A stretch of 64,000 nt of DNA. Origin: Thiolapillus brandeum. Its GTDB lineage: Bacteria; Pseudomonadota; Gammaproteobacteria; Chromatiales; Chromatiaceae. Where the stretch lies: positions 3,019,001 to 3,083,000 of the forward strand of contig NZ_AP012273.1 in NCBI RefSeq assembly GCF_000828615.1, read 5' to 3'. The notes under the pieces were generated by a model. The model did not search any database, was not told the DNA's origin, and was given only the letters and a program-made list of their open reading frames with translations. Shown piece by piece: positions 1 through 64,000 of this stretch. Each line of letters begins with the position of its first letter. Within the stretch, counting starts at the first letter, position 1. Made by a program: the position numbers and the translations under genes.

Positions 1-1
1 T

Positions 2-151
2 ATATTCTTCCCTCTGGATTGCTATATCAGCCGGGAAGCCGCAGAGAAACTGCAGGCCACCATGCAACTGTCCCTGGAGAACTACCCCGAGTTTGGTGAA
101 GTGAAACTGTATTTTGGCGGCGCAGCGCACCCGAATGGTGCGCAGCCCTAG
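2..151 (+). CDS. C-terminal end of an unidentified protein (partial)
   Basis: An open frame runs in from the left edge of the window and ends at a TAG at 149-151, giving the last 49 residues of a protein. It reads IFFPLDCYISREAAEKLQAT and continues to GAAHPNGAQP. I do not recognise the family. It is taken as real because it has no stop from the edge, its residue composition looks protein-like, and the next features downstream are regulatory. One of the two NtrC-type palindromes lies inside its last codons. It could also be a chance open frame, since only 49 residues are visible. Confidence 0.45.
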   Translation: MFFPLDCYISREAAEKLQATMQLSLENYPEFGEVKLYFGGAAHPNGAQP

Positions 152-172
152 TCCCAGCACCATTATGGTGCG
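125..172. promoter_or_regulatory. Tandem NtrC-type enhancer sites upstream of glnA
   Basis: Two palindromes match the NtrC consensus TGCACC-N5-GGTGCA. Site 1 (125-143) is GCGCACC-N5-GGTGCGC with perfect 7-bp arms. Site 2 (156-172) is AGCACCATTATGGTGCG. Their centres are 30 bp apart, about three helical turns, as expected for cooperative NtrC dimers. A further half-site TGCACC lies at 195-200. Known biology: phosphorylated NtrC activates glnA from sigma-54 promoters when nitrogen is limiting. Here the sites are about 415 bp from the predicted promoter because a repeat element lies between. Confidence 0.7.
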
Positions 173-225
173 CCCCGGCAATCACCCTGAACCGTGCACC
201 ACCCCCCTGCGCTATTGGTATTCCT

Positions 226-514
226 GATATTAACCCGGCGACCAAATATATCGTCCTCAGCCGCCCTGTCTGCGTGGGTGGCAAGGCATCAACGCGCCGC
301 TGTAGCCACTCTACAGCAAGTGTTGATAACGCAGTCCACCCGCGCAGACAGGGCAGCCTTCCTTTTTATTTTCAATTTGTTAGGTGCTTCAAACAGAGCA
401 CGTATCGGTGTTGCGGCTTTTGACAAGGGCTTGCCATTGCCTGCAAGCCGCGCCTTGATACGCGCCCTGTTTGAAGCACTGAGGGCGACATATTTGGTCG
501 CCGGGTTAATATAT
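226..514. repeat. 289-bp multi-stem palindromic element (repeat family A, copy 1)
   Basis: The ends form an inverted repeat of about 33 bp. The left arm 228-260 starts ATATTAACCCGGCGACC and the right arm 480-512 is its near-perfect reverse complement. Inside are two more stems: GCCCTGTCTGCG (263-274) pairs with CGCAGACAGGGC (343-354), and the stretch from GTGCTTCAAACAG (384-396) pairs with CTGTTTGAAGCAC (467-479). The whole segment could fold as a three-way cruciform. No coding capacity is evident; open frames here reflect the palindrome. Shorter relatives of the end sequence occur near 32,595 and 58,286. Confidence 0.75.
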
Positions 515-565
515 AGCGCTTATGCGCCACTCAAGCATTTCTCCTTGACCTGCGCGCCTCCCTGA

Positions 566-581
566 TGGCATGGTTCATGCA
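566..581 (+). promoter_or_regulatory. Probable sigma-54 promoter of glnA
   Basis: TGGCATGGTTCATGCA matches the -24/-12 consensus TGGCACG-N4-TTGCW. The essential GG (567-568) and GC (579-580) are correctly spaced, with mismatches at two less critical positions. It lies about 90 bp before the glnA start and downstream of the NtrC-type sites. Transcription would start near 592. Confidence 0.65.
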
Positions 582-672
582 CTAAAAATCGGGACTTGAG
601 ACCAAGGCGCGCCGGAACTGAAGCTTCCCAACGGTCGCCTTTTATTTTTTGTTAACCATATTGGAGGGGCAA

Positions 673-2082
673 ATGTCCGCAAAAGACGTCCTCAAAATGA
701 TCAAAGACAACGACGTGAAATTCGTCGATTTACGCTTCACCGACACCCGCGGCAAGGAACAGCACGTATCTCTGCCGGTCAGCCAGATCGATGAAGACAT
801 GTTTACCGAAGGCAAGATGTTCGACGGTTCATCCATTGCCGGCTGGAAAGGCATCAACGAATCCGACATGATTCTCATGCCCGATGCCGATACTGCGGTC
901 ATCGACCCCTTTGCCGATGAGACCATGGTCAACATCCGCTGCGACATTCTCGAGCCCTCCACCATGGAAGGCTACGAGCGCGATCCCCGCTCCGTGGCCA
1001 AGCGCGCCGAAGCCTATCTCAAGTCCACCGGCATTGCCGACACGGCCTACTTCGGTCCCGAGCCCGAGTTCTTCATCCTCGACGATGTGCGCTGGGGATC
1101 TGACATGTCCGGCTCTTTCTACAAGATCGACTCCGAAGAAGCCGAATGGAACTCCGAGCGTGTCTATGAAGACGGCAACATCGGTCACCGCCCCGGCCTG
1201 AAGGGCGGCTATTTCCCGGTACCTCCCGTCGATTCCCTGCACGATCTGCGTGCTGCCATGTGCCTGGCCCTGGAAGAGATGGGAGTACCCGTCGAAGTGC
1301 ATCACCATGAAGTCGCCACTGCCGGTCAGTGTGAGATCGGCACCATGTTCGACACCCTGGTAAAACGCGCCGACCAGAACCAGATCATGAAGTACGTCAT
1401 CCAGAACGTCGGTCACGCTTACGGCAAGACCGTGACGTTCATGCCCAAGCCTCTGGTAGGCGACAACGGCTCCGGCATGCACGTGCACCAGTCCCTGTCC
1501 AAAGATGGTGAAAACATCTTCGCCGGCGACCAGTACGGCGGCCTGTCCGAGACTGCCCTGTATTACATCGGCGGCATCATCAAGCACGCCCGCGCCCTGA
1601 ATGCCTTCACCAACGCCTCCACCAACAGCTACAAGCGCCTGGTGCCCGGCTTTGAAGCGCCCGTCATGCTGGCCTATTCCGCCCGCAACCGCTCTGCATC
1701 CATCCGTATTCCCTGGGTACCCAGCCCCAAGGGACGCCGTATCGAAGTGCGCTTCCCGGATCCCACCGCCAACTCCTACCTGGCCTTCGCTGCCATGATG
1801 ATGGCCGGCCTGGACGGCATCCAGAACAAGATCCATCCCGGCGACGCCATGGACAAGGACCTGTATGACCTGCCCGCAGAAGAAGCCGCCGCCATCCCCA
1901 CTGTCTGCCACAGCCTGGACCAGGCTCTGGAAGCCCTGGACGCGGATCGCAGCTTCCTCACCGCAGGCGGCGTGTTCACCGATGATCTCATCGATGCCTA
2001 TATCGACCTGAAGATGGAAGAAGTCACGCGCCTGCGCATGACCACCCATCCGGTGGAATTCGATATGTATTACAGCCTGTAA
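673..2082 (+). CDS. glnA: Glutamine synthetase, type I (GlnA)
   Basis: Makes glutamine from glutamate, ammonia and ATP in the cytoplasm; it is the main ammonium-assimilation enzyme. The ATG at 673 is chosen because GGAGGGG precedes it and it gives 469 residues, the usual length; an upstream in-frame start lacks a ribosome site. Visible family signatures are [18 protein letters not shown] near the N-terminus, the metal/glutamate-binding [41 protein letters not shown] and [19 protein letters not shown]. Tyr398 in DLYDLP is the adenylylation site of the GSI-beta subtype, and the adenylyltransferase GlnE is encoded at 48.1-50.9 kb. Regulation is probably by NtrC and sigma-54 from the upstream sites. 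A rho-independent terminator follows directly. Confidence 0.98.
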
Positions 2083-2130
2083 CAGCAACAGTCGGGGTGC
2101 TTCCCGGAAGCATCCCAGGCAAGGCAAAGA

Positions 2131-2158
2131 CCCCGGCCCCGGCGCCGGGGTTTTTTTT
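2131..2158 (+). terminator. Rho-independent terminator of glnA
   Basis: A GC-rich stem, CCCCGGC paired with GCCGGGG around a 6-base loop, is followed by eight T residues. It lies 49 bp after the glnA stop codon. Confidence 0.9.
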
Positions 2159-2402
2159 ATGCGCCGCGAATATTGCCACACCCCCCCTGGCAATCCAGCA
2201 GCACTGGATTCTACACACTTGTATTTGTATACCGTGAATGTGCCAGCATGCTAGTATGTTTGCGACTGACTCATCGTACGCGCCATACAACCAAAACCTC
2301 CCTGGTTCTTGTCATCGACCAAAACTGATGGGGAAAGGGGCAAGCGCTACCCACCATGAACCGGTTATCACGCAACACCTCTAACTTAAAGGGAGCGATA
2401 CC

Positions 2403-3236
2403 ATGAACAAACTTGCGACGAAGAACACAATCCTGCTTACCAGCACACTCCTTGCAATGGGTTCCACTTTTGCCGGGATCAATGATATCAAAGCCCCCGA
2501 ATCGCCGTCCGTCGCAGTAAACACTGGTATCGGCATTCAGCCCAAGGCGTTTGGTGGTACAGGCCAGTACACCGCCATTCATGCCTCCCGATGGCAGCCC
2601 TGGAATAAAACGGCCAATCCTGAATACTATGGCGGTACAGGTTACATCGGCCCTACTAACACCAACAGCGCCTATTATTGGACACAGATCGACCTGCCCA
2701 ATGGCGCCATGGTGGACTACGTCTACGCCGTGGTCTATGACAATGACGCCAATGCTAGATGGAATTTTGACATCAGTGGCTACGAAGGAGCCGTGTCTTT
2801 TGGCAGCACCCCCAGCTATAAGTCGTTCGGTACCGGCACCACAGATACAGCCGGTACGCCTGGCTACACCACTATTCCCATCACTCTCACTACCCCTTTC
2901 GTTGTTCGGGAATGGGCGGACATGAATGGCGACGGTATTGAAAACATCAACAGCTTCAACCTAGACCTTTACACAACTCAAGTTGATGGAACCGATACCA
3001 TGAGATTTTGGGGAGCCGCAGTACGCTGGCAGCGCACCATATCTCCTGCGCCCGCAACGGCTACCTTCAGCGACGTTCCAACCGACCACTGGGCCTTCCA
3101 GCAAATAGAGGCCCTGGCCGATAGTGAAATCACCAACGGCTGTGGCGGCGGCAACTTCTGCCCGGACACTGCGGTGACCCGCGCACAGATGGCTGTGTTC
3201 CTCTCCAAGGCCCTGGGGCTTCACTGGCCACTCTAA
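2403..3236 (+). CDS. Secreted protein with C-terminal SLH domain (paralogue 1)
   Basis: 277 residues, start supported by GGGAGCG upstream. A signal peptide covers about residues 1-24 (cleavage near STFA-G). Residues about 45-215 form a beta-rich domain of unknown function containing YYGGTGYIGP, QIDLPNGAMVDYVYA and VYDNDANARW. A short linker of Pro, Ala and Thr leads to one S-layer homology (SLH) domain at about 220-275, FSDVPTDHWAFQQIEALADS, ending in TRAQMAVFLSKALGL. The gene at 4853 encodes a close paralogue with the same layout. SLH domains bind cell-wall polymers in other bacteria; a single C-terminal SLH in a presumed Gram-negative suggests surface or periplasmic anchoring, which is an inference. 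The role is unknown. Confidence 0.85.
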   Translation: MNKLATKNTILLTSTLLAMGSTFAGINDIKAPESPSVAVNTGIGIQPKAFGGTGQYTAIHASRWQPWNKTANPEYYGGTGYIGPTNTNSAYYWTQIDLPNGAMVDYVYAVVYDNDANARWNFDISGYEGAVSFGSTPSYKSFGTGTTDTAGTPGYTTIPITLTTPFVVREWADMNGDGIENINSFNLDLYTTQVDGTDTMRFWGAAVRWQRTISPAPATATFSDVPTDHWAFQQIEALADSEITNGCGGGNFCPDTAVTRAQMAVFLSKALGLHWPL

Positions 3237-3255
3237 TTTTGTTCAGGCCCCATCG

Positions 3256-3294
3256 CCCGGCTCAGGCCTATTCTGCATGGCCTGGGCTGGGAGC
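3256..3294. other. Imperfect hairpin between the SLH and Sel1 genes
   Basis: CCCGGCTCAGGCC can pair with GGCCTGGGCTGGG with two wobble positions around a 10-base loop. No T-run follows, so a role as terminator or RNA structure is uncertain. Confidence 0.35.
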
Positions 3295-3344
3295 CTTGCC
3301 GTTCAACCTAATTTAAGGAAGCTCTATACTCCTTGCTCTCAATA

Positions 3345-4664
3345 ATGCGCCATTTTCGATCCGGTTTTTTCCTTTCTGTCCTACTGGTTTTTGCTACAGC
3401 ATCCGGCCTCGCCGCAGACACGGATACCCTGCCAGCAGAGAAAGCCCGCCAGGCTTGGGCCTCCGGAAACTTTACAGAAGCACTTTCCATCTGGCGCCCC
3501 CTGGCCAGCCAGGGAGATCCTGAAGCCCAGTACCGCATCGGCCAGATGTTCGAGAACGGCCAGGGACTGGATCAGGATATCGAGCTGGCCATGAACTGGT
3601 ACCGCAAGGCCGCAGAGTTCGGCTATGCCCCAGCCCAATTCCGCCTGGGGCTGGCCTACCTGCAAGGCAAGGGACAACCCAGGGACAGCGCCAAAGCGTT
3701 CAAATGGCTGGAGCGCGCACAAAAACAGCAGTGGGCGCCCGCACAATACGCTTTGGGGCTCCTCTATCTGGAAGGCATGGGCGTGGACAGGAAACCCGCC
3801 TATGCCATGACCCTGCTCAAGGGGGCGGCAGAACAAGGCCATGCGGGGGCTCAATATTCCCTGGGCATGATATATCTGCAGGGAAAAAACGTCGAAAAGG
3901 ATCCCGCCAAGGCCCGTAAATGGCTCCTGAAAGCTGCCGAACAACAGCATTTGCAAGCCATCTACCAGTTGGGTCAACTGGACAACAGCAACAAATCCGA
4001 CCCCCGGAAAATCCGCCTGGCGGCTGAAGCGGGCTTTGCTCCCGCCCAGTATGATCTGGGCGCCGCTTATGCCACGGGCCGAAACGGATTGGATCAGGAT
4101 TTTGGCCAGGCCGCCATCTGGCTGGAAAAGGCCGCACTCCAAGGTCATGCTCAAGCACAGTTCGACCTGGGATGGCTATATGAAAGCGGCAAGGGGGTGC
4201 AAAAGAGCCTGGATCAGGCATTACTGTGGTACCGCAAAGCCGCAGAAAACAACCTGGATCAGGCAAACTATCAACTGGGGCACTTTTATGAACATGGCCT
4301 GGGCGTGGAAAAGGATGCACAACGCGCTTTCAACTACTACCAGGCCGCTGCCGGGGCTGGCAACAAAGAAGCCCAATACGCCTTGGGCGTCATGTATGAC
4401 CTGGGCAATGGCACCCAACAGGATTTCAGCAAAGCCATGAAATGGTATCTGAAGGCCGCTGCCCAGGATCAGCCCATGGCCATGTATGCCATCGGCAATC
4501 TTTATGCCAATGGTTATGGCGTCAGCAAAGACCTGAAGGTCGCAAAAAAATGGTACTGCAAGGCCGCAAGCCTTGGTCTTCCCCAGGCAAAGCAAATGCT
4601 TGGAGAAAAAACTGATCTCCATATGGTCTGCGACAACCCCCTGACCTCATCACCGGAGAATTAA
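3345..4664 (+). CDS. Secreted Sel1-repeat protein
   Basis: About 439 residues from the ATG at 3345; a TTG at 3333 is an alternative start, and AAGGAAG at 3315 is better spaced for it. A signal peptide (FFLSVLLVFATASGLAA) is followed by ten Sel1-like repeats of about 35-36 residues with the pattern AQYxLGxxYxxGxGVxxD...A..WYxKAA; the fifth is shortened and degenerate. Sel1 repeats are TPR-like alpha-solenoids used as protein-protein scaffolds, often in signalling or envelope stress. The gene sits between two SLH-domain paralogues on the same strand, so its partner may be one of them; that is inference. The C-terminus ends soon after the last repeat with no catalytic domain. Confidence 0.88.
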   Translation: MRHFRSGFFLSVLLVFATASGLAADTDTLPAEKARQAWASGNFTEALSIWRPLASQGDPEAQYRIGQMFENGQGLDQDIELAMNWYRKAAEFGYAPAQFRLGLAYLQGKGQPRDSAKAFKWLERAQKQQWAPAQYALGLLYLEGMGVDRKPAYAMTLLKGAAEQGHAGAQYSLGMIYLQGKNVEKDPAKARKWLLKAAEQQHLQAIYQLGQLDNSNKSDPRKIRLAAEAGFAPAQYDLGAAYATGRNGLDQDFGQAAIWLEKAALQGHAQAQFDLGWLYESGKGVQKSLDQALLWYRKAAENNLDQANYQLGHFYEHGLGVEKDAQRAFNYYQAAAGAGNKEAQYALGVMYDLGNGTQQDFSKAMKWYLKAAAQDQPMAMYAIGNLYANGYGVSKDLKVAKKWYCKAASLGLPQAKQMLGEKTDLHMVCDNPLTSSPEN

Positions 4665-4852
4665 CGGCTACAGGGTACAAAGTTACGGCCTGTCTTTTTA
4701 GTTTATCTCATTATCCGCGCCTCTTCTGTGGCCACAGAGCTTTCACTTGAGCGATATCAATATCCTTGTTTGTGAGCATTTCCTCTCATTGATCACCTGT
4801 TCCCGGGGTGCTATGTCTAAGAACACAGTAGTAGATATAGAGGAGCAGTAAC

Positions 4853-5608
4853 ATGAAGTTGAAAATGACATTACTTGCAGCTGTAGTCAGCAGTAGTGCA
4901 GGAATTGCGGTCGCCGATGTGGTAGGTATAGGCACTCAATATACAACCTTTCATGCATCACAATGGACGCCAACATCAGAAACCCCAACCCCAGTCTACT
5001 ATGGGGGCACGGGTTATGTTGGCCCTGCATCTACTGACACTTATGCCAATTACTGGGTGCAGCTTGATTTACCCAACGGAGCCTTGGTAGAAACAATTTT
5101 TGTGGATTTGTACGACAATGACGCCAATGCCCACTGGAGCGTGAACTTCATTGGCTATGAAGCAGCAACATGGGGTGTGTTTGCGCCATTTGCCCAGTCC
5201 TTTGGCAGTGTGGCTCCTGCAGACTCCTTGATGCCGGAATACTATACCAGCACCCTGGTTCCTGACGATACAGTAGTGGTAAGGGCACGGACAGACTTCA
5301 ATAACGATGGTGACAGCAACAGCGTAGCCTATGTCCTTACCTTGGGAACCACACCAAAGGCAGCGGCATCCATGCGTTTCTGGGGAGCAAGAGTAAAATG
5401 GTCGCGCACCATTTCACCACCGCCAGCCACCGCAAGCTTCAATGACGTGCCCACCGATCATTGGGCTTTTAACCAGATCGAAGCATTGGCGGACAGCGGT
5501 ATAACCGCGGGATGTGACGCCAGCAACTTCTGCCCGGACGCCACGGTAACCCGGGCGCAGATGGCCGTGTTCCTGGCAAAAGCCCTGGGGCTTCATTGGC
5601 CTGAATAA
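4853..5608 (+). CDS. Secreted protein with C-terminal SLH domain (paralogue 2)
   Basis: 251 residues. GAGGAG lies 6 bp before the ATG. A signal peptide (about residues 1-21, ending GIAVA) precedes a beta-rich domain sharing YYGGTGYVGP, QLDLPNGALVETIFV, YDNDANAHW and MRFWGA with the protein at 2403-3236. The C-terminal SLH domain (FNDVPTDHWAFNQIEALADS, then TRAQMAVFLAKALGL) is nearly identical to that of paralogue 1, while the N-terminal part is more diverged. The identity gradient suggests recent homogenisation or strong constraint on the SLH part. No enzymatic motif is seen. Confidence 0.85.
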   Translation: MKLKMTLLAAVVSSSAGIAVADVVGIGTQYTTFHASQWTPTSETPTPVYYGGTGYVGPASTDTYANYWVQLDLPNGALVETIFVDLYDNDANAHWSVNFIGYEAATWGVFAPFAQSFGSVAPADSLMPEYYTSTLVPDDTVVVRARTDFNNDGDSNSVAYVLTLGTTPKAAASMRFWGARVKWSRTISPPPATASFNDVPTDHWAFNQIEALADSGITAGCDASNFCPDATVTRAQMAVFLAKALGLHWPE

Positions 5609-5618
5609 CCCCCGCCTG

Positions 5619-5656
5619 CAAGCCTGTCCGTGTTCACATGCTAACCGGGCAGGCTT
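5619..5656. terminator. Possible hairpin after the second SLH gene
   Basis: CAAGCCTG(T)CCG pairs with CGGGCAGGCTTG across a loop of about 15 bases, 11 bp after the stop. No T-run follows, so it may act only as a weak or factor-dependent terminator or as an mRNA 3' stabiliser. Confidence 0.4.
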
Positions 5657-5768
5657 GATGTCGGCAGGCTACTCATAAGAAATCCGCCTGTTCAGCAACG
5701 ATTTGTTTGATATGGGGCAACCCCGTATATTGGATTAACTGCTATGAAACCTTGGGTTGCCGAAAGAC

Positions 5769-6122
5769 ATGTCGATGATCACTCTGCCTGAAGATATCCT
5801 GGAAATCAGCAAGTCAGACAAGGCCGGTTTTTCCGCAATGCTGAAAAAAGAACTGAAGAACCTGGGCCTGAGCGGACTCCCCCTGCAACAGGGTCTGTCT
5901 TCCAGCAGCGTTGCCCTGGATGACAAGCTCCAGGTGGTGCTGCTGAACATCGAGGACGATACTGACCGTATTCTCGTCAGAGCCGGCCTGTTCTACACCG
6001 GCATTATTGCCGGTTGCAGTTGCGCCGATGATCCCGGTCCGGTGGAAGAGCAAAACGAACATTGCGAAGTGGCAATCGAGATCCTGAAAGCGACCGGCAC
6101 CGCCTCCATCAAACTGATCTGA
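5769..6122 (+). CDS. Hypothetical cytoplasmic protein
   Basis: 117 residues from the ATG at 5769 (ATG at 5775 also possible; no strong ribosome site for either). No signal peptide or membrane segment. The sequence is moderately acidic, with DKLQVVLLNIEDDTDRILVR and a C-terminal FYTGIIAGCSCADDP that contains two Cys in a CSC pair and a third Cys in NEHCEVAIEI. The alternation of hydrophobic strands suggests a small alpha/beta fold. I do not recognise a family. It is followed directly by a MITE-like element. Confidence 0.6.
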   Translation: MSMITLPEDILEISKSDKAGFSAMLKKELKNLGLSGLPLQQGLSSSSVALDDKLQVVLLNIEDDTDRILVRAGLFYTGIIAGCSCADDPGPVEEQNEHCEVAIEILKATGTASIKLI

Positions 6123-6210
6123 TCGGCGCCACAGCCCAGCCCCCGAATACCCGCGTCCTTTTCCGGTACCGTCCCCGCTGCCGGAAACATATCGCTGCAA
6201 CATGCCTTGG

Positions 6211-6384
6211 CAGGATGTTGAAAGAATCCTTCCGTGGTGTTTTTCAACAGCCTGATTTCCGCACAAGGATGTGCGGCCATTTTCAATGGCGATAAGTCAT
6301 TGAAAATGGAGGAAAGACAAAGTCGCATTTTTGTCTTTCCGAGTTGAAAAAGCCCAGGGAAGGGCTTTTTCAACATCCTGTTAA
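6211..6384. mobile_element. MITE-like palindromic element (family B, copy 1)
   Basis: A segment of about 174 bp with terminal inverted repeats: it begins CAGGATGTTGAAAGAA and ends TTTTTCAACATCCTG. Inside are further stems, including GCCATTTTCAATGGC and TTGAAAAAGCCCAGGGAAGG paired to CCTTCCCTGGGC-type sequence. A copy in opposite orientation lies at 39,239-39,400 with nearly identical sequence over about 130 bp. It encodes no transposase, so it would move in trans. It fills much of the 391-bp gap between the genes at 5769 and 6514. Confidence 0.8.
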
Positions 6385-6513
6385 GTTTTTTCATAGTTTA
6401 CCGACATCAGGTGACGGTCTCTGTGCTCGGCCGGACCGGCAAAAACCGGCGCACGAAAAACATTTATTCAATTCTGGTCGAAAGTTCTCTTGATGTACAA
6501 AAGGAGCGGCAAT

Positions 6514-7362
6514 ATGAAAAATACAACCTTCTTCAGCACACTCTGTGTCATTCCTGCATGCCTGTTGGCCAGCTCTGCTTTTGCGCAAGGAGTATTGGAG
6601 AACCCCCGGGACAATTCCTTTCAAAGTGGGACAGGCGTCTTTTCCGGATGGTACTGCGATGCAGAAAAAATCGAGCTCATCATCGACGACCGCCCGGCAA
6701 AAACTGCCGCTTACGGTACACCGCGTGGTGATACTAAAAGCGTTTGCGGCGATACCGACAATGGTTTTGGCTTGCTGTTTTCCTTCAATATGTTTGGCGC
6801 CGGTATCCATACGGTCAGAGCACTGGCCGATGGCGTCGAATTCGACAGGGCGACATTCAGCGTGGATTACCTGGATCCGGATTACGTGAGAGGGCTGGCA
6901 TCCTGGGTGGATATCTCTGTTCCGGAGCTGGGAAAAAAAGCCACCTTGCTGTGGCAGGAAAGCCTACAGGGATACACGATATCCAATGTTCGGGATCTGG
7001 AGTATTCCCTGGATGACGTCTTTGCCGCCGCCGTGGGCGCCTGGTCCGGCACATGGCAATCCGCACGGTCCGCTGGCGGCATATTCGATATGACCATGGA
7101 AAAGGTTCAGATACCGGGTCGAGGAGAAACCCTGCAACCCACCCAAATCACCATTACCAACACCGGCTGCTCGGAAAAATCCCGGCAAACCTCACCCATT
7201 GCCAGTCTGGACGACCTATCGAGCGACGTCGTCATGAAGGATGACTCTCAAGTGCATCTTACTTTTTTGCCGACAGAAACATTGTCCACTATTACAGGCG
7301 TTTTTGTTTTCAACTCAGGCCCATGCAAGGGACTTGACGGTGCTTTTACCGTTCTCAAATAG
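6514..7362 (+). CDS. Secreted protein with conserved NPRDNS/GDT Ig-like domain
   Basis: 282 residues; the ATG at 6514 has AGGAGCG 7 bp upstream and opens a signal peptide (cleavage after SSAFA). Residues about 26-130 match a recurrent secreted module seen in many proteobacteria: LENPRDNSFQSGTGVFSGWY, then PRGDTKSVCGDTDNGFGLLF and GIHTVRALADGVEF. The two Cys (WYCDA, SVCGD) probably form a disulfide. The C-terminal half (about 140-282) is beta-rich with AWSGTWQSARSAGGIFDMTM and one further Cys pair (TGCSEK, GPCKG). Exported; function unknown. Preceded by the MITE-like element and followed by a hairpin at 7391-7426. Confidence 0.8.
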   Translation: MKNTTFFSTLCVIPACLLASSAFAQGVLENPRDNSFQSGTGVFSGWYCDAEKIELIIDDRPAKTAAYGTPRGDTKSVCGDTDNGFGLLFSFNMFGAGIHTVRALADGVEFDRATFSVDYLDPDYVRGLASWVDISVPELGKKATLLWQESLQGYTISNVRDLEYSLDDVFAAAVGAWSGTWQSARSAGGIFDMTMEKVQIPGRGETLQPTQITITNTGCSEKSRQTSPIASLDDLSSDVVMKDDSQVHLTFLPTETLSTITGVFVFNSGPCKGLDGAFTVLK

Positions 7363-7390
7363 GTAAAACACCTCCACTACCCTGGAGCAA

Positions 7391-7426
7391 AAGACCCGGG
7401 CCTGTTTGCGAATACCCTGCCCGGGT
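7391..7426. other. Hairpin after the Ig-like gene
   Basis: ACCCGGGC pairs perfectly with GCCCGGGT around a 20-base loop, between the convergent genes ending at 7362 (+) and 7559 (-). No T-run is present. It may mark transcript ends from both sides. Confidence 0.4.
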
Positions 7427-7558
7427 ACCTGTCGGGTTTGGCCGTTTGCTCATCCGTTGCCTGGCATGTCCGCCTTCCGTGACGGTCATGTGAAAATCAC
7501 CAGGGACGCATCAGACTGGTTTGCCGAGGCAACTCAACCCGAACTGCTGACAGTCTCC

Positions 7559-8269
7559 TCAGGAATACAGCCGCGGCACCTTCAGCTGGTCATGCATGGC
7601 ATTGACCGCTTCCGGCTGCAGGCCCAGGCCCTGGGCCAACTGGTGCAGATATTGCGCCTCAGGATTGGTATCCAGATCGATGGCCATAAGCGATGCCAGA
7701 TACACCTGTCCCTCCATTCCCCGGGGAACATCCTTGACCAACGCCTGTACGTCCACAGGAGCGGCCAGCTCATCCTGCACAAAGGCCATTTCCTCGGGTG
7801 TGATATCTTCACCCAGGCCTTCGATAATATGACGCTGTTCTTCATGATCCACCCGGCCATCCGCTTTGGCGGCATAGATCATGGCGCGAATCATCACCGT
7901 GGCCTGTTCATTGGCCTCTTCCGGCGCCAGATTGGCCTCCAGATCCGCCAGACCCATGGCTCCCGAAGAGCCGCCAAACTGTTTCATGGCCATGCCCAAC
8001 AAGGCACCCAGTCCACCGGAACCGGATGTTCCGCCACCCCCCAGCAGGCTTCCCAGAACGTCTGCCATGCCACTGGAGCCGGAGCGGGATGAACCACCTC
8101 CCAGCAAGCCCCCCAGCATGTCTCCAAGGCCACCGCCAGATGGTGCCGCATTGCCGCCACCCCCGAGAACAGAACCCAGCACCGAGCCCAGTACATTGGA
8201 ACCCGAACCTTTGGAAAGTGCGCCACTGTTCAGCAGGCTGCCAAGTATTTTCATTGCGTCAATCGCCAT
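7559..8269 (-). CDS. DUF533 / TerB-like protein (YebE family)
   Basis: 236 residues. The N-terminal ~105 residues are low complexity, with long Gly/Ser tracts (LGSVLGGGGNAAPSGG, LLGGGSSRSGSSGMADVL) and a few hydrophobic segments. The C-terminal ~125 residues (EEANEQATVMIRAMIYAAKA, DGRVDHEEQRHI, ITPEEMAFVQDELAAP) match the DUF533 domain, which is related to the all-alpha TerB fold with acidic metal-binding-like residues (ADGRVDHEE). E. coli YebE belongs to this family; its function is not established. Monocistronic, or the last gene of the leftward group that includes moaE and cbbQ, 54 bp downstream of moaE. Confidence 0.9.
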   Translation of the reverse strand: MAIDAMKILGSLLNSGALSKGSGSNVLGSVLGSVLGGGGNAAPSGGGLGDMLGGLLGGGSSRSGSSGMADVLGSLLGGGGTSGSGGLGALLGMAMKQFGGSSGAMGLADLEANLAPEEANEQATVMIRAMIYAAKADGRVDHEEQRHIIEGLGEDITPEEMAFVQDELAAPVDVQALVKDVPRGMEGQVYLASLMAIDLDTNPEAQYLHQLAQGLGLQPEAVNAMHDQLKVPRLYS

Positions 8270-8323
8270 GATTGTCCCTCTCTACAGGTATGATTGTTTG
8301 CGATTACGGATTCTGGTACTGAA

Positions 8324-8782
8324 TCAACTGTCCCAGCGGGATTCCGCATCCTTGTCACTGTGCCGGGCTTCCACCCAGCGCTCTCCGTCACCCGTGTTCT
8401 CCTTTTTCCAGAAGGGGGCACGGGTCTTCAAATAGTCGATGATGAATTCACAGGCACGAAACGCTTCTCCGCGATGACGGCTGGCTGTCATGACCAGTAC
8501 GATGGGCTCTTCCGGGAGCAACTCCCCGACCCGGTGAATCACCCGGATGCCTTCCAGATCCCAGCGCTGGCCAGCTTCATCGACGATGGCATCCAGGGCT
8601 TTTTCCGTCATTCCGGGGTAGTGTTCCAGGGTCATGGCATATACCGCATCGCCGTCATTGATATCCCGCATCAGCCCCAGAAAGCTTACCACTGCGCCCA
8701 CCCGGGGGTTGCCCTGGCGAAGTTGCTGCTCTTCATGAGCGGGATCGAATATTTCCGTCTGGATGGCAATATACTTGTGCAT
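8324..8782 (-). CDS. moaE: Molybdopterin synthase catalytic subunit (MoaE)
   Basis: 152 residues, typical for the family. MoaE with thiocarboxylated MoaD converts precursor Z (cPMP) to molybdopterin in the cytoplasm, inserting the dithiolene sulfurs. Family motifs seen are GAVVSFLGLMRDINDGD, LEHYPGMTEKAL, VIHRVGELLPEE and the active-site region AFRACEFIIDYLKTRAPFWK with the catalytic Lys pair. Other mo genes are not in the window. It starts 8 bp after the cbbQ stop on the same strand, so the two are probably cotranscribed. No defects seen. Confidence 0.96.
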   Translation of the reverse strand: MHKYIAIQTEIFDPAHEEQQLRQGNPRVGAVVSFLGLMRDINDGDAVYAMTLEHYPGMTEKALDAIVDEAGQRWDLEGIRVIHRVGELLPEEPIVLVMTASRHRGEAFRACEFIIDYLKTRAPFWKKENTGDGERWVEARHSDKDAESRWDS

Positions 8783-8790
8783 GAGAAGCC

Positions 8791-9612
8791 TCAGAACAGT
8801 GATGCGCTCAGTTCATTGACTGCGGAAAGCATATCCGAATCATCCGTGAGCGCCTGGGCGATGGCACTGCGGCAGGCAATGACGGGGGACACATCCGCCA
8901 CCATGAGCTTGGCCGCGTGCACCAGCAAACGAGTGGAAGCGCCTTCATCCAGTCCCTGGCCCTTGAGGTTCCGTGTCATCCGGGCGAATTTCACCAGTTG
9001 GCGGGCCATCTGGCTGTCGATACCAGACTCTTTCTCTACGATCTTCTGCTCAAGGGCAGCATCAGGATAATCGAACTCCAGGGCCACGAAGCGCTGACGG
9101 GTGGATTGCTTGAGATCCTTGAGCACCGATTGATAACCCGGATTGTAGGACATGGCCAGACAGAACTCCGGTGGCGCTTCCAGCAGCTCCCCCACTTTTT
9201 CCATGGGCAGCACCCGGCGGTCATCCGCCAGGGGGTGAATGACCACGGTGGTATCCTTGCGCGCCTCCACCACCTCATCCAGGTAACAGATACTGCCATT
9301 GCGCACCGCCCGGGCCAGGGGGCCGTCCACCCAGATGGTTTCTCCACCACGCACCAGAAAACGCCCCACCAGGTCGGAAGCGGTGAGATCATCGTGGCAG
9401 GACACCGTGATCAGGGGCAGTTGCAGCCGCCATGCCATGTGCTCCATGAAGCGGGTCTTGCCGCAGCCCGTGGGTCCCTTGAGCAACACGGGCAGACCAT
9501 TTCTGTAGGCCGCCTCGAAAACGGCGATTTCCTCTCCGAGGGGTTCGTAATAAGGCTCCTCGGTAAACAGGTACTCTTCCGGCGTCAAAACCCGGGCGTG
9601 ATGATGGGTCAC
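8791..9612 (-). CDS. cbbQ: CbbQ/NorQ-type AAA+ ATPase (MoxR family)
   Basis: 273 residues from a GTG at 9612, chosen because GAGGA lies 5 bp upstream and the length fits CbbQ (about 270); a longer frame from 9687 has no ribosome site. Walker A is [10 protein letters not shown] (about residues 44-53) and Walker B ICYLDEV (about 107); sensor and arginine regions follow ([31 protein letters not shown]). CbbQ with CbbO remodels inhibited Rubisco; NorQ and GvpN are close relatives. Placing it as CbbQ is based on overall resemblance. No cbbO or Rubisco gene is visible here, which leaves the client open. It diverges from the qmo operon. Confidence 0.8.
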
Positions 9613-9954
9613 ACTGATCCTCGAAAATGGCTGATGCTCGTTGAGGGAACTAGTGTATCCCAAAACCCCCGCCCAATACCCTCTCAATCACCCATGGCAA
9701 TAACCACCTTATACCATTGGGAGATATAGCCAACATACGACACATCTATTAGCATATTGGAAAATTCGATTGTAGAAGCATGGAGATTCGGCGCGAACCA
9801 GAGTATCGTAACGAGCTTGAATGCGGGCTTGCGCCTGCAAGGGGGGCCAAACGATTGCGAAACAGGCCTGTCCCGGCAAACAGATTCCCGGCTTTGCGGC
9901 TCCGGCCGCAGGGCCAGCCATCCTTGAAATGTAATCCGCAACGGAGGTAATTCC
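9613..9954. other. Divergent intergenic region between cbbQ and qmoA
   Basis: 342 bp holding the promoters of both directions. An AT-rich patch (about 9710-9775, with TATACC, AGATATAGCC and TATTAGCATATTGG) could contain -10 elements, but I cannot define a promoter pair confidently. The qmoA-proximal end carries the strong ribosome site GGAGGT. No ORF or repeat recognised. Confidence 0.4.
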
Positions 9955-11238
9955 ATGACGGAGGTAGTAGCCACAAACCAGACCATTCTGGTCGTCGGTG
10001 GCGGCATCAGCGGCATGACAGCCGCGCTGGAAGCTGCAGAAACCGGTGCCCAGGTCGTCCTGGTCGAGAAACGTCCCTATCTGGGCGGTCGCGTGAGCCA
10101 GCTCTACAAGTATTTCCCGAAACTGTGCCACCCGACCTGTGGTCTGGAAATCAACCAGCGCCGCGCCAAGATGAACCCCAATCTCACCATTCTCACGGGT
10201 GCAGAAGTCAGCAAGGTGGAAGGCGAAGCCGGTAATTACACGGCCACCGTCAAGCTCACCCCGACCTACGTCAACGACAACTGCACCGCCTGTGGTGAAT
10301 GCGCCAAGGCCGTGGAAGCGGAATTCGACGACGAATACAACTATGGCCTGAGCAAGCGCAAGGGCGCCTATCTCCCCCATGTCATGGCTCACCCGATGAA
10401 GTATGTGCTGGATCCCAGCATTATCGGCACTGATGATGCCCAAAAGGCGAAAGATGCCTGCAAATACGACGCCATCGATCTGGATGACAGCGAAAAGGAA
10501 ATCCAGTTCCCCGCTGGCGCCATCGTCTGGGCCACGGGATGGAAACCTTATGATGCGGCCAGGATCCAGCCCTATGGCTATGATCGTTTCGAGAACGTCA
10601 TCACCAACGTGGAATTCGAGCGCATGGCAGACCCCAAGGGTCCCACCGGCGGCAAGATCGTGCGTCCCTCGGACGGCAAGGAGGCCAAGAACGTGGCCTT
10701 CATCCAATGCGCCGGTTCCCGGGATCGCAACCACCTGTACCACTGCTCACGCATCTGCTGCATGGCTTCCCTGAAGCAGACCCATTATGTGGTAGACGCC
10801 TACGGCGATGATGCCCAGGTAAGCATCTATTATATCGACATCCGCGCCATCGACCGTTTCGAGGACTTCTATCAGACGGTTCAGGACATGGACAACGTCA
10901 AGTTCATCAAGTCCAAGGTGGCCTCCATCACCAAGGGTGAGGGCGACAACCCCTGCCTGAACGGCGTGGACACCGAAGGCTATCACCGTTATGCCAATGA
11001 GCATGATCTGGTGGTTCTGGCCACGGGCATGGAGCCTTCGGTTTCCATCGACAGTTTCCCCGTCGATGTGGAGATCAACCGCGAAGGCTTCATCGAGCCA
11101 GCAGAGAAGAATGGCGGTGTATTCGCGGCAGGTTGCGCCAGCGATGCCCTGGACGTGAACCGGGCGGTGCAAAGCGCCACCGGCGCGGCCCTGAAAGCCA
11201 TTCAGGTCGTCAATCGTGTAGCACGTGCGGAGGGCTGA
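9955..11238 (+). CDS. qmoA: QmoA, HdrA-like flavoprotein subunit
   Basis: 427 residues; ribosome site GGAGGT 8 bp upstream. Subunit of the quinone-interacting membrane-bound oxidoreductase that links APS reductase to the quinone pool. In sulfur oxidizers the flow is thought to run from AMP-sulfite oxidation to electron carriers. The FAD-binding Rossmann motif VVGGGISGMTAALEAAE is at about 13-29, followed by LVEKRPYLGGRV. The Cys-bearing LCHPTCGLEINQRR, CTACGECAK (about 107) and CAGSRDRNHLYHCSRICC (about 250) are the HdrA-like cofactor regions. First gene of the operon qmoA-qmoB-hdrC-hdrB; the next start overlaps by reading past its stop by a few bases. Confidence 0.95.
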   Translation: MTEVVATNQTILVVGGGISGMTAALEAAETGAQVVLVEKRPYLGGRVSQLYKYFPKLCHPTCGLEINQRRAKMNPNLTILTGAEVSKVEGEAGNYTATVKLTPTYVNDNCTACGECAKAVEAEFDDEYNYGLSKRKGAYLPHVMAHPMKYVLDPSIIGTDDAQKAKDACKYDAIDLDDSEKEIQFPAGAIVWATGWKPYDAARIQPYGYDRFENVITNVEFERMADPKGPTGGKIVRPSDGKEAKNVAFIQCAGSRDRNHLYHCSRICCMASLKQTHYVVDAYGDDAQVSIYYIDIRAIDRFEDFYQTVQDMDNVKFIKSKVASITKGEGDNPCLNGVDTEGYHRYANEHDLVVLATGMEPSVSIDSFPVDVEINREGFIEPAEKNGGVFAAGCASDALDVNRAVQSATGAALKAIQVVNRVARAEG

Positions 11239-11242
11239 AAAA

Positions 11243-13558
11243 ATGTCTGAAGTAGCAGAAAAGAAATTCGCAGCCTATATATGCACCGGCTGCGGCATCG
11301 GCGACCGTCTGGACGCCAGCCAACTGGAACAAACCGCCTCCCGTGATGGCCGCATGAACGTGGTCAAGATGCACGAAATGCTGTGCAACAAGGAAGGCGT
11401 GCAGATGATCCGTGACGACATCGCCAACGACGGCGTCACCCACGCGGTCATCGTCGCCTGTTCCCGCCGCGCCAAGGTCGAGGCTTTCGATATCAACGAT
11501 ATCGCCATGACCCGCTGCAATATTCGCGAAGGTGTCATCTGGGCGCGACCCGATACCGACGAAGCCAAGGAAACCACCCAGGAAATGGCGAATGACTACA
11601 TTCGCATGTCCTGCGGCGAAATCAAGCAGATGAACAAGCCCTCTCCCTCGGGCCAGCAGGGGCGCAACCCCAATGTCCTGGTCGTGGGTGGCGGCATCAC
11701 CGGCATGACCGCTGCACTGGAAGCCGCGGAAGCTGGTTATACGGTTCATCTGGTCGAGAAGACCGGCGCCCTGGGCGGCCATGTAGCCCAACTGCACAAA
11801 CGCATACCCTTCAAGGCCGCACCCGTTGGCACCCCCAACTCCCCGGATGCCAACCTGCCCATGCCGGAAGATACCGGCATTGCCGACATGATCGCTGCCG
11901 TGGAAGGCAATGACAATATCAAGGTGTACCTGAACAGCACCATCACCAAGACTTCCGGCGCCCCCGGCCGTTTCAGTGTGGACATCAGCACCGAGTCCGG
12001 CGATACCAGCACCGAGAACATCGGCTCCATCGTCCAGGCCACGGGTTTCAAGCTGTATGATCCCGAGAACCTGCCGGAATTCAACTACGCGGGCTCCCCG
12101 GACATCATCACCAACCTGGAGATGGAAGCCCTGGCCAATGCGGCTGACGGCGGCCCCATCAAGCGCCCTTCCGACGGCAAGGAAGTCACTTCCGTGCTCT
12201 TCGTACAGGATGCCGGTCAGAACTCCACGGATAAAGACCGCCTGCCCTATGACTCGGGCATCGGCGATCTGGTCTCCATCAAGCAGGCCCTGTACTTCAA
12301 GCATCACAATGGCGATGGCTGCGACACTACCATCTGCTTCAACAACCTGCGTACTCCCGGCGCCCCCGGTGAGGACTTCTACCGCAGCGGTCAGAGAAAC
12401 GGCGTGATCTTCACCAAGAGCGACGTCAAGGAAGTCGCTCCCGGCGATCAACTCACCGTAAAGATGCATGACAAGATCCTCGACGAGGATGCCGAAGTGA
12501 AAGTCGATCTGGTGGTGCTGGATCTGGGCATGGTGCCCAATTCCGGTCCCGATCCCTATGCCGCCAACGAAGCGCTGGAAGGCATGACCGACGAAGAACG
12601 TGCCGACGAACTGGAAGCCCAGGAGGCCCATGCCGCCGACGAGACTTCCGTCAAGGTCGAGTCCATCCTCAACCTGGACTACCGCCAGGGCACCGACCTG
12701 CCGCATCTGAAGCACGGGTTCACCGACTCGCACTTCATCTGCTTCCCCTATGAGACCCGCCGTACCGGCATCTATGCCGCCGGTCCCGTGCGCCGTCCCA
12801 TGGATATCAGGCAGGCCATGGACGACGCCACCGGCGCCGCCATGAAAGCCATTCAGGAAATCGAGAACGCCGCCCAGGGCCGCGCCGCACACCCACGGGT
12901 GGGCGACCTGTCCTACCCCAGCTTCCGCAAGGAAGGCTGCACCCAGTGCAAACGCTGCACCGTGGAATGCCCCTTCGGCGCGATCGATGAAGACGAAGAG
13001 CGTTATCCCCAGTACAACGAGTCGCGCTGCCGCCGTTGCGGCACCTGCATGGGCGCCTGCCCGGTGCGGGTCATCTCCTTCGAGAACTACTCGGTGAACA
13101 CCGTTGGCGCTCAGATCAAGGAATGCGAGATTCCCGAGGAATGGGATGAAAAGCCGCGTATCCTGGTGCTGGCCTGTGAGAACGACGCCTACCCGGCTCT
13201 GGATCAGGCCGCCATCAGCGGTGTGGAAATCAGCCCCTGGGCACGGGTCATTCCCGTGCGCTGCCTGGGCTCCACCAGCCTGTCCTGGGTGACAGACGCC
13301 CTGAACAACGGCTACGACGGCATCATCATGATGGGCTGCAAACGTGGCGACGAGTATCAGTGTCACTTTGTACGCGGTTCGGCCATGGCCAACGAGCGCA
13401 TGGCCAAGGTTGGCGATACTCTGGAGACTCTCAACCTCGAACCCGAGCGGGTCGTGGTGGAAGAAGTCGCCATCACCGATATCGACCGAGCTCCCCAGCT
13501 GATCCAGGATATGGCGGATACCATTGAAAAGATTGGCCTGAGCCCATTCAAGTTCTAA
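11243..13558 (+). CDS. qmoB: QmoB, HdrA-like flavoprotein with MvhD-like domain
   Basis: 771 residues; ATG at 11243 preceded by GGAGGG, 4 bp after the qmoA stop. N-terminal CTGCGIGDRL (about 12) and CSRRAKVE region, then an FAD domain starting VVGGGITGMTAALEAAE (about 150). Two [4Fe-4S] clusters are shown by CTQCKRCTVECP (about 566) and CRRCGTCMGACP (about 595). The C-terminus, about 640-771, resembles the MvhD iron-sulfur protein (LACENDAYPALDQAA, PVRCLGSTSLSWVTDAL, MMGCKRGDEYQCHF). This is the canonical QmoB build. It transfers electrons between QmoA and the HdrC/HdrB partners. Length and domain order are normal. Confidence 0.95.
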   Translation: MSEVAEKKFAAYICTGCGIGDRLDASQLEQTASRDGRMNVVKMHEMLCNKEGVQMIRDDIANDGVTHAVIVACSRRAKVEAFDINDIAMTRCNIREGVIWARPDTDEAKETTQEMANDYIRMSCGEIKQMNKPSPSGQQGRNPNVLVVGGGITGMTAALEAAEAGYTVHLVEKTGALGGHVAQLHKRIPFKAAPVGTPNSPDANLPMPEDTGIADMIAAVEGNDNIKVYLNSTITKTSGAPGRFSVDISTESGDTSTENIGSIVQATGFKLYDPENLPEFNYAGSPDIITNLEMEALANAADGGPIKRPSDGKEVTSVLFVQDAGQNSTDKDRLPYDSGIGDLVSIKQALYFKHHNGDGCDTTICFNNLRTPGAPGEDFYRSGQRNGVIFTKSDVKEVAPGDQLTVKMHDKILDEDAEVKVDLVVLDLGMVPNSGPDPYAANEALEGMTDEERADELEAQEAHAADETSVKVESILNLDYRQGTDLPHLKHGFTDSHFICFPYETRRTGIYAAGPVRRPMDIRQAMDDATGAAMKAIQEIENAAQGRAAHPRVGDLSYPSFRKEGCTQCKRCTVECPFGAIDEDEERYPQYNESRCRRCGTCMGACPVRVISFENYSVNTVGAQIKECEIPEEWDEKPRILVLACENDAYPALDQAAISGVEISPWARVIPVRCLGSTSLSWVTDALNNGYDGIIMMGCKRGDEYQCHFVRGSAMANERMAKVGDTLETLNLEPERVVVEEVAITDIDRAPQLIQDMADTIEKIGLSPFKF

Positions 13559-13569
13559 GGAGACTGGCG

Positions 13570-14193
13570 ATGAGTGAAATGAACAAAGCAATGATCGAGC
13601 AATATCGCAACAGCTTTCTCAAGGAAGTCGAGGCGAACGTCGAAGAGGGCGAATGGGTCAAGATGTGCATGCAATGCGGCGTGTGCTCCGGTTCCTGCCC
13701 CCTGGGCAAACACTGGGCGCATCCTCCGCAGGAAATCTTCATGATGATCCGCGCCGGCAAGCGTGACGAGGTACTGACTTCCGACTCCATGTGGATGTGC
13801 ACCTCCTGCTACAACTGCATCGTGCGTTGTCCCCGGCAGCTGCCCATCACCCACATCATGCACGGCCTGGCGACCTACGCCAAGAAGCTGGGGCTGACCC
13901 CTCAGAACCAGCCTACGGCCAAGTTCGCGGAGATCTTCTGGAACAACATGATGAAGAAGGGTCGCGTCAACGAACTCAAGCTGGGCCTGTCCCTGTACTT
14001 CAAGGACGGCTTCGGGCCGGGCATCAAGGAAGCCCTGCGTAACAAGGATCTGGGCATGAAGATGATGAAAGCCAAGCGCATGGCCGCCGGTGAGTTCTTC
14101 GGCGGACATGGCGTGAAGGACGTCAGCGGATTGCAGAAGATGATCAAGAAGGCGCAGGAAATCGAAGATGCGCGCATGAAGAAGTTCGACTAA
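13570..14193 (+). CDS. hdrC: HdrC-like iron-sulfur protein (qmo-associated)
   Basis: 207 residues, AAGGAGA upstream, 11 bp after qmoB. Two [4Fe-4S] motifs: CMQCGVCSGSCP (about 34) and CTSCYNCIVRCP (about 77), in the HdrC arrangement. No membrane segment is visible, unlike the QmoC protein of classical Qmo complexes, where an HdrC part is fused to a cytochrome b-like HdrE part. Known: in several sulfur oxidizers and Gram-positive sulfate reducers qmoC is replaced by separate hdrC and hdrB genes; this locus fits that pattern. Electron transfer to the quinone pool must therefore use another membrane partner. The C-terminal 90 residues are helical and basic. Confidence 0.93.
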   Translation: MSEMNKAMIEQYRNSFLKEVEANVEEGEWVKMCMQCGVCSGSCPLGKHWAHPPQEIFMMIRAGKRDEVLTSDSMWMCTSCYNCIVRCPRQLPITHIMHGLATYAKKLGLTPQNQPTAKFAEIFWNNMMKKGRVNELKLGLSLYFKDGFGPGIKEALRNKDLGMKMMKAKRMAAGEFFGGHGVKDVSGLQKMIKKAQEIEDARMKKFD

Positions 14194-14209
14194 CCGGAGG
14201 CATCTCAAG

Positions 14210-15109
14210 ATGGCTAAAAGAGAATATTCCTACTACCCGGGATGCTCCTCCCAGAAAGGCGCATCCTCATCCAACCTGATGAAATCCGTGGACACCATGT
14301 GTCAGGAGCTGGACATCCAGCTCAACGAGATTCCTGACTGGAACTGCTGCTCGGCATCCATTGGCTACGCCAGCGGATCCGAGCTGCCGCGCCTGAGCCT
14401 GTCGGCGCGCAACATCGCCCTGTCGGAAGAGCACAACAAGAACCAGGAAATCGTCGCCACCTGCGCCGCCTGCTGGCTGGCCACCAAGGAAGCCGCCGAG
14501 CGCCTGAAGGAAGACGAGTCCATGTTCGCCGAGGCCAACACCGCCCTGGCGGAAGCCGGGCTGAAGCTCAACAACACCACGCCCATCAAGCACATGGCCG
14601 AAGTCATCATCGAAGACATTGGCCTGGAAGACATCAAGGCCGGCGTGAAAAAGCCTCTGGAAGGCATCAGGATCGCCGGCTATGTGGGCTGCCAGACCAA
14701 CCGTCCCTTCGGCATTGCAGGGGAGTCTTTCGAGAACCCCATGTACCTGGATCATCTGGTCGATTCCCTGGGTGCGGATTCCATCCCCACCTACGAGAAA
14801 AAGGTGCAATGCTGCGGCGGCGCCCTGGCCTTCTCCGAACCCGAGAAGTCCCAGGAGATGATCAAGGGCATTATCGAAGCGGCCTACGACAACGAAGCCG
14901 ACATGATCGCCACTCCCTGCCCCCTGTGCCAGGCCAACGTGGAGATCTACCAGGATCAGATCAACGAGAAGTACGACACCAAGTTCAACATTCCCGTGGT
15001 GTACTACAGCCAGTTGATCTCTGTGGCCTATGGCCGCTCGGCATCTGACGCCGCCCTGGACGGGCAGCTGATCAAGGCCAAGAAGCTGGAAGACATTGCC
15101 GGGAAGTAA
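14210..15109 (+). CDS. hdrB: HdrB-like protein with two CCG domains (qmo-associated)
   Basis: 299 residues; GGAGG 9 bp upstream. Two cysteine-rich CCG domains: the first with YYPGCSSQK, CCSASIGYASG and TCAACWLATKEAA, the second with GYVGCQTNRP, QCCGGALAFSEP and TPCPLCQANVEIYQ. In HdrB these domains ligate non-cubane [4Fe-4S] clusters that handle disulfide or other two-electron chemistry. Here it is the last gene of qmoA-qmoB-hdrC-hdrB and probably works with HdrC as the replacement for QmoC. A strong terminator follows 22 bp later. Normal length, no defects. Confidence 0.93.
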   Translation: MAKREYSYYPGCSSQKGASSSNLMKSVDTMCQELDIQLNEIPDWNCCSASIGYASGSELPRLSLSARNIALSEEHNKNQEIVATCAACWLATKEAAERLKEDESMFAEANTALAEAGLKLNNTTPIKHMAEVIIEDIGLEDIKAGVKKPLEGIRIAGYVGCQTNRPFGIAGESFENPMYLDHLVDSLGADSIPTYEKKVQCCGGALAFSEPEKSQEMIKGIIEAAYDNEADMIATPCPLCQANVEIYQDQINEKYDTKFNIPVVYYSQLISVAYGRSASDAALDGQLIKAKKLEDIAGK

Positions 15110-15130
15110 ACCTCCTGGTCCTGTTCAAAA

Positions 15131-15155
15131 AAGGCTCCTTCGGGAGCCTTTTTTT
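15131..15155 (+). terminator. Rho-independent terminator of the qmo operon
   Basis: AAGGCTCC pairs with GGAGCCTT around a TTCG-type tetraloop, followed by a run of T residues. It lies 22 bp after the hdrB stop and ends the operon. Confidence 0.92.
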
Positions 15156-15177
15156 ATTGGGAAGATCAGGGGAAAAA

Positions 15178-15792
15178 CTATCTCAATGGCTTGAGCTTAT
15201 TGGCGCCTTGAAAAGGAAAACGGTAACCGATACTGCAGTAGTTGACACCTGTACAATCTCCGGCCTTGATACAATCCGAGTAAGGCGAGGAGTCCCCTGA
15301 GAATTGTGGTCCCAAACTATCGAAAGGAGGATATATTGTTGAAGCGACAACATAGTAATTGTATATCGAGTTGTCAATCCCGCCAGATACTATCCTGCTG
15401 GTGCTTAGAAATTGATACTGAGCAAGACCTGTCGGTTTGTTCCCAATTAAGGGGATATCAGTACTGAAAGCCGATTCAACAACAGCCATATCCACATTCG
15501 CTTGTTGTGGCTCATTTCTACGCAGTGCAAACCGTACCAGAGTGCCAGCCTTTGGATGGCCACCACACTTGAATAAGGTCACAACAGAACCATGGGGAAT
15601 GTCAACAGGAGCAAACATCAACCCGGAGAACGATCGTGCTGTTCCCGACTCATTGCCTGTATAGCTCCCCGTTTGACTGTCCCGCACCGAGAAAGCGGCA
15701 GCAGGGATGGATACAAAACCGAATGTATCTGCAGTGGTTACAGACACATTGCCCAACATATACAGCATCGCGATAAACCTGAATGTTCTCAT
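15178..15792 (-). CDS. Secreted hypothetical protein
   Basis: 204 residues; AAGGA lies 8 bp before the ATG. A signal peptide covers about residues 1-21 (FIAMLYMLGNVSVTTA-D). The mature part is beta-rich with GTARSFSGLMFAPVDIPHGS and FKCGGHPKAG, suggesting a beta-sandwich, and a C-terminal Cys-rich stretch, DCIKAGDCTGVNYCSIGYRF. Five Cys in the mature protein suggest disulfides. The family is not recognised. It converges on the qmo terminator and has no evident operon partner. Confidence 0.65.
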   Translation of the reverse strand: MRTFRFIAMLYMLGNVSVTTADTFGFVSIPAAAFSVRDSQTGSYTGNESGTARSFSGLMFAPVDIPHGSVVTLFKCGGHPKAGTLVRFALRRNEPQQANVDMAVVESAFSTDIPLIGNKPTGLAQYQFLSTSRIVSGGIDNSIYNYYVVASTIYPPFDSLGPQFSGDSSPYSDCIKAGDCTGVNYCSIGYRFPFQGANKLKPLR

Positions 15793-16169
15793 GTCAAAGA
15801 TCCTTTTTTAGTAATTAATACAAACGCGCACCAGCAACTTCCTCCGGCAGCCCCCTGGAGCAGGCAGAGCATGGGCGCGAAACCCGTAGCAAAATCCTTC
15901 ACGACGACAATGACATCCGTACTTCTGGTCATAGGTGGACATTCAGGTTCCTCCATCCGTCTGAAGTGCCGCCACCAACGCCCGGGCAGATTCACCCACC
16001 GGTCTGACTCCCTGTTCTCCTGCAAGCCAGCAATCACTGCAAATGTCTGTTACCCATGAATTTGGACAGAACTTGGCCGTTTGTGCTACATGCATCAGTA
16101 TAGACGGCAGAATCTGATCGGATTCAAAAAACGGGGAAATACACGGGACCGGGGGAAGTCAGTAAGGAA
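15793..16169. other. Intergenic region, partly duplicated upstream sequence
   Basis: The right part, from about 16,020 onward, is a diverged copy of 29,320-29,473, the sequence before the intact paralogue (shared CCCATGAATTTGGACAG, TTGTGCTACA and AATACACGGGACCGGG). The left part has no recognisable gene or site. Confidence 0.6.
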
Positions 16170-16629
16170 ATGTCGCTACGAGGCATGAAACTGCATCTGG
16201 CATTGCTCGCCATGGCCAGCTCTTCCGGCTATCTGCTCTTTTGCCAGGCCTCTGAGAGCCCGGCCATGGACATCAATCAGAATCTGGCGCACTGGAGCCG
16301 CTTCGTGGTCAAGGCGCCCGCCAGGTTCTTTGCCCCCTCTGCCGCTCCTGGCAAGGGGAGCACACTTCCAACGGCCCGAACCAGACTCAAGGACAAGCCA
16401 CCGATCCTGCTTTCGGGCCATAAGAACACCGTATACTCTGTTGCCCTGTCACCAATGCAATGCCCAGGGAACAGGCTCCGGTTCAAGCCCCCTCGGTCTC
16501 GCCTCAGGCAGACGTATTGAATCCCGGCATCGAAGATCAGATGGCACAGGCTGAAACAACCTTGAGCTTGTCCTCCGACAACACGGCGATGGAGACAGCG
16601 CCGGGTTTGGCTGCAAATCCGACAGACTA
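16170..16629 (+). pseudogene. Truncated, frameshifted copy of the secreted protein at 29,474
   Basis: The first ~95 codons (MSLRGMKLHLALLAMASSSG) match the intact gene at 29,474-30,514 almost residue for residue. At 16,454-16,463 a tandem AATGCAATGC replaces a single AATGC in the intact copy, a 5-bp duplication that shifts the frame and leads to a stop at about 16,518. DNA similarity continues out of frame to about 16,605 (ATGGAGACAGCGCCGG), then ends just before the stop of the 14-heme cytochrome gene. About 210 codons of the C-terminal part are missing. Same strand as the intact copy. Confidence 0.85.
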
Positions 16630-19233
16630 GTGAAGATAATCCGGTTTCTTCCCCCTTCCGGCGGCATCGTGGTAATACTTGTACTTGAGTTTGGCCTCCC
16701 TGCCATGGCAGTTCACACAGAAGCTTCCGGCCAGATCCTCACGGCGCAGGAAACTGCTCTGCACCGTGCCTTCCTCATTACCCCGGTCATCCTTGCGCAC
16801 ACCCTGGGGGGGGTTGTTGCCCGGGCGCCAGTGATGGGGTTCATGGCAGGTGATGCAGCCGATACGCCCGAATTCACTGATCTTGCCCTGCTCATCCAGC
16901 AGGGGCATCTTTTCCACGTCCGAACGCAGGATCAGGTCCTTCCAGGGATGACTGAAGTCTTCCACGGGTTTAGCGTCCACCTGGTTGCCTTCATGGTGGC
17001 AGCTCAGGCACAGGACATCCCGCAGTGACAGATCCCGTTTGTCATCCACCTGCCAGGCCGCTCCCACGAACAGGAAGGGTTGTTCCCCCTTGCCACGGTG
17101 CAGGCTGTGGCAGGCCCCGCAGAGGCCGGCATCCTTCCAGGGTGCTTTGAGCCGGTTCCGGTGCGCCGCAGGGTGTTTGCCCAGATCGTGATCCGTGTGC
17201 CGCAGCTTCTCCTGTTCCTCGTGACAGGACTTACACAGCGTCCCATCCGCGTGATCCGCCACCAGCGCGGGCGTTCCCTGCACGCCTTCATGCACCGAAT
17301 GGCAGCTGCGACAATCCAGTTCCCGGATCTCCCGTCCCGCCAGCTTCACCGGATCATCCAGCCGGGTATTCACGGGATGGACGCCTTTTTTCAGGGCGTC
17401 TTCCTTGTCCCTGGCATTCTGGCGCCCGTGGCAGGCCGGACACAGACTCCGGGCATTCTTCCCTCGGGGCAGCAGGGCCGTGCCCGGCTGGGCATCATGC
17501 ACGGAATGACAGGCCAGACAATCCACCCGCCTGATCGTTTTGCCGCCCAGTTCCACTTCCTCGTCCAGTTTCAGACCCACGGGATGCACACCCTTGCGAC
17601 GGGCGTCCTTTTCGTCCCGGGAATGCTGGGCCTGGTGACAGGTCACGCACAGCCGGCTTCCTTCCTGCTTCGCCGCCAGCAGGGGTTCACCTTCGGCGCC
17701 ATGAACCTGGTGACAACTCTGGCAAATGAGCCGCCCCTGCGTGCCCAGGCGGGCGCCGGCCTGCTTCAGGGCATCCGGCAATCCCTGTTGCAGTTCCTCC
17801 CAGGCCGCGTAGCCAGCCGCGGCCTTTTTTGGCGGGCGTTTCATGATCACGCCCAGGGGATGATTCAGTCTCTCGATGTCCTTACGTTGGCGGTCTTCAG
17901 CGGCCGTGCGCCGGGAAGCATGACAGTCCAGGCAGAGGGCGCTATCCCGGTTGGCCTTGCGCAGCCAGGGGTTGCTGCGTTCCGCCCCCAGGGGCTCGCC
18001 CCCTTCCGGCCGGTCATGGGGCGTGTGGCAGCTGGCGCAGTACAGGCGCCTCTCTCCGGCCAGGGGATAATCTTGGGGCACCTCGTCTTCCTCGAAGCGT
18101 TGCGCATCCCCTGCCGGTTTGCCGTCCCGCGCTTCATGCAGGGTGGGATGCTGATGCCCCTGTCCCAGGCGTGGACGTGAATCCACCACGGCGCCGTGAT
18201 GACAGCTCAGACACATGCGCGGCTCCGCCACGGGCAGCACCGGCGCGTCTGCTTCCGGCACATGGTCCGGCGACCAGGACACATGGCATTGCAGGCAGTT
18301 CCTGCGGGAATCCCGGGACGGGCCGCCTTGGGGCAGCGGGGGCGCGGGCCGGCCATCATCGGTCAGGCGCAACACTTCCACCCGGTTGGACTGGAGATCC
18401 ACTACATACAATCTGTCTTTCCAGCGCGTCATGCCCACGGGCATGGCGAAGCGCCAGGGACGTCCATCCCTATGGCGCAGCAACCCCCGCGCCTTGCGCT
18501 GCCGGAACAGGGTAAGGCTGCCCGTCCAGGCATCGGACACCAGCACTCCGCCGTCTTCCAGCACGGCAATGCCATTGGGCCGGAAAAGTTGGCCGGGCAA
18601 CAGACCGAATCGACCCATGCTGCCGGAGAACTTTCCGTCCGGCGCGAATAGCTGCACCCGGGCATTGAGCACATCCACGGCCAGCACATAGCCCCTGGCG
18701 TCGGCGGCCAGCATGTAGGGATAGCGGAAACGGCCGGGCATTTCTCCCTGCCCACCCTGGCAGCGGGTGGACCGGCCATCATCCAGTTGGCTTCGGCACA
18801 GGCGGTGTCCGCGGCGGTCGCTCCACCAAAGCTGTTTTTGGGACACCAGCAGGGCCGAAGGTTCCACGGTTCTTTCATCCGGCCGGGGCAGAAGCTCATC
18901 GAGCAGGCGGCCCTGCCCATCCAGAATGAGGATGCGATGGGCGGTAGGATCGGCCACATACAAGCGCTCCCCCTGGATGGCAATGTCCGTGGCCGGCATG
19001 GTCCCCGGCGGCAAGGGCAGGCTGTCCCGCAGCGCGCCCCTGGGGTCGAACACCTGTATGCGCCGTTGCAGGCCGTCCAGCACGAAAGCGCGCCCGTCTT
19101 CGGCCACAGCCACGGCGGAAGGCTGCTGCAAACCCCCTTCCAGACGCATGAGCGGGGCTCCCACCAGGGCCGCCAGAACCGGAGCCGCGGGCACAAGCAA
19201 CAGACAGCACAGCAGCAGGCGTTTCAGCATCAC
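16627..19233 (-). CDS. 14-heme cytochrome c with N-terminal NHL/beta-propeller
   Basis: 868 residues. Signal peptide at about 1-22 (LLLCCLLLVPAAPVLA). Residues about 25-290 contain repeated NHL-type blades (PSAVAVAEDGRAFVLDGLQR, ATDIAIQGERLYVADPTAHR, PNGIAVLEDGGVLVSDAWTG) forming a beta-propeller. The rest holds 14 CXXCH heme sites, from CLQCH at about 314 to CVNCH near the C-terminus, with many spaced in pairs and HPV/HPL histidines between them that could be distal ligands. Exported by Sec and matured by the Ccm system. Last gene of the multiheme locus; its start overlaps the triheme gene stop by 4 bp. A propeller-cytochrome like this may bind a partner or surface; role inferred as electron transfer. 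Confidence 0.9.
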   Translation of the reverse strand: MMLKRLLLCCLLLVPAAPVLAALVGAPLMRLEGGLQQPSAVAVAEDGRAFVLDGLQRRIQVFDPRGALRDSLPLPPGTMPATDIAIQGERLYVADPTAHRILILDGQGRLLDELLPRPDERTVEPSALLVSQKQLWWSDRRGHRLCRSQLDDGRSTRCQGGQGEMPGRFRYPYMLAADARGYVLAVDVLNARVQLFAPDGKFSGSMGRFGLLPGQLFRPNGIAVLEDGGVLVSDAWTGSLTLFRQRKARGLLRHRDGRPWRFAMPVGMTRWKDRLYVVDLQSNRVEVLRLTDDGRPAPPLPQGGPSRDSRRNCLQCHVSWSPDHVPEADAPVLPVAEPRMCLSCHHGAVVDSRPRLGQGHQHPTLHEARDGKPAGDAQRFEEDEVPQDYPLAGERRLYCASCHTPHDRPEGGEPLGAERSNPWLRKANRDSALCLDCHASRRTAAEDRQRKDIERLNHPLGVIMKRPPKKAAAGYAAWEELQQGLPDALKQAGARLGTQGRLICQSCHQVHGAEGEPLLAAKQEGSRLCVTCHQAQHSRDEKDARRKGVHPVGLKLDEEVELGGKTIRRVDCLACHSVHDAQPGTALLPRGKNARSLCPACHGRQNARDKEDALKKGVHPVNTRLDDPVKLAGREIRELDCRSCHSVHEGVQGTPALVADHADGTLCKSCHEEQEKLRHTDHDLGKHPAAHRNRLKAPWKDAGLCGACHSLHRGKGEQPFLFVGAAWQVDDKRDLSLRDVLCLSCHHEGNQVDAKPVEDFSHPWKDLILRSDVEKMPLLDEQGKISEFGRIGCITCHEPHHWRPGNNPPQGVRKDDRGNEEGTVQSSFLRREDLAGSFCVNCHGREAKLKYKYYHDAAGRGKKPDYLH

Positions 19234-19952
19234 TCCAGCAGATCCCGCAACTGGATACGCACCACGGGATCATCCGGCGATTCGGGTTCGGTGCGCTGCA
19301 GGAACCGGGCAATGGGATTGTCCCGCAGCTCTTTGACACGCCCACGCTCGTAACCCAGGGCCTTCCAATCCAGCAGGCTGTCCTTCCCGTCATGGCAGGC
19401 GATGCAGTCCGGCCCCTTTTCCTCAAGGGGCTGGTGCAGGCGGGCCTTGATGTTCACCCGCGCCGCCTTGTCTGCCTGCTCCCAGTCCCGGGCCAGGCGC
19501 CGCACCCAGGGTTCTTCGGCCAGGGTCACCACCGGTTTTCCATCCACCAAGGGCGCAATGAGCCCCTCTGCCACAGGCACACCCGGCACCCGCACACGCC
19601 CGTAGTCCAGGGACATGCCCTCAGGCTGCCAGTGACAGGTCTCACAGGCAATCCACCGGCCATGCATGTTCAGAAAGGCCCGCTTGCGCGGGTTGCGGCG
19701 ATGGGGCGCCCGGTCATGACACTGGAGACAGAGAACGGCGGGCGCTTCTATTTCCGCTGATCGCTGGTGAAAGGGCGGCACGAACAGGGGCGCTTTCCGG
19801 GGCTCGGCAGGAGGATGATCCAACTGTTTGCGGGCCTGCTGCAGCGCCTCATCGTCCACCCTGGCCGAATCCACCCCTTCGGTGTAGGGATTGGCCGCCA
19901 CCATTGCGGAAGCCAGGCCGATGGCGCCGGCAAGGATCCATGATTTCATCAT
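19230..19952 (-). CDS. Triheme cytochrome c
   Basis: 240 residues with a signal peptide (cleavage near VAANP, about residue 21). Three CXXCH sites: CLQCH (about 75), CETCH (about 104) and CIACH (about 183). No second domain recognised; the segment between hemes 2 and 3 is free of Cys and rich in charged residues. It overlaps both neighbours by 4 bp, so it is translationally coupled to the polyferredoxin-multiheme gene and the 14-heme gene. Probably a periplasmic electron carrier or an assembly subunit for one of its neighbours; this is inferred from position. Confidence 0.85.
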   Translation of the reverse strand: MMKSWILAGAIGLASAMVAANPYTEGVDSARVDDEALQQARKQLDHPPAEPRKAPLFVPPFHQRSAEIEAPAVLCLQCHDRAPHRRNPRKRAFLNMHGRWIACETCHWQPEGMSLDYGRVRVPGVPVAEGLIAPLVDGKPVVTLAEEPWVRRLARDWEQADKAARVNIKARLHQPLEEKGPDCIACHDGKDSLLDWKALGYERGRVKELRDNPIARFLQRTEPESPDDPVVRIQLRDLLE

Positions 19953-22129
19953 TGCGCTTTCCTCCCGTTGCCGGACGCCGGTTTCCTGCTCCCCTTGCGG
20001 CGGGGCATCTCCAGCATGCGCTGGCGGAACCTATCGCCTCCCAGGGCGGAATAGACCTTGCCCTTCACCGGCTTGCCGAACAGGCTGCCCAGCAGCCACA
20101 GCAGCAACATCCCCCCCGTGAGCAGGGCCAGCACCAGCAAGGCCCGGCTCCAGGCCGATTCCCTGTCGAACTCAGCGGGAAAACCTGGCGCTTCCGTTAC
20201 CCGCGCCTCCAGCAGCAGCGGCGCCAGATCCATGTCATGCATGTCCGTGTGGAGAAAACCTTCATTCCCGGCATGGGCGGCAAATCCATGACATCCCTGG
20301 GCGGCGCAGGTCTTGCCCAGTTCGTCTTCATGGGTGGATGCACCGGGCTTTTCGTCTTCCTGAATGCGGTGATGCAGACCGGCCGGGGCATGGCAATCCA
20401 GGCAGGAAGCGCCGGCATCCCGGCCAGCGGCAATGAGCCGGCCATGCAGGGTGAGGTCGTAACTGGCATTGGCCAATACGAAACGGGCATCGGCCGGTTC
20501 GGGGGGCTTGCGCCCGGCTTCCCGTTTTACCTTCTTCATGCGTTCCCCGTCGGCGTGGCATTTCGCGCACATGGCGTTACCCTCGGCCTTGGTCCAGCGC
20601 CCGCCCAGCAGGCGGCGCACAATGTGGCCGGTAAAGCGTTCCCGCCACCCATCATCCTTGTGGCAGTTGCCACAGGCCTCATCACTGTGGGCAAAGAGTT
20701 CGCGAAACCGGGGCATCTGCACTTCACTGATGTAACCGGTATTGCTGTGACACAGGCGGCAGGAAGGGCTGGCGTCCTTTTCGGACTCTTCCAGCCGGTT
20801 GCCGCCGGTGAAGCCCTTGCGGCGGCCCTTCCCGTGAACGGAAGCGTCCATTTCCTCTGCCACCTCCTTGTGGGTGTAGGCCGAGCCCTCCGACGGCTCC
20901 TCGATATGACATTCGGCAGCGCAACCCACTCCCTTGTCCTCTTCATGGGGAAAGCGGCGGATGCTGGCATGGCAGTCACCACAGGGAACATTCCCGTGCA
21001 GGGAGGCCCCATAGTGCTTGCGGTCTATGGTCAGGTTCCGGCGCAGGCCCTTGTCGTCCACGAAGGCGAATCCGGGCAGGGCATGGCAAACCAGGCAGCC
21101 GTCCGGATCATTCTGTTGCAGCGCCGCACCTGCCGTGCGCGTCCACAGCAGCAGTCCCGCCAGCAGCACCAGGGTCAGCAACAGCACCCGGCGGGTGGTG
21201 ACGAAACCCTTGCGCGGCTTGTGCAGGGCGATCCACTCCGGCAAGGGATGGAATTCCACATCCTTCTTCTTGCGCTTGTGCTTGATCTCCGGGGGCACCG
21301 TGAGCCAGTCGATGGCGCCCCAGTCACAGACATCCGCGCACTCGTGGCAGGACATGCAGGAAAGCTGATCCACCACGGCGATTTTGTCCACCATGGTGAT
21401 GGCGCCGCACATGCACTTGCGGGCGCATTCGTTGCAGCCGGTACAGCGATTGCGCTCCACGCGGATGCGGCGGGTGAAACGGAAGTGCGAACCCAGGCGG
21501 TTCACCAGGGCATCGATGGCCCCGATGGGACAGAGAAAGGAACAGTAGGCACGCCCCTTGTTGGCGAACACGCCCAGGAGGAGCACCAGCCCCAGGTTCA
21601 CCATGCCCACGGTGGTCACCAGGAAGGCCACGCCCCGCCAGTCGCCACTGAAGGCCTGAAAGATGCGTGGCACGGTGATGAAGTTGCACAGGGTACAGGC
21701 ACTCACCCCCAGCATGGGCATGAGAAACACAAAGGTCAGGAAGTAGCCGTAGCGTATGGGCACCTGGGGCAACCAGCGGTATTCCAGCTTCCAGCGCTCC
21801 CCGGTGATGCGGCTGGCCAGTTCGGGCACCCCGCCCATGGGACAGATGTAGGCACACCAGATACGCCCGAAGAAGAAAGTGGTGACCAGGATGAACAGCA
21901 TGAAGCCCGCGCCAATGGCGGCCACGCTGATCTGGTTCAGCAGATCGTCCCAGCTCATGCCGGGGAAATAGAGATAGAAACGGCGCATGCACAGGGGGCC
22001 GCACAGATCCGGGTTGCCGAACAGGGAGGGAATCAGGGTGAAGGGCGCAAGCAGCAACAGGGCCGACAGCACCATCAGCGTATAGCGGTATTTCTGCCCG
22101 GCGGGTATGTTCTTCAGTCTGTCAAACAC
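19949..22129 (-). CDS. NapH-like membrane ferredoxin fused to a multiheme cytochrome domain
   Basis: 726 residues. The N-terminal ~300 residues have several membrane helices and the NapH/CcoG-type motifs WCAYICPMGG and YCSFLCPIGA, then a two-cluster ferredoxin (CTGCNECARKCMCGA, CMSCHECADVCDWGA). NapH-type proteins take electrons from quinol. A further helix at about 310-335 leads to a periplasmic multiheme part with six CXXCH sites (CLVCH, CGDCH, CRLCH, CGNCH, CAKCH, CLDCH) plus one CX3CH (CAAECH) and one CX4CH (CAAQGCH). A last helix lies near 675-697. The protein therefore combines quinol oxidation and heme export of electrons in one chain. It starts 131 bp downstream of the 6-heme gene, across a REP-like hairpin. 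Confidence 0.88.
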   Translation of the reverse strand: MFDRLKNIPAGQKYRYTLMVLSALLLLAPFTLIPSLFGNPDLCGPLCMRRFYLYFPGMSWDDLLNQISVAAIGAGFMLFILVTTFFFGRIWCAYICPMGGVPELASRITGERWKLEYRWLPQVPIRYGYFLTFVFLMPMLGVSACTLCNFITVPRIFQAFSGDWRGVAFLVTTVGMVNLGLVLLLGVFANKGRAYCSFLCPIGAIDALVNRLGSHFRFTRRIRVERNRCTGCNECARKCMCGAITMVDKIAVVDQLSCMSCHECADVCDWGAIDWLTVPPEIKHKRKKKDVEFHPLPEWIALHKPRKGFVTTRRVLLLTLVLLAGLLLWTRTAGAALQQNDPDGCLVCHALPGFAFVDDKGLRRNLTIDRKHYGASLHGNVPCGDCHASIRRFPHEEDKGVGCAAECHIEEPSEGSAYTHKEVAEEMDASVHGKGRRKGFTGGNRLEESEKDASPSCRLCHSNTGYISEVQMPRFRELFAHSDEACGNCHKDDGWRERFTGHIVRRLLGGRWTKAEGNAMCAKCHADGERMKKVKREAGRKPPEPADARFVLANASYDLTLHGRLIAAGRDAGASCLDCHAPAGLHHRIQEDEKPGASTHEDELGKTCAAQGCHGFAAHAGNEGFLHTDMHDMDLAPLLLEARVTEAPGFPAEFDRESAWSRALLVLALLTGGMLLLWLLGSLFGKPVKGKVYSALGGDRFRQRMLEMPRRKGSRKPASGNGRKAQ

Positions 22130-22181
22130 GTTCTTCTCTGAGTTCCTGTCGAATTGTCAGCGATTTTTCCTGTCTGCCTTT

Positions 22182-22210
22182 CCTGTAGGAGCGGCATTGC
22201 ATGCCGCAAA
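22182..22210. repeat. REP-like hairpin inside the multiheme operon
   Basis: TGTAGGAGCGGCATTGCATG continues to a palindrome, GCGGCAT-TGC-ATGCCGC (22,191-22,207). The 5' part resembles the TGTAGGAGCGG head of REP repeats found between genes in gammaproteobacteria. It lies in the only sizeable gap (131 bp) of the leftward operon. It could act as an mRNA stability element or partial terminator. Confidence 0.6.
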
Positions 22211-22260
22211 CAATCCTGCTTCCGTCCCGCTCGTGGCACATAGCACCCCTTCCATGCACT

Positions 22261-23142
22261 TCAATCATTGAATTGGTGACAGGCCCGGCACAGACTGCCG
22301 TCCGCCGCGGGAAGGCGCACGAGCACTTCCCCGGCCAGGCGCTTGTAGTCCAGTTCCACGGGTTCTCCCGACTTCCTTTCCAGTTCCATCAGGCGCGCTT
22401 CCTTGTCCGCCTGGTAAACAGGGCTCCAGCGGCTGGGCTGGTAGTCCGGACCCTCCTCGACCGAACGGTCCGCCGCCTGACGTCCAGCCGGGTGTCCTTC
22501 ATCGATCACCCCCTTTTCATGGGGACTGTGACAGGTCACGCAGGTGACCTGCCCGTGATCGCCCAGTGGCAGGATGACCTTGTGAGTCTTTTCCGCTTCA
22601 CGTATCCGTTGGCGCATCTTCTCTTCCGGCTTGCGGCTGTGTTCCAGCGCATTCAGATGGGGCGTCTTCAAGTGACACCCCAGGCAGATACGATCCACCG
22701 GCAGACGCAGCTTCAATTCCCTGCGTTTCGGGGGATGCTCCCGGTCCGGCACCTCGCGGTGGCAATACTTGCAGTTCTCCTCCCGCAGCTTTCCCCGTTC
22801 ATCCAGCTGGGCGTGAATGTTCAGCCGCTGATACGGCTTCTCGTCATGACACTGGAAGCAGAAATCATCCCGCTTCTGCCAGGGGCCGCCGCGCAGAAAA
22901 TCATCGGCATGACGCCGGCGTATCTCCTCGATGTCCTCGCGCTTCCGGTCTTCCAGTTTGTCGATGCCATGACAGGTGGAACAGGTCAGCCGTCCCTTGT
23001 CGTCCGCCTGCATGCCCTGTGGCAGTGTCATGGTGCTGGGCACCTTCACCCCCACAGGATGGTGACGCGAAGACAACTCCAAAGCGCCGGCAGAGGGCAG
23101 GCAGGCCATGAGCATGAGCATGAGCAGCAGCATGACGCGCAT
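22261..23142 (-). CDS. Hexaheme cytochrome c
   Basis: 293 residues from the ATG at 23,142, one base after the upstream stop codon; the longer frame upstream overlaps a real gene. Signal peptide MRVMLLLMLMLMACLPSAGA. Six CXXCH sites: CSTCH, CFQCH, CKYCH, CLGCH, CVTCH and CRACH, with an irregular spacing and basic linkers (KLRLPVDRICLGCHLK). The protein has no domain beyond the heme-binding fold visible to me. It is translationally coupled to the octaheme gene. Likely periplasmic electron carrier; the exact partner is unknown. Confidence 0.88.
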   Translation of the reverse strand: MRVMLLLMLMLMACLPSAGALELSSRHHPVGVKVPSTMTLPQGMQADDKGRLTCSTCHGIDKLEDRKREDIEEIRRRHADDFLRGGPWQKRDDFCFQCHDEKPYQRLNIHAQLDERGKLREENCKYCHREVPDREHPPKRRELKLRLPVDRICLGCHLKTPHLNALEHSRKPEEKMRQRIREAEKTHKVILPLGDHGQVTCVTCHSPHEKGVIDEGHPAGRQAADRSVEEGPDYQPSRWSPVYQADKEARLMELERKSGEPVELDYKRLAGEVLVRLPAADGSLCRACHQFND

Positions 23143-23143
23143 C

Positions 23144-24076
23144 TCAAAGCCCGGCCTGCCCCGCCTGCCCATGGGCATGGCAATCACGGCAGCCGCCGGT
23201 GGCCTGGTGCACACCGGACAGGCCGTTGCCTGTATCCGTTTCCGAATCCCGTCCTGCCCTGTCCATTCGATGGCAAAGTACGCAGAGCTGGGCGTACTGA
23301 CCTTCCTCCCCTGTCCATACGGGCACGGCAGCCAGTCCCAGGGTAGGGTCCAGTTGGGACGCGCCCTTGGCGGCCCGGTCGATGAGCAGGCCTGTGTTTT
23401 CCGTGCCGTGCATGGCATGGCAGTCCGTGCAGTCCACGCGGGAGCCATAGGCATAGCCTTCCCTAAGCCCCTGGTAGGTGCCATTGCCGCCAACACGATG
23501 GCCGTGGTAGTCGATAAAGCGGTAGTTGTCTTCCATGGCCACCAGGGGGTCACGCCAGTCCCTGTCTGGCATCTCGAATCCCGGAATCGGGTGATCACGG
23601 TTGTGGCAGCGCAGGCAAAAATCGGCATTGGAGAAATAGGGCGTGGGCCGCTGGTGGGCGTCGGGGAACAGGGTCAGGTCCTGCTGCCTCTCGAACTGGC
23701 CGTCCATGTCGGCATTCCGGTGGCAGGTCACACATTCTTCGTCCAGGCTCATGCCGGCGAAGTCATGGCGAAAACTGCCGTCGCGGTGCGGCAGGGCCGG
23801 AAGATCCCTGGGGTTGTGACAGATCACGCAGGGACGTTTCTTTTGCGTGCCATTGCTGCCATGGCAGCCCATGCAACTGGCGTATCCCTTGTCACGCACC
23901 ATGCCGCGAATGCCTGCCGCAGGCTTTCCCTGATGGATGCGAGGCAGGGGATGGCAGGCCGCGCACTCGGCCTGCTTCCAGGCGGAGCCGTCATCGCCGT
24001 GCCTGGGCGTGAGCAGCAGGCTCCCGCCATGGACGCTGTTTGAAACAAACAACAGGATGAACAACCATCGCTTCAT
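23144..24076 (-). CDS. Octaheme cytochrome c, periplasmic
   Basis: 310 residues from ATG 24,076 (GGGAG upstream; the start overlaps the preceding stop as ATGA). Signal peptide MKRWLFILLFVSNSVHGG. Eight CXXCH sites: CAACH, CMGCH, CVICH, CVTCH, CLRCH, CTDCH, CVLCH and CRDCH. Heme density is one per 37 residues. It resembles the soluble multiheme proteins that link inner-membrane quinol oxidizers to outer-membrane porin conduits. No CXXCK motif, so no sign of a nitrite-reductase-type catalytic heme. Confidence 0.87.
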   Translation of the reverse strand: MKRWLFILLFVSNSVHGGSLLLTPRHGDDGSAWKQAECAACHPLPRIHQGKPAAGIRGMVRDKGYASCMGCHGSNGTQKKRPCVICHNPRDLPALPHRDGSFRHDFAGMSLDEECVTCHRNADMDGQFERQQDLTLFPDAHQRPTPYFSNADFCLRCHNRDHPIPGFEMPDRDWRDPLVAMEDNYRFIDYHGHRVGGNGTYQGLREGYAYGSRVDCTDCHAMHGTENTGLLIDRAAKGASQLDPTLGLAAVPVWTGEEGQYAQLCVLCHRMDRAGRDSETDTGNGLSGVHQATGGCRDCHAHGQAGQAGL

Positions 24077-24669
24077 GGGCCAATCTCCCGGTGGCAGTCG
24101 AAACAGTAGGACGGGTTGTGGCAGCTGCCGCACTGGGCAGGATCCATGCGCGCTTCCAGGCCGTGGGAAAGACGGTAGCCCGGCCCATGCTTGCGGCGCG
24201 TGGCGGCATCGCGGCGAAAGTGGCAGTCGATGCAGTCTTTCAGGTCCAGATGGCAGCTTTGGCAGGCCTTTTCATCCCTGGTCGCGTCCGGGCCGTGGAG
24301 GCGCACATAGTCAAAATCATGATTCCGGGGCCAGATCTTCTTCGGATCGGAATGACAGAGCCGGCATTGCGCGGGGGCACTGCGGTCCTCCACGTGGCAG
24401 GAATGGCAAATGGCCTTCAGGGGTTCGTTGGCCACCAGGGCCAGGGCTGCCGCCCGTTCCGGATTCGTCTCTTCGATACCCTTGAAGGGGTGGCAGGCCA
24501 GGCAGCTGACACCACTGGTTTTCATCACCTCGTCATGGGCCTTGTGGGGAAAGTACAGATCCGGTTTCTGCTGGCTGCGTTTTTCCCACCAGCGTTCCTG
24601 TTCCGGCTTTTCCGCGGCGCCCAACTGCACACAGAAACAGGCCAGCAATATCACCAGCAGCCGCCTCAT
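24073..24669 (-). CDS. Heptaheme cytochrome c (MtrA-like role inferred)
   Basis: 198 residues from ATG 24,669, which overlaps the porin gene stop (ATGA). Signal peptide at about 1-18 (LLVILLACFCVQLGAA). Seven CXXCH sites: CLACH, CHSCH, CRLCH, CQSCH, CIDCH, CGSCH and CFDCH, one per 28 residues. FPHKAHDEVMKTSGVSCLAC has the distal-His style of cytochrome c7/MtrA repeats. It is directly coupled to the beta-barrel gene, the arrangement typical of a cytochrome that inserts into a porin. Function inferred from the order. Confidence 0.88.
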   Translation of the reverse strand: MRRLLVILLACFCVQLGAAEKPEQERWWEKRSQQKPDLYFPHKAHDEVMKTSGVSCLACHPFKGIEETNPERAAALALVANEPLKAICHSCHVEDRSAPAQCRLCHSDPKKIWPRNHDFDYVRLHGPDATRDEKACQSCHLDLKDCIDCHFRRDAATRRKHGPGYRLSHGLEARMDPAQCGSCHNPSYCFDCHREIGP

Positions 24670-25952
24670 CGGTAGTCCTCCGCGCCCCTGGCAGGCAGCT
24701 GGTAGATCAGCCGCAGGCCGAAACGCAGCTGATCGTAGTCCTCCGGTCTTCCCCGGGAACGGGCCAGTTCCAGCATGCCACTGAGGTGCAGGTCCCGGGT
24801 CCACATCCAATCCAGGCGCACTTCCCCGGCCATCACCGAACGGCTGCCATCCAGATGGCTACGCTCATCGCGCAGGGCGCCGTTCACCGCCAACAGCAGG
24901 CGCGAGTTCAGGGGGCGCTGGTATCCCAGATACAGCCCTCCGGTGTGTTCATCATCACCCCCCAGCCAATCTGCCCGACCCTGCAGCAGGCTTCCCTGGT
25001 CCAGTTGCCAGTCCAGGGACAGATCCAACCCGGCGCCTTCCACGCCCTGCTCCCGGGCAATGCCCCGCAGGCTGCCACCCCAGGTGATAGGCACATCCAT
25101 CTGCTGCCGGTAACCGGCTTCCAGCACGGTCTGCCAGCCCCGGGCGTAATAGCGATAGAACCTGTCTGCGAAAGTGGCGCTGCGATCCGGCGGATCGTAT
25201 CGCCTTCCCCGCAGCCACAGCTGGCTCTTCCCATCCAAAGGCAGGCTGGCCTGGACATCGAAGCTCTCGATGAAACCGTCACGGGTATCCAGCACCAGGC
25301 TGGCGTTCAGGGCCACGGGAGGCCGGTCTCCGCCCGGCAGCCAGTTACCGGAAAAACCGCCATCCAGTTTCATGGTATCCACCCCGGAAAAGTGATAACA
25401 CGCCCCCAGTGACAACCGGGCCTGTTCAAAGCCGCCCAGGGCCAGGGCACGGGACAGGTTCAACCCAGCCAGATATTTGCTGTCCGGCCGGTTCACGTCT
25501 TCATCCCGGTGCGGGATGACGTATTGCCCGGCACGCCCGGGCTTGCCGATGAAAATGCTCCAGCGCATGCCCGAATCGACCTGCCAGCGGGCCTCCAGGC
25601 CATCCAGGGTATAAAAGCCCGCCGCATCGATACGCTCGAAACGGCCGGCCTTTGCGCTCAGACTGTTTTCAAAGAACGGTTTTTCCACAAACAGGCGATG
25701 GAGGTTCATCCAGCTTTCGTCACTGGAGGCTCCCCAGTTGCCCAGCAGGCCCCAGGTCACGCCCTCATCCCGGCGGCGGTAGTCCAGGGTCAGCCATTGT
25801 TCCAGGTAGTTGCCCGGATCGAAATAGCTGTCCGACTGGAAACGGGTTTCCAGACTGCCGCTGAGGGCCGCCCGGGCCGGCAGCGCCCCTGTCGCCAGAG
25901 AGACACACAGCAGAGCCCGCAGGCCGGACAGGAGGCTTGGCAGACCCGTCAT
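24666..25952 (-). CDS. Outer-membrane beta-barrel protein (porin of a porin-cytochrome complex)
   Basis: 428 residues from ATG 25,952, chosen because it opens a clear signal peptide (MTGLPSLLSGLRALLCVSLA, cleavage after ARA). The rest alternates strands with aromatic girdles: GSLETRFQSDSYFDP, YLEQWLTLDYRRRDEGVTWG, LYLGYQRPLNSRLLLAVNG, ending in a barrel-like LRFGLRLIYQLPAR. No Cys heme sites. It is shorter than MtrB/PioB proteins (600-700) but the locus context, next to a heptaheme gene, suggests a porin-cytochrome sheath. Alternatives are an unrelated porin or adhesin. Confidence 0.8.
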   Translation of the reverse strand: MTGLPSLLSGLRALLCVSLATGALPARAALSGSLETRFQSDSYFDPGNYLEQWLTLDYRRRDEGVTWGLLGNWGASSDESWMNLHRLFVEKPFFENSLSAKAGRFERIDAAGFYTLDGLEARWQVDSGMRWSIFIGKPGRAGQYVIPHRDEDVNRPDSKYLAGLNLSRALALGGFEQARLSLGACYHFSGVDTMKLDGGFSGNWLPGGDRPPVALNASLVLDTRDGFIESFDVQASLPLDGKSQLWLRGRRYDPPDRSATFADRFYRYYARGWQTVLEAGYRQQMDVPITWGGSLRGIAREQGVEGAGLDLSLDWQLDQGSLLQGRADWLGGDDEHTGGLYLGYQRPLNSRLLLAVNGALRDERSHLDGSRSVMAGEVRLDWMWTRDLHLSGMLELARSRGRPEDYDQLRFGLRLIYQLPARGAEDYR

Positions 25953-25960
25953 GAGACCGT

Positions 25961-26182
25961 TCAGGCATCCCGCCCCGAACCCGGCGTCCTGTTCCTGGCC
26001 CACCACAGCGCCCAACCACCAAGGCCCACCAGCGCCGCCACGCAACCGCCACAGGCGGAACAATGACCGCTGCGCGCCACGGAGCAGCCACTGCCGCCAG
26101 CCAGGGCAATCTGGGACAGGGCCATGCCCGCCCCCAGCGCGGCCGCCTGCAGGCTCCTGCGTCTTTGGTGTTTCGCTTTCAT
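25961..26182 (-). CDS. Small Cys-rich membrane protein
   Basis: 73 residues; GGAG lies 7 bp before the ATG. A signal/anchor segment (QAAALGAGMALSQIALAGGS) leads to a Cys-rich stretch, GCSVARSGHCSACGGCVAAL, with CX2CX2C-type spacing, then a second hydrophobic segment VGLGGWALWWARNR and a basic tail. It sits between the 926-residue octaheme gene and the barrel gene, 8 bp before the latter. I do not recognise a family. The Cys could bind a metal cluster or serve in heme or disulfide handling; both are guesses. Confidence 0.6.
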   Translation of the reverse strand: MKAKHQRRRSLQAAALGAGMALSQIALAGGSGCSVARSGHCSACGGCVAALVGLGGWALWWARNRTPGSGRDA

Positions 26183-26236
26183 GGCAAACTCCGGAAAAAG
26201 CCCCCGCTCTCATGGAGCGGGCGCAGGCCTGTTTGA

Positions 26237-29017
26237 TCAGTTGCCACAGCTTTCCGGCAGGGCACAACTGGCCACGATGGCGCCCTTGCGGTCGGCAATG
26301 GCGAAATGACCCAGGCCCGTGGCCCGGGCGATGACATAACCGGCCAGGCCGTCATGGGCCGGCTTCACCGCCAGGATGTCGCCGGAGCCCAGGTTGTCCC
26401 AGGCGGTGCCGTCCACGGAGGCCAGCAATTGCAGTTTGTCAGGCGCATTCATACCGCCGCGGTAGGGCAGAACGATCAGCATGTCCACGTCCAGCAGATT
26501 GCCGATCACGTCGCCTTCCGCGTTGATCACTTCCAGCACCACCAGATCTGAAGCCAGCTTGCTGCCCTTGTCCGCGGCGCTTTCCGCCGCCTTGGCAACC
26601 GCCGCATCTTCCACCAGGCCCGCCCGGAAGCTGGTGTAGGGCATGATCATGTCCAGCAGAAAATCGGATGCGGTCAGGATACTGACACCCCGGATGGGCG
26701 CCACACCGTAGTTGGGCCGGAAGATATAGCTGTCTTCGCCGCCCAGCGCGTTCATCACCCGCTCGCGATGCTTTTCATCCCAGATGCCGGCGGTATTCAT
26801 GGCCTTGATAGCGGTTACCCGGCGGGCCTGGCCACGCTGGGAAGGTGCGATCTCGTTGTTCAAACGGGTCATGGAGGGATTCACCAGGGTGTAGTAAAGA
26901 ATGTCCTCCACGCTCTCCGTGACACGGCCTTCCTCGTCCACCTTCATGTAGGGCAGATCCAGAACCACCAGGCCGTCCTCCACCATCTTTGGATCAGGCA
27001 GAGTGGTGACTTCCTTGACGTTGCCGGAACCGAGAATGCTGTCCGGCGCCACCAGGGAGCTGATCACCCCGTTCTGCTTGCGCCTGTGGCAGCTCTCGCA
27101 CTCCAGCGCCTCGGCGGAAGGCCGGGTGTTGTGGGACATGAGGTAGTGGTTGATCTCGGTCCAGACCAAGGCCACGTCGGGATTGCTCACGCCCTTTTTC
27201 GCCAGCAGCTTGTCATAGATTTTTTTCAAGGCGGCAAAGCCTTCATAGGTGTCCGGATCACTGTAACGCAGGCTGCCATGGGAATAGCGTGCCGACACTT
27301 CCAGCACCACTTCGCCGGTATCCGGATCCTTCACCTGGCCCACCTTGCTGCCATCATCCTTCACCAGGTATTCGAACACGCTGTTGCGCTCGGTCTTGGT
27401 GAGCACGCGGTCACTGTTCTTGTCCTTCCAGAAATAGCGGGCGCGCGGGTTGTAGGGGCTCATGCGCAATTTGCCGTCTTCCTCGCGGCGATACTGGTAG
27501 AGTATCTGCAGGTCGCGTCCCCGGTTCTTCTTGTTGGTGATATGGCAGGCCTGGCAGGACACTTCATCCAGGTGGGTCCGGGTGATGCTCTCCAGCTCAT
27601 CCTTTGCATAACCGCGCAGATCACCACCGGACTTCCACAGGGCCAGGTGGGCTTCCTTCATGTTCTTGTGTCCTGAAGGTGATACGGGTTCCGGCCCGGT
27701 ATCATGGCAGTACATGCAGGACTTGGCCTTGGGCTGGTAATCACGATGATCGGCCAGGTTCATGTCCGAGTTGCCCTTGAGGAAGTTGTGGTCCGTGTCC
27801 AGGTCCACGTTCACCCAGGGTTGGCGATAGTAGTTGCGCGCATGGCAGGCATTACAGGTGCTGATTTCCCGGGACTCACCATTGGCCTCGGTGAACACCT
27901 TGCCGTAGTGCACGTCGTCCTTGTAGTCATCGACCAGCATGCCTTCCTCGTCATAGACGGCCGAGGCGTCTTCCCCAAAGCCATAGAACCCCCGGCGGGA
28001 GTTGCTGGTGCGGTGACACTGCATGCAGTTGTCATTGGGCGGGAAGCCCATCATGGGAATGGACACCTTGCCGTTCTTGTCGAAGGCCGCCGGGTTCCAT
28101 GTGAGCCTGGGATTGCCATTCTTGTCCAGGTCCAGCTCGTACTCGATGTCCTTGCCACGGCGACCCTCTTCGATGGTGATGTCCTTCTTGGCCACGGTGA
28201 CCAGGTTCATGTCCTTGTTCACACCATCCGGATGCCGGATGTTCAGGTATTCCAGCATCGCCGTGGCGTTGTAACGGAAGAAACCGTTGTCGATGAACTT
28301 GTAACGGCGCAGGGTTCGCCACAGGTCGTATCCATCCGGGCCGTCTTCGACACTCAAGCGCTTGTCGAAAACCTGTAACCGCCCCTGATCGACATGACAC
28401 ATGAGGCAGTCGTTCTCCACCACGCCACTTTTCTTCCAGTCCCATTGGGACACTACGCTGTCGTCGGCCGGCTGGTTGTTGGAATCCGTGCCCCGATTGT
28501 AGTAGTCACCGTCGAAAGGCTTGACGGTATCCGGATCGACTTCATCATAACGGCGGCCCTGACGGTCCTTCTCCATCCAGCCGCCACCACTGTGGCACCC
28601 CTCACAGCGCTGGATCCATCCGGCCGTGCCCTTGTCTGCAAAATCAGCGACAGAGGCATTGTTCTTCCTGGCCAGCTGATCCGGATTGTTGCCGCCCATG
28701 CAGGCGTAGCCACCGAAGTAGCCGGGCCCCACAAGCTGGGGAAGACCGATTTTCTTTCCAAAGTCGTCATCGGTTTCGTCCCTGCCCAGCTCCATGTGGT
28801 AGGAATGGGTGATGGACTCATAGTCGTGACATTGACCGCAGCTGGTGCGGGGGCTGTAGGGCTTCCCGCTCTTGAGGACATTGGCACCCGATTCATCCAG
28901 CAGCGGAATGGCCGGATGCAGTTTTTCCTCGTCCACAAGCTGCCCCCAGGCGGGAGCGGTCAAGGCGGCGCAGGCTACCATCAATGCCCCTGCAGGCATT
29001 TGCCGGATCGTTTTCAT
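26237..29017 (-). CDS. Large octaheme cytochrome c, probably outer surface
   Basis: 926 residues from ATG 29,017 (GGGGAAA upstream); the longer frame upstream lacks a ribosome site. A signal peptide (MPAGALMVACAALTAPAWG) precedes the mature part. Eight CXXCH sites are spread over about residues 45-700: CGQCH, CEGCH, CLMCH, CMQCH, CNACH, CMYCH, CQACH and CESCH, with large non-heme insertions between. The last ~220 residues have no heme site and look like a beta-rich binding domain; a final CALPESCGN pair may form a disulfide. First gene of the leftward operon. Position next to a porin and size suggest the outer-surface terminal protein. No lipobox is convincing (LMVAC is weak). Confidence 0.85.
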   Translation of the reverse strand: MKTIRQMPAGALMVACAALTAPAWGQLVDEEKLHPAIPLLDESGANVLKSGKPYSPRTSCGQCHDYESITHSYHMELGRDETDDDFGKKIGLPQLVGPGYFGGYACMGGNNPDQLARKNNASVADFADKGTAGWIQRCEGCHSGGGWMEKDRQGRRYDEVDPDTVKPFDGDYYNRGTDSNNQPADDSVVSQWDWKKSGVVENDCLMCHVDQGRLQVFDKRLSVEDGPDGYDLWRTLRRYKFIDNGFFRYNATAMLEYLNIRHPDGVNKDMNLVTVAKKDITIEEGRRGKDIEYELDLDKNGNPRLTWNPAAFDKNGKVSIPMMGFPPNDNCMQCHRTSNSRRGFYGFGEDASAVYDEEGMLVDDYKDDVHYGKVFTEANGESREISTCNACHARNYYRQPWVNVDLDTDHNFLKGNSDMNLADHRDYQPKAKSCMYCHDTGPEPVSPSGHKNMKEAHLALWKSGGDLRGYAKDELESITRTHLDEVSCQACHITNKKNRGRDLQILYQYRREEDGKLRMSPYNPRARYFWKDKNSDRVLTKTERNSVFEYLVKDDGSKVGQVKDPDTGEVVLEVSARYSHGSLRYSDPDTYEGFAALKKIYDKLLAKKGVSNPDVALVWTEINHYLMSHNTRPSAEALECESCHRRKQNGVISSLVAPDSILGSGNVKEVTTLPDPKMVEDGLVVLDLPYMKVDEEGRVTESVEDILYYTLVNPSMTRLNNEIAPSQRGQARRVTAIKAMNTAGIWDEKHRERVMNALGGEDSYIFRPNYGVAPIRGVSILTASDFLLDMIMPYTSFRAGLVEDAAVAKAAESAADKGSKLASDLVVLEVINAEGDVIGNLLDVDMLIVLPYRGGMNAPDKLQLLASVDGTAWDNLGSGDILAVKPAHDGLAGYVIARATGLGHFAIADRKGAIVASCALPESCGN

Positions 29018-29473
29018 TGTTTGTTTTCCCCTGGTTGATTCTGGGCCTGCCTGGAACAGGCCCACGGTCTTCAGTATCCCTGGGGATAAGCAACTTCGAT
29101 GCCAATCATCAGAATTCCATAATATCAACAACTTGTGAAAAACCTGCCACGCCTGGAATGCTGCAATGGCGCCATATGCCACACACACAAGGGGGAAATG
29201 ACACAGCTCGGATTATTGTCCAGTCTGGTGTTTGGCCCGGATGAATCAAGGGGCCACCTGTTTTCTGTTGTCACCTCGATACCATCCTTGAATTGAATTC
29301 CCTTGTCGTAGCTCATGCCCACGCAGTGCAAACCGGCCATCATTGCGAAGGGCTGTTGCCCATGAATTTGGACAGGACTTGGGCGATTGTGCTACAAATG
29401 CCAATACAGACGTCGGAATCCCATTGGATTCGAAGAACAGGTAAATACACGGGACCGGGGGGTCAGTAAGGAA
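29018..29473. promoter_or_regulatory. Divergent upstream region of the multiheme operon
   Basis: 456 bp between the leftward multiheme operon and the rightward secreted-protein gene. Near the cytochrome start there is a perfect hairpin GGGCCTG (29,043-29,049) with CAGGCCC (29,057-29,063), which could lie in the 5' UTR. From about 29,320 the sequence is paralogous to 16,020-16,169. No promoter pair is called with confidence; no ORF supported. Confidence 0.4.
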
Positions 29474-30514
29474 ATGTCGCTACGAGGCATGAAACTGCAT
29501 CTGGCATTGCTCGCCATGGCCAGTTCTTCCGGCTATCTGCTCTTTTACCTGGCCTCTGACACCCGGGGCGTGGACATCAGTCAGAATCTGGCACACTGGA
29601 GCCGCTTCGTGGTCGAGGCACCCACCAGGTTCTTTGCCCCCTCTGCCGCTTCTGGCCAGGAGAGCACACTCCCAACGGCCCGGATCAGTCTCGGGGACAA
29701 GCCAGCGATCCTGCTTTCCGGCCATAAGAACACCGCACACCCTGTTGCCCTGTCATCCATGCCCGGGGAACAGGATCCGGTTCAGGCCCCCTCGGTCTCG
29801 CCTCGGGCAGACACATTGAATCCAGGTATCGAGGATCACATGGCACAGGCTGAAACAAGCTTGAACCTGTCCACCGATAGCATGGCGATGGAGACAGCGC
29901 CGGTTCCAGCCGCGCCCTCCCGGCCTTCCGCCGCAACCCTTGTTTCAGCAACCCGGAGTTTTCCTCAGGAGCCTGCCACCTTTATGGATACCAGCTTGCT
30001 GGTAACCCAGGCCGGGGGAGAAAACGCAACAGATCGTGGGCGGTTTTCCGCATCCGGCTACCCATCCCCGTATGCTGAGGAGGAAGACCGGCTGAACAAT
30101 CTGCTGCAATCGGACACCACTGCGGGACGGGTTTTGCCGGGCGACTCTCTGGGTGATGAAATCAACCTTGCCGCACGGGTCTACATATCCAATACCGCAG
30201 ACCTCCAGTATCCGGCCAGCCTGGGATTCGTGGTGCAGAATCCTGATACCGAACTGATGATCTATGCCTTGGCATCCAGGCTCAATACCCGTCGCCTGGC
30301 TACGCCCGGCCTGCCTCCCGCACTGCAGGTCTATGATGCCAATGGAGAGCTTGTGGCCAGTAGCGATCCCCTGCAACAGAATCAGGAAGGCGATCCGGCT
30401 GTAGTCCATGTGTTCCCTCCAGGCGCCTACCGGGTCGTCGTCTCAGCCGCCCGGGGCAGCGCCGGCGAGGTCATCATCGGCGTCAAGGATTACTATTCCG
30501 TGGAAGTGGAGTAA
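29474..30514 (+). CDS. Secreted protein with C-terminal PPC-like beta domain
   Basis: 346 residues from ATG 29,474; a second ATG at 29,489 (MKLHLALLAMASSSGYLLF) is an equally good start. N-terminal signal/anchor segment, a low-complexity middle (about 60-190) rich in Pro, Ser and Ala, and a C-terminal domain (about 235-345) with NLAARVYISNTADLQYPASL, LGFVVQNPDTELMIYALASR and GAYRVVVSAARGSAGEVIIG, which looks like the PPC or related extracellular beta-sandwich fold. The truncated copy at 16,170 is its pseudogene. Role unknown. Confidence 0.75.
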   Translation: MSLRGMKLHLALLAMASSSGYLLFYLASDTRGVDISQNLAHWSRFVVEAPTRFFAPSAASGQESTLPTARISLGDKPAILLSGHKNTAHPVALSSMPGEQDPVQAPSVSPRADTLNPGIEDHMAQAETSLNLSTDSMAMETAPVPAAPSRPSAATLVSATRSFPQEPATFMDTSLLVTQAGGENATDRGRFSASGYPSPYAEEEDRLNNLLQSDTTAGRVLPGDSLGDEINLAARVYISNTADLQYPASLGFVVQNPDTELMIYALASRLNTRRLATPGLPPALQVYDANGELVASSDPLQQNQEGDPAVVHVFPPGAYRVVVSAARGSAGEVIIGVKDYYSVEVE

Positions 30515-30527
30515 GACAGCAGGCTGT

Positions 30528-31829
30528 TCACTTCATACTCCCGGGGATTTCCACCTCAAAGCAGGCCCCTCCCAAATCTGATTCACCCACAATGATCCTC
30601 CATCCATGCTTGCGCACGATGGAATCCACCACAGCCAGCCCCAACCCGCATCCACCGGAATCCCGGGAGCGGCTTGGATCCAGCCGCGTGAACGGCTCAA
30701 AGATCCTCTTGACCTTGCCGGGTGGAACGCCGCTGCCATCATCCTCGATCCTGATCAAATAGCGGTCTTCCGTATGACGGATAGCGATACGGCATTGGGA
30801 CTGCGCAAACCGGCCCGCATTCCGAAGCAGGTTCAGAAGCATTCTTTTCATCAGCCGTTCATCCGCCTGTATCACGACCCCCGGATCGTCAGCATTCAAA
30901 TCAAAGCGGATTCCCGGGTAGAACGGCGAAACATGATCCATGCAGGATGCCAACAGATCCATCAGCTTCACTGAAGAAATATCCAGTTCCGAGCGGCTGT
31001 CCTTGAGACGGGCATAGTACAGCAACTCCTGCACCAGCTTGTCCAGATCGTTCAGCGCCTGATGAATACCGGCACGCAAATCAGCCTGTTCCGCCTCATC
31101 GGCATCCTCTGTCATTTCCAGGGCAAACTGGATGCGTGCCATGGGGCTGCGAAACTCATGGGCGACACCATGCAGCAGATCCCGTTGGAGCAGCAACAGA
31201 TTGCCATGCTCTTCCTGGACATCGGCAAGCAGTTTGTTGAGCTGCCGGACTTTCTCGACAATATCCTGCTCCCGGTTGTCGATGGACGCCATGCCAGGCA
31301 GTTTCATGATTTCCCGTTCCAGGATAGACCAACGCCTTTCCCGGTAACGCAGATAGAAGTAAACCAGCAGAATGTTGATGGCCACAGCCAGGATCCAATG
31401 CAGATCCCTGGACAGGGCCATCAGCCACCGGGGATACGGCGGCGGATCCAGTACCGCCACATGATCCTTGCCCAGGGGATAATAGATGAAGTGCTCCACG
31501 GGATCGATCAGCCCCTGCTGCGCGGCTGGCTGCCGCAGCCGCTTCATGATGGCCTCACTGAAATTGTGACGGTTCGCGGGAACGATGCTGCAACGGCTGT
31601 TCAGCTTCTTACTCAGTGCATCTGCTATGCCTTGCTGGTTTGCGGCGGTACTCGAGGAAAAATAATGCTGCATACTCGAACGGGCGTTCTGCAGCACCTC
31701 GTCATAGCGATCCGTTACGAAATCGTCCAGCCACGGGCGCAGGGTGGTGGTGAGCAGCAGAAACATCACCAGGTTGATGACCACCAGCCCCAGAGCCAGC
31801 CACAGGGGTTGTATCAGGCTAGGGCGCAA
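30528..31829 (-). CDS. Sensor histidine kinase, RstB/CpxA-like
   Basis: 433 residues with two membrane segments (about 10-30 and 145-165) flanking a periplasmic sensor of about 115 residues. The H-box HGVAHEFRSPMARIQFALEM shows the phosphorylated His; LLNLLRNAGRFA (N box), EDDGSGVPP (G1) and SGGCGLGLAVVDSIVRKHGW (G2) form the ATP-binding domain. It overlaps the response-regulator gene by 11 bp, so the pair is cotranscribed. Stimulus unknown. The RstB/CpxA label is by overall shape and by the GVAHE box. Confidence 0.9.
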   Translation of the reverse strand: MRPSLIQPLWLALGLVVINLVMFLLLTTTLRPWLDDFVTDRYDEVLQNARSSMQHYFSSSTAANQQGIADALSKKLNSRCSIVPANRHNFSEAIMKRLRQPAAQQGLIDPVEHFIYYPLGKDHVAVLDPPPYPRWLMALSRDLHWILAVAINILLVYFYLRYRERRWSILEREIMKLPGMASIDNREQDIVEKVRQLNKLLADVQEEHGNLLLLQRDLLHGVAHEFRSPMARIQFALEMTEDADEAEQADLRAGIHQALNDLDKLVQELLYYARLKDSRSELDISSVKLMDLLASCMDHVSPFYPGIRFDLNADDPGVVIQADERLMKRMLLNLLRNAGRFAQSQCRIAIRHTEDRYLIRIEDDGSGVPPGKVKRIFEPFTRLDPSRSRDSGGCGLGLAVVDSIVRKHGWRIIVGESDLGGACFEVEIPGSMK

Positions 31830-32514
31830 GCAGGTAACCTCGTCCTCGAACGGTCTTTATCACAGCAGGCTCCCGGGGGTCATCGCCCAGCTTCCTGCGC
31901 AACCGGGAAATACGGATATCGATGGAACGATCGACACCATCATATTCCATATGGAAGATTTTCCGGTGCAACTGATCCCGGGTGATGATCTGGCCAGCCT
32001 GTTTCGCCAGGGTGTGCAGGAGATCAAATTCTGCCGTGCTCAGCACAAGCTTTTTATGATTCTGAACCACCTCCCGGGTAGCGGGATCGATGCGCAACCG
32101 GCCATTGTTCGCGGTCAAGGCTGCTGAACCCGACGCCCCTTCCAGACTCCCATGCTTTCTCAATTGAGCACGAATATGCGCCAGCAGCACCCTGGGACTG
32201 ATGGGTTTGCGCAGGTAGTCATCCGCCCCCACCTCCAGACCGGTTACCTCGTCTATCTCATCATCGAGGGCAGTCAGCATGATAATGGGATTGGGGAAAC
32301 CCGGGCGGATAGTGCGGCAGATACTCAGGCCATCCGTTCCCGGGAGCATCAAATCCAGCACCAGGAGATCCGGCTGAAAGCGTTCGATATACTGCGCAGC
32401 GTCTTCCCCGGTGTTGCGCACTTCGACCACATAGCCATTCTTCACCAGGAAGCGGCTGATGAGCAGTGTCAACTCCTGGTCGTCGTCAATGATCAGTATT
32501 TTGTCTTTTTTCAT
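31819..32514 (-). CDS. OmpR-family response regulator, RstA-like
   Basis: 231 residues from the ATG at 32,514 (MKKDKILIID), a better start than an upstream one. Receiver domain at about 1-120, with acidic pocket IIDDDQE, phospho-acceptor Asp in LVLDLMLPGTDGL and Lys in YLRKPIS. The C-terminal winged-helix DNA-binding domain (about 140-228) contains LSTAEFDLLHTLAKQAGQII and the recognition region RSIDIRISRLRRKLGDDP, ending VIKTVRGRGYLLAP. Cotranscribed with the kinase gene downstream. Targets unknown; the multiheme locus and protease are nearby but no binding site was identified. Confidence 0.93.
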   Translation of the reverse strand: MKKDKILIIDDDQELTLLISRFLVKNGYVVEVRNTGEDAAQYIERFQPDLLVLDLMLPGTDGLSICRTIRPGFPNPIIMLTALDDEIDEVTGLEVGADDYLRKPISPRVLLAHIRAQLRKHGSLEGASGSAALTANNGRLRIDPATREVVQNHKKLVLSTAEFDLLHTLAKQAGQIITRDQLHRKIFHMEYDGVDRSIDIRISRLRRKLGDDPREPAVIKTVRGRGYLLAP

Positions 32515-32542
32515 CCCGGGGACCGCGCATACCAATCACAGT

Positions 32543-32574
32543 AAAAAGCCGGGCAACCCTGAAGCAGCCCGGCT
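32543..32574 (-). terminator. Rho-independent terminator after the protease gene
   Basis: On the minus strand AGCCGGGC (stem) and GCCCGGCT pair across a loop, followed by a T-run (A-run at 32,543-32,547 on the plus strand). It lies between the leftward protease gene and the leftward response regulator. Confidence 0.75.
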
Positions 32575-32594
32575 CACCCATTCCTGGGCTCAAA

Positions 32595-32716
32595 GATATT
32601 AACCCGGCAACCAGGCGGGTCTGGTTCGTTCAGGCCGTGTCTTCACGGCAAGGTGCAGATACACCGCCTCAGCGCCCTTACCTGAGTCCTGAAGATCTGG
32701 TCGGCGATTGAATATA
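32595..32716. repeat. Palindromic element (repeat family A, copy 2)
   Basis: Left end GATATTAACCCGGCAACCAG is close to the left end of copy 1 (GATATTAACCCGGCGACCAA). The right end, GATCTGGTCGGCGATTGAAT, is its imperfect reverse complement. The centre holds a perfect small hairpin, GCCGTG-TCTT-CACGGC. Shorter than copy 1 (about 122 bp against 289), with no ORF. Confidence 0.6.
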
Positions 32717-32762
32717 ACCCGGTTGACAGAGATCCGTCAAAGAACGTCTTACACCGGTGTAA

Positions 32763-33956
32763 CTAACGGGTAAAGCCCATGAGTTCCACACCGTCAAAAG
32801 CTTCATAGCCCACAATGCGAATATGCCACACACCGGGCTGTGGGTCCCGGATCAGGATGCTTTCATCGTTGCCATCCAGGTAAGGGGCATAGGTATCATT
32901 GTTCAGTTCGGGCATATGGCCATGACTGGCCATGAGATCGGCGTCACCGCTGCCACCCCGAATATCCAGCCACAGTATTCTGGCGTTCTTTTTCACCCGG
33001 ATCTTGAAATCGATCCCGGCGTCGCTCTCCCCGGAAAGACCCCTGACCAGTTTGCCGCTGGTGATGAAGCCCTGTTCTTCAGGTGGCTCCTGATTGCCGC
33101 CGCCATTGTCATCCGGCTGTCCCTGCATGGTATTCTGAACCCACTTGTTGAACGCGCTGACCCGGGTGTACACCCCATATTTGTTGGGGCGTGCACAACC
33201 CTCTCCCCAGGAAACGATACCGGCCTGGTAGAAGTCACCCTCTTTCTCCACCACCAGAGGACCACCACTATCTCCCTGACAGGCGTCCTTGCGCCCCTCG
33301 GCATATCCTGCACAGAGTTCCGTAGGAGTAATCACACCATTGTAGGCTTCAGGTTTATTGCAGACTTCATTGGCCACGATGGGAATTTCCACCTTCTGCA
33401 TCCTGCCGGAGGCATCCCCACCCTCTTCCACGGCGCCCCATCCTGACACGGAGGCCATGTCACCAGGACGACCCGCCACGGACATGACCTGTTGCGTAGC
33501 AAGTTTGAGATACTGAATACCGTTGATGTTCGAAGCCAGTTCCAGCAATGCCAGATCTGCGGCATTCCCATTGGATTGCGTATAGTTCTGGTGTATATAC
33601 ACGGATTTGACTTTGGCCCTCTTGCCGGCGTTGCTGGACAAATCAGCAACGCCTGCCCGTACGGAAAGTTGATTCATGTTGCTTCCACTGACATCTTCCA
33701 CGCAGTGCGCCGCGGTCAAAACCCAGTGACTGGCAATCAGCGATCCCCCGCAGAAATGCGACTTTCCGTACTGAATACTTGCCATCCATGGCCGTTCTCC
33801 GTCGGGCACATTGACGCCACCCACGATACGGTCAGAAGCATAAACCCTCATCTTCATCTTGTTATCAATCGCAGGAGACGCCAATATGCAGGACGTCCCA
33901 ATCATAAGGCTTGTTGCTAAGACAGTGCTTTTAACCCTCACGGAGTGTTTCCTCAT
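32763..33956 (-). CDS. Secreted trypsin-like serine protease with C-terminal PPC-like domain
   Basis: 397 residues from ATG 33,956; a GTG at 33,941 (MRVKSTVLATSLMIG) has a better-placed ribosome site, GAGGA. Signal peptide ends near residue 27 (ILASP). The S1 domain runs about 43-270, starting at the activation site RIVGG; the catalytic triad is His in LTAAHCVED, Asp in DLALLELAS and Ser in CQGDSGGPLVVEK, and Asp in KDACQGDSG gives trypsin-like specificity for Arg/Lys. Cys pairs are conserved. A linker of Gly, Asn and Pro leads to a ~95-residue PPC-like domain (SGKLVRGLSGESDAGIDFKI). Exported; the zymogen-like N-terminus suggests activation by cleavage at RIVGG. Confidence 0.93.
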   Translation of the reverse strand: MRKHSVRVKSTVLATSLMIGTSCILASPAIDNKMKMRVYASDRIVGGVNVPDGERPWMASIQYGKSHFCGGSLIASHWVLTAAHCVEDVSGSNMNQLSVRAGVADLSSNAGKRAKVKSVYIHQNYTQSNGNAADLALLELASNINGIQYLKLATQQVMSVAGRPGDMASVSGWGAVEEGGDASGRMQKVEIPIVANEVCNKPEAYNGVITPTELCAGYAEGRKDACQGDSGGPLVVEKEGDFYQAGIVSWGEGCARPNKYGVYTRVSAFNKWVQNTMQGQPDDNGGGNQEPPEEQGFITSGKLVRGLSGESDAGIDFKIRVKKNARILWLDIRGGSGDADLMASHGHMPELNNDTYAPYLDGNDESILIRDPQPGVWHIRIVGYEAFDGVELMGFTR

Positions 33957-34077
33957 AAGGTAATTGGGAAACTAGATTAGAAGGGACTCCGCACTTTATT
34001 GGTATTGCAGTTGTGTTGTCTTTTTGTATCAGAATGTATCAACCGGATCCTGGAACACCGCAGTATGTGCGTACGGA

Positions 34078-35187
34078 TCAATACATCCGGTGCCGGAACA
34101 GCCATCCAGCCGCCGCCAGGGATACCACGCCGATCACTGCCATGGGCCAGTACTGATCCTGAAGCAGGGCATAGCCATCCCCTTCGAGGAAAACACCACG
34201 CACGATGACCAGGAAATAACGCAGGGGATCAAGGTAAGTGAGGGTTTGAACCGCCTCGGGCATATTGGCAATGGGAGTGGCGAAACCGGACAGGATCACC
34301 GCCGGCACCAGGAACAGAAACGCCCCCAGCACGGCCTGCTGCTGGGTCACGGATATGGCGGAGATCATCAGTCCCACTCCCACTGCGGAGAACAGGAACA
34401 GCAGCAATCCCAGGTACAGGGCCCCAACGCTGCCCCGCAGGGGAACCTCGAACCAAAGCATGGCCACAGCGATAATGAAGCTGGCTTCGATCACCCCGAT
34501 CACCAGCCCGGGAATGGACTTGCCCACCAGAATCGCCGTGGGACGCAGAGGTGTGACCAGAAGCTGATCGAAAGTCCCCTGTTCCCGCTCCCGGGCCACG
34601 GACAAGGCCGTTACCACCAGGGTCACCACCAGAGTGAGCAGCCCGACGATGCCGGGAATGATGAACCAGTGGGAATCCAGATCCTCGTTGTACCAGGCCC
34701 GCATACTGAGTCTCACCGGCGGGCCGCTGCTGCCCCGGGCTGCCGCCAGGCGCTGGTTGAAATCCAGAACGATGGTACGCAGATAGTTCAGGGCCAACAG
34801 GGCCGTATTGGAGTTGCGCCCGTCGAGGATCACCTGCAGGCTGCCGCTGCCACCTTGAGCCAGGTGGGTGGTGAAGCGGGGCTCGATGTGCAGTACCAGC
34901 AATGCTTCCTTGTTATCCACCAGGGAGGCGATCTGTTCCTCCCGGCTGACATGGGCGGTGATATCGAAATGGGGGGATCCCTGGATGCGGCTCACCAGCT
35001 CCCGGGCGGCGCTACCGCCATCCTCGTCATACACCGCCACAGGCAGATGATCCAGATCGAAACTGGCCGCATAGCCAAAGATGATGAGCTGCATGATGGG
35101 CGGCCCAATGAGTACGAACCGGCTGCGCGGATCCCGCAGCAGCGCCAGAAACTCCTTGATGGCCAGTGCCAGTATGTGCCGCAGCAT
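34078..35187 (-). CDS. ybhR: ABC-2 exporter permease, YbhR-like
   Basis: 369 residues: one N-terminal helix, a periplasmic loop of about 150 residues, and five C-terminal helices with FIIPGIVGLLTLVVTLVVTA and EREQGTFDQLLVTPLRP, the ABC-2 permease signature. Last gene of a four-gene operon that matches E. coli ybhGFSR in order, lengths and type. The E. coli pump exports drugs or cations; substrate here is unknown. The other permease ends 1 bp before this start. Confidence 0.92.
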   Translation of the reverse strand: MLRHILALAIKEFLALLRDPRSRFVLIGPPIMQLIIFGYAASFDLDHLPVAVYDEDGGSAARELVSRIQGSPHFDITAHVSREEQIASLVDNKEALLVLHIEPRFTTHLAQGGSGSLQVILDGRNSNTALLALNYLRTIVLDFNQRLAAARGSSGPPVRLSMRAWYNEDLDSHWFIIPGIVGLLTLVVTLVVTALSVAREREQGTFDQLLVTPLRPTAILVGKSIPGLVIGVIEASFIIAVAMLWFEVPLRGSVGALYLGLLLFLFSAVGVGLMISAISVTQQQAVLGAFLFLVPAVILSGFATPIANMPEAVQTLTYLDPLRYFLVIVRGVFLEGDGYALLQDQYWPMAVIGVVSLAAAGWLFRHRMY

Positions 35188-35188
35188 C

Positions 35189-36313
35189 TCAGTCCAGCCT
35201 CTTGTAAGCCTTGCGCCGCACCACCGCAGTGAGCACCACCAGCAGAATCAGCATGCCGCCCATATTGGCCCAATAGACTGGCCACACGTCTCCGGCCAGG
35301 AACAGGCTCTGGAGGATTGAAACCAGGTAGCGGGCCGGCACCACATGGGTCACCACCTGGATGGGTTCGGGCATGGAGTGAATGTCGAAGATAAAACCGG
35401 ACAGTATGAAGGCCGGCAAAAAGGTAATGATGATGGCCACCTGGCCAGCTACGAACTGATTGCGCGAAACGATGGATATGAGCAGCCCCAGGGCCAGAGC
35501 CACGAGCATAAACAGGGCGCTGGCTCCAAACAGGGCCGTGAAAGAGCCCCGAAACGGCACGTCGAACTGCCACACCGCCAGGGCCACTGTAAACAACATG
35601 CCCCCCATGCCGAGTATGAAATAGGGAATCAGTTTGCCCACCAGCATCTCTTTCATGTTCAGGGGCGTGACCATGAGGGCCTCCATGGTGCCCCGCTCCC
35701 ATTCCCGGGCCACTACCAGGGCCGTCAGCAGGGATCCGGTCAGGGTCATAATGATGGCCACCAGCCCCGGCACCAGGTAATGGCGGCTGATGAGGGCCGC
35801 ATTGAACCAAACCCGCTGCTCCATGACCACGGGCAACGGCAGCTCACGTCCCTGCTGGTGGGCGTACCGCCCCAGCCAGGCCAGCCAGGCACCCTGAATA
35901 TAGCCCTCGGTAATGCGCGCCTGGTTGGCATCCACGGCATTCACGCGCACGGCAATGGGGGCTTCCTGGCCGGACAGAAGCAGGCTGGAGAAATTGCCCC
36001 GTAACCAGACGATGCCGTCGATACGCCGCTGTGCCAGGGACTGTTGCGCCGTTTGGATGCTGGCAAAATCCTGCGGCCGGAAGAAATCCGAATGATCGAA
36101 AGAAGCACGGAAGCTGGCGGTATTGCTATCCGGGCTGTCGATAACGAACCCCAGGGGAATGTCTTTCGCATCCAGAGACACCCCGTAGCCAAACAGGAAC
36201 AGCAACAGCACCGGCATCAGGAAAGCAATGGCAATGCTCGAAGGATCCCGCAGGATCTGCAACCATTCCTTGCGCACCATACCCCGAAGGCGCATACGGG
36301 CCTGGTGGTTCAC
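35189..36313 (-). CDS. ybhS: ABC-2 exporter permease, YbhS-like
   Basis: 374 residues with the same plan as its neighbour (one N-terminal helix, large periplasmic loop, five C-terminal helices), showing YLVPGLVAIIMTLTGSLLTA and WERGTMEALMVTPLNMKEML. It overlaps the ATPase gene stop by 4 bp and precedes YbhR. The two permeases probably form a heterodimer with YbhF. Confidence 0.92.
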   Translation of the reverse strand: MNHQARMRLRGMVRKEWLQILRDPSSIAIAFLMPVLLLFLFGYGVSLDAKDIPLGFVIDSPDSNTASFRASFDHSDFFRPQDFASIQTAQQSLAQRRIDGIVWLRGNFSSLLLSGQEAPIAVRVNAVDANQARITEGYIQGAWLAWLGRYAHQQGRELPLPVVMEQRVWFNAALISRHYLVPGLVAIIMTLTGSLLTALVVAREWERGTMEALMVTPLNMKEMLVGKLIPYFILGMGGMLFTVALAVWQFDVPFRGSFTALFGASALFMLVALALGLLISIVSRNQFVAGQVAIIITFLPAFILSGFIFDIHSMPEPIQVVTHVVPARYLVSILQSLFLAGDVWPVYWANMGGMLILLVVLTAVVRRKAYKRLD

Positions 36314-38046
36314 GCGGCTTCCTCCCGGGACTGGATAAGTCCAATGAAGGCATCTTCCATACTCGGCTGTGGATGGTCTTGCGTGCGGGCCAGGGCACGG
36401 ATCTCATGAGGGCTGCCCTCGGCCAGTACAGAGCCTTCGGCCATGATCACCAGGCGGTCGCAGTAGTCGGCCTCCTCCATGAAGTGAGTGGTCACCAACA
36501 CGGTTACCCCCGCCTCGGCCAAGGCATTGGTGCGTGCCCAGAATTCCCGCCGGGCCAGGGGATCGACACCGGAGGTGGGCTCGTCCAGGAACAGGATCTC
36601 CGGCTCATGCATTAGAGCAGCGGCAAAAGCCAGGCGCTGTTTGTAGCCCAGGGGCAAGGTTCCCGCGTTGACCCCGGCATAGGGCCCCAGCTCGAACCCC
36701 TCCAGAGCCCACTGAATACGCTCACGCTGCCGGCGGCCTCTGAGGTTATAGGCCGCGGAAAAGAATTCCAGGTTCTGGGCCACGGTGAGGTTGGCATACA
36801 GGGAGAATTTCTGCGCCATGTAGCCAATACGGCTCCGCGCCCTGGCAGATGCGGTACGCAGATCATGGCCAGCCACGGACACCCGCCCCGAGGACAGGGG
36901 CAGCAGACCGCAAAGCATGCGGAAAGTGGTGGTTTTGCCTGCGCCATTGGCTCCGAGCAGGCCGAAAATCTCTCCCCGTTTCACGGAGAAACTGACTTTT
37001 TTCACTGCCACGAAGTTGCCGAAGCGCCGCTCCAGCTGCTGCACTTCGATAGGATCGCCAGGGTATTTCCCGGGATTTACCTGGCGTATGGCCGGGGTCG
37101 CATGCTGTCCATTCCGGGCCCCTCCCAGACGATCGATGAAGGCATCTTCGAAATGCGGCGGCACGGCCTCGACCGTCAGGGTTTCGGTTCCCGACAACAG
37201 CATTTTGGCATCGGGATGAAAGCCTTTGCGGGTGATGATACGCACCCGGTCGCCATTGATGATGGCGTCGTTGATACCCCCTTGCCTGATCAGGCGGGCC
37301 TGCAGGCGGCGTGGACTGATATCCCCGGTGGACACTTCCCAGGTCCTGCCCACCAGGTTCCGGCTGAAACTGTCCGGGGCCGCCTGCCCCAACACCTTTC
37401 CCTTGTGCAACAGGATAACTTCATCACAGCGTTCCGCCTCATCCAGGTACGCGGTGCTGAGCAGCACGCTCATACCGGAGTCCTGTACCTGGCTGTATAC
37501 GATTTCCCACAATTCCCGGCGGGATACGGGATCCACACCCACCGTAGGCTCATCCAGGAGCAACAGCTGCGGCGGCCGCACCAGAGCACAGGCCAGCCCC
37601 AGCTTCTGTTTCATGCCTCCGGAGAGTTTGCCCGCCAGACGTTTCGTGAATTTCGCCAGATTGGTCATCTCCATCAGCCTGGCATAACGCGCCGGCCGCT
37701 CATTCCGGGGCACGCCCTGGAGGTCGGCATAAAGATCCAGGTTCTCCTGAACGCTGAGATCCTCGTACAGACCAAAGCGCTGGGGCATGTAACCCACCGT
37801 CGCCTGCACCGCGGCAGGGTCCGCCGCAGCATCCAATCCCAGGGTTTCGATCATCCCACCATCCAGTTTCAGCAGACCACAGCACAAGCGCATGAGGGTG
37901 GTCTTGCCCGCCCCATCCGGTCCAATCAGACCGGTGACGCTGCCCCTGGCCACCTGGACACTTACCCCATCCAGGGCACACAGTGACGCCTCCCCCCTGC
38001 GGAAGACCTTGTGTACATCGCGCAGGATGAGCGCGGGCCGGCCCAT
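36310..38046 (-). CDS. ybhF: ABC exporter ATPase with two nucleotide-binding domains, YbhF-like
   Basis: 578 residues from the ATG at 38,046, exactly the E. coli YbhF length; a longer frame upstream overlaps the HlyD gene. Domain 1 has Walker A GPDGAGKTTL (about 36), signature LSGGMKQKLGLA and Walker B LLLLDEPTVGVDP. Domain 2 has Walker A GANGAGKTTTF (about 361), a divergent signature LPLGYKQRLAFA and Walker B ILFLDEPTSGVDP. The divergent second signature suggests asymmetric ATP sites. It starts one base after the HlyD stop. Confidence 0.95.
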   Translation of the reverse strand: MGRPALILRDVHKVFRRGEASLCALDGVSVQVARGSVTGLIGPDGAGKTTLMRLCCGLLKLDGGMIETLGLDAAADPAAVQATVGYMPQRFGLYEDLSVQENLDLYADLQGVPRNERPARYARLMEMTNLAKFTKRLAGKLSGGMKQKLGLACALVRPPQLLLLDEPTVGVDPVSRRELWEIVYSQVQDSGMSVLLSTAYLDEAERCDEVILLHKGKVLGQAAPDSFSRNLVGRTWEVSTGDISPRRLQARLIRQGGINDAIINGDRVRIITRKGFHPDAKMLLSGTETLTVEAVPPHFEDAFIDRLGGARNGQHATPAIRQVNPGKYPGDPIEVQQLERRFGNFVAVKKVSFSVKRGEIFGLLGANGAGKTTTFRMLCGLLPLSSGRVSVAGHDLRTASARARSRIGYMAQKFSLYANLTVAQNLEFFSAAYNLRGRRQRERIQWALEGFELGPYAGVNAGTLPLGYKQRLAFAAALMHEPEILFLDEPTSGVDPLARREFWARTNALAEAGVTVLVTTHFMEEADYCDRLVIMAEGSVLAEGSPHEIRALARTQDHPQPSMEDAFIGLIQSREEAA

Positions 38047-38047
38047 A

Positions 38048-39067
38048 TCAGGGCTTCTGACAATCGGGAATGGCGGTGACTGGCGCCTGCAGGTCGATAT
38101 ACACCGTGGCAGGCATGCCCAGGCGCAGTTCTTCATTGCCGTTGCAGGCAAAAACCCGCATCTGGTACACCAGGCGCGTGCGCAGTTCCGGGGTTTCGAC
38201 GTTCTTCGGCGTGAATTCCGCCGTTGGGGAGACATAGCCCACCCAGGCGGAATACGTCTTGTTTGGGTAGCTGTCCGTGGCGATGGTAGCCCGCATACCC
38301 GGCTTCACTTTTCCCAGCAGGGTCTCAGGCAGATAGGTTCGCACCCAGACAGGATTGGCGAAAGCCAGGGTCAATGCAGGCTTGAGGGGGCTGGCCATGT
38401 CACCCGGCTCCAGGATACGGGTGCGGATGATGCCGTCCGCCGGAGCATGCAGTTCCGTATTGTCCAGGTTCTGCCGGGCAAGATCCAGATTGGCTTCAGC
38501 CGCCCTGAGATCGGCTTCAGCGGCAGCAATATCTTCCCTGCGCGGCCCTGCCTGCAGCAGTTGCAAAGCCGCTTGGGCGGCTTCCACCTGAGCCTGGGCG
38601 GCATTCGCATTGGAATTCGCGGTTTCCACTTCTTCCCGGGAAGCCAGCTTCTTGGCCACCAGGCGTTGCAGACGTTGCCAGGTATCATGAGCCGCCCTGG
38701 CCCGGGCCCTGGCGGCAGCCACTTCGGCCTTTGCCTTGTCTATCTCTTCCGGACGGCTACCCGCTTTCAGCTTGGCCAACTGCTGGCGCCTGGCTTCCAC
38801 TTGGGCCTGAGCCTGGGCCACCCGTGAGCGGAACAACTCCTGGTGCAGGGTAGCCAGCAACTGATCCTTGTTGACGTGCTCGCCTTCTTCCACCAGGATC
38901 CTGTCCACATGCTCAGAGGCATTGAACGTCAACCGGGCCTCTCGGATATCGACATTACCATACAAGGTAAGCGCATCAGTTGCTGTTTCCCCGGGCCGCA
39001 GTTTGAACCACGCGAAGGCGGCACCCGCGATCAGCAGGACAAGAACAGCGGGCAACAGTTTTTTCAT
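38048..39067 (-). CDS. ybhG: Periplasmic adaptor protein of the exporter (HlyD family), YbhG-like
   Basis: 339 residues from ATG 39,067. An N-terminal membrane anchor (KKLLPAVLVLLIAGAAFAWF) is followed by a barrel-sandwich half, long coiled-coil hairpin (about 75-195; KAEVAAARARARAAHDTWQR, AQAQVEAAQAALQLLQ) and the returning domain with HAPADGIIRTRILEPGDMAS. It connects the YbhSR permease to an outer-membrane channel. Promoter-proximal gene of the operon, next to the tandem MITE-like elements. Confidence 0.92.
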   Translation of the reverse strand: MKKLLPAVLVLLIAGAAFAWFKLRPGETATDALTLYGNVDIREARLTFNASEHVDRILVEEGEHVNKDQLLATLHQELFRSRVAQAQAQVEARRQQLAKLKAGSRPEEIDKAKAEVAAARARARAAHDTWQRLQRLVAKKLASREEVETANSNANAAQAQVEAAQAALQLLQAGPRREDIAAAEADLRAAEANLDLARQNLDNTELHAPADGIIRTRILEPGDMASPLKPALTLAFANPVWVRTYLPETLLGKVKPGMRATIATDSYPNKTYSAWVGYVSPTAEFTPKNVETPELRTRLVYQMRVFACNGNEELRLGMPATVYIDLQAPVTAIPDCQKP

Positions 39068-39138
39068 GGGCAGCATTTCCATGGCAATGGGACAACAATC
39101 ATGGGGGCATTGTGCCAGTAGTTCAATACTTCTGCATT

Positions 39139-39237
39139 GGGAGCCTCTGATTGCACCTGGCAGGTTCGAGAACTTCAACGCAGTTATCGGGCCTGCCAGG
39201 TGCAAGATTCGAGTTTATGAATTATTCAGAGGCTCCC
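39139..39237. mobile_element. MITE-like palindromic element (family C)
   Basis: A 99-bp segment bounded by a perfect terminal inverted repeat, GGGAGCCTCTGA (39,139-39,150) and TCAGAGGCTCCC (39,226-39,237). A second perfect pair lies inside: TGCACCTGGCAGG (39,152-39,164) with CCTGCCAGGTGCA (39,192-39,204). No coding capacity. It abuts the next element with one base between. Confidence 0.75.
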
Positions 39238-39238
39238 T

Positions 39239-39400
39239 TAACAGGATGTTGAAAAAGCCCTTCCCTGGGCTTTTTCAACTCGGAAAGACAAAAATGCGAT
39301 TTTGTCTTTCCTCCATTTTCAATGACTTATCGCCATTGAAAATGGCCGCACATCCTTGTGTGGCAATCAGGCCGCCGAAAAATGGTATTTTTCAACAGTT
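39239..39400. mobile_element. MITE-like palindromic element (family B, copy 2, inverted)
   Basis: Nearly identical to 6211-6384 but in the opposite orientation: it begins TAACAGGATGTTGAAAAAGC and ends TATTTTTCAACAG. The inner stems (CCATTTTCAATG and AAGGGCTTTTTCAA types) are retained. The outer part of one end differs from copy 1. It lies directly beside the family C element. Confidence 0.8.
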
Positions 39401-39421
39401 GCCAAGACCATGCCAACAGAA

Positions 39422-39883
39422 TCAGTGGGTCGGGGACAAGCTGTAGGTGGCGTGACAGGCAATACAGTTGTTCATAAGGACCGCCAGCTGTTCCCGGGTG
39501 TGTTGGGGATCACCCAACTGCGCGGCATCCAGGGATAGCTCATCGAACTTCTTGTGGGTGGAAAAACCCAGTTTCTTGAACTCCATGGGCAGCTTGCCAA
39601 TCAGTCCCGGAGGAACAGCTCCCTGGGCGGCCATGCCCACCTTATGGGCGGCTTTTGCGGCAGCCTCCATGTCTTCCCTGTTGGTGGCGGCGATAATCTG
39701 CTGCACCGCAACCAGAAAGGCCCGCATCTCCCCCAGCACCAGATTGCGCTCTTCAACCGTCAGCAGCAGCGCCTGGCGCCCATCCGGAGCCTGTTCCACA
39801 CTGCCCAGGAAACCAAATTTATACACAACACCGCCAATGGCCAACAGCAGCAGCAACAACAGAGTCCAGCAGAACTTACACAC
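39422..39883 (-). CDS. Small membrane-anchored monoheme cytochrome c
   Basis: 153 residues from a GTG at 39,883, supported by AGGA 8-9 bp upstream. One N-terminal membrane anchor (CWTLLLLLLLAIGGVVY) followed by a mostly helical domain of about 115 residues and a single C-terminal CIACH (about residue 144). A C-terminal heme in a helical bundle is the build of cytochrome c' and its relatives, with the four-helix look of EMRAFLVAVQQIIAATNRED; I cannot confirm the subgroup. Faces the periplasm. Confidence 0.75.
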   Translation of the reverse strand: MCKFCWTLLLLLLLAIGGVVYKFGFLGSVEQAPDGRQALLLTVEERNLVLGEMRAFLVAVQQIIAATNREDMEAAAKAAHKVGMAAQGAVPPGLIGKLPMEFKKLGFSTHKKFDELSLDAAQLGDPQHTREQLAVLMNNCIACHATYSLSPTH

Positions 39884-40042
39884 GTTTATTATTCCTGTTT
39901 TGGGGATCAGAAAGGCTATTCTATGCCAGACAGGTTTCGGGCGCTCACCTACAGCCACTACTCACCGGCCAGGATGGCTATCATGATTCACCCGGCGATG
40001 ATCGAGACAATGTTCAGGAATTGAAGCCCCCCAATGAGATCA

Positions 40043-40125
40043 TGGGTGGACGCCGGAGAGGCCGTCAGCGGCAGGGATGCCGCCGTCGAGCCTACAGGGA
40101 GGTATTCACGGCGTATCGGCCCCTG
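40043..40125. repeat. Structured intergenic repeat-like segment
   Basis: GGACGCCGGAGAGGCCGTCA ... GCGGCAGGGATGCCGCC ... ACGGCGTATC forms an outer stem (GACGCCG with CGGCGT) around the inner hairpin GCGGCAGGGATGCCGC. The layout, with AGGGATG in the loop and CTACAGGGAGGTATTCACGG to its right, resembles a repeat type common between genes in gammaproteobacteria. No second copy is in the window, so family membership is not proven. Confidence 0.4.
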
Positions 40126-40202
40126 ACCTGATGATCAGCCCCATCACCATGATTGAGAAAGACAGGCAGCCGGAAATCTCACTGCCTGTGTATGGATTCT
40201 CT

Positions 40203-40523
40203 TCAATGACGATGCAAACGCATCTTGATGACCTGATTGCGGAAATCCTGAATATTGCCGCCATCCTTGATGGATGAGTACAGGGTTGTTTTATATTCGT
40301 CAGGCAATGCACCATAAATGGCGTAAGTGCCAATATAGGAGTGCTTCAGGGCAGCTTCAAGATCCTGAACGCTGGAGGTAGGCGGAATAACACCGGCTTT
40401 GGCACCGACAATGGTGCTTTCATGGGTGCGCTTGGCGATGGCCGCTGCCTGTGCACTGCCGACCAGGCTCACACCTGCGAGGGCAACCAGAACGAGAGAA
40501 AATACTGCTTTGCGAATCATCAT
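40203..40523 (-). CDS. Small secreted hypothetical protein
   Basis: 106 residues; two adjacent start codons (40,523 and 40,520) follow AGGAAAAAA. Signal peptide (AVFSLVLVALAGVSLVGSAQA-A). The mature ~75 residues are helical with EALKHSYIGTYAIYGALPDE and DFRNQVIKMRLHRH. No Cys or catalytic motif. No family recognised. Confidence 0.65.
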   Translation of the reverse strand: MMIRKAVFSLVLVALAGVSLVGSAQAAAIAKRTHESTIVGAKAGVIPPTSSVQDLEAALKHSYIGTYAIYGALPDEYKTTLYSSIKDGGNIQDFRNQVIKMRLHRH

Positions 40524-40715
40524 TTTTTTCCTGTGAATGTGACGTGGTTCATGGCGCACATTATTGACAGGAGCTACCAGGATGAAAATAAGGAAGGTTT
40601 TGGCAAAGAATGGGTAGGCCATCTACTCTATGGGAAACGCCCTTCCCGGAGCATCCCCGGGAATCCAGGACAAGTTGTTGTAAACAAAAAATAATTCTCA
40701 GGATATCCAATCGGT

Positions 40716-41600
40716 CTAACGACTGAGCTTGCGCAGGGTGGCCAGGCTCCACAGGCTGCTTTTGACCGGCTGATTCCAGCGAACCTGTTCCCCGGTCACC
40801 CAGGCCATGCCACTGGCCCCGGTTCTCAGGTCGATGCCATACCAATAGACCCAGAACTGCCCCCGGGGATCATCCAGGCCCATGGATTTCCAGGCCTTGT
40901 CGATAATCTTGATCTTCCTGCCATCCTTGAAATATTCGGCACGGTAGTCGGCATGACTGTCCGGGTCGATGTATTGATCCCGCCAGTCATACCACCAGCC
41001 GGATTTGCGCGGATAACTGCGCAGTTTGAGCACCGTTTTACCCCTGATTCCGCACCAGGGAGCAGGAAGCGCCAGGTCTTGCTCATCGATACTACCCAGG
41101 CAATCGGAAAATTCCACCCTGCCCAGAAGTTCATGGCGTTCATCCGAAGGCTTGCGCAGGTAGATGTCTCCATAGGTGAAGACACTGCCGCCCCAGATAT
41201 CCGCCTGGTCAGGCTCCGAGTGGCGGCGTATCTTGCGCAATGCCGGCAGCCAGATGGCAAAGCCGAGGGGACGTTCCGCATCCTTGTAGATATCCACCAG
41301 GATACCCGTGCTGCGCAGATTGCCGGAACGGAAGATCACCAGATCCCGGGCCTTGATATCGCCACGCTCATAGCGATTGTTCAGATGACGCTCCATCTTG
41401 TAGCGCCGCCCTTTTCCCCGGGCAGGCTGATTGAGAAGCTCCATGGGATGGCCCTTGCTGCCGTAACTGATGTTGTCCACGGCAAAGAAGTGATTCACGA
41501 AATATACATCTTCGGCAATATGCCGGGCTTCCAAATCAGAGGCTGTTACACCCGGCAGATGGGCAACGGTCAACAGAACAAAGATCAGCCAGCGGTTCAT
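40716..41600 (-). CDS. Outer-membrane lipoprotein-sorting (LolA-like) protein
   Basis: 294 residues from ATG 41,600, overlapping the preceding stop (ATGA). Signal peptide MNRWLIFVLLTVAHLPGVTA. The mature part is beta-rich with LRSTGILVDIYKDAERPLGF, ALRKIRRHSEPDQADIWGGS and YRAEYFKDGRKIKIIDKAWK, in the pattern of the LolA-like superfamily that includes outer-membrane lipoprotein-sorting proteins associated with transport loci. End of the LPS-core operon. Substrate unknown; an envelope lipid role is inferred. Confidence 0.7.
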   Translation of the reverse strand: MNRWLIFVLLTVAHLPGVTASDLEARHIAEDVYFVNHFFAVDNISYGSKGHPMELLNQPARGKGRRYKMERHLNNRYERGDIKARDLVIFRSGNLRSTGILVDIYKDAERPLGFAIWLPALRKIRRHSEPDQADIWGGSVFTYGDIYLRKPSDERHELLGRVEFSDCLGSIDEQDLALPAPWCGIRGKTVLKLRSYPRKSGWWYDWRDQYIDPDSHADYRAEYFKDGRKIKIIDKAWKSMGLDDPRGQFWVYWYGIDLRTGASGMAWVTGEQVRWNQPVKSSLWSLATLRKLSR

Positions 41601-42382
41601 AGGCGGGCATTCTTGCGTTTTTCCAATGCCGCCAGTTCCTGCCACAGGTCGCGGGCTGAGCGGTCAAAACGATCCTTTTGCAGATAGCGGAGCAGGAAAC
41701 GCAGACGATCCGTGCGGCTCAGGTTGAAAGTGCGCCGGTTGCAGGTATCCAGATCCCGTACCATGGCCTGGCGGCGGCGCAGGCGGCGGCGCATCTTTTC
41801 CAGGTCGATGAGGCATGCCTGGGCTTTCTCCGGATGAATAAAAATATGCTTGGCATGCAGGGCGCCATGGACCAGATTGTAGCTGTGCAGGCGCCGGATC
41901 AACTCCGCCATGTTCGGAATAATGCGTTGGCGCTGCTCGTGGAATTTCTGCCAGCCCTGTTGCCGCCATCGATCCACCAACTCATCGAGAGGCACGTAAC
42001 CGGTCAACTCCCGGGTGGCCAGCACCACTTGCCAACCCTTGGGAGACCGGTACTCGGCATAATAGACCAACTGGGGCGCGGCAATATCATGGCTGTTCAG
42101 GAAACGCAGGTTGCGCGCCTCACCGCGAAACGTGGGCTCTCCGGCAACCGGATTGCGCCAGGTCTTTCGCGTGTGGTTCTCCTGGCGCTTCAGGAATACG
42201 GCCTGTTCGCCCCCATCAGGATCCGCAAGCACCAGTCGTGACGCACCACTCCAGCCACCCCGCCTGTAATTGGGTGGCTCGAACCAGTCCGCTTCCAGGT
42301 TCCAGAAATCCGCAAAATCATTCAGCCCGTTGTGGGCAAATATCTTCTCCCAGCCAGGAGCCATGTATTCAGTCATTCTCAT
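41597..42382 (-). CDS. Lipopolysaccharide kinase (InaA/Kdo-kinase-like family)
   Basis: 261 residues; ATG 42,382 overlaps the WaaP gene end (a second start at 42,376 is possible). A protein-kinase-like fold: AVFLKRQENH (Lys region), YNLVHGALHAKHIFI, where the catalytic loop reads HGALHAKHI instead of HRDLxxxN, and LIDLEKMRRRL (metal-binding Asp). Members of this family phosphorylate LPS core sugars. Coupled to waaP upstream and the LolA-like gene downstream. Confidence 0.85.
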   Translation of the reverse strand: MRMTEYMAPGWEKIFAHNGLNDFADFWNLEADWFEPPNYRRGGWSGASRLVLADPDGGEQAVFLKRQENHTRKTWRNPVAGEPTFRGEARNLRFLNSHDIAAPQLVYYAEYRSPKGWQVVLATRELTGYVPLDELVDRWRQQGWQKFHEQRQRIIPNMAELIRRLHSYNLVHGALHAKHIFIHPEKAQACLIDLEKMRRRLRRRQAMVRDLDTCNRRTFNLSRTDRLRFLLRYLQKDRFDRSARDLWQELAALEKRKNARL

Positions 42383-43175
42383 CGATCCCCTTATCCTGGA
42401 GTGCCCGGGCGCGCTTTTCAACGGCACGCAGAAAAGCGCCCTGCTCCTGGAGCACCTGGCGTAGCGGTTGGGCGAAATAATGTCCCAGAAAGCGTAGTCT
42501 GTCTCTGTGGGTCAGTCCAATATCCATGGCGGAAAAATACAGGCTCCCCACGTCTTTGACCCGCCAGCGCCTGGGCAGCTGCCAATGCTGTTGCACCCGA
42601 TGCAGGTCGATGAGATACAAATGCAGATCCGCCTCACCACCGTCCCAGGGTTGGCGCAGGAGAAAATGGCAGATATACAGATCGCGATGATTCAGGCCAT
42701 GCTCATGCAGCTTCCGGGTCATGACCGCCACCCGCTCCAGGAGCAGGCGCTTGGCGTGCGGGTTGGGCGGGCTGCTCTTCCATGCCGCACAATAGTCTTC
42801 CAGACTGATGGTGTTTTCCAGCTCCCGGGTGACCACAAAGGACCTGCGCCGGGCGGGATTCCAGCCTTCCTCACCCCAGGCCTCCAGGCGCATGGTCTCC
42901 ACTCCCAGGGTTTCCAGACGCTGAATAGCCTTCCATTCATTCGCCGCGCCGACCACCGGCAGGCGCAGGCTGAACAGATTCTTGAAGATCTCCCTCCAGC
43001 CCACCCCCCAGTGCAGCTTGAGAAAATATCCCCGGCCATCCCGCTCAAAACGCAGGGTACGCCGATTGGCGCCAGGGGGGTTCCGGTAGACACTTCCCTG
43101 CACCTGCATGGCATCTTCCACCCGGCGCCAGGGCGAATCGAGACGTTTGCGAAAAGACTCGGACAACCAGATCAT
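42369..43175 (-). CDS. waaP: LPS core heptose(I) kinase, WaaP
   Basis: 268 residues. Phosphorylates heptose I of the lipopolysaccharide inner core, strengthening the outer membrane. Kinase-like features: GRGYFLKLHWG (Lys), the catalytic loop GLNHRDLYICHFLL and LYLIDLHRVQQH (Asp). Overlaps waaG by 4 bp. Length matches the family. Confidence 0.95.
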   Translation of the reverse strand: MIWLSESFRKRLDSPWRRVEDAMQVQGSVYRNPPGANRRTLRFERDGRGYFLKLHWGVGWREIFKNLFSLRLPVVGAANEWKAIQRLETLGVETMRLEAWGEEGWNPARRRSFVVTRELENTISLEDYCAAWKSSPPNPHAKRLLLERVAVMTRKLHEHGLNHRDLYICHFLLRQPWDGGEADLHLYLIDLHRVQQHWQLPRRWRVKDVGSLYFSAMDIGLTHRDRLRFLGHYFAQPLRQVLQEQGAFLRAVEKRARALQDKGIDEND

Positions 43176-44284
43176 GGCGCCAGTATCAGGTCAGCGGCAT
43201 GGGTGGTCATGCTGTAGAGGTCATGGGTCTGGCCATAGGCGATACCATTTTGCCGCCACTCGGCAGCCCTGGGTGACTCCAGCATCTCCGCCAGCATGGT
43301 ATTCAACACCTGTTGCTCAAAGGGCTCCGGCACCACCAGCCCCGCCTGGGCCTCTTCAGCATAATAGGCATAGCCACATACACTGGTGACCAGAAGCGGC
43401 AACCCGGCAATAATGGCTTCCAGTATCACCATTCCCGAGTTTTCATTGTAGGCCGGATGCAGCAGCAGATCTCCGCCCTGAAGAAAACGCGGTATGTCAT
43501 CCCGACCGTGAAGCACCAGAAAACGCTCTCCCACTCCCAGCCGGGAGGCAAGGCGCACGAAGGGGGCGCCATGGTCACTGCCAATGGCAATCAGGCGGGT
43601 CTGATTCCTGAGCCTGTCCGGCAGCCCCGCCAGGGCCTTGAGAGAGCGATCCAGCCCCTTGGTTTTGAAACCCGAGCCAATACACAAAATCAGCTTTTCA
43701 TCATCGGCAATCCCAAATTCCTGGCGCAGGCTGCGGCGCAATTCCGGGGCATCCGGCCCGGCCATGCGGCTTTGGTCAATGCCTGGTGGCAGCATGTACA
43801 AACGGCTGTCGGGCGTCGCATAGTGTTTTTGGTAGATATAATGCTGCCGCGGCGATATGAGCAGAATCCGCGTATCGCTGTCTTGGCCAAACACGGCCTG
43901 CTCATAACGCAGGAAATGCCGGTAGCGCGGCAATCTTCGGGTCAGGGCACTGCGTTCGCGCACCAGCTTGTCTTTCAGGCAGGGATCGGCAGCATAGTAG
44001 AAATCCAGCCCCGGCATCTTGTTGAAACCAATCACTCTGTCGATACCATATTCCCGGTACCGGGAGGGCAGGTTTTCACAGAACTCCTGATATCGCCGAT
44101 GATTGGACAGGCGCTCCACCGGCAGCACGTGGATATGCATACCCGCCGGACGTGGACCTTCCCAGCTCAGGGTGAAGATATGAATGTCATGGCCCCTGGC
44201 CCGGCATTGCCTGGCGATCTGCAGCATGTCCCGCTGCAGGCCGCCATAGGGAAAATACTTGAAGAGCACGAAAGCCAGTTTCAT
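43172..44284 (-). CDS. waaG: LPS glucosyltransferase I, WaaG (GT4)
   Basis: 370 residues from ATG 44,284 (overlap ATGA with waaC); the longer frame is a shadow of waaC. Adds the first outer-core sugar. N-terminal KYFPYGGLQRDMLQIARQCR is the WaaG nucleotide-sugar region; the GT4 C-terminal signature is LHPAYNENSGMVILEAIIAG. WaaG of E. coli is 374 residues. Confidence 0.95.
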   Translation of the reverse strand: MKLAFVLFKYFPYGGLQRDMLQIARQCRARGHDIHIFTLSWEGPRPAGMHIHVLPVERLSNHRRYQEFCENLPSRYREYGIDRVIGFNKMPGLDFYYAADPCLKDKLVRERSALTRRLPRYRHFLRYEQAVFGQDSDTRILLISPRQHYIYQKHYATPDSRLYMLPPGIDQSRMAGPDAPELRRSLRQEFGIADDEKLILCIGSGFKTKGLDRSLKALAGLPDRLRNQTRLIAIGSDHGAPFVRLASRLGVGERFLVLHGRDDIPRFLQGGDLLLHPAYNENSGMVILEAIIAGLPLLVTSVCGYAYYAEEAQAGLVVPEPFEQQVLNTMLAEMLESPRAAEWRQNGIAYGQTHDLYSMTTHAADLILAP

Positions 44285-45294
44285 GGGTTCACCATCTGTT
44301 GCCGCAGTGCCGTCCAGACGATTTCCGGGGCAAGGCTCTGGTAGCAGGCCGGATTCACCGGTGCTGGCTCCTGGTAACTGCAATCCCGTTTCATGCAAGG
44401 CGCACAGGGCCAATCCACCGACAGGTTCTTCTGCCTGCGGCCCACGGCTCCCGTGAGACCCGGTGCCGTGGGGCCATACAGGGTAATCGCTGGCGTATTC
44501 AAGGCAGCGGCCAGATGGGCCAGGCCCGTATCCACACCCACGACGCCGGCGGCCTGTTGCAGGCATTGTTTCATCCCGGACAAGTTCATGCGCGGCAGTA
44601 GAACACCATGCCCGGCCCGAGCCATGATTTTCTCTGCACGCAGCCGTTCTTCAGGCGCATACCAGGGAAAAGCCACGTCGAAACCCTCCTGCCCCGCTGT
44701 TTGCGTCAACTCGACCCAATAGGCCAGGGGCCAGTGTTTGCTGGCCCAGGTGGTGCTGTGGAGAAAAACCAGCCCTCCGCTGCCTGCCGCATCATCACCG
44801 GTCAGCCCGAAATCCGGGGCTTCCCGGGGTTCGGGATAGCCCAGGGCCAGGGCAAACAGCCGACGGATTCTTTCTACGGCATGCAACTGGCGGGATACCG
44901 GGTATTTCCCGGCATAGAAAAAGCTGGCCAGGGGCTCGCGGACGGAGTGGCGGTCGTAGCCAGCCACGGGGCCATTCGCCCAGCGGGCCGGAAGAGCGCT
45001 TTTCAGCAGTCCCTGGGCATCGATCACCAAATCATAGGAGTGCTGCTGCAGCTGTTGTTTGAACCGGGAAAGCTCACCCTTTCTCCAGGCCTTGCGCCAG
45101 TTGCCGCGCCAACGGCGCAAGGCAATAGGCAGGATGGTGCTGACACCGGGATGCCATGCCGGCACCTCGGCAAAGGCTTCCTCCACCAACCAGTGAAACT
45201 CGATATCGGGCAACGCGCATCTGGCGTCACTGAGGGCGGGAAACGTGTGTATCAGGTCACCCAGGGAAGAGGTCTTGACTACCAGCACCCGCAT
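44281..45294 (-). CDS. waaC: LPS heptosyltransferase I, WaaC
   Basis: 337 residues from the ATG at 45,294, 4 bp after the cysC stop; a TTG at 45,309 would overlap it. Adds the first heptose to Kdo. GT9 features: VVKTSSLGDLIHTFPAL, VFLHSTTWASKHWPL, and the donor-binding GVDTGLAHLAAALNTPAITL. C-terminal CAPCMKRDC shows a Cys cluster seen in several family members. Confidence 0.95.
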   Translation of the reverse strand: MRVLVVKTSSLGDLIHTFPALSDARCALPDIEFHWLVEEAFAEVPAWHPGVSTILPIALRRWRGNWRKAWRKGELSRFKQQLQQHSYDLVIDAQGLLKSALPARWANGPVAGYDRHSVREPLASFFYAGKYPVSRQLHAVERIRRLFALALGYPEPREAPDFGLTGDDAAGSGGLVFLHSTTWASKHWPLAYWVELTQTAGQEGFDVAFPWYAPEERLRAEKIMARAGHGVLLPRMNLSGMKQCLQQAAGVVGVDTGLAHLAAALNTPAITLYGPTAPGLTGAVGRRQKNLSVDWPCAPCMKRDCSYQEPAPVNPACYQSLAPEIVWTALRQQMVNP

Positions 45295-45298
45295 GGGT

Positions 45299-45904
45299 TC
45301 ATCCGACAAGCTGCCTGTCCTGAAGATAATTCAACACCGTATCGATACTGTCCTCCAGGCGCTGTCTGTCGGTCCTGATGTGAATCTCTGCCGACTCGGG
45401 TTCTTCATAAGGTGATGAGATCCCCGTGTAATTGGGAATCAGGCCGGCACGGGCCTTGGCATACAGGCCCTTCACGTCCCGTTGTTCACAGGTTTCCAGG
45501 CTGCAGTCACAATAGACCTCGATGAACTCCCCTGGTTCGAACAGGGCGCGCACCATCTGCCGCTCGGCGCGGAAAGGGGAAATGAATGCTGTCATGGCAA
45601 TCACTCCGGCTTCGACAAACAGCTTGGTCATCTCACCGATGCGGCGGATATTCTCGCGCCTGTCCTCCTCACCAAAGCCCAGGTCACTGCACAGGCCATG
45701 ACGCACGTTGTCCCCATCGAAGACGAAAGTGCGGCAGTTCATCTGGTGCAAGCGCTCCTCCACGGCGTGAGCCAGGGTGGATTTTCCGGAGCCGGACAGG
45801 CCGGTGAACCAGAGCACAAAGCTGCGATGGCCGTTGAGCTGCTGGCGCCGTTCGCGGGTAACCGTGGCATGATGCCAGACCACATTGTCGGATTTTTCGT
45901 TCAC
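45299..45904 (-). CDS. cysC: Adenylylsulfate kinase (CysC)
   Basis: 201 residues. Phosphorylates APS to PAPS with ATP. P-loop [11 protein letters not shown]-type ([11 protein letters not shown], about 33-43), the [20 protein letters not shown] substrate region, and [15 protein letters not shown]. Normal length. Unusual position between waaF and waaC in the LPS-core operon, with no sat or cysDN genes beside it. The start is taken at 45,904; the neighbours are 14 bp and 4 bp away. Confidence 0.95.
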
Positions 45905-45918
45905 TTGATTCCTTCAGT

Positions 45919-46932
45919 TCATTTGCTGACGCGCCCCAAGGCGTCCTGCACGGTTTCCACCGGGATATTCTTCAGGCAACGCAGATGGCCCAGGGGGCAT
46001 TCCCGCTCGAAACAGGGGCTGCAATCCAGGCCCAGGCTGACGATTTCGTGCCGCCGGTTCAGGGGCGGGGTAAAACCCGGATCCGAGGAGCCATAAATCG
46101 CCACCAGGGGCCGCTCCAGAGCGGCTGCCACATGCATCAGCCCTGAATCATTGCTCACCACCGCATCCGACAGGGACAGCAGGTCCACCGCCTGGGCCAG
46201 AGAAGTGCGGCCTGCCAGATTGATGCAGGCGTCTCCGGCCAGTTGCGCGATATTGTCGCACACCGGGCGATCTTTATCCGAACCAAACAGCCAGACCTGG
46301 CCTCCATCGGCCAGGTAGTCACGGGCCAGGGCGCCATAGGCCTGTTCCGGCCAACGCTTTGCCGCCCCGTATTCCGCACCGGGACACAGGGCCAACAGCC
46401 GACCTTCGGCCGGTTTGGCCAGATTCAGCTCCTCCAGGGCAAGACTCACATCCTTTTCCTTTACCTGCAGGGCAGGAGCAGGTATGGCGGGCACGGCCCT
46501 CACCGGCCCATCCTCCGCCAGAGCCACAAAACGCTGTACGGTCATACTGAGCAGGGATTTGTCCAGATGGCGGATGTCATTGAGCAGGCCGTAGCGCAGC
46601 TCCCCTTTCCAGCCGGTGCGACGGGATATTCCTGCGGCCCATGGAACAATGGCCGATTTCCAGGAATTGGGCAGGAGAATGGCCTGGTCATAGCGCCCGC
46701 GCAGGGAACGCCCCAGGCGCCAGCGCCGTTTGAGATCCAGCCTGCCATGGCCCAGGGGCATTTCCAGGCCATCGCGAACTTCGGGCATGCGTTCGAGCAG
46801 GGGCAGGCTCCAGCCCGGGGCCAGCACATCGATAGCGGCGCCGGGATGACGTTCCTTCAGAACCTTGAACAGGCTCTGGGCCATGACCATGTCGCCCACC
46901 CAGGAGGGGCCGACAATCAGGATGGCCTTCAA
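45919..46932 (-). CDS. waaF: LPS heptosyltransferase II, WaaF
   Basis: 337 residues from a TTG at 46,932, which overlaps the stop of the zinc-ribbon gene (TTGA) and gives the expected N-terminus LKAILIVGPSWVGDMVMAQS. GT9 motifs: LCPGAEYGAAKRWPEQAYG and SNDSGLMHVAAALERPLVAI. C-terminal Cys pattern CSPCFERECPLGHLRCL. Adds heptose II to the inner core. Confidence 0.94.
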   Translation of the reverse strand: MKAILIVGPSWVGDMVMAQSLFKVLKERHPGAAIDVLAPGWSLPLLERMPEVRDGLEMPLGHGRLDLKRRWRLGRSLRGRYDQAILLPNSWKSAIVPWAAGISRRTGWKGELRYGLLNDIRHLDKSLLSMTVQRFVALAEDGPVRAVPAIPAPALQVKEKDVSLALEELNLAKPAEGRLLALCPGAEYGAAKRWPEQAYGALARDYLADGGQVWLFGSDKDRPVCDNIAQLAGDACINLAGRTSLAQAVDLLSLSDAVVSNDSGLMHVAAALERPLVAIYGSSDPGFTPPLNRRHEIVSLGLDCSPCFERECPLGHLRCLKNIPVETVQDALGRVSK

Positions 46933-47111
46933 TCCTGCAGGATGTAATGGGTGCTGCAATAGGGACACACGGCTTCGCCGGTCTTCTCCACAGGCAGATA
47001 GACCCGGGGATGCATATTCCACAGGCTGTCTTCCGGCAAGGGGCAGCTCAGGGGCAGTTGCGCCCGGCTTACCTTGACCACCCGTTGCTGTTGTTTTGCT
47101 GCTTCTGCCAT
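46929..47111 (-). CDS. Small zinc-finger protein (zf-CHCC type)
   Basis: 60 residues; ATG 47,111 has GGAG 7 bp upstream. The Cys/His set is SCPLPEDSLWNMHPRVYLPV then AVCPYCSTHYIL, matching the zf-CHCC family, whose members are related to the NDUFS6/complex I zinc subunit. Partner unknown. It sits between ilvE and waaF, a position the family often has in gammaproteobacteria (known context). Confidence 0.85.
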   Translation of the reverse strand: MAEAAKQQQRVVKVSRAQLPLSCPLPEDSLWNMHPRVYLPVEKTGEAVCPYCSTHYILQD

Positions 47112-47113
47112 GT

Positions 47114-48046
47114 TCAATCTCCGCTTACATAAGTCAGCCAGCCGTGATGCACCGGCGATCGGCCATGCACCACGTCGAAATATTTTTTCTGCAGGTGCTC
47201 GGTGACAGGGCCTCGGCTGCCACTGCCGATGCTGCGGTTGTCCACCTCCCGGATGGGGGTGACTTCTGCGGCAGAGCCTGTGAAGAAAGCTTCATCGGCG
47301 ATATATACTTCATCCCGGGTGATGCGCTTCTCCACAACCTTGATATCCGCTTCTGCGGCCAGCTGAATAATGGTGCGGCGGGTAATGCCGTCCAGGGCGG
47401 AGGTCAAATCCGGGGTATAGAGCACCCCATCACGGACAATGAAGATATTCTCTCCGGAACCTTCCATGACGAAACCCTGGGCATCCAGGAGCAGGGCCTC
47501 ATCGTAGCCGTTGTCCAGGGCTTCCTGCAGGGCCAGCATGGAATTGATGTAGTTGCCATTGGCCTTGGCCCGGCACATGGTGATGTTCACATGATGACGG
47601 GTGAATGAGGAGACGCGGATGCGGATACCTTTTTCCATGGCCTCCTCTCCCAGGTAGGCGCCCCACTCCCAGGCGGCCACCATGCCATGCACCCGCAGGT
47701 TGTCGGCGCGCAATCCCATACCCTCTGAACCATAGAAGCACATGGGACGCAGATAGGCAGAATCCAGATTGTTGTCGCGCACGGCAGCGACCTGGGCCTG
47801 GTTGATGGTGTCTTTGTCGAAAGGAATCTTCATGCCCAGAATATGGGCGGACTGAAACAGGCGGTCCGTATGATCCTGCAGACGGAAAATGGCCGGCCCC
47901 TTGTCGGTATGATAGGCACGCACACCTTCGAACACGCCCATGCCATAGTGCAGGGTATGGGTAAGCACATGCACTCTGGCATCACGCCAGGGAACCATCT
48001 CACCATCCATCCAGATCAGGCCATCACGATCTGCCATTGTCTGCAT
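47114..48046 (-). CDS. ilvE: Branched-chain amino acid aminotransferase, IlvE
   Basis: 310 residues. PLP-dependent fold type IV enzyme that aminates the keto acids of Leu, Ile and Val. Landmarks: HYGMGVFEGVRAY, MCRAKANGNYINSMLALQEA (the PLP Lys, K in RAKANG), EGSGENIFIVRDG and EAFFTGSAAEVTPI. Two possible starts (MQTMADRD). Precedes the zinc-finger and LPS genes, possibly cotranscribed with them. Confidence 0.97.
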   Translation of the reverse strand: MQTMADRDGLIWMDGEMVPWRDARVHVLTHTLHYGMGVFEGVRAYHTDKGPAIFRLQDHTDRLFQSAHILGMKIPFDKDTINQAQVAAVRDNNLDSAYLRPMCFYGSEGMGLRADNLRVHGMVAAWEWGAYLGEEAMEKGIRIRVSSFTRHHVNITMCRAKANGNYINSMLALQEALDNGYDEALLLDAQGFVMEGSGENIFIVRDGVLYTPDLTSALDGITRRTIIQLAAEADIKVVEKRITRDEVYIADEAFFTGSAAEVTPIREVDNRSIGSGSRGPVTEHLQKKYFDVVHGRSPVHHGWLTYVSGD

Positions 48047-48087
48047 TGCTTCAATCTCCAGTCATTGTTTGCCCGGCACCCGTTGAT

Positions 48088-50892
48088 TCAGGCCCCGAAG
48101 AACTGCTCCCAGGCTGCCATCACCTGCTGACGCTCGGCATCCATGCGGCCATCCTCTATCTGGCCCGGCTGTTCCTGCAGCGCCAGGTGATGGTAGGTAT
48201 CACGAAACCGCTGATAAGCCAGTACCAGGGCTTCTCCCACAGAAGGATCCATGACCCCGGTTTCCACCAGCGTCTCGAGCAAACGGGTATTGTCCGTCCA
48301 GGCCGTCAGCGCCGGGTATTTTCCAGCCCACTTCAGAACCGCATATTGAACCATAAACTCGATATCAGTGATACCACCTTTACCCTGCTTGAGATCAAAC
48401 ACGCCTTCCCTGCTGCGGTCCAGGCTGGTGCGCATTTTCTCACGCATGGCGGCAACCTCCTGGCGCAGTTTTTCCGCATCCCGGGGAAGGCGCAGCACCC
48501 GCTCCCGTACTGTTTCGATCTGTGCCCCAAGACGGGCTTCGCCTGCCACCGGCCGCGCCCGCACCAGGGCCTGATGTTCCCAGGTCCAGGCGGTGTTCAG
48601 CTGGTATTTCTCAAAACCACTCAAAGACGCCACCAGCAGGCCGGAATTGCCATTGGGGCGCAGGCGCATATCCACCTCATAGAGCACTCCGGACGGCGTT
48701 CGGGTGTTGATCAGGTGCACCATGCGCTGACCCAGGCGGGCATAAAAAACATCGTTGGGCACGGATTTCCTGCCATCAGTGACGGCATTGCCGGGATAGT
48801 CCCCATGCAGGAACACCAGATCCAGGTCAGAGCCGTAGCCCAGCTCCACCCCCCCCAGCTTGCCGTAACCCAGCACGCTGAAGCCCCGCCCGGAAACCCC
48901 ACCAGGCCGGCCATGACGCTGCACCAGGTAATTCCAGGCCAGCTCCAGTACCTGTTCCAACACCACCTCGGCGATTTCCGTGAGATAGTCGCTGACCACC
49001 ATGAGTTCAATAGCCCCGGTGATGTCTGCCGCCGCGGTGCGCAGGCGGTTGCCCGCGGCGAACTGGCGCAGACGCTCCATTTGCTGCTCCAGATCGTCGG
49101 GATCAATACGCCCCAGCAGGGTTTGCAGTTCCTGCTTCAGTTCTTCACGCCGCAGGGGCGCATACAGGCGCCGGGGATCCAGCAGCTCATCCAGCAGCAC
49201 CGGGTAGCGCACCAGCTGGCTGACCACCCAGCGGCTTTCACTGCCCAGGCGCACCAGTTGCTCCAGCACCTGTGGGTTCTCCAGCAGCAGATCCATGTAG
49301 GCAGTACGCTGGACGATGGCCTGCAGGAGTTCCAGCAGGCGCACCAGAGTCAGATCCGGGTTGGTCACCCGACTGATATGCTCCATGAGCATGGGCATGA
49401 GCCGGTCCAGCTTGTGCCGCGCCGCTTCCGACAACACCCGGCAGGCATGACTGCTACGAAAATCCTGCAACTGCTCCAGCACTTTTTCGGCCTGTTCGTA
49501 ACCGATGCCTTCCAGTAGCCTGGCAGCCTCGGCTTCATCTTCCGCCAGCCAGGCCTTTTCCAGGGGGTGGCACTGTGTTTCCGTATCCGCAAAAACCTGG
49601 CGGAAATACTCCTCCACGCGCCTGCGGTGTTCTTCCAGTACAGAATGGAAACCCTCCCAGTCGTCAAAATACATGCTCTGCGCCAGGCGCTGCCGGCCTG
49701 CATCGTCCTCCGGCAGCAGATGGGTCTGCTCATCCCTCCACGCCTGCAGACGGTTCTCCGCCAGGCGCAGGAAAGTATAGGCCCGGGTGAGCTCCCGGAC
49801 TTCCCTCTCACCCATGAGTCCTTTCTTCTGCAGCAATCCCAGCACCTTCAGAATGGGGCGCAGCTGCAAATCCCGGTCCCGGCCGCCATGCACCAGCTGG
49901 AAAGCCTGGCCAATGAATTCGATTTCCCGGATGCCCCCCTGGCCCAGCTTGATATTGGCGTCCATGCCACGCTTGTGCATTTCCGCCTGGATGCGGCGCT
50001 TCATATCACGGATGGCATCGATGGCGCCAAAGTCGATATAGCGCCGATAGACAAAAGGCCGCAGGATACCCAGCAGCTGATCCTGATAGACACTTTCACC
50101 CGTGATGGGCCTGGCCTTGATCATGGCGTAGCGCTCCCACTCCCGGGCCTGGGATGAGTAATAGGTTTCCATGGCCCCAAAACTCAGGGCCAGGGGACCC
50201 GCTTCACCAAACGGACGCAGGCGCATGTCCACGCGGAACACAAAACCATCCTCGGTCTGTGCACCCAGAGCCTTGATCAGGCTCCTGCCAAGGCGGGAGA
50301 AAAACTGTTCATTGCTCAGGGGACGGCGGCCATCGGTCTGGCCATGGGCGGGGAAGGTGAAAATGAGATCGATATCCGAAGACAGATTCAATTCCCGGGC
50401 GCCCAGCTTGCCCATACCCAACACCACCAGGCGCTGGGGTTCGCCCTCGGCATTGCGCGGCGTGCCATAGCGGCTGTTGGCCCAGATTGTGAGGTAATCA
50501 AGGGCCTGGCGGATGCACTGATCCGCCAGTTCGGAAAGATCCTCCAGGGTTTCTTCCAGAGGCGCCTTGCGGCTGATGTCCCGCCAGATGATGCGCAGCA
50601 TCTGGCGCTGGCGAAACTGGCGCAGACGCTGCAGCAGAGCAGCCTCTTCGGTCACTCCCTCGAGGATATCCCGGAGCTGCCCGGCCAGTTCTTCCGGCGC
50701 CAGGGCGCGCTCCAGCAAACCGCTGTCTGCCAGCTCCAAAAGCCAGTCCGGTTGCCTCAGACACAGCTGCGCGACGAAATCGCTGGCCTGCCAGACCTGC
50801 TTCAGCTCCCGGTGCATAGCCTCGTCAGGCAGCGCCTGTGCCTGGGGAAGCTCAAACCAGCGGGACAACAGCGCCTGCAAACGGTCCGTCAT
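48088..50892 (-). CDS. glnE: Glutamine synthetase adenylyltransferase/deadenylyltransferase, GlnE
   Basis: 934 residues, normal for the family. Adenylylates GlnA Tyr398 when nitrogen is abundant and removes AMP when it is scarce, under PII control. Two nucleotidyltransferase domains: the N-terminal one shows GMGKLGARELNLSSDIDLIF (about 165-185), the C-terminal one GYGKLGGVELGYGSDLDLVF (about 680-700), each with the GS-D-D metal motif, SSDIDL and GSDLDL. Helical PII-binding regions lie between and after. Not next to its target glnA (47 kb away). It lies 5 bp downstream of the DUF302 gene. Confidence 0.97.
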   Translation of the reverse strand: MTDRLQALLSRWFELPQAQALPDEAMHRELKQVWQASDFVAQLCLRQPDWLLELADSGLLERALAPEELAGQLRDILEGVTEEAALLQRLRQFRQRQMLRIIWRDISRKAPLEETLEDLSELADQCIRQALDYLTIWANSRYGTPRNAEGEPQRLVVLGMGKLGARELNLSSDIDLIFTFPAHGQTDGRRPLSNEQFFSRLGRSLIKALGAQTEDGFVFRVDMRLRPFGEAGPLALSFGAMETYYSSQAREWERYAMIKARPITGESVYQDQLLGILRPFVYRRYIDFGAIDAIRDMKRRIQAEMHKRGMDANIKLGQGGIREIEFIGQAFQLVHGGRDRDLQLRPILKVLGLLQKKGLMGEREVRELTRAYTFLRLAENRLQAWRDEQTHLLPEDDAGRQRLAQSMYFDDWEGFHSVLEEHRRRVEEYFRQVFADTETQCHPLEKAWLAEDEAEAARLLEGIGYEQAEKVLEQLQDFRSSHACRVLSEAARHKLDRLMPMLMEHISRVTNPDLTLVRLLELLQAIVQRTAYMDLLLENPQVLEQLVRLGSESRWVVSQLVRYPVLLDELLDPRRLYAPLRREELKQELQTLLGRIDPDDLEQQMERLRQFAAGNRLRTAAADITGAIELMVVSDYLTEIAEVVLEQVLELAWNYLVQRHGRPGGVSGRGFSVLGYGKLGGVELGYGSDLDLVFLHGDYPGNAVTDGRKSVPNDVFYARLGQRMVHLINTRTPSGVLYEVDMRLRPNGNSGLLVASLSGFEKYQLNTAWTWEHQALVRARPVAGEARLGAQIETVRERVLRLPRDAEKLRQEVAAMREKMRTSLDRSREGVFDLKQGKGGITDIEFMVQYAVLKWAGKYPALTAWTDNTRLLETLVETGVMDPSVGEALVLAYQRFRDTYHHLALQEQPGQIEDGRMDAERQQVMAAWEQFFGA

Positions 50893-50897
50893 GGCGA

Positions 50898-51350
50898 TCA
50901 GTCAGAACCAGCGCCCCTGGTGGCAAGCTTGCGCAAGGCCCCGGTCATCTTCTCCACCAGCTTGCCCTTGTCAGCAATGCCGTGCCGGGCGGTGATCCAT
51001 GCAGGATCATTCCAGCCGATATTGACCTTGCCCGCGGGATCTTCCCAGACCAGGAATTTCATGGGCAGATCGATGGCCACGCTGGGTTGGCTCTGCATGA
51101 GCAGAGAGCCGGCCTTGGGCTTGCCGAAGATGAGCAGCTCCACAGGCTTGAGGTCGATACCCACCCCCTGGGCCGCCTTGCCATGATTAACCCGGGCAAT
51201 GACCTTGAAGCCCGCGCCGGTAACGATCTTCTCCAGACGATCCACAGTAGTAGCCACATCATGGCTGCTGGCAATCACATTCATGCCATCAGCAGCCAGC
51301 AACGGCAGGGCCAGCAACGACAATGCCAGGGCAAATACAATCTTCTTCAT
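50898..51350 (-). CDS. Secreted DUF302 protein
   Basis: 150 residues, signal peptide MKKIVFALALSLLALPLLAA. The mature part carries the DUF302 pattern: SSHDVATTVDRLEKIVTGAG, FKVIARVNHGKAA, LLIFGKPKAGSLLMQSQPSV and KFLVWEDPAGKVNIGWNDP. Function of the family is not settled; members occur near redox and sulfur genes. It runs 5 bp before glnE and 16 bp after the thioredoxin-fold gene. Confidence 0.9.
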   Translation of the reverse strand: MKKIVFALALSLLALPLLAADGMNVIASSHDVATTVDRLEKIVTGAGFKVIARVNHGKAAQGVGIDLKPVELLIFGKPKAGSLLMQSQPSVAIDLPMKFLVWEDPAGKVNIGWNDPAWITARHGIADKGKLVEKMTGALRKLATRGAGSD

Positions 51351-51366
51351 AGGTTCTTTCCTCCTG

Positions 51367-52893
51367 TCAGGATGCTTTCATGATGGATTCACAACGTCCC
51401 ATCACCTCTTTGCCAAAGGGCAGGCAGGTATTGATGAATGCCCGCTTGATCTCGATGAGTTCCGAAGGACTGGATACCTGCCCCCAGGCATTGAGCGCCT
51501 TGAACACACGCTCAAGGGCCCTCCTGCTACGACCGTGAAAAGGGGTCTTCTGTTTCCCCAGTTCAGCAAACAATGCCTTGCTTACGGCAATGATACGCTG
51601 ATCGTCCCCCGGCGTAGTCTCGGTCAACTGGCGTATGTAATAGGAACCCCATTGGATACGCGTGGCCGCTCCCGTGGATTTCTCCCAGGCCCGGGCGTAC
51701 CAGGTCAGGGCTTCGCTTTCATCCCCCGATTCCTCCGCAAGATCCGCCAGCACCAGCATCCAGTACTGGTTGTTGCTGCCCGCCTGCATTTCCTCGTTGA
51801 TGAGCTTTTCCGCCTGGTTCAACTGCCCGGAATCCTTGAGAACCTCATAAGCGGCATGGGCTACGGCGATCCTCTCGTGACCCATAGTGGCCTGGCTGCG
51901 CGCTTTTTGCACAGCACTGCGAATCTCGTTTTTCATGGTTTCCGGGATGGGCTGCCCCGCCATCTTCAGCCACTTCAGGCGGCCGTCATATACCAGCAGG
52001 GTTCGCGCAGCATCCAGATCCCGGTCATCCTGTAACCGGGACAGGGACTTATCCCAGGAATGCATGAGTCCCTGGCGCGCGGCGCTGCCTGGCCCGGTAA
52101 TCCTCGGCACCAGGGTATCCAGCCCATAGATAATAAAAGAAAAGTTGTCCTGTATGGCATCCTTGCTGGTCAGGATCTTCTGCAGGCGCTCCACGGCATC
52201 CTTCTTTTCACTGGCAGAAGGCGGCTCCTGGCGAGTCGCCAAGGCAGAAAGATACTGGGCATCGAGGCGCGCTTTCTCCCGGGGCATGGACTCGGGGACC
52301 AGTGCTGCAAGGGTTTTGAGCACCTGAGTAAGCTCCCGTTTCCCCAGGGCCTTGCCGCCATCCTGGCTCCAGGAATACCAGGCCAGCAAATGAAGCTCCT
52401 GAGGGCTTGGTGCTTTGCCCTGGTCGAGAACCTGGTTCAACAGCCGGGACACGGGTTTGACCCTGGCCAGAGCCAGATCCAGCACTTCCGGATAGCGTTC
52501 CATGCGCATCCCCCCCGGCAGACGGGTGATCTCCTCAGCTTCCGGCGTGAACAGAATCAGAGTGGGATATCCCAGCACCCCGAATTGCTCTCCGCGCTTC
52601 TGCGCCGCTTCGGTATCACCATCCAGATACACGGGGATGAACAGGCGGGTTTTGCGAATGAAAGCAGGATTCTTGAACAGGGTGGCCTTCAACTGATTGC
52701 AGGGAGGACACCAGACCGCACCCCAATAGAGAAACACCGGTTTGTTCTGGCGTCTGGCTTCAGCAAAGGCCTCATCGACACTGCCGGAAAACCATCGGAT
52801 ACCATCCTCACCGGTTTTCGGTGTAGCAGCGGAAGCAGCAGCTACCATCAACAGCAAGCCACTCAACAGCAGCGCTCGACCCATTGGGTTCAT
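51367..52893 (-). CDS. Secreted thioredoxin-fold protein with long helical C-terminus
   Basis: 508 residues. Signal peptide at about 1-22 (LLLSGLLLMVAAASA-A). The thioredoxin domain (about 35-150) has FLYWGAVWCPPCNQLKATLF, with active site CPPC, and the cis-Pro region GVLGYPTLILF. The remaining ~350 residues are helical, TPR-like in places (YWMLVLADLAEESGDESEAL). A C-terminal Cys pair is TCLPFGKEVMGRCES. Likely a periplasmic disulfide reductase or chaperone for exported proteins, possibly apocytochromes; that target is inference. First gene of the run that continues with DUF302 and glnE. Confidence 0.85.
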   Translation of the reverse strand: MNPMGRALLLSGLLLMVAAASAATPKTGEDGIRWFSGSVDEAFAEARRQNKPVFLYWGAVWCPPCNQLKATLFKNPAFIRKTRLFIPVYLDGDTEAAQKRGEQFGVLGYPTLILFTPEAEEITRLPGGMRMERYPEVLDLALARVKPVSRLLNQVLDQGKAPSPQELHLLAWYSWSQDGGKALGKRELTQVLKTLAALVPESMPREKARLDAQYLSALATRQEPPSASEKKDAVERLQKILTSKDAIQDNFSFIIYGLDTLVPRITGPGSAARQGLMHSWDKSLSRLQDDRDLDAARTLLVYDGRLKWLKMAGQPIPETMKNEIRSAVQKARSQATMGHERIAVAHAAYEVLKDSGQLNQAEKLINEEMQAGSNNQYWMLVLADLAEESGDESEALTWYARAWEKSTGAATRIQWGSYYIRQLTETTPGDDQRIIAVSKALFAELGKQKTPFHGRSRRALERVFKALNAWGQVSSPSELIEIKRAFINTCLPFGKEVMGRCESIMKAS

Positions 52894-53380
52894 GACAGAC
52901 TCACATTACAGACAGAAGGAGCCCAATGGTACTCCGGTCTGATGGGGAAAAACATTGGCATAACCCCCTATCCCGGGAACAAGAGGCAAGAAATCCCGGC
53001 TTTCAGCAGAACAGACATGGCCCATTCGGGTATTGAGCCTACCCAATATACGCCCACTTTCTCATCCTTGAAGTAGTATATGGCTTCTATACCATGTTAA
53101 ATCGTCGCTGAATCCCGGGGTTCAGAAAGTGTACCCTGTGCAAAATCCTTATATTTGGGGAAGCTCCGATTAAGTTTGGACGAAGCAGATAGTGAATCAA
53201 AAGGATAGATTCAAGGTGCAAATCGCACGTAATAGTGGACTATTGCGAAGATTGGCAACGCAGAAGCCGGGAGTTCACGACTTAATCAGAGCTTCCCCAA
53301 AAATGTAGCGATAAATAAAAAATGCCGCTAAAAGCTCATGTCGACAAACCGATCTTAACGCCAAAAGGACTAGAACCCGC
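52894..53380. other. Divergent intergenic region with a MITE-like element
   Basis: 487 bp between the leftward thioredoxin-fold gene and the rightward hybrid kinase. The stretch 53,155-53,300 is a MITE-like element described separately. The left 260 bp show no gene or strong site; a stretch at 53,040-53,100 is AT-rich and could hold promoters. Confidence 0.4.
53155..53300. mobile_element. MITE-like palindromic element (family D)
   Basis: 146-bp segment with a 21-bp terminal inverted repeat: TTGGGGAAGCTCCGATTAAG at the left and its reverse complement at 53,280-53,300, with one mismatch over 21 bp. No ORF or clear target-site duplication. The end sequence GGGGAAGCTCYGATT is partly similar to GGGAGCCTCTGATT of the family C element at 39,139. 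Confidence 0.75.
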
Positions 53381-56300
53381 GTGCCGCAGCAGCCTGAAAA
53401 ACCGGGCATCACCCTCAAGGCCATTTCCAGGATAAGGAGATGGGCGCAGCTGCTCGTGGTCGGCATGTTTCTTATAGCCGGAGGCCTTGAGGCTACCCAG
53501 TACGAAGACGCACAACCGCGGCCGGTGCTGACCCTGGGTCTGTTCACCTATTTTTCCTCTGAGGAAATACGTGCCTGCTGCCAGCCGGTCATCGATTACC
53601 TGAATGCCAATATCGAAGCGCTCAACATACGCCTGAAACCCATCAACCTGCACGATGTGGACGACGCTCTCGCCAGTAATGAACTGGACTTCATCATCAC
53701 CAATCCCGGCCATTACATCCAGCTTCGCGAACGCTACAACATCAAGAACCCTGTAGCCACCATCGTCCGCCAGAGCGAGGACAACAAGGTCATCCACCGC
53801 AGCGGGGGCGTCATATTCGCTCTCAAACAAAGAAAGGATGTCTCACAGCTGGAGGACATACGCGGCAAATGGATCGCAGCGGCCGGCACCAGGCATCTCA
53901 GCGGATATGAAGCCCAGGCTTATGAATTGCTGCAGGCCGGGATCCAGCTGCCCAGGGATGCCCATGTCATGGAAACCGGCAGTTTCAACACCGTTCTGGA
54001 AGCTGTTCACGCTGGAAACGTCGATGTAGGGTTTTTGCCCGCCAATGTATTCCACGGGTTCCAGGCCAAAGGACTGGCCGATGATCTGAAAATCATCAAC
54101 ATAAAAGAACACCCCGGCTTTCCCTACGAGGTATCCACCCGGTTGTATCCCCAGTGGCCTGTCGTGGCACTCCCCCATGTCAGTCAGGAACAGGTGAATG
54201 CCATCAGAAGCTTGTTGTTTACCCTGTCCGCAGATCATCCCGTCGCCATCAATGCCAGGATCGCCGGCTTCTCACCTGCTGCCGACTACCAGCCCGTGGA
54301 ACAGATCCTTCGCGCACTGGAGCTGCCCCCTTATGACCAGGCCCCCACTATCACCTTTGGGGATATCTGGAGACAGCATCAGATCACCAGCATCCTGTCC
54401 CTGATTGCGATTTCCATCATTTTGTTGCTGATGCATCTACTGGCAAAACGCAACCGCCAACTCCAGTCCCAGCGCCTGCTGGCAGAAGACTCCGCCAGTC
54501 ATTTTGAACAGATACTCGATGCCACCCGTGCCGGCACATGGAAATGGAATGTCAAAACCGGATACGCCATTTTCAATGAACGTTGGGCCGAGATCGTTGG
54601 CTACCGGCTGGCTGAACTGTCCCCCATCAGCGCCGAGACCCTGGTTCAGCTCTCCCACCCGGAAGACCTGAAGAAAGCCCAGAAACTTCTGCAGAAACAT
54701 TTTCGCGGAGAAACCCCGGACTTCGAAGCCGATTTTCGCATGCGCCACAAGCAGGGACACTGGGTATGGGTGCATTCCCGGGGCAGGGTGACTCATTGGG
54801 AAGCCGATGGCTCTCCCATGTGGATGTTCGGAACCCACATGGACGAGACTGAGCGCGTGGTTGCCGCCCGGCAACTGCAGGCCAACCAGGCCAAGTACCA
54901 GCGCCTGGTGGACAACGTGGGAGAAAAATTCATCATCTACAGCCACCATGGTCTGGAAGGCGAGATTACCTATGTATCCGATGGTGTGACCAATGTATTC
55001 GGCTTGCAGCGTGAAGATATTGTCGGCACCCGCTGGATGGATCTGGCCAACTGGCTCCCCCAGGACGTGGAGAAGGCAAAGAGATATATCGCTTTGCGCA
55101 TGAGCGGGAAAGCAGACTTTCTTCAGTTTGAAATGCGCTTCATCCATCCCGCCGGAGGGGAACGCACCCTGCGGGTCTCCTCCCGCCCCGTGCGCGACTC
55201 CCAGGGAACCCTGGTGGCCATCGACGGCATCGCTGAAGATATTACGGAACAAAAGCGCTCTCAGGAGCGCGCCTACCAGGCCGCCACGGTATTTGCGCAT
55301 TCCCAGGAATCCATCATCATCACCAATACCAATGCGAACATTCTGGACTGCAATCCGGCCACGGGACGACTCACCGGTTACAGCCGTGAGGAACTCATTG
55401 GCCAGAACCCACGTATCTTCGCCTCCGGCACGCACACCGCCGGTTTCTACAAGCATCTGTGGGATACCCTGGGTTCCGGGCATATATGGCAGGGCACCTT
55501 CCGCAACCTGCGCAAGAACGGCACGCCCTATTGGATCGAAACATCCATCTCCCCCATCAAGGATCAGAATGGGAAGATCATTCAGTATGTGGCCGTATCC
55601 AGGGATATCACACGCAAAAAAGCCCAACTGGAAGCCCTGCGCCAAGCCAAGCGCGAAGCCCAGGCGGCCAATACCGCCAAGTCCGAATTTGTGGCCAACA
55701 TCAGCCATGAAATCCGCACCCCCATGAATGCCATACTCGGCTTCACCGACCTGTGTCTGGAAAGCAACCCCAGCTCCCTGCAACGCAAATATCTGGGCAA
55801 TGTTCGGGATTCTGCCCGGAACATGCTCAGCCTGATCAACGAGCTTCTCGACTTTTCCAAGATAGAAGCAGGAAAACTGAGTATGGAATCCATCCCGTTC
55901 GATCTGGGCAAGGAGATGTCTTCCCTCTTGGCCATGACCCGGCAATTGATCAATACCAACCAGGTGAAACTGCAGCTGGACTACCAGGTAGACTTCGAGG
56001 GTTGGCTGAAAGGCGACCCCCTGCGCCTGAAACAGGTTCTGACCAACCTTGCCAGCAATGCGGTGAAATTCACCAACAAGGGGCAAATCACGATTTCCGT
56101 GCGGGAAATATCCCGGAACAAGGACAATATAGAACTGGAGTTCATGGTCTGTGATACGGGCATAGGCATGAATGTGGACAAGTTGGACAGTATTTTCCGA
56201 CCTTTCTCACAGGCTGACAGCAGCACCACACGGAATTTTGGCGGTACCGGCCTGGGCTTGACCATCTCTTCCGAACTGATCAACAAGATGGGGGGCAGGA

Positions 56301-57445
56301 TACAGGTGGAAAGCGAACCCGGCATCGGTAGCAGCTTCTACTTCCGCCTCTGCTTTCCCCTGATCGAAGGTCCTCTTGCGGACAAAACCCAACGAATTGC
56401 CCGCCGGCGCAGTTTTACCCGATTGCAGAACACCCGTGTACTGCTGGTAGAGGACAACCAGGTGAACCGCGAACTGGCTACGGAGGTTCTCAGACGGCAC
56501 GGCTTGATCGTCGATACCGCTGGCAATGGCCAGGAAGCCCTGGACAAACTGTCGGAACAGTCTTATGAGTTGATACTCATGGACATTCAGATGCCGGTCA
56601 TGGATGGCTACGAAGCCACCAAAAACATCCGCAGCAAACTTGGGCTGGTACGACTGCCCATCATCGCCCTTACCGCCAGTTCTTCCTCCCGCGTGCGGGA
56701 AAAGTGCATACAGGCGGGAATGGATGATTACCTGTCCAAACCCATAGACATTCATGAACTCATGGAAATGATAGACAGGTTCATCAATCCCATGGTCAAC
56801 AAGATTGCAGCGACGCAAGCCCCCATACCTTTCAGCAAAGCGGCCCCGGAACACCAGCTCCCTGAGATTCCTGGCGTGGATGCCGACCAGGCCATGCAGC
56901 GGCTGTCCATCGAACACGACTCCTATCTGCAACTGTTGAAAAAGTTTGCCCGCCGCCACAAAAACGATATCGAAGAAATCATCAGCCTGCTGGAACAGGA
57001 CGGGCAGGACGATGCCCGCCGCATGGCGCATACCCTGAAAGGTCTGGCGGGCACCATCGGCGCCACCGAACTTTCATCCCATATGGCCAAAGTCGAGCAA
57101 GCCATAAAGAAACAGATTCCCCAGGAATCGCAGCTCGAGCTTCTGGTGCCGGCACAGGAAGAACTCCAGACCATTGTTTCCCGTATAGAAACCATGGATG
57201 ACAGCATCCCGCCACCCCCCGAAAACAGCGCCCAACCGGACACCGATATCCACAAGGAAATCCACGCCCTGATAAAACTCACTGAGGAATACAACGTGGC
57301 CGCTGTCAGCGAAGTCGACAGGCTGATGCAACTTATCGGTGAGAACCCACTTGTCGACGAACTGCAAAACATCCGGGACGACCTGGAAAACTATGATTTC
57401 GATGCCGCCACCAGTGGCCTGAAGAAACTAATGGAACAACTATGA
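53381..57445 (+). CDS. Hybrid sensor kinase with PhnD-like sensor, three PAS domains, receiver and Hpt
   Basis: 1354 residues from a GTG at 53,381 with AGGA upstream. N-terminal anchor (LLVVGMFLIAGGLEA), then a PhnD-like binding domain (about 45-310; FITNPGHYIQLRERYNIKNP), membrane helix (ITSILSLIAISIILLLMHLL, about 325-347), three PAS/PAC domains (about 375-745), HisKA with NISHEIRTPMNAILGF (His about 776), HATPase (DTGIGM about 925, GGTGLGLTI about 957), receiver (LLVEDNQVNRELATEVL, Asp in ILMDIQMPVMDGYEA, about 1068) and a C-terminal Hpt domain with HTLKGLAGTIGATE (His about 1217). A full internal phosphorelay. It is translationally coupled to the LuxR-type response regulator. Confidence 0.95.
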   Translation: MPQQPEKPGITLKAISRIRRWAQLLVVGMFLIAGGLEATQYEDAQPRPVLTLGLFTYFSSEEIRACCQPVIDYLNANIEALNIRLKPINLHDVDDALASNELDFIITNPGHYIQLRERYNIKNPVATIVRQSEDNKVIHRSGGVIFALKQRKDVSQLEDIRGKWIAAAGTRHLSGYEAQAYELLQAGIQLPRDAHVMETGSFNTVLEAVHAGNVDVGFLPANVFHGFQAKGLADDLKIINIKEHPGFPYEVSTRLYPQWPVVALPHVSQEQVNAIRSLLFTLSADHPVAINARIAGFSPAADYQPVEQILRALELPPYDQAPTITFGDIWRQHQITSILSLIAISIILLLMHLLAKRNRQLQSQRLLAEDSASHFEQILDATRAGTWKWNVKTGYAIFNERWAEIVGYRLAELSPISAETLVQLSHPEDLKKAQKLLQKHFRGETPDFEADFRMRHKQGHWVWVHSRGRVTHWEADGSPMWMFGTHMDETERVVAARQLQANQAKYQRLVDNVGEKFIIYSHHGLEGEITYVSDGVTNVFGLQREDIVGTRWMDLANWLPQDVEKAKRYIALRMSGKADFLQFEMRFIHPAGGERTLRVSSRPVRDSQGTLVAIDGIAEDITEQKRSQERAYQAATVFAHSQESIIITNTNANILDCNPATGRLTGYSREELIGQNPRIFASGTHTAGFYKHLWDTLGSGHIWQGTFRNLRKNGTPYWIETSISPIKDQNGKIIQYVAVSRDITRKKAQLEALRQAKREAQAANTAKSEFVANISHEIRTPMNAILGFTDLCLESNPSSLQRKYLGNVRDSARNMLSLINELLDFSKIEAGKLSMESIPFDLGKEMSSLLAMTRQLINTNQVKLQLDYQVDFEGWLKGDPLRLKQVLTNLASNAVKFTNKGQITISVREISRNKDNIELEFMVCDTGIGMNVDKLDSIFRPFSQADSSTTRNFGGTGLGLTISSELINKMGGRIQVESEPGIGSSFYFRLCFPLIEGPLADKTQRIARRRSFTRLQNTRVLLVEDNQVNRELATEVLRRHGLIVDTAGNGQEALDKLSEQSYELILMDIQMPVMDGYEATKNIRSKLGLVRLPIIALTASSSSRVREKCIQAGMDDYLSKPIDIHELMEMIDRFINPMVNKIAATQAPIPFSKAAPEHQLPEIPGVDADQAMQRLSIEHDSYLQLLKKFARRHKNDIEEIISLLEQDGQDDARRMAHTLKGLAGTIGATELSSHMAKVEQAIKKQIPQESQLELLVPAQEELQTIVSRIETMDDSIPPPPENSAQPDTDIHKEIHALIKLTEEYNVAAVSEVDRLMQLIGENPLVDELQNIRDDLENYDFDAATSGLKKLMEQL

Positions 57446-58287
57446 GTACCGCAATGACACCTTCCGATATTCTGATCATCGACGACAACCCGGACATGAT
57501 ACATCTGCTCGGCAAACTCCTGACTGAGAACGGACATCAGGTCCGTGCGGCCAAAGATAGCAGCCGGGCCCTGGAGATTGCCCGCGCCAACCCGCCTGAG
57601 CTGTTTCTTCTCGATATTGAAATGCCGGGCATGGACGGCTTCGATCTTTGTATCGAGCTGAAGAAAACGGAAGAGCTGGTTGATATTCCGGTGATCTTTG
57701 TCAGTGGCCACGAACAACAGGATCACAAGATCCGTGCCTTTGAAGTGGGAGGGGTGGATTACATCTGCAAACCCATTCACGCCGGCGAACTGTTATCCCG
57801 CGTCAACAACCACGTGGAACTGTATCGTCTGCGCAGGGAACTCGAAGTACAAGTGGAGGCCAAGACCCGGGAACTGGAGGAAACCCTGACGGCACTGCGC
57901 GTCCTGATGACCCAACAGCAGCAGGACAGCAAGGATGCGGAAAAGACCATTCTCAACAACATCAACAACCTGGTCATTCCCTACGCCGAGCGGCTGCACA
58001 AGACCCCCATGAACGAGAATCAGAAGACCATCGTGGAAATGCTGATCGCCAATCTCAAGCAGGTTTCCGAATCTCTGATCAACAATCATGAGCTGCTGGA
58101 AATGAAGCTCACTCCCGTGGAAATCCAGGTCGCCAATCTCATCAAGGAAGGCAAACAGACCAAGGAAATCGCATCCCTGCTCAACCTGTCAGACCTGACC
58201 ATCTCCACCCACAGGAAAAACATCCGCAGGAAGCTGAATATCAAGGACCGCAAGCTCTCTTTGAACGCCTATCTTTCATCTCTTTGA
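57442..58287 (+). CDS. Response regulator with LuxR-type HTH
   Basis: 281 residues; ATG overlaps the kinase stop by 4 bp. Receiver domain at about 8-125: acidic IIDDNPD, phospho-acceptor in LFLLDIEMPGMDGF, Lys in YICKPIH. A coiled-coil linker with QVEAKTRELEETLTALRV leads to a helical segment and a C-terminal LuxR/GerE helix-turn-helix (about 215-278) with LTPVEIQVANLIKEGKQTKE and STHRKNIRRKLNIKDRKLSL. Likely the output of the hybrid kinase by transcription control. Targets unknown; its 3' end runs into repeat family A copy 3. Confidence 0.95.
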   Translation: MSTAMTPSDILIIDDNPDMIHLLGKLLTENGHQVRAAKDSSRALEIARANPPELFLLDIEMPGMDGFDLCIELKKTEELVDIPVIFVSGHEQQDHKIRAFEVGGVDYICKPIHAGELLSRVNNHVELYRLRRELEVQVEAKTRELEETLTALRVLMTQQQQDSKDAEKTILNNINNLVIPYAERLHKTPMNENQKTIVEMLIANLKQVSESLINNHELLEMKLTPVEIQVANLIKEGKQTKEIASLLNLSDLTISTHRKNIRRKLNIKDRKLSLNAYLSSL

Positions 58288-58399
58288 TATCAATCCGGCG
58301 ACCAGACAGGCCTGTTTCAGGCCCCGGAGAAGGTTGCTGAACAACATGTGCCACACAGTACAGAGACCCGCTCTGCGAGCATAACCGATTGAAATTATA
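58286..58399. repeat. Palindromic element (repeat family A, copy 3)
   Basis: Left end GATATCAATCCGGCGACCAG closely matches the family A end (GATATTAACCCGGCGACCA); the right end CATAACCGATTGAAATTAT is a degenerate inverted copy. A central stem AGGCCTG...CAGGCC is at 58,308-58,322. It starts at the last bases of the response regulator gene. Accounts for much of the 307-bp gap before the HD-GYP gene. Confidence 0.55.
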
Positions 58400-58594
58400 A
58401 TAAAAATGCCGAGATGCGCTGCTACACGGCAAGCATGGTCACTGGGTGAACAACAGCCGCCATGGGTACCCTGCATACCCGAAAAAGCACCCAGCGTTCC
58501 TCATTATCAATCGCCTGTCCCGGCGGCATAATTCACACCAGAAATCTTCTCGGAACAACCACCGATAACAAACTGGGATACTGGAGTGAACAAC

Positions 58595-59698
58595 ATGTCA
58601 ATGCTGGCAGCCATTTCGACCAACACAGATGGAACCCCTGTTACCAGAAAGGACCTGGGCAAACAGCTCAAAACGATATATGAGCGTATCAGCCGCCACT
58701 ATCCCTTCCTTTCCTGCATCGGCATTGCCGCCAAAGGCATCAAAGACCAGGAGCTGGTGCTGTATCCCACTTCCTGTGATGACATCAACGGCAAACAACT
58801 CCCGAAGGCTTTTGAACAGGGAACCGGGGGAAACACTCATGTCCTCGTCGAGGACCTGACAGCCTTCTCCACCAGAAATGATTCTCAAACACAGCAAAGC
58901 CTATTCCAGTCTGGACTCAGACTGCCTCTGATCGCCAACGACGTGGCCTTCGGCTACACTTTTTTTGCCGCCACGGAAAAGGGCTGTTTCACACCGGATA
59001 TCATTGAACAAATGAATGTCTATGCCCGGGTCATTGCGCGTATCGTGACGGAGGGCCGACGGTCTTCCGAGAACCTGCGCACGGCCGTGGCCAGTGTTCT
59101 GCAACTCAATAACATAAACAAATCCGAGTCCCCCGCCCACCTGCGGCGGGTGGCCCACTATTCCCGGCTGATCGCCCGCAATTGCGCACAAACACACCAA
59201 CTCAGCGATAGCTGGATCGAGCATCTGTTCATGTTTGCCCCCTTGCACGATATCGGCAAGGCCTTCATTCCGGAACGACTATTGACGAAGCCCGGGCGGC
59301 TTACTGACGAAGAATTCGAGCAGGTCAAGACCCATACCCTCAAGGGAAGGGACATTATCGATCACATGATCAGTTGCTTCGGCTACAGCGATGATCTGCA
59401 CTATACCGGCATGCTGAGAAACATCATTACCCATCATCATGAAGCCATGGATGGCGGTGGCTATCCGTATGGACTCCGGGGCGAAGAAATACCCCTGGAA
59501 GCGCGCATCGTTGCCGCCGCAGATGTTCTCGATGCCCTACTCACCAAACGGGCCTACAAGGAAGCATGGTCCATGGACAAGACCATGGAGACATTGCAGC
59601 AACTCGCGGACTCCAGGCTCGATCCCGAGTTCGTGGATATTCTGTCTCAAAACCGCGAGGAGGTGCTGCAGATACGCATCCGCTGCGCCAAGGGGTGA
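58595..59698 (+). CDS. HD-GYP cyclic-di-GMP phosphodiesterase-type protein with N-terminal GAF-like domain
   Basis: 367 residues from ATG 58,595 (GGAG upstream; a GTG at 58,586 is an alternative). Residues about 20-150 resemble a GAF sensor fold. HD-GYP domain from about 165: HDIGKAFIPERLL, HTLKGRDIIDHM, and the signature HHHEAMDGGGYPYGLRGEEI. All conserved metal and HD/GYP residues are present, so it is probably active against cyclic-di-GMP. It overlaps the next gene by one base. Confidence 0.95.
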   Translation: MSMLAAISTNTDGTPVTRKDLGKQLKTIYERISRHYPFLSCIGIAAKGIKDQELVLYPTSCDDINGKQLPKAFEQGTGGNTHVLVEDLTAFSTRNDSQTQQSLFQSGLRLPLIANDVAFGYTFFAATEKGCFTPDIIEQMNVYARVIARIVTEGRRSSENLRTAVASVLQLNNINKSESPAHLRRVAHYSRLIARNCAQTHQLSDSWIEHLFMFAPLHDIGKAFIPERLLTKPGRLTDEEFEQVKTHTLKGRDIIDHMISCFGYSDDLHYTGMLRNIITHHHEAMDGGGYPYGLRGEEIPLEARIVAAADVLDALLTKRAYKEAWSMDKTMETLQQLADSRLDPEFVDILSQNREEVLQIRIRCAKG

Positions 59699-60921
59699 TG
59701 GCTATGACAATGTTCATGAAAACATCAGATGCGCATGCAGCCGACCAGGCAACCGAAGCGGTGTTTATCTGCCTCAAGGGTATCCAGGGTCTGGGAAGAA
59801 AAAGTCTGGCTTTTCTCTTCTCTACCCAGGCAGGCAAGCAGTATGAGCTTACAGATAATCATCCCGATGCCATCACCATTATCGATATTGACGATTATCG
59901 CGGTAAAGCCGCCTGGGAGGAAATGCGGTCACAAGGGCAGGCATCTGCTCCCAAACCTGCCATCCTCATCGGACTCAAACCCGTGGATGAGGAAGGAGCC
60001 ATCTCTTTGCAGAAACCATTCCGCACCCGGGAAATACTTGCAGCCATCGACTCCCTGGTGGAACGCCGACAGAATCAGGCAACCACTGCTTCCATGACAC
60101 TGACTAAAGTCACGAAGGGCACCGCTCCAGGCCGCAAGGTAAACGTGTCCGGCAACACCGGAAACCGCAAGTCCGTGCTGTCTTCCCACGCTGCCGCCAG
60201 TCTGAACGAAAAAGAACTCCACACCTTTGTCGGATCTGCAAACGATGTAGACCTGAACGACCCCACTGCCATTGCCGCTGTACAGTATTCACCAGAACAT
60301 TTTCTCGCTCACCACCTTGGGCACCTGACCACAGTCGCACTCAAGGAGCGCAAGTTCCTGCAACTGGGTTGCTGTGATGCCATATTCATTGTGGATCCCC
60401 ACAAACGCTGTATCCACACCGATATTGGCATTCGCAGCCAAAGGTCTCTGGGGGCGCTCCCCATGGGCAAGCCTTCTGCAATCCGGAAACTGTCTGAACT
60501 TCCTGCGGAAATAGCCGCTCATGGACAATGCTTCTCCTGGGAAGTCTTTATCTGGCGTATGGGCCTGGCCTGCTCCCGAGGGCGCCTGCCTGAGGGAACC
60601 AGCCTGGATCAGCGCTTCGTACTCAAACGCTGGCCCAACCTTACCCGCCTTATGCTCTTCCCTCATGCCACTCGCATCTCGGCCGCATGGATATCGGCCC
60701 CCCTGTCACTGCGGGAAATTCTGAGCCGGCTGTCATTACCACAACGCTATGTCTTTGCTTTCTTCTCCGCCGCTACTGCTACCGGCTTGCTGGTTGATGC
60801 CAAAACTGATGGAACCGTCAGGAAAGAAGAAAAGGCCTCTGACCAACCCAGCCAACGCCGGGGGCTATTCAAGCGCCTGTTGAAAACGCTCTATCGAAAG
60901 CAAGGAGATAATCAGGCATGA
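59698..60921 (+). CDS. Protein with degenerate receiver domain and C-terminal unknown domain
   Basis: 407 residues from ATG 59,698, overlapping the HD-GYP stop by one base. The first ~125 residues have a receiver-like beta-alpha pattern: AVFICLKGIQGLG, TIIDIDDYRGKAAW and PAILIGLKPVDEEGAISLQK with a final KPF Lys-Pro. The phosphate pocket is incomplete, so phosphorylation is doubtful. A linker of about 60 residues (rich in Thr, Lys, Ser) leads to a C-terminal ~210-residue domain with FIVDPHKRCIHTDIG and a winged-helix-like ISAPLSLREILSRLSLPQRY. The C-terminal tail is basic. Its stop overlaps the GTPase start (ATGA), so it is tightly coupled. Function unknown. Confidence 0.7.
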   Translation: MAMTMFMKTSDAHAADQATEAVFICLKGIQGLGRKSLAFLFSTQAGKQYELTDNHPDAITIIDIDDYRGKAAWEEMRSQGQASAPKPAILIGLKPVDEEGAISLQKPFRTREILAAIDSLVERRQNQATTASMTLTKVTKGTAPGRKVNVSGNTGNRKSVLSSHAAASLNEKELHTFVGSANDVDLNDPTAIAAVQYSPEHFLAHHLGHLTTVALKERKFLQLGCCDAIFIVDPHKRCIHTDIGIRSQRSLGALPMGKPSAIRKLSELPAEIAAHGQCFSWEVFIWRMGLACSRGRLPEGTSLDQRFVLKRWPNLTRLMLFPHATRISAAWISAPLSLREILSRLSLPQRYVFAFFSAATATGLLVDAKTDGTVRKEEKASDQPSQRRGLFKRLLKTLYRKQGDNQA

Positions 60922-61460
60922 ATGACCACAAGATTATATTCACCGGTCCTGTTGGCGCCGGTAAATCCACTGCGATACGCTCCCTGAGTGACATTGCACC
61001 CGTATCCACGGACGAAACGGCGACTGACATCACCCGGGAACGCAAAGCACAAACCACGGTCGCCATGGACTATGGTGTTCTCAAACTGGATGGTGGCGAG
61101 ACAGTACATCTGTACGGCACGCCTGGCCAGGAACGCTTCAACTTCATGTGGGATATCCTCACCAACGGTGGCATTGGGCTGGTACTGCTCATTAATAATG
61201 CTCGTCCGGCACCGTTCTCGGATCTGCATTTTTTCCTCTCTGCATTTGAACGCTTCATTGACACCACTGCCCTGGCCATAGGCGTAACCCAGATGGATCA
61301 GGCTGAGGCCGACGCACCCACACTGGAAGACTACTACAGCCAATTGCCAGCAAAACACGCCACTACACCTGTTTTTGAAGTCGATGCCCGACAGAGAAAC
61401 GACGTAGTCATTCTTGTGGAATCACTGTTGTTCTCCCTGGACCAGTGCCTGGAAGCCTGA
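60918..61460 (+). CDS. MglA-like small GTPase
   Basis: 180 residues. G1/P-loop FTGPVGAGKST (about 8-18), switch I Thr in AQTTVAMDYG, G3 in YGTPGQERF (about 68-76), and a G4 motif reading TQMD instead of [NT]KxD. This group of bacterial Ras-like GTPases is usually paired with roadblock/LC7 proteins that act as their GTPase-activating partners. Two roadblock-type genes follow directly. Coupled by ATGA overlap to the preceding gene. Altered G4 may change guanine selectivity. Confidence 0.9.
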   Translation: MNDHKIIFTGPVGAGKSTAIRSLSDIAPVSTDETATDITRERKAQTTVAMDYGVLKLDGGETVHLYGTPGQERFNFMWDILTNGGIGLVLLINNARPAPFSDLHFFLSAFERFIDTTALAIGVTQMDQAEADAPTLEDYYSQLPAKHATTPVFEVDARQRNDVVILVESLLFSLDQCLEA

Positions 61461-61461
61461 T

Positions 61462-62124
61462 ATGGAAAATTTGCAACTCCAACAAGGCGTCTATCTGGCC
61501 CCTACCCCCGCAGGCGCCTTCTATTGCTCCGCCTCGCCACAGGAAGACCCCGCCAGGCACCTGCTTCAGTCCCTGATCAGTCAGCGGCAAAGCCCCGTAC
61601 TGGACAACGCCAGCCTGGAGGCCTGGTGCGGCACTTCCACCGAAGATGCCACTACGCTGCTATACCACATGCAACGCCAGTCTCTTGTTCAGGGTCTGAG
61701 CAAGCCCCAGATCTGTCCGGAAGGCCCCTTGGAAGAAGTGATTCCTTTCCTTCTTCCCGCTTTGTCGGGAGATAACAAGGCGCTACTCGCCGATGATCAG
61801 GGGTTCTACGTGGCGTCCTCCGGATTTCCCCATGAATCCGCAGAGGAGCTGGCCGCTCTGAGCGCCAGTCTCGGTCTGTTGCACAAGCGCCATCAGAGGC
61901 TGCTCAACAAGAATCTGGGTTATCAGGGAAATGCCTGGACTCTCGGCGATGCCGCCGGCAACAGCCAGATTGGTTTCTGGCCCTTGTTCGTCGGCACTCA
62001 GCGATTTTCCCTGGTCATCAGCGGTCTGCCCCGTTTCAACCAGAACGCTTTTTCCCGGTTGGTCTGGAGTTTGGGCATTCGTTATGGCGATCAACCCAGA
62101 AACCCGTCGACACAAACCGATTAA
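61462..62124 (+). CDS. Winged-helix plus roadblock-like protein
   Basis: 220 residues; ATG 61,462 with GGAAG upstream. N-terminal ~90 residues look like a winged helix (LLQSLISQRQSPVLDNASLE, TEDATTLLYHMQRQSLVQGL). The C-terminal ~110 residues resemble a degenerate roadblock/LC7 fold: KALLADDQGFYVASSGFPHE, AEELAALSASLGLLHKRH and RFSLVISGLPRFNQNAF. It lies between the GTPase and a canonical roadblock gene. Possible second GTPase partner; the assignment is by pattern only. Confidence 0.6.
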   Translation: MENLQLQQGVYLAPTPAGAFYCSASPQEDPARHLLQSLISQRQSPVLDNASLEAWCGTSTEDATTLLYHMQRQSLVQGLSKPQICPEGPLEEVIPFLLPALSGDNKALLADDQGFYVASSGFPHESAEELAALSASLGLLHKRHQRLLNKNLGYQGNAWTLGDAAGNSQIGFWPLFVGTQRFSLVISGLPRFNQNAFSRLVWSLGIRYGDQPRNPSTQTD

Positions 62125-62151
62125 CCACAACAATACTGTCAGGAGAACACC

Positions 62152-62514
62152 ATGCGCGCAGAAATGCTCAATTCAATACTCAACGAACTCAACGGCACAT
62201 CCGCCGATATCGAAGCCTCCGGGGTCATTTCCACTGACGGCCTGATGATGGCATCACAGCTCCCCGCAGGCCTGGATGAAGACAGGGTCGGCGCCATGAG
62301 CGCGGCCATGTTGTCTCTTGGCGACCGTACCGCCTCAGAACTCGGACGCGGAGATCTCGATCAGGTGCTCGTCAAGGGCAAGGACGGCTATGTACTCATG
62401 GTATATGCAGGCAATGAAGCCGTGGTGACGGTTCTCGCCAAGTCCCATGCCAAGCTCGGCCTCATTTTTCTGGACGTCAAGCGCGCTGCAGAACAGCTGT
62501 CCAAACTTTTGTAA
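62152..62514 (+). CDS. Roadblock/LC7-domain protein (MglB-like)
   Basis: 120 residues, GGAG upstream. Roadblock fold: LNELNGTSADIEASGVISTD, GLMMASQLPAGLDEDRVGAM, GDLDQVLVKGKDGYVLMVYA, and LGLIFLDVKRAAEQLSKLL. The DIEASGVISTDGLMMAS strand-turn-strand is typical. Such proteins dimerize and regulate the nucleotide state of MglA-type GTPases. Beside the GTPase, so a partnership is likely. Confidence 0.92.
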   Translation: MRAEMLNSILNELNGTSADIEASGVISTDGLMMASQLPAGLDEDRVGAMSAAMLSLGDRTASELGRGDLDQVLVKGKDGYVLMVYAGNEAVVTVLAKSHAKLGLIFLDVKRAAEQLSKLL

Positions 62515-62571
62515 TACGACGTTACCCTCCCGCGTAAAAAAACCACAACCACTCACCCTACAGGCAACGAC

Positions 62572-62931
62572 ATGGTAGATAGTGCATTTTTCTTTCAAAG
62601 GCTCAACGATCATATTCAGTACCTGAAGAAAATCCAGGGCGCCATTGAAGACAAGAATTCCTTCAAGGGTACCGATCCCCACCACTGCAAGTTGGGGGAA
62701 TGGTTGTACGGTACCGGCCCCGAAGAAGCCGCCGCTATCAGTGACCTTGCCCGGGATATTTTCGATGAGCTGTTCGAGCCCCACGAAGAGTTCCACCAGG
62801 CCAGCTCCCGAGCGCTGGAAAAACATGCTGCTGGTGATGACAGCGGTTGCACGGAAGAGATGACCCAGATGCATATCCTTTCCGGCACCCTGGTGAACAT
62901 ATTGATAAAACTGGATGACCTGTCCCGCTGA
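62572..62931 (+). CDS. CZB-domain protein
   Basis: 119 residues. CZB (chemoreceptor zinc-binding) domain: FFFQRLNDHIQYLKKIQGAI with the first His, FKGTDPHHCKLGEWLYG containing HxCxLGxW, and FEPHEEFHQASSRAL with further His. Zinc-bound by His3Cys in the family, it senses redox, pH or zinc, usually attached to chemoreceptors or cyclases. Here it is a stand-alone protein in the GTPase cluster. Confidence 0.92.
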   Translation: MVDSAFFFQRLNDHIQYLKKIQGAIEDKNSFKGTDPHHCKLGEWLYGTGPEEAAAISDLARDIFDELFEPHEEFHQASSRALEKHAAGDDSGCTEEMTQMHILSGTLVNILIKLDDLSR

Positions 62932-62968
62932 ATCAATTCAGCGAGGAACACAGGCGGAGATGAGAACC

Positions 62969-63442
62969 ATGCAAGACATGAACCCTGCAGACATTCCGGG
63001 TGAATACCGGGAAGTACTGCTGAACCTGTATGACGGCACCCGGAGAACGGTGCTGGTAACTGATGTGGAAACACCCTATCCCGAAGGCAAACTCATTGTT
63101 TCCCGAACAGATCCTGAAGGACGGATCACGCACTGCAACCGCTCTTTCGTAGACATGTCAGGGTATGATGAATCAGAGATTATTGGCCAACCCCATGCAT
63201 TGCTGCGCCACCCGGATATGCCGGCAGCTGCTTTCCAGGACTTGTGGGAAACCGCCAGGGAAGGTCGTAAATGGCATGGCTACGTAAAAAATCTGCGCAA
63301 GGACGGCGGCTACTACTGGGTATATGCCACGGTTATACCCAACGTCCGCAATGGCAAGGTAGTGGGTTACACCTCTGTGCGCCGCAAGCCTTCCAAAAAG
63401 AAAATCGCGGAAGCAATATCAACCTACGCCGGCATGAGCTGA
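62969..63442 (+). CDS. Aer-like stand-alone PAS protein
   Basis: 157 residues from ATG 62,969 (GGAG 9 bp upstream; an ATG at 62,960 is possible). PAS domain with SRTDPEGRITHCNRSFVDMS, GYDESEIIGQPHALLRHPDM, AFQDLWETAREGRKWHGYVK and DGGYYWVYATVIPN, close to the FAD-type PAS of Aer aerotaxis receptors (NRSFVDMSGYDESE, LLRHPDMPAAAF). No membrane or signalling domain is attached. Likely redox sensing in trans to its neighbours. Confidence 0.92.
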   Translation: MQDMNPADIPGEYREVLLNLYDGTRRTVLVTDVETPYPEGKLIVSRTDPEGRITHCNRSFVDMSGYDESEIIGQPHALLRHPDMPAAAFQDLWETAREGRKWHGYVKNLRKDGGYYWVYATVIPNVRNGKVVGYTSVRRKPSKKKIAEAISTYAGMS

Positions 63443-63462
63443 GCCAGAAAGGAGAAACAAAC

Positions 63463-64000
63463 ATGCCCTACACATTCACTGTAAGCCCTGATTTCGGGCC
63501 TGATCAGCTTGCCAACTGGCATATATTCAACACTTGGTTACAGCGCCAGCTCACAACAGATATCCACTTTGAGACCTTTGACAGCTTTGAAGACCAGCGT
63601 CAGGCCATCCACGAAGGAAAGGTCGATATCATATATGCCAATCCTTATGATGCTTCCTTCCTGGTAAGGGAGAAAGGCTTTGTCGCCGTCGCCAGCCCAC
63701 ATCATCCTGATGAAACCACTGTGGCCGTATCCGCTACCAGCCCGGTGGACAGCATCGAATCCCTGAAAGCGGGATGCCGTATTGCTCAGACCGACGATCC
63801 GGACATCAGCATGATGGGCATGATCCTTTTGGAGCCAGCAGATCTGCACAAAGAGAATACGGAAACTCTTGTTCAGGATAGCTATATTCAGGTGGCCAAG
63901 GCCCTGCTCCAGAACCAGGCCGATGTAGGGTTCTTCCTTGCCGATGCCTATGAGGGACTTTCAAATCTGGTCAAAAGCCAACTGAAGCCGCTGGTAAACA
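63463..64000 (+). CDS. PhnD-like binding protein (partial, cut by window end)
   Basis: 179 codons visible, continuing beyond the window; strong ribosome site AAAGGAGA. No signal peptide: it starts MPYTFTVSPDFGPDQLANWH and is in the solute-binding fold, with DQRQAIHEGKVDIIYANPYD and VAVSATSPVDSIESLKAGCR. A cytoplasmic PhnD-like domain suggests a ligand-sensing protein rather than a transporter subunit. Same family as the sensor domain of the hybrid kinase at 53,381, at the opposite end of this signalling block. Confidence 0.85.
   Translation, partial: MPYTFTVSPDFGPDQLANWHIFNTWLQRQLTTDIHFETFDSFEDQRQAIHEGKVDIIYANPYDASFLVREKGFVAVASPHHPDETTVAVSATSPVDSIESLKAGCRIAQTDDPDISMMGMILLEPADLHKENTETLVQDSYIQVAKALLQNQADVGFFLADAYEGLSNLVKSQLKPLVN

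Follow-up and report, generated by a model that had tools for sequence, protein, structure and literature searches.

The Thiolapillus brandeum isolate is described with O2 or nitrate as electron acceptors in the available text of PMC4136832, and the locus examined here has nine adjacent genes, among them those for multiheme cytochromes, a predicted outer-membrane barrel and a NapH-like membrane module. The genes lie in a 64,000-nucleotide stretch of its DNA, here called the window, as a minus-strand run of nine ORFs (16627–29017) designated A to I in order of transcription. The 52 CxxCH sites, seven cytochromes, barrel and small Cys-rich protein of the original prediction were all recovered in these ORFs. 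The genes do run in one direction, as it stated, but its description of mostly overlapping starts and stops was slightly overstated; 4 of the 8 junctions overlap, each by 4 bases, and the remaining gaps are 1 (E/F), 8 (B/C), 54 (A/B) and 131 bases (F/G). The total of 52 heme sites excludes one in the ferredoxin domain of G; against all 53 CxxCH observed in the seven cytochromes, 500 residue shuffles averaged 0.31 and never gave more than 3. Beyond the 52, one CX3CH and one CX4CH were found, both in G, and none of the nine proteins contains a CxxCK. The genome also contains dsrA (567.8 bits, above the cut-off), consistent with the sulfur oxidizer presumed at the outset.

The gene set had been thought unseen before, which was not borne out, as it matches the MCA0424–MCA0433 operon of Methylococcus capsulatus, an operon of eleven genes and 58 hemes already proposed as an outward electron carrier (PMC4831470, available text). 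The gene set and order are the same as in the window, the comparison being made via the Texas strain rather than Bath. In Texas the eleven genes are in the order A, B, A, C, D, E, F, G1, G2, H, I and encode 58 heme CxxCH in eight cytochromes (59 minus one in the NapH-like gene), whereas the window has a single A and a fused G, giving nine genes and 52 sites in seven cytochromes, and its host is a sulfur oxidizer. Eleven genes and 58 hemes, found in Texas and not in the window, are best regarded as a variant number of the MCA0424-type operon and not as a defining trait, and the one-strand order A to I is common to both. A limited literature search found no published report of the operon in sulfur oxidizers. 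According to the available text of PMC4831470, two octahemes of the MCA0424 operon were recovered at the cell surface and were up 4.8 and 8.6 fold under low copper, and the operon has a putative Fur box and is clustered with TonB-family genes. M. capsulatus produced anodic current and reduced ferrihydrite, both at higher levels after low-copper growth (PMC6281684). Deletion of MCA0421, a c553o-family gene outside the MCA0424 operon, reduced the current only from 118 to 86 nA/cm2, and growth on Fe(III) was not seen (PMC6281684).

Of 155 candidate loci, 107 were confirmed, the best 80 were taken and 79 were kept. Among the loci from the best 80 of 107, C and D followed A in 53 of 57 with more than 2.5 kb available, which argues against the barrel being an unrelated porin, and the complete order A-C-D-E-F-G-H-I (B not required) was found in 36 of the 41 named loci with more than 8.5 kb after A. 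The complete loci were from Chromatiales, unassigned Gammaproteobacteria and Methylococcales. With the cluster conserved in relatives, an artefact confined to the window was rejected. The five exceptions were L066, with A alone, and L047, L086, L108 and L111, which were without the last one or two genes in the available stretch. C and D were absent from L090, L105 and L114, and in L115 C, D and E were on the opposite strand to A. None of the five Thiotrichaceae loci was full (L047 from A to G, L066 with A alone, and L063, L069 and L075 too short to tell). The distances of seven parts correlate at 0.78–0.95 (35 rows), indicating that the parts are inherited together. Alignment A1 retained 14 of 20 matches after near-copies, one fragment and two sequences with a stop were dropped, and A2, A3, A4 and A5 used 63 of 64, 54 of 74, 31 of 58 and 37 of 59 rows, respectively, the window being counted in each. 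Among 398 genomes of the phylum, chosen without regard to sulfur or methane oxidation, profile A3 matched one, that of the window itself.

The NapH-like membrane module of the original prediction was identified in G (19949–22129, minus strand), where it is fused to an 8-heme domain with 6 CxxCH plus the CX3CH and CX4CH; a seventh CxxCH is the one inside the ferredoxin domain. G has a Fer4_5 match and six hydrophobic segments, and residues 42–272 give a clear local match to the NapH model TIGR02163 (E 1.2e-18), though at 67.5 bits the cut-off of 213.05 is not reached. G therefore resembles the NapH/NapGH quinol dehydrogenase in this region, but differs in falling below the cut-off, in having no NapG, and in being joined to the 8-heme domain and to a final hydrophobic segment. 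In known systems, modules of the NapH type oxidize quinol. In many relatives G occurs as two separate genes, and the alignment for counting further His was reduced to 25 rows for G, as hits covering less than 75% of query length were dropped and the split genes were lost. Further cytochromes on the minus strand are E, F, H and I. E (23144–24076) is an octaheme protein with 8 CxxCH, probably periplasmic, with 8 further His conserved at 0.89–1.0 (55 rows). F (22261–23142) has 6 CxxCH and 6 further invariant His (49 rows), with another column 0.76 His and Ser in the window; LMAC close to its N-terminus could be a lipobox. H (19230–19952) has 3 CxxCH and 4 further invariant His for its 3 hemes (39 rows). 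I (16627–19233) combines NHL repeats with a 14-heme cytochrome (matches to NHL, Paired_CXXCH_1 and MtrC/MtrF II/IV), its heme number is 12–18 among relatives holding the gene whole, and its role is putative.

C (24666–25952, minus strand; 428 aa) was predicted by AlphaFold2 from a 63-row alignment to be a 22-stranded beta-barrel of outer-membrane type (pLDDT 86.6, pTM 0.77), in agreement with the barrel originally proposed. Foldseek matches to the model were ushers and porins, with MtrB absent from the 50 matches listed, and the barrel profile had no match among solved chains at E 1. The adjacent heptaheme cytochrome D (24073–24669, minus strand; 7 CxxCH) has 7 additional His that do not vary across 56 rows, but it is short and weakly c7-like, and its placement in any family is weak. 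D is the proposed barrel partner, a pairing that we infer for this organism; the partner is unsure because D is weakly placed and E, not D, weakly resembles the DmsE family. The small hydrophobic protein B (25961–26182, minus strand; 73 aa) contains four Cys (C33, C41, C44 and C47), all of them present in each of the 31 aligned rows, one of which is the window's. The window member has no Pfam family above the cut-off, and the role of B is likewise putative.

The operon shares with MtrCAB, PioAB and MtoAB a barrel, adjacent multiheme cytochromes and what would be a large outer cytochrome. However, 63 homologues of the barrel compared with Pfam at E 0.1 gave no match to the Mtr/Pio barrel family, which we take to be PF11854, as expected from the claim that the cluster is unlike Mtr and Pio. 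The MtrB barrel has 26 strands, and D has 7 hemes; within the operon only I has at least 10 CxxCH sites (14), so no decaheme of the MtrA/DmsE type was identified. None of 37 D homologues matched TIGR03508 (DmsE decaheme) at E 0.01. Membership of the Mtr/Pio group was rejected on the grounds of the barrel and D, the counterpoint being that E, F and H weakly match the DmsE family (23.5–30.5 bits against a cut-off of 192.2, E being best at 30.5); the matches of E and F make up the weak likeness to these systems. A proposed conduit in a Methylobacter bioanode cluster, from a member of the Methylococcales with sulfur-oxidation genes, was also rejected as the same system. It is of the MtrAB type, with a decaheme MtrA/DmsE, an MtrB/PioB-type porin and two monohemes, and no outer multiheme homologue in the available text of PMC13322032.

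A (26237–29017, minus strand; 926 aa, 8 CxxCH) is the proposed terminal protein at the cell surface, and its relatives are 41–90% identical (14-row alignment). Hydrophobic N-termini over the hydropathy threshold were found in C, D, E, F and I, and no segment of A or H reached it, so export of these two rests on reading by eye, which suggests a signal peptide on A. A surface location for A in this organism is proposed by analogy, as its orthologues MCA0424 and MCA0426 were detected in the M. capsulatus surface fraction (PMC4831470, available text).

Taken together, the operon probably encodes one trans-envelope conduit that carries electrons outward from quinol to the surface when O2 or nitrate is short; its assembly, direction, acceptor and barrel-pairing cytochrome are those that we infer. 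G, whose two Fe-S clusters would face the cytoplasm and whose heme domain would lie in the periplasm, would draw electrons from the quinol pool. Periplasmic E, F and H, and perhaps I, would hand them to D, within or beneath the 22-stranded barrel C, and they would then cross the outer membrane to A, an octaheme protein of the cell surface that would be produced in excess. From A they may pass to an acceptor outside the cell, for example minerals of Fe(III) or Mn(IV), humics or a second cell. The conduit would probably serve as an electron outlet for sulfur oxidation, or for methane oxidation in methanotrophs, where O2 or nitrate is scarce. Set against this reading are the acceptors described for the isolate, O2 or nitrate, and the loss of MCA0421, which lies outside the operon and whose deletion lowered the M. 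capsulatus current only in part.

Multiheme conduits can work in both directions, and the same proteins could instead carry electrons inward, to the quinone pool or to oxidases, the source being Fe(II), iron sulfide, solid sulfur or a partner cell. We consider this unlikely, as the known NapH-type modules oxidize quinol and uptake is hard to reconcile with the occurrence of the operon in methane oxidizers. T. brandeum cells have been pictured adhering to elemental sulfur (PMC4136832, available text), which would fit uptake, but M. capsulatus, which has the orthologues, gave outward current on formate (PMC6281684).

It is improbable that A is instead an enzyme resembling octaheme tetrathionate reductase, with the operon serving a soluble acceptor, outside or periplasmic. 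Residues 330–510 of A weakly match the OTR family (TIGR04315, E 6.4e-7), but the 28.7 bits are far under the family cut-off of 375, A is twice as long, and membership was rejected. The AlphaFold2 model of A (pLDDT 83.9) is weakly similar to the octaheme 1sp3 (E 2.7e-3, probability 0.89, TM 0.14/0.26), but also to a ZU5 domain. Seven further His are conserved at 0.97–1.0 for the eight hemes of A. The eighth ligand is not fixed, as His71 and His580 are both missing from 4 of 76 rows, and one heme could be open, a point in favour of an enzyme. Against this, D, E, F and H have a conserved second His per heme and A has seven for eight, which favours conduction over catalysis, and CxxCK is lacking from the nine proteins. 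A periplasmic enzyme needs no barrel, the M. capsulatus orthologues are surface-located (PMC4831470, available text), and the papers examined describe no orthologous cluster with a known soluble acceptor. The least probable reading is that the conduit handles metals instead of serving respiration, reducing extracellular ions such as Cu(II) or Fe(III) so that they can be taken up or detoxified, as the low-copper response, putative Fur box and TonB-family neighbours in M. capsulatus (PMC4831470, available text) that suggest it are set against the large outlay of 52–58 hemes and a membrane quinol module for trace metals, no TonB family match for genes A to I, and a copper-free respiratory outlet, which would account for the same regulation.

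A sigma-54 type promoter-like site, TGGCATCGAAGTTGCT (29089–29104, minus strand), starts 87 bases upstream of A and is predicted from 10 of 12 consensus positions, just at the threshold used. Of 60 loci, 21 have such a site, against a mean of 0.4 and a maximum of 2 in single-base shuffles (50 repeats), and the published sigma-54 site of the MCA0424 operon (available text) contains the one detected ahead of gene A in locus L094. A terminator-like hairpin with a T-run lies between A and B (26203–26221, minus strand). The region has 13 such sites against 10.7 expected, and the hairpin is thus not unusual on its own, but a comparable hairpin directly follows A in 27 of 60 loci (mean 2.3, maximum 5 in 20 dinucleotide shuffles). 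Each scan used a single threshold and 60 sequences, which are related, and the counts are not independent.

We tentatively propose that the operon represents a separate class of electron conduit across the outer membrane, with its own barrel, cytochrome set, invariant four-Cys protein and sigma-54 switch, located at differing chromosomal positions as a single 12-kb unit, which would here allow a cultured sulfur oxidizer to respire solid acceptors. So far this class would be found mainly in sulfur- and methane-oxidizing Gammaproteobacteria. New here are the recurrent sigma-54-like site, the hairpin after A, the invariant four-Cys B and the differing chromosomal sites. If the proposal is right, two large groups of microbes regarded as relying on O2 or nitrate have a hidden outlet for electrons in common, and sulfide and methane oxidation in oxygen-poor sediments and vents would need to be assigned differently. 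The host is probably a cultured isolate, making a direct test possible.

An NtrC-type regulator gene adjoins the operon in G021 and G089 and is not adjacent to it in the window genome, where the best homologue (67% identical) is at a far site. Homologues of 61–65% identity are also present in three siblings without A, so no inference was drawn from the regulator. Carriage by a virus or plasmid was rejected, with no plasmid match for A and no confirmed viral-contig match in a pattern-based scan. The operon is found at different chromosomal sites in sibling genomes. A search of the window genome for the neighbours of the G077 operon, run without a positive control, found none. In siblings G077 and G112, the gene that corresponds to 29387–30514 of the window directly adjoins hdrB, without the operon between. 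In the window the operon is flanked by a partial duplication of that gene, seen as a direct repeat on the plus strand (80–90% identity), the left copy (16021–16604) being a truncated 5' part and the right copy (29327–29903) the 5' part of the intact gene.

The nine operon genes, A to I in order of transcription, were identified by open reading frame analysis at 16627–29017 on the minus strand. The original prediction of a multiheme locus with 52 CxxCH sites in seven cytochromes was borne out by the motif count (8, 7, 8, 6, 6, 3 and 14 heme sites per cytochrome), residue shuffling giving a mean of 0.31 and a maximum of three in 500 trials. A 53rd CxxCH lies within the ferredoxin domain of G, which also contains one CX3CH and one CX4CH site. 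The starts and stops, expected to be mostly overlapping, overlap by four bases at four of the eight gene junctions and not at the remaining four.

The barrel protein C was confidently predicted by AlphaFold2 to have 22 strands, and its nearest folds (best 50 of 359 Foldseek matches at E 0.001) are pilus ushers and substrate porins. Pfam matches of 63 C homologues were all weak (DUF7840, DUF5872, MipA, DUF2490 and others) and none was to an Mtr or Pio barrel family. The heptaheme protein D carries its seven hemes within 198 aa. A search of the PDB with its profile yielded nothing beyond weak c7 matches (best E 0.13), and 17 of 37 D homologues matched a c7 model, with the D of the window below the cut-off. 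The AlphaFold2 model of the octaheme protein A (926 aa; pLDDT 83.9; 54-row alignment) had no PDB match at E ≤ 0.001 in Foldseek, the best being to an ankyrin ZU5 domain (1.8e-3) and the Shewanella octaheme tetrathionate reductase 1sp3 (2.7e-3). G consists of Fer4_5 and a NapH-like region followed by a heme domain placed between hydrophobic segments at approximately 310–333 and 663–681, while in I NHL repeats are fused to 14 hemes. B has four Cys that are invariant in all 31 rows, spaced as C-x7-C-x2-C-x2-C in the window's copy and flanked by two hydrophobic stretches, only the second passing the hydropathy threshold. We read B as a probable small membrane protein, and an Fe-S cluster on the four Cys is a guess. 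Judged by its anatomy, the operon would work like a porin-cytochrome conduit. It did not pass the tests for Mtr/Pio membership and is classed as a variant within the porin-cytochrome type.

Potential heme ligands were counted as conserved His beyond those of CxxCH in alignments of named relatives. D has seven for seven motifs, E eight for eight, F six invariant for six hemes (a seventh column is His at 0.76 and Ser in the window) and H four for three. G has nine at ≥0.96 (25 rows), in addition to those within its eight heme motifs. In A, seven were found at 0.97–1.0 for eight hemes; candidates for the eighth ligand are His71 (61 of 76 rows) and His580 (50 rows), one or the other being present in 72. 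Of the other four rows, His46 occurs in two, and the remaining two lack all three His. The alignment of I was highly variable and its ligand columns were not assignable. Electron carriers typically have bis-His hemes, and the presence of a conserved second His per heme argues for conduction, although one site in A may be open. The best reading, in which we infer the steps past gene content, is that electrons would pass from quinol to G, from G to the periplasmic hemes, from these to D inside C, and then via A to an outside acceptor. Three rivals are retained as unlikely alternatives, in slightly falling order of probability: electron uptake through the same conduit, an enzyme role for A, and metal handling by the operon.

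A counterpart of this putative outward route is already known. In Methylococcus capsulatus Texas the order is A, B, a second A, C, D, E, F, G split in two, H and I, with 59 CxxCH, one of them in the NapH-like gene, whereas the window has one A and a fused G. We take this to be the same operon as that reported from MCA0424 in strain Bath, a putative operon of eleven genes with eight multiheme cytochromes and 58 CxxCH, including the barrel MCA0427; MCA0424 and MCA0426 were recovered from the surface, and the operon is induced at low copper and has a sigma-54 site (PMC4831470, Larsen and Karlsen). Outward electron transfer was "highly plausible" to these authors, who had no biochemical evidence (PMC4831470). 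The operon is a real, conserved and ordered system with a known counterpart of putative function. M. capsulatus produces current and reduces ferrihydrite, and the gene deleted in that study was MCA0421, a c553o family member upstream of the MCA0424 operon (PMC6281684, Tanaka et al.). Directly upstream of the Texas operon (L094, 2004–9382), two large genes, encoding 9 and 8 CxxCH sites, occupy the position of the Bath c553o-family genes MCA0421 and MCA0423.

Upstream of A, at a distance of 87 bases, is a sigma-54 type promoter-like site. Such sites precede A in 21 of 60 loci (0.4 in shuffles), and that of the Texas strain is contained in the published Bath site. In the siblings G021 and G089 an NtrC-type regulator (by motif) is at the A side of the operon and a histidine kinase (assigned by Pfam for G021) at the I side. 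In 27 of 60 loci (2.3 in shuffles) A is directly followed by a terminator-like hairpin, from which we infer that the surface protein A may be made in excess of the conduit.

Counting the host genome itself, A was detected in 12 genomes out of 147 from the order, seven of 321 in the class sample and one of 398, the host, in the phylum sample. A scan of named genomes retained 79 loci from the best 80 of 107 confirmed, among them Sedimenticola-labelled genomes, Venteria, Halobeggiatoa, Parabeggiatoa, Thioploca, tubeworm symbionts, and many unassigned Gammaproteobacteria and Methylococcales. C and D were present in 53 of 57 loci with >2.5 kb after A, and the full gene order in 36 of 41 with >8.5 kb; no Beggiatoa kin were among these 36, and the Venteria locus contains A through G. 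In Candidatus Halobeggiatoa (L066) only the octaheme gene was found, the barrel and other operon cytochromes being absent from 9.9 kb downstream. The sole clear break from operon order was in a Methylococcales locus (L115) with C, D and E on the opposite strand to A. Pairwise distances of seven operon parts correlate at 0.78–0.95 (35 rows), values that shared ancestry alone could yield. In a rapid phylogeny of 54 A proteins, which carried a long-branch warning, 31 rows from Chromatiales, Thiotrichales, unassigned Gammaproteobacteria and one genome labelled Acidobacteriota split off with 100% SH-aLRT, and the methanotroph rows formed several branches. Operons occur in MAGs labelled Acidobacteriota and Desulfuromonas (L070, L096); mis-binning is likely as both A proteins group with gammaproteobacterial rows (100% support).

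The view of the host as a sulfur oxidizer is well supported, because dsrA was above the family cut-off and QmoB/HdrA-, HdrC- and HdrB-like genes (names based partly on domains) lie just before the operon. The assembly (3,153,637 bases; 3 contigs, largest 3,129,662) and the window (58.0% G+C) can be set beside the published chromosome of 3,129,661 bp, plasmids of 10,872 and 13,616 bp, and G+C of 56.3% for strain Hiromi 1, which is described as using O2 and nitrate as acceptors; the words "heme" and "iron" do not occur in the main text of that paper (PMC4136832). A limited literature search returned no recognisable report of such a locus in sulfur oxidizers. The Riftia endosymbiont was among the test genomes of a multiheme-cluster survey, and the supplements may include a cluster of this type (PMC11475568). 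Geobacter-type and MtrCAB routes were predicted in a 2025 study of iron-oxide-linked sulfide oxidation, the main text of which does not contain Sedimenticola, Thiolapillus, Beggiatoa or Methylococc- (PMC12545173).

On either side of the operon lies one copy of a direct repeat (16021–16604 and 29327–29903; 80–90% identity). Both copies belong to the same gene, which has no Pfam family and is truncated at the first site and intact at the second. In the siblings G077 and G112 the repeat gene has hdrB and a histidine kinase gene as its immediate neighbours, the operon is absent there, and their operons are on other contigs. In G021 and G089 the operon is at yet another site, while A was not found in G093, G094 and G110. 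There are therefore at least three settings within one genus, next to the duplicated gene (window), cytochrome b561 genes (G077) or two-component genes (G021, G089), the four operon-bearing siblings being drafts of 60–280 contigs. The repeat would fit entry of the operon as a circle by homologous recombination, and the genes between the copies in the window include no integrase. One of the two cytochrome b561 genes adjoining the G077 operon (L014, 10475–12327) encodes a fusion with a dihaem cytochrome c domain. A 204-aa ORF (15178–15792, minus strand), flanked by hdrB and the truncated repeat copy, has a low GC3 of 0.46 and belongs to no Pfam family, and the DNA match to G077 and G112 ends short of it, at 15158. 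A trypsin-like protease with a PPC domain (32763–33956, minus strand) adjoins the two-component pair next to the operon. G112 has a second, partial A at a contig end (L003, L013), with the same 86% identity to the window as its first copy.
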